A stretch of DNA of 50,885 nt from NCBI GenBank assembly GCA_028690035.1, contig JAQVCA010000009.1:1-50885 (forward strand), written 5' to 3'. Shown here piece after piece: positions 1 to 50,885 of this stretch. The position numbers were made by a program, and so were the translations under genes. This stretch comes from Comamonas sp. (lineage in GTDB: Bacteria; Pseudomonadota; Gammaproteobacteria; Burkholderiales; Burkholderiaceae_C). The notes beneath the pieces were generated by a model. It was given only the letters and a program-made list of their open reading frames with translations, searched no databases and was not told the origin of the DNA. How positions within the stretch are numbered: the stretch's first letter is position 1; each line of letters begins with the position of its first letter.

Positions 1-23
1 CGTCAGGCTATTACAAGTGCAAC

Positions 24-60
24 ACCCCCTGTCCTCCATGAGGCAGGGGGTTTTGTTTTT
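24..60 (+). terminator. Rho-independent terminator of an upstream gene
   Basis: A GC-rich hairpin (ACCCCCTG at 24-31 pairing with CAGGGGGT at 44-51, with a further CCT/AGG pairing inside the loop) is followed by a T-rich run to position 60. It would end a plus-strand gene lying left of the window; no convincing end of that gene is visible in the first 23 bases. Confidence 0.75.
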
Positions 61-83
61 ATAGCGCCAATCGCTTATGTAAT

Positions 84-117
84 AAGCCTTTCAGCACCAA
101 AAAGGGTTGAAAGGCTT
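84..117 (-). terminator. Hairpin downstream of the AraC-type regulator
   Basis: A perfect 10-bp inverted repeat, AAGCCTTTCA at 84-93 and TGAAAGGCTT at 108-117, lies 23 bases past the stop codon of the minus-strand regulator gene. On the minus strand it is followed only by a short mixed T/A stretch, so it is a weaker terminator candidate than the one to its left. Confidence 0.5.
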
Positions 118-139
118 GAGAAATCAGTGCTATAAGCTA

Positions 140-1090
140 TTATTTTTGTATGTTGCGGTAGTCTGAAGGCGTCATGCCCACATACGTCTTGAAGGCCCGA
201 CTGAAATGGGCGCTGTTGCCAAAGCCACAGGACATCGCTATATCGGTAATGGTGCATCGTGCCAGTTCAGGCTGGCGTAATTCACGCATACACAACTCAA
301 GACGGCTCTGCAGGATGAATGCACCCAGACCGACATCCTGCCCGGCAAAGCCATTGTGTACATGGCGTTTGCTGCAGTTAAGGGCGCTGGCCACAGTCTG
401 TACAGAAAGATTTGGATCGCGCAAATGGGTCTGTACGTAGGCGCAGATACGATCGTATAGCGCTTCGCGCTGGGTCAGAGCAGTCGTTTGACCAGCCAGC
501 TCCTGCAGAGACAAATGCACCATATCTACCAACAATTCGCCGGCGCGTTGAGCTAGGGGAGGTGACATGCGCTCCAACTCTTGGTAGGTGCTGCGCATTG
601 TTTCCAGGGCAATGCGTGCCATACCGCTGGCACCGCCCACGTTGCGCCCCATCAGACCATCTAGATTGAGGCCACGTTGCTCGATACTGCGGCGAGGCAG
701 CATCAAGATGAGATGTTCACTGTGCTGGGGGTTGTTGACCTCATAGGGGCGCGAGGTGTCGTACACCACCCAATTGCCATTGCTGACCTGCGCTTGTTGA
801 TCGTTTTGGCGCACCTCGGCATGACCGGCCCATGGAGCGATGATCTTCAGATAGGCTTCCTCGCTGTCGCGCAGGCGTTGGCGGGGACGTACGACACGAT
901 GGCGCCCAGCATCCAGTTGGGTGAGGATGACGTCGCCTGCAGACGCAATGCACAGTCGCCCATCAAACCGTGTATCGCCATACAGATCTGTCTGCAATCC
1001 GTTGAACAGTTGCGCCATCCAGTTGCACCAAGTGGGTGCGCTCTCCTTCTCTGGCAGGGCGTCGGTGCTCAGCACCTTTGCTGTGCTCAT
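140..1090 (-). CDS. AraC/XylS-family transcriptional regulator
   Basis: A 316-residue DNA-binding activator. The C-terminal third carries the two helix-turn-helix units of the AraC family (SVQTVASALNCSKRHVH, then ITDIAMSCGFGNSAHFSRAF and the closing GMTPSDYR); the N-terminal two thirds fit the AraC-binding-like effector domain found in regulators of aromatic pathways. I chose the ATG at 1090 because AGGAAA lies nine bases upstream; the frame stays open to 1216 without a better site. It is divergent from pchA, so it is probably the 4-cresol-responsive activator of the pch operon. That link is inferred from position; the effector could also be 4-hydroxybenzaldehyde or 4-hydroxybenzoate. Confidence 0.9.
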   Translation of the reverse strand: MSTAKVLSTDALPEKESAPTWCNWMAQLFNGLQTDLYGDTRFDGRLCIASAGDVILTQLDAGRHRVVRPRQRLRDSEEAYLKIIAPWAGHAEVRQNDQQAQVSNGNWVVYDTSRPYEVNNPQHSEHLILMLPRRSIEQRGLNLDGLMGRNVGGASGMARIALETMRSTYQELERMSPPLAQRAGELLVDMVHLSLQELAGQTTALTQREALYDRICAYVQTHLRDPNLSVQTVASALNCSKRHVHNGFAGQDVGLGAFILQSRLELCMRELRQPELARCTITDIAMSCGFGNSAHFSRAFKTYVGMTPSDYRNIQK

Positions 1091-1439
1091 AGATCGTTTC
1101 CTCATGCTGAGACGCCCAGCGCCACAACGGGCATTATCGGCATTTGGCCTTTTTAGGGACGATTTAGGTCGTTGATAGCAGGTGCTGCACCAGGGTAAAC
1201 CCTGAGTGATTTGCACGATTCGTCAAGTTGTTTGTGCACTGTGTGTACAGCGCTGAAAAACGGCGTTTTTTATCATCCGAGCACCTTCGAATGCTATACG
1301 TTTCGATAACAAGCCTGTGCGTCAAAAAAAGAAAAAAATTGCATTTGATGCTAGATTTTTCGATGCATCAAACAGCTTAGCTGTCTTGGTGGATGATGCC
1401 GTTGCGCAATTGTGTCGAAACAGTGAAAGAGAAACGTCC
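1091..1439. promoter_or_regulatory. Divergent control region between the AraC regulator and pchA
   Basis: This 349-base gap is more AT-rich than the genes on either side. It holds a perfect 8-bp inverted repeat, TTTGATGC at 1344-1351 and GCATCAAA at 1365-1372, about 70-95 bases before the pchA start. Further left are an imperfect dyad (TGTGCAC-TGT-GTGTACA) near 1230-1247 and two similar TTCGAAT/TTCGATA blocks near 1287-1308 that could be a direct-repeat activator site. The pchA frame remains open back to 1317, but that extension is Lys/Phe-rich and unlike an aldehyde dehydrogenase, so I treat it as leader. Confidence 0.55.
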
Positions 1440-2891
1440 ATGATTGAACAACAGATGCTGATTGGCGGACAAGTCGCCCAGGCAAGCAATGGCGCTACTT
1501 TTGAGCGCAAGAACCCTTTGGATGGCAGTGTGGCTACCCGTGCCCCCGCTGCCACGGTCGCTGACGCTGTGCGTGCTGTAGAAGCCGCCCAAGCAGCTTT
1601 TCCTGCGTGGGCAGCTCTGGGCCCGACCGAGCGTCGCCAGATGCTCATGAAGGCCTCCAAGGCGCTGGAAGCCAAGGCCGAGGCGTTTGCTGCTGCCATG
1701 GCTGCAGAAACAGGCGCTTCGGGCATCTGGGCGGGCTTTAACGTCCACTTGTCGGCCAATATGTTTTTGGAGGCCGCAGCGCTGACGACCCAGATCAACG
1801 GCCAGGTGATTCCTTCGGACATTCCTGGCAGCGTGGCCATGGCCGTACGCCAGCCTGCTGGTGTCGTGTTGGGTATTGCCCCTTGGAATGCGCCCATCAT
1901 TTTGGCCACCCGTGCCATTGCCACGCCCCTAGCATGTGGCAACACCGTGGTACTCAAGGGCTCTGAAATATGCCCTGCCACCCACGGTTTGATCATTGAG
2001 GCGCTGCAAGAAGGCGGCTTACCCCCTGGTGTGGTGAACTTCGTCACCAACGCCCCTGAGGATGCCGGTGCCGTGGTGGAAGCCATGGTGGCTCATCCAG
2101 CTGTGCGTCGCGTGAACTTCACGGGCTCGACCCGTGTGGGCCGCATCATTGGCCAGACCTGCGCCAAGTACATCAAGCCTGCCATTCTGGAGCTGGGTGG
2201 CAAGGCTCCTTTCTTGGTTCTGGACGATGCCGATATCGACGCTGCGGTTGCAGGTTGCACTTTTGGTGCATTTGCCAACTCGGGCCAGATCTGCATGTCC
2301 ACCGAGCGCATCATCGTCGATGAGGCCGTGGCTGAAGAATTCATTACCAAGCTGGTGGTACGCGCGCAATCGCTGCCGCTGGGCGATCCCCGCCAGGGCC
2401 CCGTGGTGTTGGGCTCGGTGGTGGATATGAGCACTGTGCATCGTGTCAACGAACTGATCGACGATGCGGTCGCTAAAGGTGCCAAGATTTTATGCGGAGG
2501 CAAAGCCAGTAACACGCTCATGCCGGCCACTTTGCTGGACGGTGTCACACCTGAGATGCGCATTTTCCACGAAGAAACCTTCGCCCCGGTCAAGGCCATC
2601 GTACGCGTACGTGGTGAGGAAGAGGCCATTGCCATGGCCAACGACAACGAGTTTGGCCTGTCCTCTTCTGTCTACACCCGCGATGCTGCCCGTGGCTGGC
2701 GTGTGGCTGCGCGCATTGAAGCAGGTATTTGCCACGTGAATGGGCCCACTGTGCACGATGAAGCGCAGATGCCGTTTGGCGGTGTGAAGAACTCGGGTTA
2801 TGGTCACTTCGGTGGTCAAGCAGGCATTGATGCCTTTACCGATACGCGCTGGATCACTGTGCAGACCCAGCCGCGTGCCTATCCCTTCTGA
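1440..2891 (+). CDS. pchA: 4-hydroxybenzaldehyde dehydrogenase (NAD-dependent aldehyde dehydrogenase)
   Basis: A 483-residue aldehyde dehydrogenase that would oxidise 4-hydroxybenzaldehyde to 4-hydroxybenzoate. Family landmarks are the PWN motif near residue 150, FTGS at 227-230, the general base Glu251 in ELGG, and the nucleophile Cys285 in SGQICMSTER. The ATG at 1440 gives the usual start of this subfamily (MIEQQMLIGG) after a GAGAAACG stretch. It is first of four same-strand genes in the order pchA-pchC-pchX-pchF known from Pseudomonas putida 4-cresol operons. The sequence is also close to vanillin and salicylaldehyde dehydrogenases, so it may serve the aldehydes made by the ech pathway at 30 kb, for which no other dehydrogenase is visible here. 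Confidence 0.88.
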   Translation: MIEQQMLIGGQVAQASNGATFERKNPLDGSVATRAPAATVADAVRAVEAAQAAFPAWAALGPTERRQMLMKASKALEAKAEAFAAAMAAETGASGIWAGFNVHLSANMFLEAAALTTQINGQVIPSDIPGSVAMAVRQPAGVVLGIAPWNAPIILATRAIATPLACGNTVVLKGSEICPATHGLIIEALQEGGLPPGVVNFVTNAPEDAGAVVEAMVAHPAVRRVNFTGSTRVGRIIGQTCAKYIKPAILELGGKAPFLVLDDADIDAAVAGCTFGAFANSGQICMSTERIIVDEAVAEEFITKLVVRAQSLPLGDPRQGPVVLGSVVDMSTVHRVNELIDDAVAKGAKILCGGKASNTLMPATLLDGVTPEMRIFHEETFAPVKAIVRVRGEEEAIAMANDNEFGLSSSVYTRDAARGWRVAARIEAGICHVNGPTVHDEAQMPFGGVKNSGYGHFGGQAGIDAFTDTRWITVQTQPRAYPF

Positions 2892-2930
2892 TTTTTGCGG
2901 GGCTTGCCCCGCGTTTTCCGGAGAACCTTT

Positions 2931-3257
2931 GTGTCATTTTCCATTTCCTCTATCTCCTGCCAGTGGGCTTTGGCAGCATGTCTGTCAGGCTTGGCCCTGA
3001 CAGCAGCTGCTGCCCAGCCGCAGGACGTTGGCCCCGGCCAGCGTTACTACGAAAAAATCTGCTCCAAGTGCCATGAAACCGGGATTGGTCCCGTGCTCAA
3101 GGGCCGTGCGTTGTCGCCCGAAACCGTGGTGGCCTTTGCGCGCATTGGCGTGAACGCCATGCCTGCGTTTCGCGTGACCGACATCGATGATGCCACGCTG
3201 TCTGACCTGGGCGTGTACATCTCCAAGACGCAGCCTCCTGCTGCGGCCAAGAAGTAA
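2931..3257 (+). CDS. pchC: 4-cresol dehydrogenase (hydroxylating) cytochrome c subunit
   Basis: A small periplasmic c-type cytochrome that accepts electrons from the PchF flavoprotein. From the GTG at 2931, preceded by GGAG at 2920-2923, it is 108 residues: a Sec signal peptide of about 28 residues ending in an Ala-rich stretch, then the heme c motif CSKCH at 44-48 and a probable axial Met77 in NAMPAF. The mature length of about 80 residues matches the known PchC subunit. An upstream ATG in frame (2895) is rejected because it adds an Arg-rich stretch before the signal peptide and has no ribosome binding site. Confidence 0.9.
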   Translation: MSFSISSISCQWALAACLSGLALTAAAAQPQDVGPGQRYYEKICSKCHETGIGPVLKGRALSPETVVAFARIGVNAMPAFRVTDIDDATLSDLGVYISKTQPPAAAKK

Positions 3258-3271
3258 GTGGAGGCCGTAGC

Positions 3272-3796
3272 ATGCACAGCAATCGCCGCCTTCTTCTGAA
3301 AAGCCTGGCAGCTGCCGGATTGGCTGTCTCGGGCGCAGGCTGGACACAACTGGCTACCGCCGCCAACGCCCCCGCAGCCGCTTCTGCGGCTGGCGATGTG
3401 CTGGCGTTGACGTCCAGCCTGTCGGCGACCACTGCCAAGGACGTTGCCTTGAACGAGGCCTTCCTCAGCGGTGTGCGAGCCGGTGCGCCTGTGGTCAGCC
3501 ACACTGCCCTGCAAGGCCTGGACAGCGCACCCTTCCAGCAATTGGGTCAGCTACTGGCCAACGGCCAGTCCACCGTTCTGGTGGGCCTGCTGGACGATGC
3601 CAGCGCTGCGCTGGTGCTGGATCTGGTGCGCTCTGCCGGTGGCCGTGTGCTGTCTGAGCAAGTACACCATGTGGATGCCAGTGCCGACACCTGGGCACAA
3701 ACGCTCGGCCAGAAGTTGGCCTTGGGTCAAGTGACCCCGGACGCCGCGTTTGCCGCTGGCGCATCCACCCGCGTCTCCTTCCGCTGCCTGATCTAA
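3272..3796 (+). CDS. pchX: PchX-like exported protein of the 4-cresol operon
   Basis: A 174-residue protein sitting between the two subunits of 4-cresol dehydrogenase, the same place as the uncharacterised pchX in Pseudomonas. It starts with a twin-arginine-like signal (RRLLLKSLAAAGLAVSG, ending near residue 31), so it is probably exported folded. The rest is Ala/Leu-rich with no metal- or nucleotide-binding motif that I recognise. Its conserved position suggests a role in maturation, export or assembly of the flavocytochrome, but I see nothing in the residues that proves this. Confidence 0.75.
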   Translation: MHSNRRLLLKSLAAAGLAVSGAGWTQLATAANAPAAASAAGDVLALTSSLSATTAKDVALNEAFLSGVRAGAPVVSHTALQGLDSAPFQQLGQLLANGQSTVLVGLLDDASAALVLDLVRSAGGRVLSEQVHHVDASADTWAQTLGQKLALGQVTPDAAFAAGASTRVSFRCLI

Positions 3797-3810
3797 GAAA
3801 GACACAGAGC

Positions 3811-5361
3811 ATGACAAGCAAATACATGGCCTTGCCCCAAGGCGTGAATGAAAGCCAGTTCGATGCTGCTATCGCCCGCTTCAAGGCGGTGCTGGGTGCT
3901 GAGAACGTAATGATCGACGCCGATGTGGTGCGTCCTTACAACAAAGTGATGATGTCTGTCCCCACCGAGGAGCACACGCCCTCGGCGGTGGTTACTGCCA
4001 CCAGCGTGGAGCAGGTGCAGGAAGTCGTCAAGATCTGCAACGAGTTCAAAATCCCCGTGTGGACGATTTCCACCGGTCGCAATTTTGGCTATGGCTCTGC
4101 GGCCCCGGTCAAGCGCGGTCAGATCATTCTGGATCTGAAGAAGATGAACAAGATCCTGCACGTCGATGCCGAGCTGTGCACGGCTCTGGTTGAGCCCGGC
4201 GTGACTTACCAGCAGCTGTACGACTACCTGGAAGAGAACAACATCCCGCTGATGCTGTCTTTTTCGGCACCGTCGGCCATCGCAGGCCCCCTGGGCAACA
4301 CCATGGACCGTGGCGTGGGCTATACCCCCTACGGTGAGCACTTCCTGATGCAGTGCGGTATGGAAGTGGTGCTGGCCAACGGTGACGTGTACCGCACCGG
4401 CATGGGCGGCGTCAAGGGCGACACGGCCTGGCAGGTGTTCAAGTGGGGTTACGGCCCGACGCTGGACGGCATGTTCACCCAGTCCAACTACGGCATCTGC
4501 ACCAAGATGGGTTTCTGGCTCATGCCCAAGCCCCCGGTGTTCAAGCCTTTCGAAATCCAGTTCGACGAAGACAGCGACATCAACGAGATCGTTGAATTCA
4601 TCCGCCCCCTGCGTATTGCCCAGATCATCCCCAACTCGGTGGTGATCGCTGGCCTGCTGTGGGAAGCCTCGACCTGCAACACCCGTCGCTCCGACTACAT
4701 CACCACCCCTGGTGCCACGCCGGACAACATCCTCAAGCAAATCCAGAAGGACAAGCATCTGGGTGCCTGGAACGTGTACTGCGCGCTGTACGGCACGCAG
4801 GAGCAGGTGGACGTGAACTGGAAGATCGTCACCGGCGCCCTGAAAAAGCTGGGCAAAGGTCGTTTGATCACGCAGGAAGAAGCCGGCGATACCCAGCCCT
4901 TCAAGTACCGTTCGCAGCTCATGTCGGGCGTGCCCAACCTGCAAGAGTTTGGTCTGTACAACTGGCGTGGGGGCGGTGGCTCGATGTGGTTTGCCCCCGT
5001 GTCGCAAGCACGCGGCAGCGAGTGCGACAAACAGTACGCACTGGCCAAGCAGATCCTGAACAAGCACGGTCTGGACTATGTGGGCGAGTTCATCGTGGGC
5101 TGGCGCGACATGCACCACGTCATCGACGTGCTGTACGACCGCAGCAGCGAAGAAGAAACCAAGCGTGCCAATGCCTGCTTCAACGAACTGCTGGACGAGT
5201 TTGAAAAGCGTGGCTATGCCGTGTACCGCGTGAACACTGCGTTCCAAGAACGCGTTGCACAGAGCTACGGCCCCGTCAAGCGCAAGCTGGAGCAGACCCT
5301 CAAGCGTGCCCTGGATCCGAACGGCATCCTGGCACCGGGCAAGTGCGGTATCGACATCTAA
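3811..5361 (+). CDS. pchF: 4-cresol dehydrogenase (hydroxylating) flavoprotein subunit
   Basis: A 516-residue member of the vanillyl-alcohol-oxidase flavoprotein family. It hydroxylates the methyl group of 4-cresol with water, first to 4-hydroxybenzyl alcohol and then to the aldehyde, passing electrons to PchC. The FAD-binding N-terminal half has ISTGRNFGYGSAAP near 87-99. Tyr383 (GLYNWRGGGG) is the likely site of covalent FAD attachment, corresponding to Tyr384 of the P. putida enzyme. Tyr94, Tyr472 and Arg473 fit the phenol-binding residues. There is no signal peptide of its own, which makes the neighbouring TAT-type PchX notable. A eugenol or alkylphenol hydroxylase is the main alternative, but the operon argues for 4-cresol. 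Confidence 0.93.
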   Translation: MTSKYMALPQGVNESQFDAAIARFKAVLGAENVMIDADVVRPYNKVMMSVPTEEHTPSAVVTATSVEQVQEVVKICNEFKIPVWTISTGRNFGYGSAAPVKRGQIILDLKKMNKILHVDAELCTALVEPGVTYQQLYDYLEENNIPLMLSFSAPSAIAGPLGNTMDRGVGYTPYGEHFLMQCGMEVVLANGDVYRTGMGGVKGDTAWQVFKWGYGPTLDGMFTQSNYGICTKMGFWLMPKPPVFKPFEIQFDEDSDINEIVEFIRPLRIAQIIPNSVVIAGLLWEASTCNTRRSDYITTPGATPDNILKQIQKDKHLGAWNVYCALYGTQEQVDVNWKIVTGALKKLGKGRLITQEEAGDTQPFKYRSQLMSGVPNLQEFGLYNWRGGGGSMWFAPVSQARGSECDKQYALAKQILNKHGLDYVGEFIVGWRDMHHVIDVLYDRSSEEETKRANACFNELLDEFEKRGYAVYRVNTAFQERVAQSYGPVKRKLEQTLKRALDPNGILAPGKCGIDI

Positions 5362-5403
5362 GCGTTGTGGATGTCTGTGGGGGCGTGCAACCGTCCCCAC
5401 TCC

Positions 5404-5442
5404 AAAAGGTCGCCAGTGTTATTGCTTGGCGACCTTTTTTTT
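5404..5442 (+). terminator. Strong terminator of the pch operon
   Basis: A perfect 12-bp stem (AAAAGGTCGCCA at 5404-5415 with its complement at 5427-5438) and an 11-base loop run into an uninterrupted T tract to 5442, 43 bases past the pchF stop. This closes the pch operon and separates it from the TRAP binding-protein gene. Confidence 0.93.
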
Positions 5443-5564
5443 GACAAAAATCCAGCAAAAAGCGCGTATAAAACGCGCTTGGCTTGCACGTGCCGGCAGG
5501 CCAAGGTGGAAGGGCCACCGTAGCCCGTCGCCATCACCTCTGATTCAAGGACCAAGGAGAAACC

Positions 5565-6587
5565 ATGAAAAAAACCCTCACCGCCATTGCATTGGCCGCA
5601 GCCAGCCTGAGCGCCAGCGCCCAGGATCCCGTGATTTTGAAGGTGGCCCACTTCTGGCCACCCACGGCGCTTTCGCAGCAAAAGGTGCTGGAGCCCTGGT
5701 GCGCCAAAATCGCCCAGGAGTCGAACAACCAGATGCAATGCCAGATCTACCCGGCCATGCAGCTGGGCGGCACACCGCCGCAGCTGATTCAGCAGGCCAT
5801 GGATGGCGTGGCCGATATCGTCTGGACGCTGCCGGGCTATACCGCCGGTCGTTTCCCGGCGGTTGAAGTGCTGGAGCTGCCCTTCCTCAACACCTCTGCC
5901 GAGGCCGGTAGCCGTGCGGCATGGGACATTTACCAAAAATACGGTCAGAAAGATTTCCCAGGCATCAAGGCCTTGGCCTTCCACGTGCACGATCGTGGTC
6001 AGATCCACAACAACAAGCGCCCCATCACCCAGGTTGCCGATTTCAAGGGCCTGAAGATGCGCGCCCCCACCCGTTTGACCAACAAACTGCTGGCTGCGCT
6101 GGGCGCCACGCCCGTGGCCATGCCCATGCCGCAAACGCCCGATGCCGTCTCCAAGGGCGTGGTCGATGGCTACCTGCTGCCTTGGGAGGTGCTACCCACC
6201 ATGAAGCTGCATGAGATGACCAAGTACCACTCGGAAATCTCCAGCCCAGCCCCTGCGCTGTACACCGCCGTGTTCACCATCGCCATGAACCAGGCCAAGT
6301 ACGACAGCCTGCCGCCCAACCTGAAAAAAGTGATCGACGACAACTCTGGCGCCGAGTTCTCGCGCTCCATCGGCAAGGTGTGGGACGAGTCGGCAGCCTC
6401 CTCGCGTCAGCCAGCGGTGGACCGTGGCAACCAGTTCAACACCATCGATGCCGCCAACTTGGCCGGGTTTGAGAAGGCCGGGGCCAAAGTCACCGAAGGC
6501 TGGATCAAGGAAGTCACCGCCAAAGGCTACCCAGGCCAGGCCATGGTGGACGATGCGCGTCGTCTGGCCAAGGAATACGCTAAATAA
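5565..6587 (+). CDS. TRAP transporter solute-binding protein (DctP family)
   Basis: A 340-residue periplasmic binding protein with a short Sec signal (MKKTLTAIALAAASLSASA). It shows the DctP-family core: an early VAHFWPP strand, QLGGTPPQLIQQAMDG near 67-82, LPF near 107, and LKMRAPTR near 163-170 containing the arginine that usually salt-bridges a carboxylate ligand. AAGGAG lies just upstream of the start. No DctQ or DctM membrane gene is in the window, so it is an orphan that must work with membrane subunits encoded elsewhere. Its place after the pch terminator suggests an aromatic acid or other pathway-related carboxylate as ligand, but this is only inference. Confidence 0.85.
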   Translation: MKKTLTAIALAAASLSASAQDPVILKVAHFWPPTALSQQKVLEPWCAKIAQESNNQMQCQIYPAMQLGGTPPQLIQQAMDGVADIVWTLPGYTAGRFPAVEVLELPFLNTSAEAGSRAAWDIYQKYGQKDFPGIKALAFHVHDRGQIHNNKRPITQVADFKGLKMRAPTRLTNKLLAALGATPVAMPMPQTPDAVSKGVVDGYLLPWEVLPTMKLHEMTKYHSEISSPAPALYTAVFTIAMNQAKYDSLPPNLKKVIDDNSGAEFSRSIGKVWDESAASSRQPAVDRGNQFNTIDAANLAGFEKAGAKVTEGWIKEVTAKGYPGQAMVDDARRLAKEYAK

Positions 6588-6588
6588 A

Positions 6589-6674
6589 AAGATAGCTGCT
6601 AGCGCTTAAAGAAAAAGGGTTTCAGGTATTTTTGTACCTGAAACCCTTTTTTAATGGGCGCGAGCAGCTATCTT
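6589..6674. repeat. Dispersed inverted-repeat element, complete copy 1
   Basis: An 86-base element whose two halves are imperfect complements: AAGATAGCTGCTAGCGCTT on the left and the complement of GCGCGAGCAGCTATCTT on the right, enclosing the terminator hairpin at 6612-6651. It fills nearly the whole gap between two convergent genes. The same outer and inner arms recur at 39766-39855 and, more diverged, at 16193-16280; single arms occur at 22008-22053 and 23670-23714. Confidence 0.75.
6612..6651. terminator. Bidirectional terminator between convergent genes
   Basis: A 17-bp perfect stem, AAAAAGGGTTTCAGGTA at 6612-6628 and its complement at 6635-6651, has A runs on one side and T runs on the other, so it can terminate both the plus-strand binding-protein gene and the minus-strand reductase gene. 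It is the central hairpin of the dispersed repeat described in the previous entry. Confidence 0.9.
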
Positions 6675-6676
6675 AT

Positions 6677-7936
6677 TTATGCCTTGGCCGGCAGCAGGCT
6701 GGTCAAGTCAAAGGCGGGATCGGCGGCTTGTTCTGGCGTGGGCGACACGCCCGCATCCAGCAGCTTGCGTGCCTGCAGGTGGTCTTTGCTGGCATTGACA
6801 CTGTCCACGGCCAGCAGGCGCTCGCCCTGGAAGTGGTACACGCTGAAACTGCCACTGCCCAGATCGCCGCGCACGGCCCATTGATCGGCGCCGGTGGACA
6901 GGCCGGCCATCTGCAGCTTCTTGTCGTACTGGTCGCTCCAGAACCAGGGTGTGGCCGTAAAGGGCCGCTCTTGCCCCAGCAGTGCCGCCGCCGCGCTCTT
7001 GGCCTGCTCGGTGGCGTTTTGCACCGATTCCAGGCGCAGCAGGTTGCCATTGGGCAGGCGGCGCACGGCGCAATCGCCCGCAGCGACGATGGCCGGGTCG
7101 CTGGTGCGGCTGCAGGCATCGACGACGATGCCGCGCTCGCATTCCAGACCAGCGGCCACGGCCAGCTGGTCGTTGGCTGCCACGCCAATGCCGACCACGA
7201 CCAGGCCCGCAGGCACCAGACTGCCATCGGCCATGCGTACACCGCTGACTTGGCCTTGGGCGTCGGCTTCCAGCGCGGTGATTTGCGCCCCCAGTTGCAG
7301 CTGCACGCCATGGCTGCGGTGCAGTTCGGCATACCAGTCGGACAGCACGGGCGCCAGCACGCGGCCCAGCAGGCGTGGTGCGGCTTCCAGCACCGTGACG
7401 GCCAAGCCCTTTTTACGGGCGGTGGCAGCCACCTCCAGACCGATAAAGCCGCCACCAATCACCACCACCGGCAACTGCCGCTCTTGGCACAGGGTCAGGC
7501 GTTCAGCAATGGCTGAGGCGTCGTCGCGCGAGCGCAGCGCCAGCACACCTTGCGCTTGGGCGCCGGGCAGCGGCAGGGCGCGCGGGGTGGAGCCAGTGGC
7601 CAGCACCAGACCGGCGTAGGGCAGGGTGCTGCCATCGGCCAGCTGCACTTGCTTGGCCGCGCGGTCGATGGCCACCACAGTGGTGTCGGTGCGCAGCGTG
7701 ATGTTCTTGCGTGCCAGCATCTCGGGCGCGCGCATCACGAGTTGAACCGCATCCATCTCGCCAGCCAGCCAGGCCTTGGACAGGGGCGGGCGGTGGTAGG
7801 GGCCGTAGGGCTCGTCGCCCAGCATGGTGATGGGGCCGGTGAAACCGCCAGCGCGCAACGATTCGGCCGTTTGCACGCCAGCCTGACCGGCGCCGATGAT
7901 GACGATGGGGCCTTGGAGGGTGGAGGTGTCGCTCAT
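6677..7936 (-). CDS. NAD(P)H-dependent ferredoxin reductase of a P450 system
   Basis: A 419-residue FAD-containing pyridine-nucleotide oxidoreductase of the putidaredoxin/rhodocoxin reductase type. The N-terminal FAD dinucleotide fold is IVIIGAGQAGVQTAESLR near 11-28; the second fold for NAD(P)H is VVVIGGGFIGLEVA near 154-167; VAAGDCAVR near 280-290 is the ATG-like FAD motif. It follows the ferredoxin gene with a 16-base gap, and the P450 gene lies upstream on the same strand, so together they form a three-component class I monooxygenase. The stop codon lies against the repeat-borne terminator. Confidence 0.9.
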   Translation of the reverse strand: MSDTSTLQGPIVIIGAGQAGVQTAESLRAGGFTGPITMLGDEPYGPYHRPPLSKAWLAGEMDAVQLVMRAPEMLARKNITLRTDTTVVAIDRAAKQVQLADGSTLPYAGLVLATGSTPRALPLPGAQAQGVLALRSRDDASAIAERLTLCQERQLPVVVIGGGFIGLEVAATARKKGLAVTVLEAAPRLLGRVLAPVLSDWYAELHRSHGVQLQLGAQITALEADAQGQVSGVRMADGSLVPAGLVVVGIGVAANDQLAVAAGLECERGIVVDACSRTSDPAIVAAGDCAVRRLPNGNLLRLESVQNATEQAKSAAAALLGQERPFTATPWFWSDQYDKKLQMAGLSTGADQWAVRGDLGSGSFSVYHFQGERLLAVDSVNASKDHLQARKLLDAGVSPTPEQAADPAFDLTSLLPAKA

Positions 7937-7952
7937 GGCAGGCGCGGCCTTC

Positions 7953-8276
7953 TTATTCCTGCGATTCGGGCAGGCGCACGATCAGGCCTTCCAGCGCAGC
8001 GGTGGCCTTGATCTGGCAAGCCAAGCGGCTGTTGGGGCGGCGCTCGCAGGCCACGTTTTCCAGCATGTCCAGCTCGCCTTCGCTGGGGGGGGGCAGGTCG
8101 CCCAGGCGGGCTTCGTCCACATAGCAGTGGCAGGTGGCGCAGGCGCAGGAGCCACCGCACTCGCCCACAATGCCGTCCACGCCGTTGGCAGTGGCGCCCT
8201 GCATCAGGCTCCAGCCGTCGGGCAGGTTGATGGTGGTTTCTTGCCCGCAGGCTTCGATGAAGGTGATGTTGGCCAT
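7953..8276 (-). CDS. 2Fe-2S ferredoxin of the P450 system
   Basis: A 107-residue adrenodoxin/putidaredoxin-type ferredoxin. Three cluster cysteines lie in CGGSCACATCHCY and the fourth in LACQIK near residue 87. It shuttles electrons from the flavoprotein reductase just downstream to the cytochrome P450 encoded upstream. The start at 8276 (MANITFIEACG) is chosen because it matches the family's first strand; the frame extends 16 codons further but that part overlaps the terminator tract and would add Phe/Arg-rich residues. Confidence 0.92.
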   Translation of the reverse strand: MANITFIEACGQETTINLPDGWSLMQGATANGVDGIVGECGGSCACATCHCYVDEARLGDLPPPSEGELDMLENVACERRPNSRLACQIKATAALEGLIVRLPESQE

Positions 8277-8299
8277 GGTTCTATCTCGGAATCTGTAAA

Positions 8300-8333
8300 A
8301 AACAAAAAGGCCGCCGCCTGACAAGCAGGCGGC
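8300..8333 (-). terminator. Terminator-like hairpin inside the P450-ferredoxin operon
   Basis: On the minus strand an 8-bp stem (GCCGCCTG paired with CAGGCGGC, 8313-8333) is followed by TTTTTGTTTT reading leftwards to 8300. It lies between the P450 stop codon (8401) and the ferredoxin start (8276). By structure it is a genuine Rho-independent terminator, so it should lower ferredoxin and reductase transcripts relative to P450, or attenuate them. Confidence 0.8.
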
Positions 8334-8400
8334 AGTACCAAGGTGCGGCGAGCTCAGTCGGCATCGGAGAGCGACACGGACAGCACCCGCCCTTTGATTG

Positions 8401-9576
8401 TCACTGCACGGTCAGCTCTAGCACCAGCGGGCTGCGGAAGGTCGAGGATGGCATCCAGGCCAGCTGATCGGCTGTGCGCGTGTAGTTGGGCACCACTTTG
8501 TGGAACTCGTCGAACGCGATTTTGACCGCCAGGCGGGCAATTGCCGTGCCTAGACAGGCGTGTACACCGCCACCAAAGCCCAGGTGACCGCGTGGCTTGC
8601 GGGTGATGTCGTACACATCGGGGTTGGGGTACTGGCGTTCGTCGCGGTTGCCCGAACCGTAGGCCAAGCAGACAAAGTCGCCGGCCTTCATGGTCTGGCC
8701 GTGCAGCTCTACGTCTTTCATCAGGCGACGGCGGAAGCGCTGTGCCGAGGTGTTGAAGCGCAGGCTTTCCTCGATGGCATCGGGCAGCAGCTCGGGGTTG
8801 GCGACCACAGCCTTGAGGGCGTCGTTGTAAGTGGCCAAGTTGTAGGCAAACATCATCATGAAGCCGCCCAGCGATTCCACACCCGCCATGATCAGCGTGG
8901 TGGTGGTCAGCAGCACTTCGTTGTCGTCCAGACGGTCGCCGTCGATCTCTGCCAGCGCAAAGTTGGAGATCAAGTCGTTGCGCGGCGCGGCACGGCGCAT
9001 GGCGATCACTTTGCTGGCGTACTCTTTCATCCAGTTGAAGGCCGCAATATGCTCTGGGCCCTTGGCGCGGGTACGGGCATCGGATTGCACCATCAGCACG
9101 GCGTTGTCGCGCACGATTTGCTCGTCCACGATGGCCTCTTCGCCCATAGGCAGGCCCAGCGCAGCCATCAACACCTTGACGGTGAACTTGGACGACACTT
9201 CCTTGAAGTCGAACTGCTTGCGGCCCTTGCACTCGGCAAACACTTCCTTGGCAATGGCGCGCATGGGTTCTTCCAAGGCCAGCAGGTTGCGCTTCATGAA
9301 AGCGTGCTGGATCAGGCCGCGCAGACGGTCGTGTTTTGGTGGGTCGGAGCTGCCCAGGGTCGCCCCGGCGCGGCCAGGCAGTTCGGTCATCAGGTTGCCG
9401 CTGGCCGACGAATAGGTCTGCCAGTCTTGGCCAGCTGTCACGATGTCCGAGTAGCGGGACAAGATCCACATCTGGGCGTCTTCGCTCCAGAAGCAGGGGT
9501 ATTCGTCGCGCAGGGTTTTGTAGTACGGGAACGGATCCGCGTCCACTGCCGGCGAATAGGGGTCGAAACGAAACAT
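8401..9576 (-). CDS. Cytochrome P450 monooxygenase (class I)
   Basis: A 391-residue soluble bacterial P450. The heme loop is FGGGVHACLG with Cys341; the K-helix ExxR is Glu270-Arg273; the I-helix reads AGVES at 231-235, with Glu-Ser where most P450s have Asp/Glu-Thr. GGAG lies eight bases before the start. Ferredoxin and reductase genes follow on the same strand. The substrate cannot be read from the sequence; between 4-cresol and protocatechuate genes, O-demethylation or hydroxylation of a small aromatic such as a methoxybenzoate is plausible. It has the same general build as CYP199-type 4-methoxybenzoate demethylases, but I do not claim membership of that family. Confidence 0.93.
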   Translation of the reverse strand: MFRFDPYSPAVDADPFPYYKTLRDEYPCFWSEDAQMWILSRYSDIVTAGQDWQTYSSASGNLMTELPGRAGATLGSSDPPKHDRLRGLIQHAFMKRNLLALEEPMRAIAKEVFAECKGRKQFDFKEVSSKFTVKVLMAALGLPMGEEAIVDEQIVRDNAVLMVQSDARTRAKGPEHIAAFNWMKEYASKVIAMRRAAPRNDLISNFALAEIDGDRLDDNEVLLTTTTLIMAGVESLGGFMMMFAYNLATYNDALKAVVANPELLPDAIEESLRFNTSAQRFRRRLMKDVELHGQTMKAGDFVCLAYGSGNRDERQYPNPDVYDITRKPRGHLGFGGGVHACLGTAIARLAVKIAFDEFHKVVPNYTRTADQLAWMPSSTFRSPLVLELTVQ

Positions 9577-9842
9577 TCAACGTCTCCTCAACGGGTTAGG
9601 GGATAGGTTGAACTTTAGGCGCACGCCACCATAAAGGCACTGTACTTAGCATGGTCAAGAATTGCACTTTTCATGCGAAATGGCACCGCCTGAATGGGTG
9701 TAAACCCTAGGGTTTGTCCTGCGCAGCCCAGGCCCCCTGCGCTGAAAAAAGCACAGGGCTGCCAAACCCGCGTTCAGCAGCCCCGATGGGAAGGTGGCGG
9801 TTGCGTACCGCAAGCGCCAAGTGTTTTTTAACCCGGCAAACC

Positions 9843-10688
9843 TTACACCGTTTCCAGCGCCATCACAGCCGTTGCGGTGTTGGAAATGGGGATGTGGTAG
9901 TTGCTGTGTACCAGACGCGCCCCGGCACCGGCTGTGGTCAGTGCGCCGCGCATGGCCAGCCACATCAGCAGCTCCACGCCCTGGGTGCCGGTTTTTTCCA
10001 CCAGCTCATGGATGCTGAACTGGGTGGCCCATTCGGGGTTGGTTTGCAGGCTTTCGATGAACTGCAGGTCAAAGCGCTTGTTGATGAAGCCAGCGCGCTC
10101 GCCATCGAGCTGGTGCGACAGACCACCCGAGGCGATCACGGCCACCTTTTTGTCGCTGTTCCACGAGGTGATGGCCTCGCCCACGGCCTTGCCCATGGCG
10201 TACACGCGGCTGGGCTTGGGCAGGGGGAACTGCACGGTGTTGATGCACACGGGCACGATGGTCACGGGGCACTCGCCTTCAGGCCAGAACAGTTTGAGCG
10301 GCAGCGTGCAGGCATGATCGACCAGCATTTCCTGGCAGGTCACGATGTCGAACTCTTTTTCGACCATCGTGTTGACAATGTGCCAAGACAGATCCAGCTC
10401 GCCCTTGAATGGTGGCAGTGTGGGAATGCCCCAACCCTCGTCGGCATTGTTGTACTGGGGTGCCGCACCAATGGCGAAGGTGGGCATTTTGTCCAAGAAG
10501 AAGTTCAGGCCGTGGTCGTTGTAGAACATGACCACCACGTCCGGGCGCTTCTCGCCCAGCCATTGGTGGATGGGGGGGAAGCTGTCAAAAAAAGGCTTCC
10601 AGTACGGGTCCTGCTGCAGGCCGAGGTGGATGGCGCGGCCAATGGCCGGAATGTGCGAGGTGCCGAGGCCGCCGATGAGTTGTGCCAT
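9843..10688 (-). CDS. Second LigB-type extradiol dioxygenase, catalytic (beta) subunit
   Basis: A 281-residue class III (LigB) ring-cleavage dioxygenase subunit. The non-heme iron ligands are expected at His12 (TSHIP), the His of YNDHG near 59, and the Glu of GVELLMW near 240; the His of GGLSHQL near 190 is the likely catalytic base. It is clearly related to PmdB at 13.2-14.1 kb but strongly diverged, and is paired with its own small alpha subunit upstream. It would open a catechol-type ring at the 4,5 bond. Substrate candidates are gallate, 3-O-methylgallate or another substituted protocatechuate. It is separated from the pmd operon by a LysR gene and lies downstream of that regulator's divergent promoter. 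Confidence 0.88.
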   Translation of the reverse strand: MAQLIGGLGTSHIPAIGRAIHLGLQQDPYWKPFFDSFPPIHQWLGEKRPDVVVMFYNDHGLNFFLDKMPTFAIGAAPQYNNADEGWGIPTLPPFKGELDLSWHIVNTMVEKEFDIVTCQEMLVDHACTLPLKLFWPEGECPVTIVPVCINTVQFPLPKPSRVYAMGKAVGEAITSWNSDKKVAVIASGGLSHQLDGERAGFINKRFDLQFIESLQTNPEWATQFSIHELVEKTGTQGVELLMWLAMRGALTTAGAGARLVHSNYHIPISNTATAVMALETV

Positions 10689-10712
10689 GGTGTGGGGACT
10701 CCTACTGCTTCT

Positions 10713-11063
10713 TTATTGGTGGTTGGCCGCGACCAGCATGGCCTTGAATTCGTCTTTGGTCATGCCGGTCTGCTGGGCACCGATGTCCTGCATGTCCAGA
10801 TTGAAGATGCCAGCAAATTTGGCCAGGTAATAGGCATTGCCCCCGGCCTCGATCAGCTGCAACACATTGCGTGCGCGAATGGCAGCGGCTTGCTGCTCAT
10901 TCAGGCCGAACTTCTTCATATAGGCCTCTTCGTCGGCCAGGAAGGCCTCGCGGTTGACCTCGTCGTTGAACGAGAAGCACATCTTGTTCAGGGCATAGCC
11001 CTTTTTGGCCTGCTCGCCATCGAACGGTGTGGTGCCGGGAATCTTGGGCAGTGGGGTGGTCAT
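10713..11063 (-). CDS. Second LigA-type extradiol dioxygenase, alpha subunit
   Basis: A 116-residue all-helical LigA-family subunit that caps the active site of the beta subunit encoded 24 bases downstream. Landmarks shared with PmdA are the IPGTTPFDGEQAKKGYALN start (PmdA has VPGTTIFDAEQSRKGYWLN), the GGNAYYLAK core (GGNIYFLAK in PmdA) and the GMTKDEF end. It is about 30 residues shorter than PmdA because it lacks the Gln/Gly-rich tail. The ATG at 11063 is preceded by GGAG; an in-frame ATG four codons earlier overlaps that site. Confidence 0.87.
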   Translation of the reverse strand: MTTPLPKIPGTTPFDGEQAKKGYALNKMCFSFNDEVNREAFLADEEAYMKKFGLNEQQAAAIRARNVLQLIEAGGNAYYLAKFAGIFNLDMQDIGAQQTGMTKDEFKAMLVAANHQ

Positions 11064-11147
11064 GGGGATCTCCAAAATGAAATCGTTGCGGGGCGCAGTA
11101 TTTCCCGTTCATTGCCAAAAATAAACAGATACATCATGATTGGTTTC
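11064..11147. promoter_or_regulatory. Divergent promoter region between the second dioxygenase and its LysR regulator
   Basis: Only 84 bases separate the two start codons, the usual layout for a LysR regulator and its target. I looked for a T-N11-A dyad and saw only weak candidates (TTGCG-GGG-CGCAG near 11086-11098, and two TCATGA blocks near 11134-11151), so the operator is not assigned. Confidence 0.5.
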
Positions 11148-12086
11148 ATGAGTAAACTCGATTGGTCAGACTTGGATGGGCGCCTGCTGCGCCTGCTGGT
11201 GGCGGTGGTGGAAACCGGATCGGTCACGGGCGCGGCCCAGCGGCTGGGGGTAACGCAGTCGGCCGTGAGCCACCTGCTGGACAAATTGCGTGACATCACC
11301 GCCGACCCGCTGTTTGTCAAATCGGGCCGGGGCATTGTGGCCACGGCGCGTGCCGAGCTGCTGGCCGCGCAGGCGCGTGAGCTGATCGATCAGCTGGAGC
11401 GCTTTGCCCGCGCCGGGGAGTTTGCCCCCGCGCGCTGGCAAACCACCTTCACGATTGCCGCCAACGACTTTCAGCGCGATGTGCTGCTGCCGCCGCTGGT
11501 GGCGCGCCTGCATGCACAGGCACCGGGGGTGGCGCTGCGCATCATCCCCTCGGATGTGCCCAGTCTGGAGCTGCTGCGCGACGAGCACTGCCAGCTGGTC
11601 ATCAGCCCGCGCCCGCCCGATGGCAGCGACATCCTGCAAAAACGCCTGTTCGAGACGCGCTACCGCGTGTTCTACGACCCGGTGGTGCGCGCTGCACCGC
11701 GCGATCTGGCCGATTACCTCGCCGCGCGCCATGTCACCGTGGTGTACGAGCCGCGCCGGGCGCTGGATTTGGACCAATGGCTGGCGGCGCGCGGCGTGCG
11801 GCGGCATTTTGCCGTCATGGTGCCGGGCTTTGCCGGGCTGCCCGCCTTTGTGCATGGCAGCGACATGCTGGCCACGGCGCCCGGCTTGCTGCAGCTGCAC
11901 GCCCTGCGCGGACTGGCCAGTGCCGAGCCGCCCATGCCTTGCCCGTCGATGGGTATGTACATGGTCTGGCATGTGCGCCACCAGCACGACGCTGCGCACC
12001 GCTGGCTGCGCGAGCAGCTGGAGGCGGTGGTCGAGCCGGTGCTGTCGGCGGCACCGCACATCCACACGCCCGGCCCGGGCACCTGA
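11148..12086 (+). CDS. LysR-family transcriptional regulator
   Basis: A 312-residue LysR-type regulator with an N-terminal winged helix (TGSVTGAAQRLGVTQSAVSHLLDKLR, about residues 22-47) and a C-terminal periplasmic-binding-protein-like effector domain. ATG at 11148 is taken; an in-frame ATG four codons earlier is possible. It is divergent from the second dioxygenase pair and convergent with the end of the pmd operon, so it most likely controls the former and may also act on pmd. The effector domain has the length typical of aromatic-responsive members; its ligand is unknown. Confidence 0.9.
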   Translation: MSKLDWSDLDGRLLRLLVAVVETGSVTGAAQRLGVTQSAVSHLLDKLRDITADPLFVKSGRGIVATARAELLAAQARELIDQLERFARAGEFAPARWQTTFTIAANDFQRDVLLPPLVARLHAQAPGVALRIIPSDVPSLELLRDEHCQLVISPRPPDGSDILQKRLFETRYRVFYDPVVRAAPRDLADYLAARHVTVVYEPRRALDLDQWLAARGVRRHFAVMVPGFAGLPAFVHGSDMLATAPGLLQLHALRGLASAEPPMPCPSMGMYMVWHVRHQHDAAHRWLREQLEAVVEPVLSAAPHIHTPGPGT

Positions 12087-12144
12087 CCGCGCCACCGCCC
12101 ATACCACCGCATAAAGCGATGCCACGCCATACCAGAAACGACAA

Positions 12145-12169
12145 CGGCTCCCGCCGTGAGGGGGAGCCG
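12145..12169. terminator. Hairpin between convergent lysR and pmdC
   Basis: CGGCTCCC at 12145-12152 pairs with GGGAGCCG at 12162-12169 across a nine-base loop in the gap between two convergent genes. There is no clean T run; on the minus strand a GTTGTCGTTT stretch follows. It is a modest terminator candidate for pmdC. Confidence 0.45.
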
Positions 12170-12210
12170 CTCGGTCTGGGTCGCTCGGGCCCAGAGAGGC
12201 AAACGCCGGA

Positions 12211-13164
12211 TCAGCCTGCGTTGAGCTGCTGCTCCAGATCGTGCAGCACGCGGTAGCAATCCAGCACCTGGTGCACGCTGGAGTTGGGCTCGCGGCCCTC
12301 GCGGATCGCAGCGAAGAACTCGCGGTCTTGCAGCTCAATGCCGTTCATGGACACGTCCACCTTGGACACGTCGATCTTCTCTTCCTTACCATTGACCAGA
12401 TCATCGTAGCGGGCAATGTAGGTGCCGGTGTCGCCGATGTAGCGGAAGAACGTGCCCAGCGGGCCATCGTTGTTGAACGACAGGCTCAAGGTGCAGATCG
12501 CGCCATTGGCGGCCTTGAGCTGGATGCTCATGTCCATGGCGATGCCCAGGGTGGGGTGGATCGGGCCCTGGATGGCGTTGGCCTTCACGATGGGGCTGCC
12601 AGCCTGGTAGGCAAACAGGTCCACGGTGTGGGCCGCGTGGTGCCACAGCAGGTGGTCGGTCCAGCTGCGTGCTTGGCCCAGCGCATTCATGTTGGTGCGG
12701 CGGAAGAAGTAGGTTTGCACATCCATTTGCTGGATGTTGAACTCACCGGCCTGAATCTTCTTGTGCACCCACTGGTGGCTGGGGTTGAAGCGGCGGGTAT
12801 GGCCCACCATGGCCACCTTGCCGGTTTCTTTTTGCAGGGCGGCCACTTCTTGGCCGTCCTTGTAGATGTCGCACAGCGGGATTTCCACCTGCACGTGTTT
12901 GCCGGCCTTCAGGCAGGCAATCGATTGGCTGGCGTGCATCTGGGTGGGCGTACACAGAATGACGGCATCCAGCTCAGCAATGGCCAGAGATTCGTTCAGG
13001 TCGGTGGTGACGTGCTTGATGCCGTACTTGTCGGCCACTTCCTGCGTTTTGGCCAGATCGCGGCCAATGACGGAGATCACTTCCACATCGGGAATGTTCT
13101 TGATGCCGTCCAGGTGTTTGATGCCAAAGGCACCAGCGCCAGCGAGAGCGACTTTAATGGTCAT
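12211..13164 (-). CDS. pmdC: 4-carboxy-2-hydroxymuconate-6-semialdehyde dehydrogenase
   Basis: A 317-residue Gfo/Idh/MocA-type dehydrogenase that oxidises the protocatechuate ring-cleavage product (as its cyclic hemiacetal) to 2-pyrone-4,6-dicarboxylate with NAD(P). The Rossmann motif is VALAGAGAFGIKHL near 4-17; EIPLC near 93-97 and the HTRRFNPSHQW stretch follow the LigC/PmdC pattern. AGGAG is 8-9 bases before the ATG at 13164. It is the last gene of the pmd operon, 44 bases after pmdB. Confidence 0.93.
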   Translation of the reverse strand: MTIKVALAGAGAFGIKHLDGIKNIPDVEVISVIGRDLAKTQEVADKYGIKHVTTDLNESLAIAELDAVILCTPTQMHASQSIACLKAGKHVQVEIPLCDIYKDGQEVAALQKETGKVAMVGHTRRFNPSHQWVHKKIQAGEFNIQQMDVQTYFFRRTNMNALGQARSWTDHLLWHHAAHTVDLFAYQAGSPIVKANAIQGPIHPTLGIAMDMSIQLKAANGAICTLSLSFNNDGPLGTFFRYIGDTGTYIARYDDLVNGKEEKIDVSKVDVSMNGIELQDREFFAAIREGREPNSSVHQVLDCYRVLHDLEQQLNAG

Positions 13165-13208
13165 GGAGAGACTCCTTGAGTGGGGTGTTGAACGCAACCG
13201 GCGGGCCT

Positions 13209-14515
<1,307 letters not shown>

Positions 14516-14519
14516 GGGG

Positions 14520-15458
14520 TCAGCCTTTCACTTCTTCTGGCCAGTACAGGCGCATCGGGTTGTCCACCAGCAGCTTGCGTTGCAGCTCTGCCGTGGGCGC
14601 GATGTGCGGGATGAAGTCCACCAGCAGGCCGTCGTCGGGCATGTGGTCCTTCAGGTTGGGGTGCGGCCAGTCGGTGCCCCACAGCACGCGGTCGGGGAAC
14701 TCCTCCACCACGCGGCGCGCAAACGGCACCACGTCTTGGTAGGCATTCTGTTCGCCGTCCAGCGCCTTGGGGCCGGTGACGGACAGGCGCTCGGGGCAGG
14801 AGACTTTGCTCCACACGTTCTGGTGCTCGCGCATGAACTTCAGGAACAGGGCAAATTCTGCGCTGTCCACGCCTTTGCTCACATCGGGGCGGCCCATGTG
14901 GTCGACCACCACGGTGGTGGGCAGGGCGGTGAAGAAGTCCCACAGCTCAGGCAGATCGACGGCTTCAAAGTAGATGACGACGTGCCAGCCCAGCTTGGCG
15001 ATGCGGCCTGCGATTTCCATCAGCTCGTCTTTGGGCGTGAAGTCCACCAGACGCTTGACGAAGTTAAAGCGCACACCGCGCACACCGGCGTCGTGCAGCG
15101 CTTGCAGCTCTTCATCGGTGACGCTGCGCTTGACGGTGGCCACGCCGCGTGCCTTACCGCCCGAGGACAGGCAGGCATCGACCATGGCGCGGTTGTCGGC
15201 GCCGTGGCAGGTGGCCTGCACGATCACGTTGCGGGCAAAGCCCAGGTGGTCGCGCAGGGCGTACAGCTCGTGCTTGCTCGCGTCGCAGGGGGTGTACTTG
15301 CGCTCCGGGGCGTAGGGGAATTGCGCGCCAGGGCCAAAGACGTGGCAATGCGCGTCCACGGCACCTGCGGGCAGCTGGAACTTGGGCTTGGCCGGGCCGG
15401 TGTACCAGTCCAGCCAGCCCGCGGTTTTGGTGAAGTCACCGGTAGTGGGTTTGCTCAT
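14520..15458 (-). CDS. pmdD: 2-pyrone-4,6-dicarboxylate hydrolase
   Basis: A 312-residue amidohydrolase-superfamily enzyme (LigI type) that hydrolyses 2-pyrone-4,6-dicarboxylate to 4-oxalomesaconate. The early DAHCHVFGP near 35-43 supplies the conserved HxH-type pair, and GTDWPHPN near 267-274 gives the late catalytic Asp. In Sphingobium the LigI homologue works without a bound metal; whether this one does cannot be seen. It lies in the middle of the operon with short gaps either side. Confidence 0.93.
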   Translation of the reverse strand: MSKPTTGDFTKTAGWLDWYTGPAKPKFQLPAGAVDAHCHVFGPGAQFPYAPERKYTPCDASKHELYALRDHLGFARNVIVQATCHGADNRAMVDACLSSGGKARGVATVKRSVTDEELQALHDAGVRGVRFNFVKRLVDFTPKDELMEIAGRIAKLGWHVVIYFEAVDLPELWDFFTALPTTVVVDHMGRPDVSKGVDSAEFALFLKFMREHQNVWSKVSCPERLSVTGPKALDGEQNAYQDVVPFARRVVEEFPDRVLWGTDWPHPNLKDHMPDDGLLVDFIPHIAPTAELQRKLLVDNPMRLYWPEEVKG

Positions 15459-15478
15459 GGTCTTGCTCCTGGGCTGGC

Positions 15479-16162
15479 TTAGTCGATGTACTTCAGGCCA
15501 GCAGCGGCCAGCGGCTCGCGCATCTTGTACATGTCCAGGCCCAGCACACCCGAAGCCAGCTTGTCGCGCTTTTCGCCTTCAAAGCTCTCGCGTTTTTGTG
15601 CGGCAGCCAGCGTTTCCACGGCACGCGCAGCGGGCACGCAGACCACGCCATCGTCGTCGGCAACGATCACGTCGCCGGGGGTCACCAGCATGCCAGCGCA
15701 CACCACGGGGATGTTCACCGAGCCCAAGGTGGCCTTGATGGTGCCCTTGGAGGAGATGGCTTTGCTCCACACGGGGAAGTCCATTTCCTTGAGGGTTTTG
15801 ACGTCGCGCACACCGGCGTCGATCACCAAAGCACGGGCACCACGGGCCTGGAAGCTAGTGGCCAGCAGGTCGCCAAAGTAGCCATCGGTGCACTCGGCGG
15901 TGATGGCGGCCACGACGATGTCGCCGGGCTGAATTTGCTCGGCCACGACGTGCATCATCCAGTTGTCGCCGGGGTGCAGCAGCACGGTGACGGCGGTGCC
16001 CGAGACTTGCTTGCCCGGGAAAATGGGGCGCATATAGGGCTTGAGCAGACCGACGCGGCCCATGGCTTCGTGCACGGTGGCCGAGCCCAGCGCGGCCAGG
16101 CCGTCGGCAGCTGCGCGGTCGGCGCGTTGGATGTTGCGGTACACCACTCCGAGTTCGTACAT
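15479..16162 (-). CDS. pmdF: 4-carboxy-4-hydroxy-2-oxoadipate aldolase / oxaloacetate decarboxylase
   Basis: A 227-residue class II aldolase of the HMG/CHA (RraA-like) fold. It splits 4-carboxy-4-hydroxy-2-oxoadipate into pyruvate and oxaloacetate, the last pathway step, and members of this family also decarboxylate oxaloacetate. [16 protein letters not shown] near 96-111 and [18 protein letters not shown] near 117-134 are the metal- and substrate-binding segments. Start at 16162 is favoured by AAGGAAA upstream. A copy of the dispersed repeat lies between it and pmdE. Confidence 0.93.
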
Positions 16163-16192
16163 GGTTGGTTTCCTTTGGGTTGAATGCAATCA

Positions 16193-16280
16193 ATAGAGGA
16201 GCTGGCGCCGCTTGCCAGTCAAGGCTTTCAGTATGAAAACACTCTGAAATGACTACAGGTAAGCGGTGCCAGCTATGGTT
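16193..16280. repeat. Dispersed inverted-repeat element, diverged copy inside the pmd operon
   Basis: The left arm (AGCTGGCGCCGCTTGCC at about 16201-16217) is nearly complementary to the right arm (GGTAAGCGGTGCCAGCT at about 16259-16275), with CTTTCAG and CTGAAA inner blocks near 16226 and 16245. This matches the outer/inner layout of the copies at 6589 and 39766, but the central stem has decayed and has no T tract. It occupies the 163-base pmdE-pmdF gap, the largest gap inside the operon. Confidence 0.6.
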
Positions 16281-16325
16281 TTTGGTGGCCTATGGGCGCT
16301 GGTAGGCGCTATCGGCGGGAAAGGC

Positions 16326-17360
16326 TTACAGGCCCTTGGCCTTCAGGGCCTTGTCCAGACGCGTGAACACGCGGCGGGCGTTGCCTTCGTACACCATGTG
16401 CTTTTCTTCCGCCGTCAGGTTCTGCGTGGCTTCGATGTAGCGCTTGGTGTCGTCGTAGTAGTGGCCGGTTTGCGGGTCAATGCCGCGCACGGCGCCGATC
16501 ATTTCGCTGGCGAACAGGATGTTCTTGGTGGGGATCACTTCGGTCAGCAGGTTGATACCGGGCTGGTGGTACACGCAGGTGTCGAAGTAGATGTTGTTGA
16601 GCAGGTGCTCTTCGAGCAGGGGCTTTTTCATCTCTTGCGCCAGACCACGGAAACGGCCCCAGTGGTAAGGCACGGCACCGCCGCCGTGGGGGATCAGGAA
16701 CTTCAGCGTGGGAAAGTCCTTGAACAGATCGCTGGTCAGGCATTGCATGAAGGCGGTGGTGTCCGCATTCAGGTAGTGCGAGCCGGTGGTGTGGAAGCAG
16801 CTGTTGCAGCTGGTGGAGACGTGGATCATCGCGGGGATGTCGTACTCCACCATCTTTTCGTAGATGGGGTACCAGCTCTTGTCCGACAGCGGAGGCGCTG
16901 TCCAGTGGCCGCCCGAAGGATCGGGGTTCAGGTTGATACCGACGTTGCCGTACTGCTCCACGCACTTGACCAGCTCAGGAATGCAGGTGGCAGGGTCCAC
17001 GCCGGGCGACTGGGGCAGCATGGCGGCGGGGATGAAGTGGTCGGGGAACAGTTGGCTGACGCGGTAGCACAGCTCGTTGCAGATCGCCGCCCAGGTGCTG
17101 GAGGTCTGGAAATCACCGATGTGGTGCGCCATGAACGAAGCGCGGGGGCTGAAGATGGTCAAGTCCGAGCCGCGCTCTTTCATCAGGCGCAGCTGGTTGG
17201 TTTCGATGGTTTCGCGGATCTCGTCGTCGCTGATTTTCAGATCCGAGGCTTTGGGCGCCTGGCTGGGGTCTTTCAGTGCCGCAATCTGCAGATCGCGCCA
17301 AGCGCCCAGCGCCGCAGGGGCCGTGGTGTAGTGGCCGTGGACATCAATAATCATAGTCAT
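16326..17360 (-). CDS. pmdE: 4-oxalomesaconate hydratase
   Basis: A 344-residue amidohydrolase-family enzyme of the LigJ type that hydrates 4-oxalomesaconate to 4-carboxy-4-hydroxy-2-oxoadipate. Metal-site landmarks are DVHGHYT near 6-12, MIHVSTSCN near 175-183, IPHGGGAVPYHWGRF near 225-239 and the later FASEMIGAVRG near 288-298. It starts 22 bases after pmdK and precedes pmdF across a repeat-filled gap. Confidence 0.92.
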   Translation of the reverse strand: MTMIIDVHGHYTTAPAALGAWRDLQIAALKDPSQAPKASDLKISDDEIRETIETNQLRLMKERGSDLTIFSPRASFMAHHIGDFQTSSTWAAICNELCYRVSQLFPDHFIPAAMLPQSPGVDPATCIPELVKCVEQYGNVGINLNPDPSGGHWTAPPLSDKSWYPIYEKMVEYDIPAMIHVSTSCNSCFHTTGSHYLNADTTAFMQCLTSDLFKDFPTLKFLIPHGGGAVPYHWGRFRGLAQEMKKPLLEEHLLNNIYFDTCVYHQPGINLLTEVIPTKNILFASEMIGAVRGIDPQTGHYYDDTKRYIEATQNLTAEEKHMVYEGNARRVFTRLDKALKAKGL

Positions 17361-17382
17361 GGGTCAACCCTTTCAAAAAGCT

Positions 17383-18741
17383 TCAAGAAGCACGCGCAGG
17401 GGCCGCCTTGGGAGTGGCGATCTGCTTGACGATCAGCGCTGCCATGGCGATCAAGCCGGGGATGGCAACCACTGCAAAAATTTCACTAAAACTCAAGTTG
17501 CGCACCGTCAGCTCGGCCACGAGGAACGAGCCAGCAATGCCGCCAAAGCGGCCAATGCCCAGCATCCAGGCTACGCCCGTGGCACGTCCGGCCGTGGGGT
17601 AGTAGCCCGCCGCCAGCGCCGGCATGGACGACTGTGCCGTGTTCATGATGGTGCCCGCGACAAACACCGCCACCACCAGCCAGCCCAGATTACCTGCTTC
17701 CTGGCCAATCCACCAGATAGAAGCGGCGGTCAGCGCATAACCGATGGCGATGATGCGGTTGGCCTCAAAGCGATCCATCAGCCAGCCAAAAAACACCGCG
17801 CCCACGCCGCCCAGCGGGAACAGCGCCGCCACCAGGGTGGCCGTTTGCGGATTGAGGCCGCCTTCCTTGAACAGCACCGGCATCCAGTTCATCAGGGCGT
17901 AGAAGATCACCAGCCCCATGAAGTACGCCGTCCACAGCATGATCGAGCCCAGCGCGTACTGGCGCGAGAGCACCAGCGCCAGACCGCTTTTGCCATCGGT
18001 CACGGGCTTGAGTTCAAGCATCACAAAGTGTTTCGCCTGGGCCACGGACTGCCCGGCAATGCGGCTGAGCACGCGGCGGATGCGCTCGGGCGCATAGCCG
18101 CGCGCCACCATGTAGCGCACCGACTCGGGCAGCACCAGCGCCAGTGCCACCACCAGCAGCAGCGGGGCCAGTCCGCCCAGGTAGAGCACGCTGCGCCAGC
18201 CAAAGTGCGGAATCATCCACGCTGCCAGAAAGCCGCCAAAAGCCGCCCCCAGCGGAAAGCCGCAGAACATGGCATTGGTGAGCGTGGCGCGGCGCTTGTC
18301 CGGGCAGTATTCGCTCATCAATGTCACCGCATTGGGCATAGCCGCTCCCAGGCCCACGCCGGTAATGAAGCGCAGCACCACCAAGGTGGTCAAGTCGGGC
18401 GAGAAGCCCGAGCCCAGGCATGCCAGGGCAAACACCAGCACCGATCCCACCAGCACCGCCTTGCGCCCCAGTTTGTCGGCCAGGGGCCCGGCAAACAGCG
18501 CGCCGCCCGCCAGTCCAAACAGCGCGGCACTGAGCACCGGCGCCAGATCGGGCTTGGAGATGCCCCATTCGGCCAGCAGCGATGGGGCGATGTAGCCAAT
18601 CGCGGCGGTGTCAAAGCCGTCGAGCAGCACGATCAAAAAGCACAGGCTGAAAATCAGCCACTGAAAGCGCGAGAACGGATGTTCGTTCAGCACCTCCTGC
18701 ACATTCACCGTATCCGGTGCAAGGGGGGTGGAGTGGGTCAT
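17383..18741 (-). CDS. pmdK: Aromatic acid:H+ symporter (AAHS family MFS), protocatechuate transporter
   Basis: A 452-residue, 12-helix major-facilitator permease. TM1 carries the AAHS signature LLDGFDTAAIGYIAPSL near 38-54, and the TM2-TM3 loop is GPLADKLGRK near 85-94, both typical of PcaK/BenK-type carriers for benzoates. TM helices continue to about residue 440. Its place directly upstream of pmdE equals that in Comamonas pmd operons, so protocatechuate, or 4-hydroxybenzoate, is the likely cargo. Confidence 0.9.
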   Translation of the reverse strand: MTHSTPLAPDTVNVQEVLNEHPFSRFQWLIFSLCFLIVLLDGFDTAAIGYIAPSLLAEWGISKPDLAPVLSAALFGLAGGALFAGPLADKLGRKAVLVGSVLVFALACLGSGFSPDLTTLVVLRFITGVGLGAAMPNAVTLMSEYCPDKRRATLTNAMFCGFPLGAAFGGFLAAWMIPHFGWRSVLYLGGLAPLLLVVALALVLPESVRYMVARGYAPERIRRVLSRIAGQSVAQAKHFVMLELKPVTDGKSGLALVLSRQYALGSIMLWTAYFMGLVIFYALMNWMPVLFKEGGLNPQTATLVAALFPLGGVGAVFFGWLMDRFEANRIIAIGYALTAASIWWIGQEAGNLGWLVVAVFVAGTIMNTAQSSMPALAAGYYPTAGRATGVAWMLGIGRFGGIAGSFLVAELTVRNLSFSEIFAVVAIPGLIAMAALIVKQIATPKAAPARAS

Positions 18742-18816
18742 ACAAAAAGCTCCCTGATGGATTTTTATAAAAGCCCGCGTGCGCTGCGCGTGGCTGGTGT
18801 GCCAGCAAGGAGCAGA

Positions 18817-19518
18817 CTACACGGGCTGCATGCCTTGGCGGCGCTTGGCTTCGTCCGCTGCGGGGCTGGCCATAAAGGCCAGCAGCGCTTGCACCATCGC
18901 GGTGTGGGCCGAACGCGCCACCACGGCGCCGGAAAACACGGTGTCGATGGCCACCGCCGCAGGCAAATTGCCCACCACGGTGATGCCTGGCACATGGATC
19001 AGTTCGCTCAGTTGCTGAAAGCCCAGGGCCACATCGCCCTGCGCCACCGACTGGCCCACAGGCACGCCCGGGCGTGCCTGCACCAAGCGCGGTTGCAGCT
19101 CCTGGGCCATGCCCCAGCGCTCAAACAGGCGCAGCAGCGCCACGCCGCTGGGGCCGGTGGAGTAGCCAATCGTGGGCGCGGCCAGCACGGCGGCCTTGAG
19201 CGCGGCCTCGCTGCCAATGTCGGGCAGCGGCGCACCGGCGGGCACGGCCACGGCGGTGCTGGAGCGCACCCAATCGACCTTGGTGCCTGCCACGGCGTGG
19301 CCGCTGGCGATCAGCTGGTCGATGGCGTCGCTGGCCAGCAAGACCACGTCCAGCGCCTCACCCGCTTGCACGCGCTTGGCCGCATCGACACCCCCCACTG
19401 AGGTGATGCGCACGGGCATGCCGCCCTGGGCTTGCCAGGCGGCGGCCAGATCGGCCAGAACCTGGCGCGTGGCCATGGAAGAAATACCTTGCAGGGGGGT
19501 GGTGGATGTGGCGGGCAT
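18817..19518 (-). CDS. ModA-like substrate-binding-domain protein without a signal peptide, head of the pmd operon
   Basis: A 233-residue type 2 periplasmic-binding-protein fold resembling molybdate-binding ModA proteins (segments GGVDAAKRVQAGEALDVVLLA, VPVGQSVAQGDVALGFQQLSEL and a late FMASPAADEAKRRQGM). The start at 19518 is set by AAAGGA; it gives MPATSTTPLQGISSMATRQ, with no hydrophobic export signal, and the fold begins almost at once. The frame stays open further upstream but that part is Arg/Pro-rich. It is therefore probably cytoplasmic. As first gene of the pmd transcript it could be a ligand sensor, a carrier or a diverged enzyme; I cannot assign a function. Confidence 0.75.
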   Translation of the reverse strand: MPATSTTPLQGISSMATRQVLADLAAAWQAQGGMPVRITSVGGVDAAKRVQAGEALDVVLLASDAIDQLIASGHAVAGTKVDWVRSSTAVAVPAGAPLPDIGSEAALKAAVLAAPTIGYSTGPSGVALLRLFERWGMAQELQPRLVQARPGVPVGQSVAQGDVALGFQQLSELIHVPGITVVGNLPAAVAIDTVFSGAVVARSAHTAMVQALLAFMASPAADEAKRRQGMQPV

Positions 19519-19823
19519 GGCAATCCTTTGCGGTGTGGAACACCTGCGCCTCTGGGCCGCGCGTGCGCCCCGGGGCGGGTTCAGGCAGGTCTGCCGGTAT
19601 TCTGGTGGCTGGCCCTGTGCTGGGCTAGCCCCTTTCCCCACCTAGCAGCTATGCCGAATTGGCATAGCCAAAGCCCAGCCATTGCGCGCTTCGGGCATGG
19701 CTTGGGCTTGTCCACAGCGCACCTGCACAGGGGGTGACTCTTATTTTGAGAGCGTGTGGCGCTGGCTGCACCGTATTTTTAGACGATAAGGCTCTGAAAT
19801 TCTTGTCACGCCAGCGCATCGCG
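19519..19823. promoter_or_regulatory. Probable pmd operon promoter region
   Basis: This 305-base gap separates the leftward pmd operon from the TSUP gene, which also runs leftward. It contains the LysR-type palindrome reported separately at 19648-19668, an ATAGCTGCTAG fragment of the dispersed repeat overlapping it, and further right an AT-rich stretch near 19770-19800. I see no open frame of coding quality here. Confidence 0.45.
19648..19668. promoter_or_regulatory. Candidate LysR-type operator upstream of the pmd operon
   Basis: GCTATGCC-GAATT-GGCATAGC is a perfect 8-bp dyad over a 5-base centre and contains a T-N11-A core (T at 19652, A at 19664), the classic LysR-family recognition site. 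It lies about 130 bases upstream of the first gene of the pmd operon. A LysR gene sits at 11148-12086. Confidence 0.5.
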
Positions 19824-20594
19824 CTATGGTTTTAGAAAAAAGAGCAGCGTCATGACCAAGCCCGTGGCCACAATGCCCCATCGCAGCAGCGGTGCGGGCA
19901 ATTTGCGCGCCAGGCGTGCGCCGCCGTAGCCCCCAGCGGTGGCGGCCACCATCATGAGCACCGCCTGCGGCCACTGGACGATGCCGCCAGCGGCGTACAC
20001 CCCCACTGCAATGGCGGTGAGCAGCGCCGAGACCAGGTTCTTCATCCCGTTCATGGCATGCAGCTGCGTTTGCCCCAGCAGGCCAAACAGTGCCAGGCAC
20101 AAAATCCCCAAGCCACCGTTGAAATAGCCGCCGTACACCGCCACCACCAGCATGCCCAGCGCCGCCTTGGTGGCCGAGGGGGCCTGCCCCTGCTGCTGCC
20201 CGGCTGCCCAGGCGCGCAGCTGTGGCCCAAAGGCAAACAGGGCCGTGGCCACCAGCAGCAGCCAGGGCACGATTTTCTGGAACACGGCGTTGGAGGTCAC
20301 CAGCAGCAGCCCCGCCCCGAGCCCGCCGCCCAGCAGCGACAGCCCGATCGACTGGCGCATCGTCAGGCCCGGAGGCGCTTGCATGTCCTCCCGAAAGCCC
20401 CAGGCCCCGGCCGCATAACCGGGTAGCAGTGCCACGGTGCCGGTGGCATTGGCCACCACGGGGGGCACACCGGTGAACACCAGCGCGGGCAAGGTCAGAA
20501 AACTGCCCCCACCGGCCACCGCATTCAACGCCCCGGCCACAAAAGCGGCCAGCAACAACAGCAGCACATGCTGCAAGGGCCCAAAAAAATCCAT
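19824..20594 (-). CDS. TSUP-family (TauE/SafE) membrane permease
   Basis: A 256-residue, very hydrophobic inner-membrane protein with about eight helices and the duplicated glycine-rich motifs of the TauE/SafE family (VAGALNAVAGGGSFLTLPAL near 19-38 and YGGYFNGGLGILCLALFGLLGQ near 155-176). Such proteins move sulfite, sulfonates, thiosulfate or related anions. The start at 20594 follows AGAGGCGA. It is divergent from a small membrane protein and a persulfide-sensor-like ArsR regulator, which supports a sulfur role rather than a link to the pmd genes on its other side. Confidence 0.85.
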   Translation of the reverse strand: MDFFGPLQHVLLLLLAAFVAGALNAVAGGGSFLTLPALVFTGVPPVVANATGTVALLPGYAAGAWGFREDMQAPPGLTMRQSIGLSLLGGGLGAGLLLVTSNAVFQKIVPWLLLVATALFAFGPQLRAWAAGQQQGQAPSATKAALGMLVVAVYGGYFNGGLGILCLALFGLLGQTQLHAMNGMKNLVSALLTAIAVGVYAAGGIVQWPQAVLMMVAATAGGYGGARLARKLPAPLLRWGIVATGLVMTLLFFLKP

Positions 20595-20766
20595 GTCTCG
20601 CCTCTTGATCTCCACGCCAACCATCGGGTGCGGGCATCTTAGGCGCTGGCACCCAGGTTCAGTGCCAGCAGTGCGGCAGACGGCGGTGTTGCCCAGTTGA
20701 AACTGTTTGAACTTGACGTGCAGGGATCGCCGTAGGTGGACGAATAGCAGCGAACAATTTCATTTT

Positions 20767-20776
20767 TAATATATTA
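20767..20776. promoter_or_regulatory. AT-rich palindrome before the sulfur-related genes
   Basis: TAATATATTA is a perfect 10-bp palindrome in an otherwise GC-rich divergent gap, 65 bases before the start of the small membrane-protein gene. BigR/SqrR-type ArsR repressors are known to bind AT-rich inverted repeats, so this is the best operator candidate here; it may also overlap a -10 element. Confidence 0.4.
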
Positions 20777-20841
20777 TTGTGCTGTTTGGCGCTTTGCTCT
20801 TGGGGCATGCGCTGCGTATTCACCACCGAAGGAGAAATTCC

Positions 20842-21045
20842 ATGAAAGCCAACATTGGCGGCATTGACCGCATCTTGCGCATCGTGCTGGGCATCGTGCT
20901 GATTGCCCTGGCGGCCACCGGCGTCGTCGGCTGGTGGGGCTGGCTGGGCGTGGTGCCACTGGCCACCGGCCTGGTGCGCTTTTGCCCGCTGTACCCGCTG
21001 CTGGGCATGAACACCTGCCCGCTGGAGCAGCGCAAACCCGACTGA
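20842..21045 (+). CDS. DUF2892 (YgaP-type) small inner-membrane protein
   Basis: A 67-residue protein with the DUF2892 pattern: MKANIGGIDRILRIVLG start, one or two hydrophobic helices (IVLGIVLIALAATGVVGWWGWLGVVPL), and the closing RFCPLYPLLGMNTCP motif with two cysteines. GGAGAA lies six bases before the ATG. In other bacteria this domain is found fused or adjacent to rhodanese domains and with ArsR-type sulfur regulators; its exact role is unknown. It is followed after 98 bases by such a regulator. Confidence 0.88.
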   Translation: MKANIGGIDRILRIVLGIVLIALAATGVVGWWGWLGVVPLATGLVRFCPLYPLLGMNTCPLEQRKPD

Positions 21046-21143
21046 GCGCTCCCGGGCAGTAGGCCTGAGGCGCGCAGCACTTTGCCAACTGGCGTAAGGT
21101 ACGGCCCGTTTCGTATTTCCCTTGGTTTGGAAAGCCTGCTCCG

Positions 21144-21524
21144 ATGACCCCCACCTCCCACTTGCCAGCCGCTGCCATGGATGCAGCCATCGATCTGGAT
21201 GCCATGCGCCAGCACGCCGATGAGGCGGTGCTCATGCTCAAGCTGCTGGGCAACGCCGATCGCTTGCTGCTGCTGTGCCAGCTGGTGCAGCAAGAGCGCA
21301 CCGTGGGGGAGCTGGAGCGACTCACCGGTATCACCCAGCCCACGCTGTCGCAGCAGCTGGGCGTGCTGCGCCGCGAGGGCGCGGTCGATACCCGGCGCGA
21401 GGGTAAGTTCATCTGGTACCGCCTGGCCGACGGGCGTGTCTTGCAGCTGATGCAGGCCATGTACCAACTGTTTTGCGCACCCGCCCATGCTGCGCAGCCC
21501 GAGGTGGAACGCAGCGCAGCCTGA
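21144..21524 (+). CDS. ArsR-family regulator of the BigR/SqrR persulfide-sensor type
   Basis: A 126-residue winged-helix repressor. The recognition region is TVGELERLTGITQPTLSQQLGVLRREG near 53-79 and the wing is VDTRREGKFIWYRL. Two cysteines, Cys45 in LLLLCQL and Cys111 in YQLFC, sit exactly where BigR, YgaV and SqrR carry the pair that senses sulfane sulfur, and the classical ArsR metal motif ELCVCDL is absent. It probably represses the neighbouring DUF2892 and TSUP genes until reactive sulfur appears. Confidence 0.85.
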   Translation: MTPTSHLPAAAMDAAIDLDAMRQHADEAVLMLKLLGNADRLLLLCQLVQQERTVGELERLTGITQPTLSQQLGVLRREGAVDTRREGKFIWYRLADGRVLQLMQAMYQLFCAPAHAAQPEVERSAA

Positions 21525-21542
21525 GCGTGCGTGCGTGGCGCC

Positions 21543-22007
21543 TCAATCCTTGGCGTACGGGTCGGCGTAGCCCATCTCTTGCAGGATGGCGGTTTCGTAG
21601 TCTTCCATTTCCTGCGCGTCTTCCTCGCTGGTTTCGTGGTTCCAGCCCTGGGCATGCAGCGTGCCGTGTACCAGCAGGTGCGCGTAGTGTGCTTCCAGCG
21701 TTTTGTTTTGCTCCTGTGCCTCGCGCGCCACGACGGGCGCGCACAGCACCAGATCGGCCAGCACCACCGGCTCTTGCTGGTAGTCGAAGGTGAGCACATT
21801 GGTGGCGTAGTCCTTGTTGCGAAACTGGGCGTTGAGCTGTTGCCCTTCTTCGCTGCCTACGATGCGCACGGTGATCTCGGCATCCAGACTGAGCGCATGG
21901 CGAATCCAGCGCGCCACGCGGCTGCGCGTGAGCACGGCGCGGTGGGTGGCCACGTCTTCAATGTCGCGGCCAAATTGCAAGGACAGTTGCAGTTGATTTA
22001 AAGCCAT
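21543..22007 (-). CDS. ybeY: Endoribonuclease YbeY (16S rRNA maturation and ribosome quality control)
   Basis: A 154-residue zinc-dependent RNase. The metal motif is HGTLHAQGWNH near 113-123, a slight variant of the usual HGxLHLxGYDH, and the upstream NVLTFDY stretch is the family's conserved strand. It lies downstream of phoH/ybeZ, its usual operon partner, and is convergent with the ArsR gene. Confidence 0.93.
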   Translation of the reverse strand: MALNQLQLSLQFGRDIEDVATHRAVLTRSRVARWIRHALSLDAEITVRIVGSEEGQQLNAQFRNKDYATNVLTFDYQQEPVVLADLVLCAPVVAREAQEQNKTLEAHYAHLLVHGTLHAQGWNHETSEEDAQEMEDYETAILQEMGYADPYAKD

Positions 22008-22053
22008 TTTGGCCTCCAGCCCTTACGCAGCAAGCGCAAGCAGCTATAAAAAA
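22008..22053 (-). repeat. Dispersed repeat, single arm, between phoH and ybeY
   Basis: On the minus strand the sequence reads TATAGCTGCTTGCGCTTGCTG followed by an AAGGGCTGGAGGCC block, matching the left arm of the dispersed element at 6589 and the arm at 23670. It fills the gap between the phoH stop and the ybeY start and lacks the opposite arm. Confidence 0.6.
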
Positions 22054-22059
22054 GAAAGA

Positions 22060-22992
22060 TCAGTGTGCCTGCGCGTCGTAGGCATCGACAATGCGTGCCA
22101 CCAGCGGGTGGCGCACCACGTCGGCGCTGCTCAGGCGTGTGACGGCAATGCCGCGCACGCGCTTGAGGATGCGCTCGGCATCGATCAGGCCGCTGAGGCT
22201 GCCCTTGGGCAGGTCGATCTGGCTGACATCGCCCGTCACCACGGCTTTGGCGCCAAAGCCGATGCGCGTCAAAAACATCTTCATCTGCTCGGGCGTGGTG
22301 TTTTGCGCCTCGTCCAGGATGATGAAGGCGTTGTTCAACGTGCGCCCGCGCATGAAGGCCAGCGGGGCAATTTCCAGCACATTGCGCTCAAAGGCTTTTT
22401 GCACTTTCTCGTAGCCCATCAGCTCATAAAGCGCGTCGTACAGCGGGCGCAGGTAGGGATCGACTTTTTGCGTCAAGTCGCCGGGCAAAAAGCCCAGACG
22501 CTCGCCCGCTTCCACCGCCGGGCGCGTGAGCACGATGCGCTGCACGCTGCCTTTTTCCAGCGCATCGACGGCGCAGGCCACGGCCAGATAGGTTTTGCCC
22601 GTGCCCGCCGGGCCAATGCCAAAGGTGATGTCGTGCTGCGCGATGTTGTCCAGGTACAGCGCCTGGTTGGGCGTGCGCGCGCGCAGATTGCCCTTGCGCG
22701 TGTGCAGCTCCAGCGCGTCGGGCGCGGCCTGCAGCATGTGCGCGTCCCCGGCCAGGGTGAGCTGCACCATGTCCTCGGTGATGGGATCGTCGGCCAGTTC
22801 GTACAGCGCTTGCAGCACGTCCAGCGCCTGGTTGGTCTTGGCTTTGGTGCCTTCGATCTTGAACTGCTCGTGGCGGTGGGCAATGCCGACTTGCAGGGCG
22901 TTTTCGATGGTGCGCAGATGCTGGTCGGTTGGGCCGCACAGGTGCGCGAGGCGGGTGTTGTTGTGGGGGGTAAAGGTGTGGCGCAGGATCAC
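22060..22992 (-). CDS. ybeZ: PhoH-family ATPase (YbeZ)
   Basis: A 310-residue P-loop ATPase. Walker A is GPAGTGKTYLA near 129-139, Walker B is the DEAQN stretch near 226-230, and VVTGDVSQIDLP near 247-258 is the sensor region. The N-terminal 90 residues resemble a KH-like RNA-binding part. In many bacteria it works with YbeY, the next gene, in ribosome maturation. ATG at 22992 is divergent from ruvA with an 87-base gap. Confidence 0.93.
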   Translation of the reverse strand: MILRHTFTPHNNTRLAHLCGPTDQHLRTIENALQVGIAHRHEQFKIEGTKAKTNQALDVLQALYELADDPITEDMVQLTLAGDAHMLQAAPDALELHTRKGNLRARTPNQALYLDNIAQHDITFGIGPAGTGKTYLAVACAVDALEKGSVQRIVLTRPAVEAGERLGFLPGDLTQKVDPYLRPLYDALYELMGYEKVQKAFERNVLEIAPLAFMRGRTLNNAFIILDEAQNTTPEQMKMFLTRIGFGAKAVVTGDVSQIDLPKGSLSGLIDAERILKRVRGIAVTRLSSADVVRHPLVARIVDAYDAQAH

Positions 22993-23079
22993 GCGGATAA
23001 TTCCCTAGAGGACAAAAGCCGCCAGATTGTGGTTCGTGGCGGCGCTAACAAACAGCCCTGGGGCTGAAAGAGGAAAGCA

Positions 23080-23658
23080 ATGATAGGCAAATTGACCGGC
23101 ACGCTGGCGGCCAAGCATCCCCCTGAGGTGATCGTGGATTGCCACGGCGTGGGCTACGAGGTGCAGGTGCCCATGGGGACGTTCTACCAATTGCCCGCCG
23201 TGGGCCAGAGCGTGAGTTTGCTGACCCACTTTATCGTGCGCGAGGATGCCCAGCTGCTCTACGGTTTTGCCACCGCGCAGGAGCGCCAGACGTTTCGCGA
23301 GCTGATCAAGGTCAGCGGCGTGGGGCCGCGCACGGCGCTGGCCATTTTGTCGGGGCTGAGCGCCGACGACCTGGCCCAGGCGGTGAGCCTGCAAGAGGTG
23401 GGTCGCCTGATCAAGGTGCCCGGCATCGGCAAAAAAACCGCCGAGCGCCTGCTGCTGGAGCTCAAAGGCAAGCTGGGCGATGCGCTGGTGGCCTCCAGCC
23501 TGCCGCTGCCCAGCAGTGCCGAGCGCGCCGACATCCTGCAAGCGCTGCTGGCGCTGGGCTACAACGACAAAGAGGCCAGTGCCGCACTCAAGGCCTTGCC
23601 TGCCGATGTGGGCGTGAGCGAGGGCATCAAGCTGGCGCTCAAGGCGCTGGCCAAATAA
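23080..23658 (+). CDS. ruvA: Holliday junction branch migration complex subunit RuvA
   Basis: A 192-residue protein of the usual RuvA length. It has the N-terminal OB-fold start [10 protein letters not shown], tandem helix-hairpin-helix motifs ([15 protein letters not shown] near 77-91 and [19 protein letters not shown] near 112-130), and the small C-terminal domain that contacts RuvB. GAGGAAAG precedes the ATG. It binds four-way junctions and recruits RuvB, encoded 75 bases downstream. Confidence 0.97.
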
Positions 23659-23669
23659 TTTAAACAAAA

Positions 23670-23714
23670 TCGGCCTCAAACCCTTGACCAGCAAGCGCTG
23701 GCAGCTATTGATTT
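23670..23714. repeat. Dispersed repeat, single arm, between ruvA and ruvB
   Basis: On the minus strand the segment reads CAATAGCTGCCAGCGCTTGC and then CAAGGGTTTGAGGCC, the arm of the family described at 6589. The single arm lies in the ruvA-ruvB gap with no partner arm and no terminator stem. Confidence 0.6.
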
Positions 23715-23733
23715 AGAGATTCTTTCAAGATTC

Positions 23734-24822
23734 ATGAGCATCCACACCGAAGACTTTGGCCTGGCCCCGGGCGCTGCCCTGCCCCCACCGCTATCGCCAG
23801 CGCCAGCGCCACCGGCGCGCCTGATTGCCGCCACCAGCGCCTCGCGCAGCGAAGAAGCGCTGGAGCGCGCCCTGCGCCCCAAGCTGCTGCAAGAGTACGT
23901 GGGCCAGAGCAAGGCGCGCGAGCAGCTGGAGATCTTTATTGGCGCGGCCAAAAAGCGCAGCGAGGCGCTCGACCATGTGCTGCTGTTTGGCCCGCCGGGG
24001 CTGGGCAAGACGACGCTGAGCCACATCATCGCCGCCGAGCTGGGCGTGAACCTGCGCCAGACCAGCGGCCCGGTGCTGGAAAAGCCCAAGGACCTGGCGG
24101 CGCTGCTCACCGGGCTGGAGGCGGGCGATGTGCTGTTCATCGACGAGATACACCGCCTGTCCCCCGTGGTCGAGGAAATTCTGTACCCGGCGCTGGAGGA
24201 CTACCAGATCGACATCATGATCGGCGAAGGCCCGGCGGCGCGTTCTATCAAACTGGACTTGCAGCCGTTTACGCTGGTCGGGGCAACGACGCGCGCGGGC
24301 ATGCTCACCAACCCGCTGCGCGACCGCTTTGGCATCGTGGCGCGGCTGGAGTTTTATACGCCGCAGGAGTTGGAGCGCATCGTCACCCGCAGCGCCGGTT
24401 TGCTCCACGCCCCCATCGACGAAGCGGGTGCCATGGAAATTGCCCGGCGCTCGCGCGGCACGCCCCGCATTGCCAATCGTTTGCTGCGCCGCGTGCGCGA
24501 CTTTGCCGACGTCAAGGGCGATGGCTCCATCAATCAAGACATTGCCGCGCAGGCGCTGGCGATGCTGGATGTGGACCCCGAGGGCTTTGACGTGATGGAC
24601 CGCAAGCTGCTCGAAGCGGTCATCCACCGTTTTGATGGCGGCCCGGTGGGGGTGGACAACATCGCCGCCAGCATTGGCGAGGATGCGGGCACCATCGAAG
24701 ATGTGATCGAGCCTTACCTCATTCAGCAAGGCTATTTGCAGCGCACCCCGCGCGGGCGCGTGGCCACGCAAGCGGCCTGGCGCCATCTGGGCTTGGCAGC
24801 GCCCACGTCAGAAGCACCCTAA
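23734..24822 (+). CDS. ruvB: Holliday junction branch migration helicase RuvB
   Basis: A 362-residue AAA+ motor. Walker A is [10 protein letters not shown] near 88-97, Walker B contains DEIH near 137-140, and GATTRAGML near 183-191 carries the arginine finger. The C-terminal winged helix ends [13 protein letters not shown]. The first 30 residues are Pro/Ala-rich and longer than in E. coli, as in other Comamonadaceae, so translation could also begin a little later; the ATG at 23734 is kept as the first in frame. Confidence 0.97.
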
Positions 24823-24840
24823 CCCCCAGAGGCGCGCATG

Positions 24841-24871
24841 AAAAAAGCCACCAGTGCAGGCACGGTGGCTT
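24841..24871 (-). terminator. Terminator of the cytochrome c gene, possibly bidirectional with ruvB
   Basis: AAGCCACC at 24845-24852 pairs with GGTGGCTT at 24864-24871, with an inner GTGC/GCAC pairing. The A run at 24841-24846 becomes a T tract on the minus strand, so the hairpin is a good terminator for the leftward cytochrome gene; it also lies just past the ruvB stop. Confidence 0.85.
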
Positions 24872-24915
24872 GGGGGCGATGGGTGGCCCGCCCGGCAAGC
24901 GGGTGGGGCCGGGCA

Positions 24916-25230
24916 TCAGGATTTCAGGATGAAATCGATGGCGGCCTTCAGGTCGGCGTCGTTGATCTTGTCGGCGCTGTTGGGGGCCATGGGCACGGGG
25001 CCGAACGAGCCAGCACCGCCCTTGCGCACCTTCTCGAACAAGGTGGCTTCAGCGCCCTTGCCCTTGTACTTGGCGGCGATTTCCTGGAAGGACGGGCCCA
25101 CCAGTTTGCGGTCTTTGGCGTGGCAGGCCATGCAGCCAGCTTTGGTCATGCTGGCTTGGGGATCTGCCATGGCAGGGGTGGCGATGAAAGCACTGGCGGC
25201 CAAGGCCGAGAGCAGAGCAAGCTTTTTCAT
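24916..25230 (-). CDS. Small periplasmic cytochrome c (c551/c552 type)
   Basis: A 104-residue class I cytochrome c: Sec signal MKKLALLSALAASAFIATPAMA, heme motif CMACH at 33-37, and axial Met81 in VPMAP. It lies 79 bases downstream of nirS on the same strand, the place of nirM in several denitrifiers, and is the likely electron donor to the cd1 nitrite reductase. The ATG at 25230 is preceded by GGAG. I leave the symbol blank because small c551 proteins are hard to separate by eye. Confidence 0.87.
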   Translation of the reverse strand: MKKLALLSALAASAFIATPAMADPQASMTKAGCMACHAKDRKLVGPSFQEIAAKYKGKGAEATLFEKVRKGGAGSFGPVPMAPNSADKINDADLKAAIDFILKS

Positions 25231-25309
25231 AGGAGAGCTCCTAAGGGTGAAAAAAGTAAAAAGAAACGGGTTCAACAAAACCAGTCTTGCCCGCCCCGCC
25301 AAGCGCCGA

Positions 25310-29609
<4,300 letters not shown>

Positions 29610-29651
29610 CCCTGCTGGCTTGCGGGACAGGCACGCCCCTTTCCCAGACCA

Positions 29652-29683
29652 CCGCCCCACGGCACTGTGGGGCGGTTTTTTTT
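29652..29683 (+). terminator. Terminator of the TonB receptor gene
   Basis: CCGCCCCAC at 29652-29660 pairs with GTGGGGCGG at 29667-29675 over a six-base loop and is followed by eight T residues. It is a textbook Rho-independent terminator 43 bases past the stop. Confidence 0.95.
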
Positions 29684-29747
29684 GTGCCATGCACCCCGGT
29701 GCCTGGGTGCCAAACCAAGGGAAAACACTATGTTGTGGAACCTCAAT

Positions 29748-29764
29748 TTAGTTATGTATCATAA
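29748..29764. promoter_or_regulatory. Operator of the hydroxycinnamate operon (MarR-type candidate)
   Basis: TTAGTTATGTATCATAA contains the start of the dyad GTTATG-TAT-CATAAC (29751-29765), about 80 bases before the ech start. A 15-of-17 match, in the opposite orientation, lies before the ABC binding-protein gene at 44753-44769. A TTGTGG at 29732 and TATCAT 18 bases later could be the promoter, which this site would overlap. Confidence 0.65.
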
Positions 29765-29844
29765 CCATATTGATTTCTACAGCATGCAGAAATACGCGCC
29801 AGCGACCGTCTGTGTGCCTCTTTTTTGACCTAGGAAAGTGCCTT

Positions 29845-30687
29845 ATGACCTCCCCCCGCACCGAAGAGCAAACCGTTGCTTACACCGTGGAAAACCGCAT
29901 CGCCTGGGTGCGTTTCAACCGCCCGGAAAAACGCAATGCCATGAGCCCGGCCCTCAACCGCCAGATGATGCGCGTGCTCGATGAACTCGAGTTCCGTGAC
30001 GATGTGGGCGTGCTGGTGCTCAGTGGCGAAGGCACATCCTGGACGGCCGGTATGGACTTGCAAGAGTACTTCCGCGAAACCGAAGTCCACGGTCTGGCCG
30101 GCACCCGCAAGGCCCAGCGCGAGAGCTATGGTTGGTGGCGCCGCCTGCGCTGGTACCAAAAGCCCACCATCGCAATGATCAATGGCTGGTGCTTTGGTGG
30201 TGGCTATGGCCCGCTGTTTGCCTGCGATCTGGCGTTTGCGGCCGATGAGGCCAAGTTCGGCCTGTCCGAAATCAACTGGGGCATCCTGCCGGGCGGCGGC
30301 GCCTCCAAGGTGGCCGCCGAGCTGCTGCCCTTCCGCCGTGCCATGTACCACGCCATGATGGGCGAGAACATCGATGGCAAAACCGCCGCCGAATGGGGCC
30401 TGGTGAACGAATCGCTGCCGCTGGCACAGCTCAAAGAGCGCGTGACGACCGTGGCGCAGGTGCTGCTGCAGAAAAACCCCGTGGCGCTCAAAGCCACCAA
30501 GGATGCCGTGCGCCGTGTGCGCGAAATGACCTACGACAACGCCGAAGACTTCCTGGTGCGTGCGCAAGAGGCAGCCAACAGCTACGACAACGAAGGACGC
30601 AAGGAAGGCCTGCGCCAGTTCCTGGATGAAAAGACCTACAAACCTGGCTTGGGCGCTTACGACCTGAGCAAGCAAAAAGGCGCGTAA
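29845..30687 (+). CDS. ech: p-Hydroxycinnamoyl-CoA hydratase-lyase (feruloyl-CoA hydratase/aldolase)
   Basis: A 280-residue crotonase-fold enzyme that hydrates feruloyl-, coumaroyl- or caffeoyl-CoA and splits the product to vanillin or a hydroxybenzaldehyde plus acetyl-CoA. Hydratase-lyase marks beyond the general family are TAGMDLQEYFRE with Tyr75, INGWCFGGGYGPL near 112-124 for the oxyanion hole, and FGLSEINWG with Glu142, the counterpart of the catalytic Glu143 of the Pseudomonas fluorescens enzyme. AGGAAAG precedes the ATG. It leads an operon with a CoA synthetase, an acyl-CoA dehydrogenase and probably a porin. Confidence 0.93.
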   Translation: MTSPRTEEQTVAYTVENRIAWVRFNRPEKRNAMSPALNRQMMRVLDELEFRDDVGVLVLSGEGTSWTAGMDLQEYFRETEVHGLAGTRKAQRESYGWWRRLRWYQKPTIAMINGWCFGGGYGPLFACDLAFAADEAKFGLSEINWGILPGGGASKVAAELLPFRRAMYHAMMGENIDGKTAAEWGLVNESLPLAQLKERVTTVAQVLLQKNPVALKATKDAVRRVREMTYDNAEDFLVRAQEAANSYDNEGRKEGLRQFLDEKTYKPGLGAYDLSKQKGA

Positions 30688-30766
30688 GTGCCAACACCGG
30701 GCAGCGTGCATGCCGACATGCCCGCTGCCCGGTCGCCATTCAGCATCCCGGATTCAGGAGACTCCC

Positions 30767-32905
30767 GTGACGACTTCCCCCCAGGCCGCGCAGGGCGCGG
30801 CGGCTTCCGCCATCGGGCGCATGCTGCGCCCACGTTCCATTGCCATTGTTGGGGCCTCCCCTACGGCGGGCGCTCTGGGCGCCAAACTGCTCGCCAATCT
30901 GGAAAACAATGGTTTTCCGGGCGACATCCATTTGATCAACCCCAAACGCGCAGAAATTCATGGCCGCCCCTGTCTGGCTTCGGTGGACGACCTGCCCGAA
31001 GGCGTGGACGTGGCGGTGCTGGCCATCCCACAGCCGGCGGTGCTGGACACCGTGCGCGCGCTGGCGCGGCGCAAGGTGGGTGCTGCCGTGATTTTCTCTG
31101 CGGGTTTTGCCGAAGGGGGCGCTGAGGGACTGGCCCAGCAGCAGGAAATTGCCCGCATCGCCCACGAGGTGGGCATGGTGGTTGAAGGCCCCAACTGCCT
31201 GGGCAGCATCAACTATCTGGACCGCGTGCCGCTGACCTTCATCGACACCGACATCAGCGCCGAGCAGGCCGCCTTCAACCGCGCCCAACCGAGCATCGCG
31301 TTTCTGTCGCAAAGCGGCGCCATGATGGCCGTGGTGGCCCGCACCCTGGCCGACCGTGCCTTGCCGCTGTCGTTTGCCGTTTCCACCGGCAACGAAGCGG
31401 CCAGCACCATTGAGGATTACCTCGAATACGCTCTGGAAGAACCCGGCACGCGCGTGCTGGCCTTGTTTGCCGAGCAATTCCGCCATCCCCAGCGCCTGCT
31501 GGCCGCCGCGCGCCGCGCCCGCGAGCTGGGCAAGCTGATGGTGCTGTTGCACCCCGGCAAGAGCAGTGCGGCGCGCGAGTCGGCCGCCACCCACACCGGC
31601 GCGATGGCCGGTGACTATGCCGTGATGCGCGCCAAGGTCGAGCGCGCGGGGGTGGTGTTTGCCGAAACGCTGGAAGAGCTGGGTGATATCGCCGAGATCG
31701 CCCTGCGCTGCCAAAGCCTGCCGCGCAAGGGTTTGGCGGTGGTGGGCGAGTCGGGCGCTTTCAAAGCCCTATGCCTGGACTGGTGCGAAGAACTCGGGCT
31801 GGAATTGCCGGTGGTACACGATGCGGATTCCCCCGCCCTGCGCGAGGCCCTGCCGCCGTTCGTGGCGCTGAGCAATCCGCTGGATTTGACGGCGCAGGGG
31901 CTGGTCGATCCCGATCTGTACCGCCGCACGCTGGCGGCCCTGCTGGGCGATGCGCGTTTTTCGGCGGTGGTGGTGGGCGTGATCCAGCGCGATGCGGTGG
32001 CTGTCAAGCTCGAGCCGCTGCTGCAGGCCCTGCGCGAGCAGCCGGTGCGCAAGCCCGTGATCATTGCGGGGCTGGATGAGGGTGCCCAGGTGCCTGCGCA
32101 TTTCATCGAGGCCTTCCGCGCCTTGGGTGTGCCGTACTTCCCCAGCACCGAGCGCGTGCTGCGTGCCGTGCAGCGCCTGACGGCGTTTGCCCAGCGCAGC
32201 ACCAACCCTGCCGTGCTGCCCCCCGTCACGCTGACTTTGCCTGCCCAGCGCCAGGTGGTGCCGGAATATGAGTCCAAAGCGCTGTTGGCGCCCGCCGGTA
32301 TTGCCTTTGGTGCTAGCCAATTTGCCAAAGATGCCGACGCGGCAGTGGCCGCAGCCCAGGCCCTGGGCTATCCCGTGGTGCTCAAGGCGCAGTCCGAGCA
32401 GCTGTCGCACAAGAGCGATGCCGGGGGCGTGGCACTGAACATTCAGGATGCCGACGCCTTGCGCGCTGCCTGGGCGCAGATGCAGGACAGCGTGCGCGCC
32501 TACGATGCCTCCATCGTGCTCGATGGCGTGCTGGTCGAGCGCATGGGCCAGCGGGGGCTGGAGCTGATCATCGGGGCCAAAAACGACCCGCAGTGGGGCC
32601 CAGTGATTCTGGTGGGCCTGGGCGGCGTCACCGCCGAGGTCATTCAGGATGTGCGCCTGCTCGATGCCGATCTGTCGCAAGCGGAAATCGTCGCCGAACT
32701 CAACCGCCTCAAGAGTGCGGCCCTGTTCCACGGCTTCCGTGGTGCACCCGTGCTGGACATCGCGGCCGTGGCCGCCTTGATCGAACGCCTGGGCCAAGTG
32801 CTGCGTGGCACCCCAGCCATCCGCGAGATCGATCTGAACCCGGTGGTCGTGTACCCCCAGGGCCAAGGCGTCCTGGCGCTGGATGCGCTGATGCTGATCG
32901 ATTGA
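30767..32905 (+). CDS. NDP-forming acyl-CoA synthetase, probable feruloyl-CoA synthetase
   Basis: A 712-residue single-chain ADP-forming-type acyl-CoA synthetase: CoA-binding Rossmann domain (MLRPRSIAIVGASPTAGALG near 19-38), succinyl-CoA-ligase-like domains with a conserved phospho-histidine region (ATHTGAMAGDYAV), and a C-terminal ATP-grasp domain (YPVVLKAQSEQLSHKSDAGGV, REIDLNPVVVYPQG). GTG at 30767 is chosen for AGGAGA seven bases upstream. FerA of Sphingobium SYK-6 belongs to this superfamily rather than to the AMP-forming ligases, so a role in activating ferulate and coumarate for Ech, encoded 79 bases upstream, is well supported. Confidence 0.85.
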   Translation: MTTSPQAAQGAAASAIGRMLRPRSIAIVGASPTAGALGAKLLANLENNGFPGDIHLINPKRAEIHGRPCLASVDDLPEGVDVAVLAIPQPAVLDTVRALARRKVGAAVIFSAGFAEGGAEGLAQQQEIARIAHEVGMVVEGPNCLGSINYLDRVPLTFIDTDISAEQAAFNRAQPSIAFLSQSGAMMAVVARTLADRALPLSFAVSTGNEAASTIEDYLEYALEEPGTRVLALFAEQFRHPQRLLAAARRARELGKLMVLLHPGKSSAARESAATHTGAMAGDYAVMRAKVERAGVVFAETLEELGDIAEIALRCQSLPRKGLAVVGESGAFKALCLDWCEELGLELPVVHDADSPALREALPPFVALSNPLDLTAQGLVDPDLYRRTLAALLGDARFSAVVVGVIQRDAVAVKLEPLLQALREQPVRKPVIIAGLDEGAQVPAHFIEAFRALGVPYFPSTERVLRAVQRLTAFAQRSTNPAVLPPVTLTLPAQRQVVPEYESKALLAPAGIAFGASQFAKDADAAVAAAQALGYPVVLKAQSEQLSHKSDAGGVALNIQDADALRAAWAQMQDSVRAYDASIVLDGVLVERMGQRGLELIIGAKNDPQWGPVILVGLGGVTAEVIQDVRLLDADLSQAEIVAELNRLKSAALFHGFRGAPVLDIAAVAALIERLGQVLRGTPAIREIDLNPVVVYPQGQGVLALDALMLID

Positions 32906-33014
32906 TCGGCCGCTCTGGCCGGCACCGGCCAGCAGCGCCTCCGGCACTTCACCCCTCTGCCCCGACCCCACTTGCCCGCGCGCCGGTGGGGCGGGCATCC
33001 GTAAGGAACCCTGT

Positions 33015-34751
33015 ATGAGCGAGCACAGCCATTACATCCCCCCGTTGGCCGATATGGCCTTTGTCCTTGAACACTGGCTCAACGCCCCGGCCGACTGGCA
33101 GCGCATGCCCGCTTTTGCTGCGCTGGACGCCGACACCGCGCGCATGGTTTGCGAAGCGGCCGGTGATTTTTGTGCCGGGCAGCTGGCCCCGCTGAACAGC
33201 AGCGGTGATCTGCAGGGCTGTACCCTGCAAGCCGGTCAGGTGCGCACCCCCGATGGCTTTGCCGCTGCCTACCAAGCGTATGTGCAAGCGGGCTGGCCTG
33301 CCTTGGCCTGCGATGCCAGCGTCGGCGGCCAGGGCCTGCCCGGCCTGCTGGATGCGGTGCTCAACGAGATGATCGCCAGCAGCAACCACGCCTGGGCCAT
33401 GTACCTGGGCATCATGCATGGGGCGTATGCCTGCTTGCATGCCCATGCCAGCGCAGAGCTACAGGCCCAATACCTGCCCAAGTTGGTCAGCGGCGAGTGG
33501 CTGGCCACCATGTGCCTGACCGAACCCCAGGCGGGCAGTGATCTGGGCTTGCTGCGCACCCAGGCCCAGCCTGCCGAAGATGGCAGCTACCGCATCAGCG
33601 GCAACAAGATTCTCATTTCCGGCGGCGAACAGGATTTGACCGACAACATCGTCCACTTGGTGCTGGCACGCCTGCCCGATGCGCCCGCAGGCACCAAAGG
33701 CATCTCGCTGTTTCTGGTACCGAAAAAAATCCCCCAGGCCGACGCCAGCTGGGTGCCCAACACCGTGTACTGCGATGGCATCGAGAAAAAGATGGGCATC
33801 AAAGGCAGCGCCACCTGCGCCATGCGCTTTGAATCGGCCCAGGGCTGGCTCATTGGGCAGCCCCACCGTGGGCTGGCGGCCATGTTCATCATGATGAACT
33901 CGGCCCGTCTGCACGTGGGCCTGCAGGGGGTGGGCCATGCCGAAACCGCGTACCAGCTGGCCCTGGCCTACGCACGCGAGCGCCAGCAAATGCGCGCCGT
34001 GGTGCGCCCGGCAGGTGCCACCGGCGCTGCCGATGCCATCGTGCACCACCCGGCGGTGCGCCGCATTCTGTGGGATCTGCGCGTATGGACGCAGGGCATG
34101 CGTGCCCTGGGGTACTGGTGTGGCCATGTCATCGATCTGGCCGCGCACGCACCCGATGCCGACGAGCGTGCCCGTGCCCAGGCGCTGGCCGCACTGCTGA
34201 CGCCCATCGTCAAGTCGCTGTTCACCGAGCGCGGCTTCCAGCTGGCCAGCGATGCCCTGCAAGTGTTTGGCGGCTACGGCTACGTGCACGAATACCGTAT
34301 TGAGCAGATCGTGCGCGACAGCCGCATCGCCATGATTTACGAGGGCACCAACCAAATTCAGGCGGCCGATTTGCTGCAGCGCAAAGTGCTGGCCAGCCCC
34401 GATGGCCTGGCCCCGCTGCTGGAAGCCTGGCGTGCCGAGGCAGCCTTGCCCTCGGCCCATGCGGCCACGTTGCAGGCCTGGTGCGATCGTCTGGCCCAGG
34501 CCACCCAGGCCCTGGCCGAAGACGCCGCGCACGATGCCGAGCTGCCCGCCCGCGCCGCCGAGGACTACCTGCGCCTGGTGGGCACTGTGGCGCTGGCTTT
34601 TGCCTGGTGCCGTGCTGCCCGCGTGGCCGACCCGGCCACCCACGCCGACAAGCACGACAGCGCACGCTACTGCTTCGATTACGTGCTGCCCCATGCCGAG
34701 CACTGGTTGCGCTTGGTGCAGGCAGCGCGCCACCGCGTTGCGCCGCTCTGA
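33015..34751 (+). CDS. Acyl-CoA dehydrogenase of the hydroxycinnamate operon
   Basis: A 578-residue FAD-dependent acyl-CoA dehydrogenase of the larger type with a C-terminal extension. Landmarks are MCLTEPQAGSDLGLLRTQA near 164-182, the QVFGGYGYVHEYRIEQIVRDSRIAMIYEGTNQIQ block near 416-449 containing the probable catalytic Glu (YEGT), and a final helical domain. AAGGAA precedes the ATG. In the Acinetobacter hca cluster a dehydrogenase (HcaD) beside the hydratase-lyase desaturates hydroxyphenylpropionyl-CoA to the cinnamoyl-CoA; the same job is likely here, extending the pathway to dihydrocinnamates. Confidence 0.87.
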   Translation: MSEHSHYIPPLADMAFVLEHWLNAPADWQRMPAFAALDADTARMVCEAAGDFCAGQLAPLNSSGDLQGCTLQAGQVRTPDGFAAAYQAYVQAGWPALACDASVGGQGLPGLLDAVLNEMIASSNHAWAMYLGIMHGAYACLHAHASAELQAQYLPKLVSGEWLATMCLTEPQAGSDLGLLRTQAQPAEDGSYRISGNKILISGGEQDLTDNIVHLVLARLPDAPAGTKGISLFLVPKKIPQADASWVPNTVYCDGIEKKMGIKGSATCAMRFESAQGWLIGQPHRGLAAMFIMMNSARLHVGLQGVGHAETAYQLALAYARERQQMRAVVRPAGATGAADAIVHHPAVRRILWDLRVWTQGMRALGYWCGHVIDLAAHAPDADERARAQALAALLTPIVKSLFTERGFQLASDALQVFGGYGYVHEYRIEQIVRDSRIAMIYEGTNQIQAADLLQRKVLASPDGLAPLLEAWRAEAALPSAHAATLQAWCDRLAQATQALAEDAAHDAELPARAAEDYLRLVGTVALAFAWCRAARVADPATHADKHDSARYCFDYVLPHAEHWLRLVQAARHRVAPL

Positions 34752-34800
34752 CGTCCAGACTGGTGCAGCTATTTCCCTAGAAAAAACAGGAGACAAAACG

Positions 34801-35907
34801 ATGCAACGATCCCTTTGGAAGGGCTGTGCCGCAGCCTGCGTGCCACTGCTGGTGGCCGGTGTGGCCAGCGCGCAAAGCCATGTGCAGCTGTACGGTGCTG
34901 TGGACGCGGGGGTGGAATACCTCAACCGCGTCGGTGGTAGCGGTTCGCAGATGCGTATGCCAACCGTGACTGGCGGTGTCATGCCCTCGCGTCTGGGCTT
35001 TCGTGGCACGGAAGATCTGGGCAATGGACTGAAGGCGCAGTTCGTGCTGGAGATGGGCACTGCCCTGGATACCGGTACGACCCAGCAAAGCGGGCGGGGC
35101 TTTGGTCGTCAGGCCAACGTCGGCTTGTCCGGCCATTGGGGCACGCTGACGCTGGGGCGCCAGTACACCATGGGGCTGTACGCCATGATCGGCTCCGACC
35201 TGATGGGGCCGGCCGTCTTTGGTCTGGGTTCGCTCAACGCCTACATCCCCAACCAGCGCGTGGACAACGCCGTGGCCTATCGTGGCAAGTTTGGCGCGTG
35301 GGAGGTGGGTGCTTTGTACTCTGCCGGGCGCGATGGCCTGGCGCCCTCCAACTGCGCCGGTGAAAATGGCAGCGCTGGCTGCGATGCCTATTCCGCCATG
35401 GTCAAGTACGCCACCCCGGCCTGGGGTGTGACCTTGGCGCACGATCGGCTCAAAGGCACGGCAGGCTCGGCCTTCTTTGGCCAGCCAGGGGGCCTGACCA
35501 TTGGCCAAGGCAGCCGCGACGACCACACCTACCTGACCGGCTATTACATGCTGGACAAGACCCGCCTAGGGGCCGGTGTTCTCCACCGCAACCTCAAGGC
35601 TGTGGGCGAAACCTACCGCAGCAACCAGTACTACGTGGCGGTCAGCCACCCGGTGGCCGATAAGGTGGTGCTGGATGCCACCTACACCTACCTGGACGCC
35701 AACCGCCGCCAGGCCAACGCCCACCTGCTGTCTGTGCGCGGCAACTACCTGTTCAGCAAGCGCACCAAGGCCTACGCCCTGGCCGGTACGGTACACAACG
35801 ATGCCAACGTGGGCTACAGCGTCTCCGGTGGCACGGCGGCCCCCGCTTCGCCTGGCTTGGGCAAGGGCCAGGTGGGGGTGATGGTCGGGCTGTTCCACGC
35901 GTTCTAA
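34801..35907 (+). CDS. Outer-membrane porin (general beta-proteobacterial type)
   Basis: A 368-residue 16-strand trimeric porin: signal peptide ending VASA-QSH, then VQLYGAVDAGVEYLNRVGG, SRLGFRGTEDLGNGLKAQFVLE, WGTLTLGRQ and a last strand ending in LFHAF with the terminal Phe. AGGAGA is nine bases before the ATG and 49 bases separate it from the dehydrogenase, so it probably belongs to the hydroxycinnamate operon and lets the aromatic acids across the outer membrane. Substrate preference cannot be read from sequence. Confidence 0.92.
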   Translation: MQRSLWKGCAAACVPLLVAGVASAQSHVQLYGAVDAGVEYLNRVGGSGSQMRMPTVTGGVMPSRLGFRGTEDLGNGLKAQFVLEMGTALDTGTTQQSGRGFGRQANVGLSGHWGTLTLGRQYTMGLYAMIGSDLMGPAVFGLGSLNAYIPNQRVDNAVAYRGKFGAWEVGALYSAGRDGLAPSNCAGENGSAGCDAYSAMVKYATPAWGVTLAHDRLKGTAGSAFFGQPGGLTIGQGSRDDHTYLTGYYMLDKTRLGAGVLHRNLKAVGETYRSNQYYVAVSHPVADKVVLDATYTYLDANRRQANAHLLSVRGNYLFSKRTKAYALAGTVHNDANVGYSVSGGTAAPASPGLGKGQVGVMVGLFHAF

Positions 35908-35915
35908 GAGTTTGC

Positions 35916-35971
35916 TCATGATCTCGGCACACCCGTGTGCAGATCATGAACAGGCATTTAAGCAAATGCCT
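35916..35971 (+). terminator. Two tandem hairpins after the porin gene
   Basis: TCATGATCT at 35916-35924 pairs with AGATCATGA at 35941-35949, enclosing GCACAC/GTGTGC with a two-base bulge; directly after it CAGGCATTT and AAATGCCTG (35951-35971) form a second stem. Neither has a T tract, so they may terminate weakly, protect the 3' end of the operon mRNA, or be protein-binding dyads before the chemoreceptor gene. Confidence 0.5.
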
Positions 35972-36037
35972 GTACCGCACCGCACCGCTGCGGTGGCCGG
36001 TGCGGCACAGGCACTTTTGACTTGACAAAGGCAGCGC

Positions 36038-37654
36038 ATGAAAGACATGCACAGGCTGGTCGCAGGGGCCTTGGGCCGTGGCCGGGTGGTTGGCAGCTTT
36101 GGCATCGGGCGGCAATTGGTGCTGGCCTTCGGTTTTGTGTTGTTGGTGATGGGGGTTTTTGTCGGTGGTGCTTTGCTCCAGCAAAAAGCCATCGAGGCAT
36201 CGCTGCACGAGTTTGGTGCGGTGGAGATCGACCGCATTCGCCGGGTGGATCACTGGATCCGCATCTCCGAAGATGCCGCTTTGCGATTCATGGCGGTGAA
36301 TAAGTCCAACGATCCGGGCATTCAGGAGTTTTTGGGTGTGGGGCTGGACGCGCACCTGCAGCAGGCCGAGGCCCTGGCCGCCGAGATCACCGCTGCTGCC
36401 ACCACGCCGCAAGAGCAGGATTGGCTGGCCCGGTTCACGCCAATTCAGGCTGCGCTGCATGCGGCACGGCAGGAGGTGGATGGCTACAAAAAGATTGGTG
36501 ATGCCGCTGGGGCCAGCGCCTTGTTTGATACGCAATTCATCCCGGCCCAGCAGGCCTACAGCACCGCTTTGCACCAGTACGGCCAGTTACAGCGCCAGGG
36601 GCTGGAAGAGCGATTGGCTGCTGTGCAGGAGGCGGGTCGGCGCAAGGCGCTGTTTGCTGCCAGTGCCGCCTTGCTCATGACGTTGCTGGGTACCGTGCTG
36701 GCTTGGCGCATCGTGCGGCACATCCAGCGTTCGCTGGGCACGGCGGTGCATTCGGCCGAGTGCGTGGCCCAAGGAGATTTGTCGTCCACAGTGCAGGTGT
36801 CCGGGTCGGATGAGTTCACGGCCTTGATGCATGCCATGGCGGCCATGAATACCGGCTTGCAGTGCATCGTTGGCGAAGTGCGGGCAGGCACTGAAGGCAT
36901 TGCCGCTGCGGCCCAGGAGATCACGCTGGGCAACAGCGAGTTGTCTGAGCGCACACAGCGGCAAGCGCTCAGTCTGGAGAAAACCACCTTGGCGATGGAC
37001 CAGCTGACCGGGGCCGTACAGCGCAATACCGCCACGGCTGACCAGGCCGATGCCCACGCCCGCCAAGCCACCGACGTAGCGTTACAAGGCGATGCCATGA
37101 TGGCCCAGCTGGTCAGCACCATGGCGGGTATCGACCAGGCATCGCGCCGGATCGAGGAAATCGTCGGTGTTATCGACGGCATCGCCTTTCAGACCAATAT
37201 CCTGGCCTTGAATGCCGCTGTGGAAGCGGCCCGCGCCGGTGCCCAGGGGCGCGGTTTTGCCGTAGTGGCCCAGGAAGTGCGCAGCTTGGCCCAGAGCGCA
37301 GCCCAGGCGGCCCGAGAAATCAAGGTGCTGATTGCTGACTCCGCAGACAAGGTGCGCACCGGCAGCACCCAGGTCGAGCAGGCCCGTGATGCGATGCAGC
37401 AGACCGTATCCACCATCCAAAATGTCAGCACACTGATGGCTGAGATGAGCACCGCAGCGGCCGAGCAAGCCACTGATATCACCCATGTGCATACCTGTGT
37501 GGGGGCACTCGATGCCATCACGCAGCAAAATGCGGCCCTTGTCGGGCAGGCCACGGCGGCGGCCCAGCGCCTGCACCAGCAGGCCCAGCGGTTGCAGGCA
37601 ACGGTGGCCGCTTTCCGGCTGGCATCGTCCCCTTTGCCGAAACTAGCGGGGTAA
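36038..37654 (+). CDS. Methyl-accepting chemotaxis protein
   Basis: A 538-residue transmembrane chemoreceptor. TM1 is near 26-48 ([21 protein letters not shown]), a four-helix-bundle periplasmic ligand domain runs to about 203, TM2 is near 205-225, a HAMP domain follows, and the cytoplasmic hairpin tip is [21 protein letters not shown] with [13 protein letters not shown]. There is no NWxxF-type CheR-tethering pentapeptide at the C-terminus. The gene lies directly after the hydroxycinnamate operon and porin, so an aromatic acid or pathway intermediate is a reasonable ligand; this is inferred from position only. Confidence 0.92.
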
Positions 37655-37682
37655 GGCCTCTATCATCTGCTAGACAAAAAGT

Positions 37683-37717
37683 GCCGGGCAGACGATGCGC
37701 CCGGCGTTGATTTTTTT
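37683..37717 (+). terminator. Terminator of the chemoreceptor gene
   Basis: GCCGGGC at 37683-37689 pairs with GCCCGGC at 37699-37705 over a nine-base loop, followed by GTTGA and seven T residues. It lies 28 bases past the receptor stop and separates it from the aldo/keto reductase gene. Confidence 0.85.
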
Positions 37718-37737
37718 GAGTTTCCAAAGAGCCTTGC

Positions 37738-38766
37738 ATGCCATCTCCTCGCCCCTTGAATCTCTTTTGCCCCAGCGCTGACCAACGCGTTGCCTTGGGT
37801 TGCATGAACTTAAGCCATGCCTACGGCCAACCGCCCAGCGTGGAACAGGCGCAAGCCCTGCTGCACGCGGCACTGGATGCGGGCGTCACGCTGTTTGACA
37901 CCGCCGCGCTGTACGGTTTTGGCGCCAATGAACGCCTGGTCGGCCCGGTGCTGGCCCCGCACCGCAGCCGCATCACCCTGTGCAGCAAGGGCGGCATGGC
38001 CGGGGTGGCGGGGGATGATGGCGTGGTGCGCCGCGTCATCGATGGTCGCCCGCAGACCCTGCGCCAGAACTGTGAAGACAGCCTGCGCCGCCTGGGCACC
38101 GACGTGATCGACCTGTACTACCTGCACCGCTGGGACCCGCGCGTGCCGATCGAAGAATCCGTGGGCGAAATGGCACGCCTGAAAGACGAGGGCAAGATCC
38201 GCACCCTGGGCCTGTCCGAAGTGGGCGTGGACACCCTGCGCCGCGCGCACCGCGAGCACCCCATCACCGCGCTGCAAAGCGAGTATTCGCTGTGGTCGCG
38301 CAACGCCGAGCTGGGCACGCTGGCCGCCTGCCAGGAGCTGGGCATTGCCTATGTGGCCTTCAGCCCGCTGGGCCGCGCCTTTTTGACCGGTGGGCTGCAG
38401 GACGTGGGCAGCCTGGTCAAAGGCGACATCCGCAGCGCCATGCCGCGCTTTGCCCCCGAAGCCTACGCGCGCAACCTGCAGCTGCTGGCCCCCATGCAGC
38501 GCATCGCCGACCAGGTGGGCTGCACGCTGGCCGAGCTGGCCATTGCCTGGGTGCTGCACCAGGGCGAGCACATCATTGCCTTGCCCGGTACCACCCGTGT
38601 GGACCACCTGCACGAAGACCTGCGCGGCGGTGCGCTGGCGCTGGACGCCGCCACGCTGCAGGCGCTGGACGCGCTCTTCCGCCCCGAAGCCATCGTGGGC
38701 GACCGCTATCCGCTGCAGGGCCAGCGCGAGGTGGACACCGAAAAGTACGCCTTCGAGCACCGGTAA
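37738..38766 (+). CDS. Aldo/keto reductase
   Basis: A 342-residue TIM-barrel NADPH-dependent oxidoreductase. The catalytic tetrad can be placed as Asp in LFDTAALYG (near 54), Tyr in the same stretch (near 59), Lys in LCSKGG (near 83) and His in YYLHRWD (near 125). The C-terminal IIALPGTTRVDHLHEDL is the usual cofactor-binding end. Physiological substrate is unknown; it is followed 20 bases later by a LysR gene on the same strand, which may co-express with it. Confidence 0.9.
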   Translation: MPSPRPLNLFCPSADQRVALGCMNLSHAYGQPPSVEQAQALLHAALDAGVTLFDTAALYGFGANERLVGPVLAPHRSRITLCSKGGMAGVAGDDGVVRRVIDGRPQTLRQNCEDSLRRLGTDVIDLYYLHRWDPRVPIEESVGEMARLKDEGKIRTLGLSEVGVDTLRRAHREHPITALQSEYSLWSRNAELGTLAACQELGIAYVAFSPLGRAFLTGGLQDVGSLVKGDIRSAMPRFAPEAYARNLQLLAPMQRIADQVGCTLAELAIAWVLHQGEHIIALPGTTRVDHLHEDLRGGALALDAATLQALDALFRPEAIVGDRYPLQGQREVDTEKYAFEHR

Positions 38767-38785
38767 AGCCCCCTGCGCGCCCAGC

Positions 38786-39748
38786 ATGAACCTGCAGCAG
38801 ATCGAAACTTTTGTGCGCGTGGCCGAGGCGGGCAGCTTCAGCAAAGCTGCCGTGCTGCTGGACATGGCCCAGCCCGCCCTGAGCCGCCAGGTGCGCGCGC
38901 TGGAGACCGAGCTGCGCGAGACCTTGTTCATCCGCACGGGCCGGGGCGTGCAGCCCACCGACGCCGGGCGGCGCCTGCTCGAGCACGGCCACGCCATCTT
39001 GCAGCGCGTGGCGCTGGCCAAGGAAGACCTGGGCGCGCTGCGCGATGAGCCGGTGGGGCGCATCACCGTGGGCCTGCCGCCCAGCATGGCGCGCTGCCTG
39101 ACGCTGCCGCTGATCGAGGCCTTTGCCCGCACCATGCCCAAGGCGCGGCTGGCGCTGGTGGAGGGCTTTTCCGTGAACATTGCCGAGTGGCTGGCCACCG
39201 GGCGCATCGACCTGGGCTTGGCCTACACGCCCGAGCCGCACCCGCTGATGGAAATTGCGCCGGTGCTGCAGGAGGACTTGTGCCTGATCGGCCCTGCGGC
39301 GCAGCTGCTGGGCCGCGGCGGCAGCGTGCCCTTTGCCCAGCTGGCGGCGTTTCCGCTCATCATGCCCCAGCGGGGGCAGATTTTTCGCAAGCTGATGGAG
39401 GCGCAGGCCGCGCTCTCGCAGGTCAAGCTGGACGTGGTCTGGGAAGTGTCCAGCGTGCCCGCCATCCTGGATTTGGTGCGCAGTGGCCACGGCTTTGCCG
39501 CGCTGACGGGCAGCGCCATGCGCAGCGATGCGGCAGGGCGTGCCAGTCTGGACGGTGCGGGCGCGCCCTGGCCCGAGCTGGTGGGGGTGCCCATCAGCGC
39601 GCCGCGCATCGTCAGCACGTTGTGCCTGGTGCAATCGGCCAAGAAAAAAACCACGCCCCTGGTGCGGCGCACCGCCGAGTTGCTGCGCACGCTGAGCCTG
39701 CAGGTGTGCCTGCCCCCCGAGGCCACCGGGGCGCAGGCAGCCCGGTAG
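38786..39748 (+). CDS. LysR-family transcriptional regulator
   Basis: A 320-residue LysR regulator with the typical start MNLQQIETFVRVAEAGSFSKAA and recognition helix LDMAQPALSRQVRALE, then an effector domain. Its sequence character (IRTGRGVQPTDAGRRLLEHG, ITVGLPPSMARCLTLPLIEAF) is like the CbL/NAC-type subgroup. It is in the same direction as the aldo/keto reductase rather than divergent from a target, so its regulon is not obvious. Confidence 0.9.
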   Translation: MNLQQIETFVRVAEAGSFSKAAVLLDMAQPALSRQVRALETELRETLFIRTGRGVQPTDAGRRLLEHGHAILQRVALAKEDLGALRDEPVGRITVGLPPSMARCLTLPLIEAFARTMPKARLALVEGFSVNIAEWLATGRIDLGLAYTPEPHPLMEIAPVLQEDLCLIGPAAQLLGRGGSVPFAQLAAFPLIMPQRGQIFRKLMEAQAALSQVKLDVVWEVSSVPAILDLVRSGHGFAALTGSAMRSDAAGRASLDGAGAPWPELVGVPISAPRIVSTLCLVQSAKKKTTPLVRRTAELLRTLSLQVCLPPEATGAQAAR

Positions 39749-39765
39749 CACCATACTCAAAATAA

Positions 39766-39855
39766 AAAAGAGAGCTGCTAGCGCTTATTCATAAAGGGTT
39801 TCAGGCAATAAGATGCCTGAAACCCTTGTTGAATGTGCGCAGCCAGCTATGCTTT
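39766..39855. repeat. Dispersed inverted-repeat element, complete copy 2
   Basis: A 90-base copy of the element seen at 6589: left arm AGAGCTGCTAGCGCTTAT, central GGGTTTCAGG stem, and right arm GTGCGCAGCCAGCTATGC. Like copy 1 it lies between two convergent genes. Its right arm overlaps the end of livF, and the AGCTAT of the arm supplies the livF stop codon (TAG on the minus strand). Confidence 0.75.
39794..39827. terminator. Central hairpin of the repeat, bidirectional terminator
   Basis: AAGGGTTTCAGGCA at 39794-39807 pairs perfectly with TGCCTGAAACCCTT at 39814-39827 over a six-base loop. The flanking T/A runs are short, so it is a weaker terminator than the copy at 6612, but it lies exactly between convergent lysR and livF ends. 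Confidence 0.7.
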
Positions 39856-40596
39856 TTCTGTGGCAGCCGGGCGTGCAGCGGCGCCCAGGTAGGTTTCGAT
39901 GACGCGCGCATCGTGCGCCAGCTCCTGCGCCGGGCCGTGCAGGCTGACGCTGCCCATCTCCAGCACGTAGCCGTAGTCGGCCACCTCCAGCGCGGCGCGC
40001 GCGTTTTGTTCCACCAGCAAGATAGACACACCGGTGTCGCGCAGCGCTTTCACGTTGTCCAGAATCTCCTGCACGATCAGCGGCGCTAGGCCCAGGCTGG
40101 GCTCATCGAGCATGAGCAGCTGCGGGCGCGACATCAGCGCGCGGCCCACGGCCAGCATCTGGCGCTCGCCGCCCGAGAGCGTGCCCGAGACCTGCATGCG
40201 CCGCTCTTTGAGGCGTGGAAACAGGTCATAGACCTCGTCGATGCGCGCGCGCCACTGGCGCTGGCCCAGGCGCATCTGGCGAAAGCCGCCCAGCACCAGG
40301 TTGTCTTCGACGGTCATGGTGGAGAACAACTCGCGCTTTTCCGGCACCAGCGCAATGCCCAGCATGACGCGCTCTTCCAGCGTCATGGTGTGGATGGGCT
40401 GGCCCTCGTAGTGGATGCTGCCTTTGCCCGGCAGCACGCCCATGAGGGTGTTGAGCAGGGTGGATTTGCCTGCGCCGTTGGGGCCGATGACGGTGACGAT
40501 GCGGCCCTTGTCCAGGCGCAGGTCGATGCCATGCAGCACTTGGGCGCGGCCATAACCGGCGTGCAGGCCAGCGATGTGTAGTAAGGACGTGCTCAT
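39847..40596 (-). CDS. livF: Branched-chain-type ABC transporter ATPase (LivF)
   Basis: A 249-residue ABC ATPase: Walker A GPNGAGKSTLL near 39-49, signature LSGGERQML near 140-148, Walker B LLMLDEPSLGLAP near 160-172. The short LivF-type protein lacks the extra helical insert of LivG. It begins two bases after the stop of the fused LivM-LivG gene. With that protein, LivH and the binding protein it forms a hydrophobic/aromatic amino-acid or aromatic-acid importer. Confidence 0.92.
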   Translation of the reverse strand: MSTSLLHIAGLHAGYGRAQVLHGIDLRLDKGRIVTVIGPNGAGKSTLLNTLMGVLPGKGSIHYEGQPIHTMTLEERVMLGIALVPEKRELFSTMTVEDNLVLGGFRQMRLGQRQWRARIDEVYDLFPRLKERRMQVSGTLSGGERQMLAVGRALMSRPQLLMLDEPSLGLAPLIVQEILDNVKALRDTGVSILLVEQNARAALEVADYGYVLEMGSVSLHGPAQELAHDARVIETYLGAAARPAATEKA

Positions 40597-40598
40597 CT

Positions 40599-42413
40599 TC
40601 AATGCTCCGTTCCCAGGTAGGCAGCGCGCACTTTTTCGCTGCGCTGCACTTCGTCGGGGGTGCCTTCCATCAGGTGGGTGCCAAACTCCATGACCACGAT
40701 GTGGTCGCAGATGTCCATCACCAGGCCCATGTCGTGCTCCACCAGCAAGATGGCCATGCCCTCGGCGCGCAGGCCGCGCAGCACGTCGGCCAGCTCCTGC
40801 TTTTCCTTGTGGCGCAGGCCGGCAGCGGGCTCGTCCAAGAGCAGCAGCGCCGGGTCGGCGCACAGGGCGCGCGCAATTTCCAGCAGGCGCTGCTGGCCCA
40901 TGGCCAGGTCGCCGGCCTTGTGGTGCAGCAAATGGCCCATGCCCACGCGGCGCAGCTGGCGCTCGGCCTCGGCAAACAAGGAGCGCTCTTCGGCGCGATC
41001 AAGGCGCAGCATCGCTTTGGCCGCGCCGCTGTGGCTGCGCAGGTGCGTGCCCAGTGCGACGTTTTCCAGCACCGTCATGTCCGGCACCATCTTGACGTGC
41101 TGGAAGGTGCGCGAGACGCCGCGCTGCGCAATCTTGCGTGCGCCCAGGCCGCTGATGCGCTCGCCACGGAACAGCACTTCGCCACTGGTCAGCGTGAGCA
41201 CGCCTGTGACCAGATTGAAGGTGGTGGATTTGCCCGCGCCGTTGGGGCCGATCAGGCCGGTGATCTGGCCCGAGCGCACCTGGAAGCTGATGTCGTTGAC
41301 TGCCACCAGCCCGCCAAACTGCTTGCGAATGGCGCGCACATCCAGCACGACTTCATGGGCCGCAGGCTTGGCCTTGGTGGGCAGGGCCGGGGCATCGGCC
41401 CAATCGCGCCGGCGTGCGGCGCGCGGCAGGCGCCGGTCGATGGCTTCCCACAGACCATCGGGCAGGTACTTGAGCACCAGCACGATGAGGATGCCAAACA
41501 CGATCAGCTCGTAGTTGCCGCTGGTGCCAATCAGTTTGGGCAGCAGCACCTGCAGCTGGTCTTCGAGCATCTTGACGATGCCTGCGCCCGCGATGGCACC
41601 CCAGACATGGGCCGCACCGCCGAGCACGGCCATGAACAGGTACTCGATGCCCATCTTCAGGCCAAAGGGCGAGGGGTTGACGGTGCGCTGAAAGTGCGCA
41701 AACAGCCAGCCCGAGATGCTGGCCAGCAGCGCCGCCAGCACAAACACGCCCACCTTGTGGCGCAGGGTGTTGACGCCCATGGCCTCGGCCATTTGCGAGC
41801 CCCCGGCCAGCGCGCGGATGGCGCGGCCCGTGCGCGAGTCCAGCAGGCGCACCACGGCGATGCAAGCGAGCAGGGCAATCACCCACACCAGGGCATAAAA
41901 CAGGCGCAGCTGGCCAATGTCTTGTCCGAACAGGGTCAGCCCCGGCACGCCCAGGATGCCGTCGTACTTGCCCAGCGCGTCCAGGTTGCCCATCAGGTAA
42001 TACAGCGCCAGTGCCCAGGCCATGGTGGCCAGCGGCAGGTAGTGGCCCGACATGCGCAGCGTGATCGCGCCAATCAGCGCGGCGCTGATGGCCGTCAGCC
42101 CCAGGCCGACGAACAGCGTCACCCAGGGCGACAGGCCCAGATTCACGGTGAGGTAGGCGCTGGTGTAGGCGCCCACGCCGACAAAGGCCGCTTGGCCAAA
42201 CGAGGTCAGGCCGCACACGCCGGTCAGCAGCACCAGCCCCAGCACCGGCAGCACGTAGATGCCGATGTAGTTGAGCTGGATGATCCAAAAATCGGGCAGC
42301 GGCAGCAGCGCCACCAGAGCCAGGGCCAATGCCAGCAGTGGCAGGCCCACGGTGCGCAGGCGCTGGGCGCCACCGGCGGCGCCGGGGGAAGAAAGGGTTG
42401 CAGCAGATGTCAT
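40599..42413 (-). CDS. Fused ABC permease-ATPase (LivM-LivG)
   Basis: A 604-residue fusion. Residues 1 to about 330 are a LivM-type permease with eight or more helices (YVLPVLGLVLLTGVCGLTSFGQAAFVG near 56-82), and residues about 350-604 are a LivG-type ATPase with GPNGAGKSTTFNLVTG as Walker A and LLLLDEPAAGL as Walker B. The start at 42413 lies four bases after the livH stop, with GGAG inside the end of livH. The fusion ties one ATPase to one permease in fixed ratio and is known in some proteobacterial aromatic-acid importers. Confidence 0.9.
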   Translation of the reverse strand: MTSAATLSSPGAAGGAQRLRTVGLPLLALALALVALLPLPDFWIIQLNYIGIYVLPVLGLVLLTGVCGLTSFGQAAFVGVGAYTSAYLTVNLGLSPWVTLFVGLGLTAISAALIGAITLRMSGHYLPLATMAWALALYYLMGNLDALGKYDGILGVPGLTLFGQDIGQLRLFYALVWVIALLACIAVVRLLDSRTGRAIRALAGGSQMAEAMGVNTLRHKVGVFVLAALLASISGWLFAHFQRTVNPSPFGLKMGIEYLFMAVLGGAAHVWGAIAGAGIVKMLEDQLQVLLPKLIGTSGNYELIVFGILIVLVLKYLPDGLWEAIDRRLPRAARRRDWADAPALPTKAKPAAHEVVLDVRAIRKQFGGLVAVNDISFQVRSGQITGLIGPNGAGKSTTFNLVTGVLTLTSGEVLFRGERISGLGARKIAQRGVSRTFQHVKMVPDMTVLENVALGTHLRSHSGAAKAMLRLDRAEERSLFAEAERQLRRVGMGHLLHHKAGDLAMGQQRLLEIARALCADPALLLLDEPAAGLRHKEKQELADVLRGLRAEGMAILLVEHDMGLVMDICDHIVVMEFGTHLMEGTPDEVQRSEKVRAAYLGTEH

Positions 42414-42417
42414 GGTG

Positions 42418-43458
42418 TCAATGCTCCTCACCAGTGTGGGGCGCACGCAGCGAGCGCCACAGCAGCACCGGCAGCACCAGGGTGAAGACGATCACTTCCT
42501 TAAAGGCGCTGTCCCAGAACGAACCAAACGATTCGATGATGCCCACGCCCAGCGCACCCAGCAGCGCGCCGGGGTAGCTGTGCAGACCGGCGATCACGGC
42601 GGCCACAAAGCCTTTGAGGCCAATCAAAAAGCCCGAGTCGTAGAACACGGTGGTGGTCGGGCCAATCAGCAGACCCGACAAGCCGCCAATCAGCGCGGCC
42701 ATGGCAAAGGTGAGCTGCCCGGCGCCGGTGGTGGAAATGCCCATCAGGCGCGCGCCCAGGCGGTTGACGGCAGTGGCTTGCAGCGCCTTGCCGTACAGGC
42801 TGCGCTCAAAGAACAGCCACAGCAGCACGATCAGCGCAGCAGAGGCCAAAAAGATGATCAGTGCCTGACCGCTGAGTGTGATGGGGCCCAGGCCGAAGCG
42901 CTCGTCCCAAAACGGCGGGTTGCGAAAGCCCTCGGCGCCAAAGAACAGCAGGCCCAGCCCGGTCATGGCAAAGTGCACGCCCACCGAAACAATCAGCAGC
43001 ACCAGCGAGCTGGAACCGGCCAGCGACTGGTAGGCCACGCGGTAAATCAGCGGCCCATACACGGTGACGATGGCCAGCGACAGCAGCGCCTGCACCAGCA
43101 GCGGAAAGTTGTGCGGCGCGGCCCACAAAGACAGCAGGCCCACGACCAGCGCAGGCAGGCCCGTGAGCAAGGCGGCCTTGATGGCCGGTGTGGCGTGGCG
43201 CTGGTGGCGCCAGACGGTGACCAGCTCCATCACAGAGGCCAGCGCTGCCAGCAAAAACAGCAGCCACACAGTGCCTGGCACTTGGCCCAGTTGAAAGATG
43301 GCCAGGGTCAGCGCGCCGTAGGCGACAAACTCCCCCTGGGGGATGAAGATGATGCGGGTGACCGAAAACACGAGGACGATGCCCATACCCAGCAGCGCGT
43401 ACACCGCACCGTTGGTCAGGCCATCCATCGTCAGTACGCCGGCAATGGTGAGGTCCAT
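42418..43458 (-). CDS. livH: Branched-chain-type ABC transporter permease (LivH)
   Basis: A 346-residue inner-membrane permease with the LivH opening (LTMDGLTNGAVYALLGMGIVLVFSVTRIIFIPQGEFVAYGAL) and the conserved late segment GLLIGPTTTVFYDSGFLIGLKGFVAAVIAG. It is about 50 residues longer than E. coli LivH because of a Leu/Ala/His-rich insert near 60-140 with two additional hydrophobic segments. It is 86 bases downstream of the binding-protein gene. Confidence 0.9.
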   Translation of the reverse strand: MDLTIAGVLTMDGLTNGAVYALLGMGIVLVFSVTRIIFIPQGEFVAYGALTLAIFQLGQVPGTVWLLFLLAALASVMELVTVWRHQRHATPAIKAALLTGLPALVVGLLSLWAAPHNFPLLVQALLSLAIVTVYGPLIYRVAYQSLAGSSSLVLLIVSVGVHFAMTGLGLLFFGAEGFRNPPFWDERFGLGPITLSGQALIIFLASAALIVLLWLFFERSLYGKALQATAVNRLGARLMGISTTGAGQLTFAMAALIGGLSGLLIGPTTTVFYDSGFLIGLKGFVAAVIAGLHSYPGALLGALGVGIIESFGSFWDSAFKEVIVFTLVLPVLLWRSLRAPHTGEEH

Positions 43459-43544
43459 GACAGAGATCCGAAAAAATCATGGCCTGTTCGCGTGCAAAGG
43501 AGGTGCCTTCGCTGCGCCCAGGCCATGGGGATGACAACGCGGCG

Positions 43545-44681
43545 TTATTTGGCGATCTGGAATTCCCCACCAACGACCTGGAGCATCACGCCCGTCTCGT
43601 TGGTAAAGCCCCAGTGGTCGGCGGGCGTCCACTCCAGCACACCTTGGGAGACCACGGTGCGGCCCATGTTCTCGATGGCATCGCGCAGCGCAGCGCGGAA
43701 CTCGGGGGTGCCTGCCTTGGCCTTTTGCAACGCCACCGTGGCGGCCTTGTCCAGCACGGTGTAAGCGTCAAAGCCGTGGGCCGCAAACTGGGTGCGTGAG
43801 CCAGGGCCGTAGGCTTTTTCAAACGCTTCGACGTAGGCAATCGACAGCGGCTTGGAGGGGTGGCTGTCGGGCAGCTGCGTGCCCAGCGGGCCGGGGCCCG
43901 AGACGACGAAGGTGCCCTCGGCATCTTTGCCTGCAGTGCGCATCAGGTCGCGCGTGGCGGCGGCGTGCGTCTGGTACACCTTGCCTTGGTAGCCACGCTC
44001 TTTGATGGCTTTTTGCGGCATGCCCGCACCGCTGCCCGAGGCCACGATCAGCACCGCATCGGGGCGGGCCGAGGCAATCTTGAGTGCTTGCGCCGTCACG
44101 CTGGTGTCGTTGCGGGCAAAGCGCTCGGTGGCCACCAGTTTGATGCCAGCCTTGGCAGCTTCTTCGGTGAAGCTCTTGAGCCACAGCTCGCCATAGGCAT
44201 CGGTGTAGCCCAGAAAGCCCACGGTCTTGATGCCTTGGCTTTTCATGTGGTTGACCATGGCGTGCGCCATCACGCCGTTGCTTTGCGCCAGGCGGAACGT
44301 CCACTTGTCCTTGCCGGGCGGCAGCGCTGCAGGCGCGGTGGCCAGCTGCAGCGTGCCCGAGGCGGCAGCCACATCGGCCATGGGGATGGCCACCGGTGTG
44401 GCAGTGGAGCCAACAATAACGTCCACCTTGTCCTCGGTGATCAGGCGCTGCGTGGCCTTGACGCCAGCGGTCGGGTCACTGGCATCGTCCAGCACGATGA
44501 CCTTGAGGTTTTCCCCAGCCATGGTTTTGGGCCAGATGGCGATGGCGTTTTTGATTGGGATACCCAGGCCGGACGCTGGGCCAGTCAGCGGCTGCACCAC
44601 GCCCACGGTGATGTCGGCATGGGCCAGCCCGCTCAAAGCCAGAGCAAGGGCGGCAGCAAGGGTAGAACGCAAGGGGTGCAT
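43545..44681 (-). CDS. ABC transporter substrate-binding protein (branched-chain/aromatic type)
   Basis: A 378-residue periplasmic binding protein with a Sec signal (MHPLRSTLAAALALALSGLAHA) and a type 1 binding fold: DITVGVVQPLTGPASGLG, then VDVIVGSTATPVAIPMADVAA and TVGFLGYTDAYGELWLKSF. GGAG lies before the ATG. It heads the importer operon. The shared operator with the ech operon suggests that it binds a hydroxycinnamate or related aromatic acid rather than leucine. Confidence 0.9.
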   Translation of the reverse strand: MHPLRSTLAAALALALSGLAHADITVGVVQPLTGPASGLGIPIKNAIAIWPKTMAGENLKVIVLDDASDPTAGVKATQRLITEDKVDVIVGSTATPVAIPMADVAAASGTLQLATAPAALPPGKDKWTFRLAQSNGVMAHAMVNHMKSQGIKTVGFLGYTDAYGELWLKSFTEEAAKAGIKLVATERFARNDTSVTAQALKIASARPDAVLIVASGSGAGMPQKAIKERGYQGKVYQTHAAATRDLMRTAGKDAEGTFVVSGPGPLGTQLPDSHPSKPLSIAYVEAFEKAYGPGSRTQFAAHGFDAYTVLDKAATVALQKAKAGTPEFRAALRDAIENMGRTVVSQGVLEWTPADHWGFTNETGVMLQVVGGEFQIAK

Positions 44682-44752
44682 GGCGGATCTCCTGGGAAGG
44701 TTTTCGTGGATGCCTGTGCCAAAACGTACACAGGATTTACCGCCTATTTTGA

Positions 44753-44769
44753 TTATGAAATATAACTAA
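44753..44769. promoter_or_regulatory. Operator of the ABC importer, matching the ech operator
   Basis: On the minus strand, reading toward the importer genes, the site is TTAGTTATATTTCATAA, identical at 15 of 17 positions to the site at 29748-29764. Its distance to the binding-protein start (about 70-90 bases) is also almost the same as that of the other site to ech. It lies between this operon and the upstream marR gene. Confidence 0.65.
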
Positions 44770-44830
44770 TTCAAGCCAAAAGATTCCATTTTTTATTGGG
44801 GGTTACCCTTGCTCTTGCGGCCATCGATGC

Positions 44831-45322
44831 TCAGTCATACACCTTCTGCAATAGACGGATCAACGTCTTGCGCTCGCTGGCGCTGAGCTTGGCGGTGGCA
44901 TCTATTTCCAGCTGGGCCACGGCCTGTTCGCTCTCTTGCGCCAGCGCCAGACCGGCAGGTGTCAGGTGCAGCCCCATGGCGCGCCCGTCGCTGGGGTGGG
45001 GGCGGCGTTCCAGCAGGCCGCGCTTTTCCAGCGATGCCACCAGCCCCACCAGATTGGGTGGCATGATGCTCAGCGTGGCACACACGTGGCGTGAGGTCAG
45101 CCCCGGGTTGTGTGCCAGCAGCGACAGCACGGAGAACTCCACCACCTTGAGCTCGTACTCCTGCATACGGCCCATGAACACGCCAATGATGTGCAGGGCT
45201 GCGCGTCGGGCGTTGTAGCCCACCTGGGAGCGCAGGAAGGAAACATCGATCTCCTCGGTCAGATCGGCAGCAATCGTGGGGCGCGCAACATGCGCTTTGG
45301 TGGGTCGAAGGCGGGGGGGCAT
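44831..45322 (-). CDS. MarR-family transcriptional regulator
   Basis: A 163-residue winged-helix regulator: dimer helices at both ends, recognition region LTSRHVCATLSIMPPNLVGLVASLEKRGLLERRPHPSDGR near 77-116 with the Asp-x-Arg wing, and a C-terminal helix KTLIRLLQKVYD. The start at 45322 gives a typical length; no strong ribosome site is seen, and the frame is open further upstream with Pro/Thr/His-rich codons that look non-coding. MarR proteins (FerC, HcaR, CouR) control hydroxycinnamate genes by binding the CoA thioesters. This one is the best candidate for the shared operator at 29748 and 44753. Confidence 0.85.
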   Translation of the reverse strand: MPPRLRPTKAHVARPTIAADLTEEIDVSFLRSQVGYNARRAALHIIGVFMGRMQEYELKVVEFSVLSLLAHNPGLTSRHVCATLSIMPPNLVGLVASLEKRGLLERRPHPSDGRAMGLHLTPAGLALAQESEQAVAQLEIDATAKLSASERKTLIRLLQKVYD

Positions 45323-45372
45323 AGGCAACGTGGTGCGGGCCAACAGGCCAGCAAGCAAATGGCAATGGGAGC

Positions 45373-45440
45373 GTACCCTGTGTGGTACTGAGCAGGTCGC
45401 GATCGTGGTAGGTGGTACGCGATGCGCATGCACAGGGTAC
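45373..45440. promoter_or_regulatory. Long-spaced perfect inverted repeat upstream of marR
   Basis: GTACCCTGTG at 45373-45382 is perfectly complementary to CACAGGGTAC at 45431-45440, 48 bases apart, 51 to 118 bases upstream of the marR start. Two GTGGTAC direct repeats lie between the arms. It could be a looped pair of operator half-sites or a leader hairpin; no function is established. Confidence 0.4.
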
Positions 45441-45621
45441 GGGTTGGGTGCGTTTGTAGGGCTTAGAGGCATCTAGCGCAAGAGGTGGTGAGACTGACTT
45501 GAAAAAGAAGCGCTTGCTGCTCTTAGACAGAGGTATCTTTACTACTATGATGGGCCGTAAGTTTGGCGACTTGTAAAATTTGGTTTTTTTCAGCGCCCTA
45601 AGCATTTTCAGAGAGTTCACA

Positions 45622-45987
45622 GTGAAAACCATCATGCTGGTGGATGATTCCGCCACTTTGCTTTTGTCGGTCTCCAACATCTTGGGTAAAGCCGGCTACA
45701 AAGTTGAAAAAGCGGCCAGCGCCGAGGAGGGGTTGCGCAAGTTTGCCACCGGCATGCCGGTGGATTTGCTCATCACCGACCTGAATATGCCCGGTATGAA
45801 CGGTATTGAATTCATTAGGGAGGTGCGCAAACTGGCGCCCTACCGTTTTATGCCCATCTTGTTTCAGACGACCGAATCGCAGCAGTCCAAGCGCCTAGAG
45901 GCCAAGGCGGCGGGTGCGTCGGGCTGGTTGGTCAAGCCGGTGACGGCCACCGATTTGCTCAACACCATCAAACTCGTCATGAGGTAG
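45622..45987 (+). CDS. CheY-like single-domain response regulator
   Basis: A 121-residue receiver domain with no output domain. LVDDS near 6-10 supplies the acidic pair, Asp near 54 in [13 protein letters not shown] is the phosphorylation site, Thr near 84 in FQTTES and Lys near 106 in LVKPVT complete the active site. GTG at 45622 gives [14 protein letters not shown], the usual start of this group; an ATG four codons later is the alternative. It is the first gene of the chemosensory operon and seven bases before the next gene. Confidence 0.9.
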
Positions 45988-45994
45988 CACATCT

Positions 45995-47323
45995 ATGGAT
46001 GATGCTGTTCAGGTGCGTCGGCTGGTCTTGGTCTTGGTGTTGGTCACGCTGGGCGTGGCCGCCAGCGTGTACTTTTTCAATGATTGGTTTGAGGATTATT
46101 GGCTGCCTGCACTGGGGCTGTCGCGCACAGTGGGTGTTGCCATAGGCAGTGCCTTCATCGTGCTGGCTTCGTTTGCAGCCCAGCGCCTAGTGGCAGTGGC
46201 CTTTTACCGCAACTGGCGTCTGGGCGTGGAGACACGCGCAGCTGCGGCCCAGCGCGTGGGCGACGAGTTGCAGCAGATCCCCCAGTTCAACGAAGTGGTG
46301 CGCAAACAGCTGGGCTCGGTGGTCGATGAAACGGAGAAGGCCTCGTTCGACATCATTGCGCGCCTAAGCGATATCGACCGCGTGGTCGAGCAGCTCAACG
46401 CCATGGTGGATCGCAGCACCCAGATGTCCACCGACATCATCGGCACCGCTGAACAGCGCATTGTCGATAACCAGCGCCTGATCGCCAAGCTGGATGAATA
46501 CATCACGCAGCGCGTGGCCGATGCGCAAAGTGAGCAGCAGCGTTCACTGCAGTTTGCCGAACAGGGGCGTGCGCTGGCCGGGCTGGTGGCGCTGATTCGC
46601 AATATTGCTTTTCAGACCAACCTGTTGGCGCTGAACGCGGCCATCGAAGCCGCACGCGTGGGAGAAGCCGGGCGGGGGTTTGCCGTGGTGGCGGGTGAAG
46701 TGCGCAAACTGGCCCAGGCCACCGACCATGCAGTGGGCCAGATCAACGACGGCATTCAGGGTGTGGTCGATTCGATTGAGCAGCAGTACCAGCATCGGCT
46801 CAAGAACAACGATATTCAAGCGGAGCGCGAGGCGCTGCAGGATTTCTCGACCCAGCTCAACGAACTGGGGCGCGAATACCAAAAGGTGGCCCGCCACGAT
46901 GCCGAGGTGATGCAGCAAATCCATGAGTCCAGTCAGCAACTGATGGGTATGTTCATGGACGCATTGGCCAGCGTGCAATTCCAGGATGTGACGCGCCAGC
47001 AGATCGAGCATGTCATTGCCGCGCTGTCACGGCTTGATGGCCATGCGCTGGAACTGGCCCGTTATCTGCAAGAAATTGATGTGTCGGCCGAGGGACTGCA
47101 TCCGTTGTCTGATCTCTTGGAAGAGGTGTACAGCGGCTACGTCATGCACACCCAGCGCAGCGACCACCGCAGCGCGGTCGTGGCCCCCGTGGCAAGCGCC
47201 CCGGTGGGGACGGCCAAGAAAAGTGGCACCTCTGCTGCTGCATCTGCCCCGGCCACGGCATCCGCGCCTGCGCCCGCAGCGCCTGCATCTCCCGACAACG
47301 AGCCCAAGATCGAGTTGTTCTGA
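45995..47323 (+). CDS. Membrane-anchored MCP-like signalling protein without a periplasmic domain
   Basis: A 442-residue protein with two N-terminal helices (about 8-28 and 43-68) joined by a loop of only about 15 residues, so no outside sensor domain. The canonical chemoreceptor tip [39 protein letters not shown] lies near 204-242, and after it comes the [16 protein letters not shown] segment seen in some atypical receptors. The last 60 residues are an Ala/Pro/Ser linker ending PKIELF. It probably senses a cytoplasmic or membrane signal, or works as an array component for the CheA downstream. Confidence 0.85.
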
Positions 47324-47346
47324 CGCCTCAAGGGGGGCCTGACGCC

Positions 47347-47670
47347 ATGACGGACATTTCCCACCACAGCCCGCAAACGGGCACCCACCGCCTTACGGTG
47401 CAGGGGCCCTTGACCATTTACGACGCCCAAGCGCTGAAAAGCCGCTTGCTGGAACTGCTGGGCCAGGCCCCCTTACAGACCCTGGAGCTGGATTTGGCCC
47501 AGGTGTCCGAGATAGACACCTCCGGCGTGCAACTGCTGCTGCTGGCCGCGCGCGAGGCGCAGCAGCACCAAGCCGCCGTACACACCGTGGCTGCCAGCGA
47601 GGCAGTACGCGAGGTGCTGGAGTTTTGCCGTCTGGGTGCTGTGCTGGGCATGACCCCGGCCAGCGCCTGA
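47347..47670 (+). CDS. STAS-domain protein
   Basis: A 107-residue single STAS domain, like anti-sigma-factor antagonists. The conserved phosphorylatable position is the Ser in EIDTSGVQLLLLAAR near 56-58. It lies 23 bases after the MCP-like gene and 37 bases before cheA, in the same operon. In other systems such proteins switch by serine phosphorylation or act as small partners in signalling arrays; no kinase of the SpoIIAB type is visible here. Confidence 0.88.
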   Translation: MTDISHHSPQTGTHRLTVQGPLTIYDAQALKSRLLELLGQAPLQTLELDLAQVSEIDTSGVQLLLLAAREAQQHQAAVHTVAASEAVREVLEFCRLGAVLGMTPASA

Positions 47671-47707
47671 GGCCCAAGGGCCGCCAAGCCCGCAAGGACG
47701 ATCATTC

Positions 47708-49942
47708 ATGGAAGAAATCTACAGCGTCTTTATCCAGGAAGCGCGCGAGCAGCTCACGGCGATGGAGGATGGCTTGCTGCGCATGGAGCAGGGCGACCGA
47801 GATGCCGATGTGCTCAACGCCATCTTCCGCGCTGCCCACACCATCAAGGGGGCCTCGGGCGTGGTGGAGCTGCACCACATCGAGCGCTTTACCCATGTGC
47901 TGGAAAACCTGCTCGATCGCCTGCGCAATGGCGAGCTGGGCCTGAGCAGCGAGATGGTGACCTTGCTGCTGCAGGGCTGCGACCACATTGGCCGCCTGCT
48001 GGACGTGGTGGAACAGGGCCGTCTGGAAGAGGACAGCGCGCTGACCGAAGCCGGGCGCAGCCTGTCGGACGGCTTGCGTGCTTTTGGTGGCCAGGTGCCA
48101 ACCGCTGCAGCACCGCTGCAGACGACCGAGGCCGGCAGTGCCAATACCAATACCAACACCAATACCGCGCAGCAAGGCGATGGCTGGCATATTTCCGTGC
48201 GCTTTGGGCCAGATGTGCTCAAGATGGGCATGGATCCGCTGAATTTTTTACGCTATTTGCTGCAGTTGGGCGAAATCAGCTACTTGGCCACACTGGCAGA
48301 CGCCATGCCCGCAGCGCAGGAGATGGATGCCGAGTGCTGCTACCTGGGCTTTGAGGTCACGCTGCATTCGCGCGCCAGCAAGGAGGAGATTGAAAACGTC
48401 TTCGCCTTCTGCCGTGACGACTGCGATCTGTACATCCTGCCTCCAGACAGCAAGGTGGCCGACTACCTGCAGCTCATCCAGCAGCTGCCCGAAGAGCCGC
48501 TGCGCCTGGGCGAGATCCTGGTGCGCTCGGGCGCTCTCACGCGTGAGGAACTCGACGAGGGCCTGCGCCAACAGCGTGCCCAGAGCGAGCGGGCTGCGCC
48601 CCAGGTGGCTGCTGCGGCGCCCTTGGGAGAAATTTTGGTGGAGCGCAAAGTGGTGCAGCCGGAAATTGTCGAAGCAGCGGCAGCGCGACAAAAACAAGTG
48701 CAGGACAAGCGCAGCAGCGAGGCGCGCCTCATTCGGGTGCAGGCGGACAAGCTCGACCAGTTGATCGACCTGGTGGGCGAACTGGTGATTGCCGGTGCCT
48801 CGGCCAGCTTGCTGGCGCGGCGCAGCGGTCAGACCCAGCTGATGGAGGCCACCTCGGTGCTGTCGTGGCTGGTGGAGAACATCCGCGACTCGGCGCTGCA
48901 GCTGCGCATGGTGCAAATTGGCGAAACCTTCAACCGCTTCAACCGCGTGGTGCGCGACACCGCGCGCGAGATTGGCAAAGACATTGAGCTGGTGATTTCT
49001 GGTGCCGAGACTGAGCTAGACAAGTCCGTGGTGGAAAAAATTGGCGATCCGCTGATGCACCTGGTGCGCAACGCCATGGACCACGGTCTGGAACCTGCCG
49101 ATGTGCGCCTGGCGGCAGGCAAACCAGCCTGCGGGCGCTTGGAGCTGAATGCCTACCATGACTCAGGCAGTATCGTCATTGAAGTGATTGACGACGGCGG
49201 TGGTATCAACGTGGAGCGCGTGCAAGCCAAGGCCATTGAGCGCGGTTTGATCCAAGCCGGGCACAGCCTGTCGGAGCAAGAAATCGTCAACCTGATTTTC
49301 GAGGCTGGCTTTTCTACCGCCGAGACGGTGAGCAACCTGTCTGGGCGCGGCGTGGGCATGGACGTGGTCAAGCGCAACATCCAGGCGCTGCGCGGCAGCG
49401 TGGAGGTGCGCACCTGGCCCGGCCAAGGTTCGCGCTTCACCATTCGGCTGCCGCTGACCTTGGCCATCATCGACGGCTTTCTCACTGCGGTGGGGCCATC
49501 GTCTTACGTGGTGCCGCTCGATGCCGTGGTCGAGTGTCTGGAATTGCAGTCGCAAGACACGCGCGGGCACATGCTCAACCTGCGCGGCGAGGTGCTGCCC
49601 TTCATCCGTCTGCGCGATTTTTTCGAGATCGAAGGCGAGCCGCCCGCGCGCGAAAACGTCGTCGTCATTGCGGCTGGGCCGCACAAGGCGGGGATCGTGG
49701 TCGATCAACTGCTGGGTGAGTTCCAGACCGTCATCAAACCCCTGGGCCAGCTCTTTCGCCACCTGCGCGGCATTGGCGGCTCCACCATTCTGGGTTCGGG
49801 CGAAGTGGCACTGATTCTGGACGTGCAAGCCCTGACCCACCTGGCCGCACAGCGCGAGGAGGGCCGCCAGGGCCCGAACGCCACGCAGCACGCGGCCACC
49901 CCTTCTTCCAATCCTGCCCCCTCTTCATTTGCCACCCCATAG
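47708..49942 (+). CDS. cheA: Chemotaxis histidine kinase CheA with MshEN-like linker repeats
   Basis: A 744-residue CheA. The N-terminal HPt domain carries the phosphorylated His in AAHTIKGASG near 38-48. A middle domain (about 160-255, WHISVRFGPDVLKMGMDPLNFLRYL to DDCDLYILPP) is a conserved but unnamed CheA insert. Then come two LGEIL-type repeats near 259-285 and 300-327. The dimer domain starts near 340; the ATPase has HLVRNAMDHGLE and the GRGVGMDVVKRNI glycine box; a CheW-like P5 domain ends near 720. No receiver domain is fused at the end. The linker holds an NTNTNTNT stretch. It should phosphorylate the CheY-like protein encoded upstream. Confidence 0.92.
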   Translation: MEEIYSVFIQEAREQLTAMEDGLLRMEQGDRDADVLNAIFRAAHTIKGASGVVELHHIERFTHVLENLLDRLRNGELGLSSEMVTLLLQGCDHIGRLLDVVEQGRLEEDSALTEAGRSLSDGLRAFGGQVPTAAAPLQTTEAGSANTNTNTNTAQQGDGWHISVRFGPDVLKMGMDPLNFLRYLLQLGEISYLATLADAMPAAQEMDAECCYLGFEVTLHSRASKEEIENVFAFCRDDCDLYILPPDSKVADYLQLIQQLPEEPLRLGEILVRSGALTREELDEGLRQQRAQSERAAPQVAAAAPLGEILVERKVVQPEIVEAAAARQKQVQDKRSSEARLIRVQADKLDQLIDLVGELVIAGASASLLARRSGQTQLMEATSVLSWLVENIRDSALQLRMVQIGETFNRFNRVVRDTAREIGKDIELVISGAETELDKSVVEKIGDPLMHLVRNAMDHGLEPADVRLAAGKPACGRLELNAYHDSGSIVIEVIDDGGGINVERVQAKAIERGLIQAGHSLSEQEIVNLIFEAGFSTAETVSNLSGRGVGMDVVKRNIQALRGSVEVRTWPGQGSRFTIRLPLTLAIIDGFLTAVGPSSYVVPLDAVVECLELQSQDTRGHMLNLRGEVLPFIRLRDFFEIEGEPPARENVVVIAAGPHKAGIVVDQLLGEFQTVIKPLGQLFRHLRGIGGSTILGSGEVALILDVQALTHLAAQREEGRQGPNATQHAATPSSNPAPSSFATP
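48143..48166. repeat. AATACC hexamer repeat in the cheA linker
   Basis: Four consecutive hexamers, three AATACC and one AACACC, encode Asn-Thr pairs in the flexible linker after the HPt domain. Slippage would change the linker length in frame. Confidence 0.8.
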
Positions 49943-49951
49943 GAACAGAAA

Positions 49952-50885
49952 ATGAACAACCTCAAAATCGGCATCCGCCTGGGTATCGGCTTCGCCGTGA
50001 CTCTGCTGCTGATGGTGATCATTGCCGTCATCAGCTACACCCGCCTCACCACGCTGGGCAACGAAGTGCAAGACATGACGCACGACAAGTTCCCCAAGGT
50101 GGCACAGGCCAACGAGTTGGTGGGCGCCATCAACCGCATTGCGCTGCAGCTGCGCAATGCCTACATCATTCCCGATGTGGCGGAGAAACAGAGTGTGCTG
50201 GAAAGCATCAATGAGCAGCGCCAAATCATCGACGGCATAGTGCAAAAACTGGAGGCCAGCATCCGCACCGAGATGGGCAAGGAAAAGCTGCGTGCCATCA
50301 TGGTCGGGCGCACCGCCTACCGGGCGCAACAGGATGTGGCGATCCGCCTCATTCTGCAGGGCGCCTCGAATGAGGAGTTCAGCAGCCACTTGGTGGGCGA
50401 TCTGCGCACCGAGCAAACGGCCTACCTCAACGCCATCGCAGAACTGGTGCGCTACCAAAGCGAGCTGATGGAGACATCGGGTACCAACTCCGCTGCGCTG
50501 GTCAAGGGTGCGCAAACCCTGTTGCTGGGTCTGTCGGGCGTGGCGGTGCTGCTGGCGGTGCTGCTGGGCTGGTTGATCACGCGCAGCATTACCCGCCCCG
50601 TGGGTGAGGCCGTGCGGATTGCCGAAAAAATTGCTGCGGGCGACTTCAGCATGCAAATTGACACCTCGGCCCGCGATGAAGTGGGCCAGGTGCTGACGGC
50701 GCTGGACAAGGCGGTGCGTGCCGTCAAGGCCATGAGTGGCGAAGCCGCCGGGCTGGCCCAGGCGGCCGTGCAAGGCAAGCTGGCCACCCGTGCCGATGCC
50801 TCCAAATACCAGGGCGAATACCAGAAGATCGTGCAGGGCGTGAACGACACGCTGGATGCGGTGATTGGCCCGCTGAACGTGGCGG
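49952..50885 (+). CDS. Methyl-accepting chemotaxis protein, truncated by the window end
   Basis: The first 311 codons of a chemoreceptor; the frame runs off the window without a stop. MNNLKIGIRLGIGFAVTLLLMVIIAVISYTRL is the classic TM1 start of 4HB receptors; a four-helix ligand domain follows to about residue 180, TM2 is near 188-208, then a HAMP domain (ITRPVGEAVRIAEKIAAGDF) and a second HAMP-like stretch. The signalling tip is beyond the edge. AGGAACAG precedes the ATG, nine bases after the cheA stop, so it is in the same operon. Confidence 0.92.
   Translation, partial: MNNLKIGIRLGIGFAVTLLLMVIIAVISYTRLTTLGNEVQDMTHDKFPKVAQANELVGAINRIALQLRNAYIIPDVAEKQSVLESINEQRQIIDGIVQKLEASIRTEMGKEKLRAIMVGRTAYRAQQDVAIRLILQGASNEEFSSHLVGDLRTEQTAYLNAIAELVRYQSELMETSGTNSAALVKGAQTLLLGLSGVAVLLAVLLGWLITRSITRPVGEAVRIAEKIAAGDFSMQIDTSARDEVGQVLTALDKAVRAVKAMSGEAAGLAQAAVQGKLATRADASKYQGEYQKIVQGVNDTLDAVIGPLNVA

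Follow-up and report, generated by a model that had tools for sequence, protein, structure and literature searches.

A palindromic operator before a hydroxycinnamoyl-CoA hydratase/lyase operon and a CouP-like importer operon in Comamonas points to a probable shared CouR-type regulon

The window analysed here, a stretch of 50,885 nucleotides from Comamonas sp., carries closely similar short sequences before a hydroxycinnamate operon and before an ABC importer operon 15 kb away. This raises the question of whether the two are operators of one regulator, as the first-pass annotation of this DNA had proposed, and of what the importer carries. In our judgement both sites are probably operators of a single CouR/HcaR-type repressor, the MarR protein encoded at 44831–45322, which would co-control hydroxycinnamate uptake and breakdown. 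The features concerned are as follows.

29651..29676, plus strand: terminator-like hairpin with T run that separates ech from the TonB-receptor-like gene upstream (consensus scan; 1 found, 0.4 expected)
29748..29768, plus strand: operator 1, palindrome TTAGTTATGTATCATAACCAT before ech (window pattern match, palindrome, matrix score)
29845..30687, plus strand: ech, p-hydroxycinnamoyl-CoA hydratase/lyase, HCHL (NCBIfam PRK09120 equivalog, 467.7 bits against a cut-off of 276)
30767..32905 (start could be 30710), plus strand: NDP-forming acyl-CoA synthetase, presumed hydroxycinnamate-CoA ligase (domain-level matches)
33015..34751, plus strand: acyl-CoA dehydrogenase (profile match; kept in G035, G005, G012 and G155)
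34801..35907, plus strand: porin (weak PorB match; start set by comparison with relatives; kept in G035, G005 and G012)
39847..40596, minus strand: livF, ATPase (profile match)
40599..42413, minus strand: livM-livG, fused permease and ATPase (LivG-type match over residues 354–602)
42418..43458, minus strand: livH, permease (profile match)
43545..44681, minus strand: livK, CouP-like periplasmic binding protein (solved-chain matches, CouP alignment)
44749..44769, minus strand: operator 2, palindrome TTAGTTATATTTCATAATCAA before livK (window pattern match, palindrome, matrix score)
44752..44779, minus strand: promoter-like pair TTGGCT-16-CATAAT before livK (consensus scan; 1 found, 0.2 expected)
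44831..45322, minus strand: marR, CouR-like regulator, presumed repressor at both operators (solved-chain match, tree, co-occurrence)

The 17-mers described earlier were verified in the window at 29748–29764 (plus strand, before ech) and 44753–44769 (minus strand, before the importer), with identity at 15 of 17 positions. Their like orientation and near-equal distance from the start codon also stood, the 17-mer ending 80 nt from the ech ATG (29845) and 71 nt from the livK ATG (44681). However, the complete unit had been missed: each 17-mer covers the left portion of a palindrome of 21 bp, TTRGTTATnnnnnATAAYCAW, with a 5-bp centre. Halves and centre read TTAGTTAT-GTATC-ATAACCAT at ech and TTAGTTAT-ATTTC-ATAATCAA at livK, and the palindromes end 76 and 67 nt, respectively, from the start codons. 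The second, -10-like hexamer (CATAAT) of the promoter-like pair is covered by operator 2, and no promoter-like pair was called upstream of ech by the consensus scan. A palindromic operator in the promoter region, as in CouR/HcaR/FerC-type regulation, is found at both genes, with overlap of a promoter-like pair at livK only. Neither the 17-mer scan nor the matrix scan of the window found an operator before marR, and autoregulation of marR through such an operator is not evident.

The sites are rare. With 3 mismatches allowed, chance would give 0.01 matches to the 17-mer in the window, and the 2.92-Mb genome holds the two exact sites and one 3-mismatch site (C9:8529), against 7 matches (3 + 4) to the reversed 17-mer at the 3-mismatch level. 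As the reversed pattern is at least as frequent at this loose threshold, C9:8529 was set aside as a third operator and taken as background. The 21-mer at up to 2 mismatches occurs in the same two places only, both exact, against one match for the control. The whole-genome search that the first-pass annotation had asked for therefore leaves two sites that count, both exact, and the many copies in unrelated places that would have spoken against its proposal were seen neither in this genome nor in a scan of 399 family genomes. Moreover, a symmetric matrix was derived from 66 distinct sites in other genomes, leaving out both strings of the window, and with it the two operators ranked first in the window at 33.5 and 33.1 bits; the next-best place scored −0.5 bits and the best of 60 simulated windows 12.2.

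Comparison of the MarR protein with 58 matching solved chains placed CouR (6c28, which we take to be the Rhodopseudomonas palustris protein) first at 2.2e-16, followed by the next chain at 3.4e-9; 5cyv, presumably CouR of Rhodococcus jostii RHA1, matched at 2.4e-8 and HcaR (3k0l) weakly at 9.4e-8. Its nearest solved relative thus belongs to the CouR/HcaR/FerC-type MarR repressors, and among NCBIfam equivalog models it reached no cut-off, the best score being 64.2 against 200 bits. It is the only MarR of this kind in the genome (next match 1.4e-6). The gene lies beside the importer, whose operon follows on the minus strand in the order marR, operator 2, livK, livH, fused permease-ATPase and livF, and its product is the best-supported candidate regulator of both sites; judged from sequence, it very likely works both operators.

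Related genomes repeat this design. In a sample of 61 genomes (the window's own, 36 congeners as GTDB counts them and 24 of the order), HCHL was found at E ≤ 1e-60 in 7, each with an operator (0–2 mismatches) 57–79 nt upstream, and all 11 zero-mismatch operators lay at a MarR orthologue and/or an HCHL gene. G035 and G155, the latter of another genus, each have the whole arrangement on one contig (MarR, operator and livKHMGF, and ech, ligase and acyl-CoA dehydrogenase genes with their own operator), and both operators are exact there. G005 and G012 hold the same parts on separate contigs, their ech operators with 1–2 mismatches. The recurrence of both operators at the same genes in G005, G012 (where the contig ends before the importer), G035 and G155 favours the single regulon for uptake and catabolism that had been proposed. 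G005 also carries a partial second ech running off a contig end (C249).

Across the family, HCHL was found in 11 genomes. Its operator is present at up to 2 mismatches in 5 (G000, G006, G023, G155 and G209), at 3 mismatches only in G078 and G417 and at 4 in G383, and is absent in G116, G289 and G386, whose HCHL is about 50% identical. A distant MarR (35–43% identical) lies 5–7 kb from ech in G006, G023, G036 (Delftia among them), G209, G078 and G417, and on another contig than ech in G383. Since Delftia, G209, G078 and G417 carry a different MarR near ech, it was probably another protein that originally recognised the HCHL operator.

A search of one genome per species gave 244 MarR loci, of which the best 80 were analysed (Acidovorax, Simplicispira, Variovorax, Curvibacter, Polaromonas, Ramlibacter, Rhodoferax, Delftia, Comamonas, Xylophilus, Macromonas and some bins). 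In the best 80 of 244 loci plus six further regions (1.44 Mb), allowing up to 2 mismatches gave 60 operators and not one match to the reversed pattern; these loci include duplicates (L117 = G035, L118 = G012, L151 = G025, L154 = G006, L157 = G036) and several near-identical Acidovorax and Polaromonas loci, so that locus counts are not counts of independent events. Most operators of the 1.44-Mb set precede an operon for an enoyl-CoA hydratase, an acyl-CoA synthetase and an SDR dehydrogenase. The hydratase matches PRK08150 above cut-off; the synthetase, here labelled FCS after feruloyl-CoA synthase, is of PRK12582 type at 689–705 bits, below the cut-off of 777. Among the hydratase starts with 250 bp upstream in the best 80 loci (n = 43, omitting 31 loci without a hydratase match and 6 with the hydratase cut or too near an end), the operator stood at up to 2 mismatches in 42 and at 3 in one, against 0/43 for the reversed control. 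Liv importer homologues were present at 30 of the best 80 of 244 MarR loci. The importer lies directly after the SDR gene, inside the synthetase operon, in some Polaromonas, Rhodoferax, Ramlibacter and Variovorax loci, and at other loci a tricarboxylate-type receptor gene takes its place there. In Delftia, the operator is flanked by a tannase/feruloyl-esterase gene on one side and an amidohydrolase gene on the other, beside marR.

The exact 21-mer occurred in 34 of 399 family genomes; among the rows listed, the reversed pattern gave no match. Thirty of the 34 were looked at (G301, G269, G404 and G377, which gave no locus, were left out), and in 29 the motif stands at the hydratase/FCS operon, a tannase/feruloyl esterase gene, livK or HCHL ech; in the remaining one (L219) it directly precedes a lone tricarboxylate-type receptor gene. 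Of the 34 genomes with the motif, 33 carry a MarR orthologue (E ≤ 1e-30), as do 99 of the 365 without it (Fisher p 1.7e-16, which overstates the number of independent events, as the genomes are related); the motif scan and the MarR search are taken to cover the same 399 genomes, their handles agreeing. In 30/34 exact-motif genomes the MarR gene lies on the motif's contig within 15.8 kb. The 99 genomes with the MarR and without the exact motif would be expected if many sites carry 1–2 mismatches. The assignment of the MarR adjoining the second site as regulator, made in the earlier reading, gains predictive support from this co-occurrence and from CouR being its closest solved relative.

The ech product passes the HCHL equivalog model and belongs to that family. 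The NDP-forming synthetase falls below every equivalog cut-off, and its best solved relatives are ADP-forming hydroxyacyl-CoA ligases; we infer hydroxycinnamates as its substrate. A literature search, with subscription papers mostly outside it, returned no paper on an ADP-forming feruloyl-CoA synthetase FerA.

The importer is unlike an ordinary amino-acid transporter. LivK matches CouP at 4e-96 with 43.7% identity, CouP and its near kin (3uk0, 3tx6/4f8j/4fb4, 4jb0/4jb2, 3ukj) at 1e-95 to 1e-97, and the solved binders 3sg0, 4dqd and 7ylt of the same group at 1e-76 to 1e-82, against 1.9e-18 at best for binders of the leucine/isoleucine/valine type. Furthermore, it did not pass the LivJ/LivK subfamily model PRK15404 (44.1 bits against a cut-off of 477), and an amino-acid importer was rejected on these two grounds. 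The ferulate contacts of CouP are Thr102, Arg197, Ser222, Gln305 and His309 (available part of PMC3610893). In a gapless alignment, T95, R190, S215, Q298 and H302 of LivK occupy these positions, all five identical, which places it in the CouP group. Of five LivK paralogues found in the genome, three were alignable and two gave no alignment; the three read SRSTH, VRSPY and SFA (cut short), leaving the window LivK alone with the full set among the four compared proteins. Among related LivKs of at least 50% identity (n = 29, including the window's own and one duplicate), 18 keep all five contacts; in 9 the Gln is replaced by Pro, and 2 carry a single change at another of the five positions. The long N-terminal part of the livM-livG product is read as a LivM-type permease on grounds of position and sequence. 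The cargo is probably hydroxycinnamates, as had been suggested; the CouP match, the five contacts and the location of relatives' importers inside hydratase/acyl-CoA-synthetase operons all point this way.

On the favoured model of one CouR/HcaR-type repressor, a MarR dimer would sit on the 21-bp palindrome in the promoter region when substrate is absent, over the -10-like element at livK, and block transcription of ech-ligase-acd-porin and livKHMGF. p-Coumarate, ferulate and caffeate would be taken up by way of the porin and the CouP-like ABC importer and be joined to CoA by the NDP-forming ligase. The resulting hydroxycinnamoyl-CoA would release MarR, so that uptake and breakdown open together, and HCHL would split the thioester into a hydroxybenzaldehyde and acetyl-CoA. 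In this scheme, MarR binding at both sites, repression, the CoA-thioester ligand and the imported substrate are all predicted.

Three other explanations were weighed. The MarR regulon could be real with other aromatic acids (phenylpropionates, aryl acetates or auxin-like acids) as inducer and cargo, hydroxycinnamates being incidental. The LivK matches to 3sg0, 4dqd and 7ylt would allow this, as would the one contact changed in 9 of 29 LivKs and the acyl-CoA dehydrogenase of both operon types, which suits saturated phenylpropanoid acids. Nevertheless, we regard it as unlikely, given that HCHL passes its equivalog model, that the CouP contacts are complete in the window LivK, that CouR is the best MarR match and that a tannase/feruloyl esterase gene adjoins the Delftia operator.

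A different reader of the motif was also considered. A LysR gene (38786–39748) adjoins the importer operon, with counterparts conserved in G035 and G005; LysR or another regulator as the main reader was rejected, since the motif tracks MarR over the 399 genomes. A narrower version, in which the operator sequence is common to both operons and the ech copy alone is now read by LysR or by a regulator encoded elsewhere, draws on the conserved LysR gene and on the separate, distant MarR that accompanies HCHL in other lineages. This we hold to be improbable, and more so than other aromatic acids as inducer and cargo: no second MarR of this kind lies near ech or elsewhere in the genome, the ech and livK operators score alike on one matrix, and the tracking of MarR by the motif again weighs against it. 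That the two sites resemble each other by chance is scarcely credible. Loose scans do give background, as with the 7 reversed 17-mers at 3 mismatches and roughly one reversed 21-mer per genome at 2 mismatches, but the 60 sites against no reversed match in 1.44 Mb of MarR loci, the exact motif in 34/399 genomes without a reversed match seen in the rows and the 33-bit gap in the window led us to reject it.

In a MarR tree of 102 rows (94 different), the window clade comprises 7 rows (support 100/98) and is nested, through three successive supported forks, in MarRs mostly at FCS or tannase loci. A separate, deep group (100/100; one long branch, place unsure) is made up of the MarRs of the Delftia HCHL operons, G209, G078, G417 and G383. 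FCS was not found at 1e-20 in G005 (85% complete), G012, G035, G155, G006, G023 or G036, and the window genome has only a 43% FCS relative, located elsewhere. The window MarR belongs to a clade mostly found with synthetase operons, yet here the operator stands before an unrelated operon of HCHL and an NDP-forming ligase. Read most simply, the regulator and importer would be retained remnants of an FCS-type regulon, with the HCHL operon now under their control. More specifically, this Comamonas branch and G155 could have kept the MarR and importer of a beta-oxidative ancestral regulon of the hydratase/feruloyl-CoA-synthase type, while its enzymes were replaced by HCHL and the NDP-forming ligase; the distant MarR of the HCHL operon, still present in Delftia, would have been lost and its promoter come to be read by the importer's MarR. 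Such a change of reader is conceivable, the operators of the two repressors being nearly identical and their signal presumably the same hydroxycinnamoyl-CoA. We consider the evidence for this rewiring evenly balanced; the whole set may instead have been transferred together, or an older double regulon may have existed. If the rewiring is true, two non-homologous pathways would have been exchanged in nature under a single switch.

These results offer a sharply defined operator, widespread in Comamonadaceae, with a named candidate regulator for hydroxycinnamate use, and a likely cargo for a transporter that general models call a branched-chain amino-acid importer. They also describe a natural case in which a CoA-thioester switch seemingly outlasted a change in the type of enzymes under it, and they supply candidate parts for a p-coumaroyl/feruloyl-CoA sensor; CouR-based sensors have been described (available part of PMC9594313). 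A search by title or abstract start, with subscription papers mostly outside it, found no described regulon of this kind in Comamonadaceae.

The closest precedent is R. palustris, where CouR answers to p-coumaroyl-CoA and controls couAB, the ABC and TRAP importers of the cluster being reported under CouR as well (PMC3610893, in the part available). As predicted for the window, a MarR there co-controls CoA ligase, hydratase and a Liv-type ABC importer (CouR, couAB and CouPSTU), and CouP, to which LivK is 43.7% identical, holds coumarate and ferulate (same part of PMC3610893). Co-control of a Liv-type importer and coumarate catabolism by CouR is therefore already known. The first-pass annotation had named FerC, HcaR and CouR as MarR regulators of such genes and had omitted this control of CouPSTU by CouR. 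The two systems differ in that the importer lies inside the catabolic cluster in R. palustris, whereas the window has two operons 15 kb apart, each with its own operator, and in that the window's CoA ligase is of the NDP-forming type.

CouR of R. jostii RHA1 is likewise a MarR repressor of hydroxycinnamate genes that uses a promoter inverted repeat with a 5-bp spacer, its box being cATTGA-5-TCAATg (excerpt of PMC4737184) against TTRGTTAT-5-ATAAYCAW here. In the SpG8-1b region of Agrobacterium fabrum, the MarR HcaR represses genes for feruloyl-CoA synthase, enoyl-CoA hydratase and a dehydrogenase, the same trio of functions as in the relatives' operons under the operator (excerpt of PMC7797058). 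The window has HCHL in place of this trio, plus an ABC importer. The hca gene order of Acinetobacter ADP1, which we take to be ligase, lyase, acyl-CoA dehydrogenase and porin, is similar to that of the window operon, and we know of no ABC importer in it. Much as predicted for the window, ADP1 combines a non-beta-oxidative CoA ligase and hydratase/lyase with a MarR, HcaR, that answers to CoA esters (excerpt of PMC10458429), and genes of this kind are also regulated by the MarR proteins FerC and FerR (excerpts of PMC4737184, PMC7797058 and PMC10458429). Set beside these systems, the window regulon is a well-supported, sequence-based prediction of a further case of CouR-type control, with an apparent enzyme swap beneath the switch.

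Paired exact copies of the operator, about 80 bp apart, were found upstream of the hydratase gene at L123, L125, L126, L127, L129, L131, L134 and L135. At this distance from each other the two sites might be bound cooperatively. These paired-operator loci come from Acidovorax and Variovorax. Among the 30 exact operators examined, only one (L219:1501-1521) stood without a clear hydroxycinnamate gene, lying directly upstream of a lone tricarboxylate-type receptor gene.

Two MarR proteins of the wider CouR-like kind were present at the Delftia loci (L077, L154 and L157), one at a tannase/amidohydrolase operator and the other, more distant in sequence, within the HCHL operon; the two are putative paralogous switches for the same substrate class. 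The record for Pantoea sp. 18069 (L147) carries a Comamonadaceae-like MarR with a hydratase/FCS locus, and in the MarR tree this protein clusters with those of two sampled genomes (G025 and G030). The assembly is perhaps mixed or mislabelled.

Within the window, chemoreceptor and aldo-keto reductase genes occupy the interval between the porin and LysR genes (36038-38766); the corresponding interval of G035, a relative with the same two-operator design, gave no match to either. Elsewhere in the window's own genome, at G000:C10:62731-65635, a relative of the FCS synthetase (43%) adjoins a LivK paralogue (46%), and the whole-genome motif scan found no operator at this pair. It is a possible second cluster for aromatic-acid uptake and activation.

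The following features lie at 140-18708 of the window, which is probably the onward pathway from hydroxycinnamate breakdown:

within 140-18708, FeaR-like AraC regulator (score below model cut-off)
within 140-18708, aldehyde dehydrogenase
13209-14069, protocatechuate 4,5-dioxygenase beta subunit (score above model cut-off)
15479-16162, LigK aldolase (score above model cut-off)
within 140-18708, PcaK-like transporter (score below model cut-off)

Judged by eye, the gene at 3811-5361 looks like a 4-cresol dehydrogenase.

Ferulate pathways usually use an AMP-forming ligase, whereas the presumed hydroxycinnamate ligase of the ech operon (30767-32905) is instead of the NDP-forming type, closest to ADP-forming hydroxyacyl-CoA ligases.
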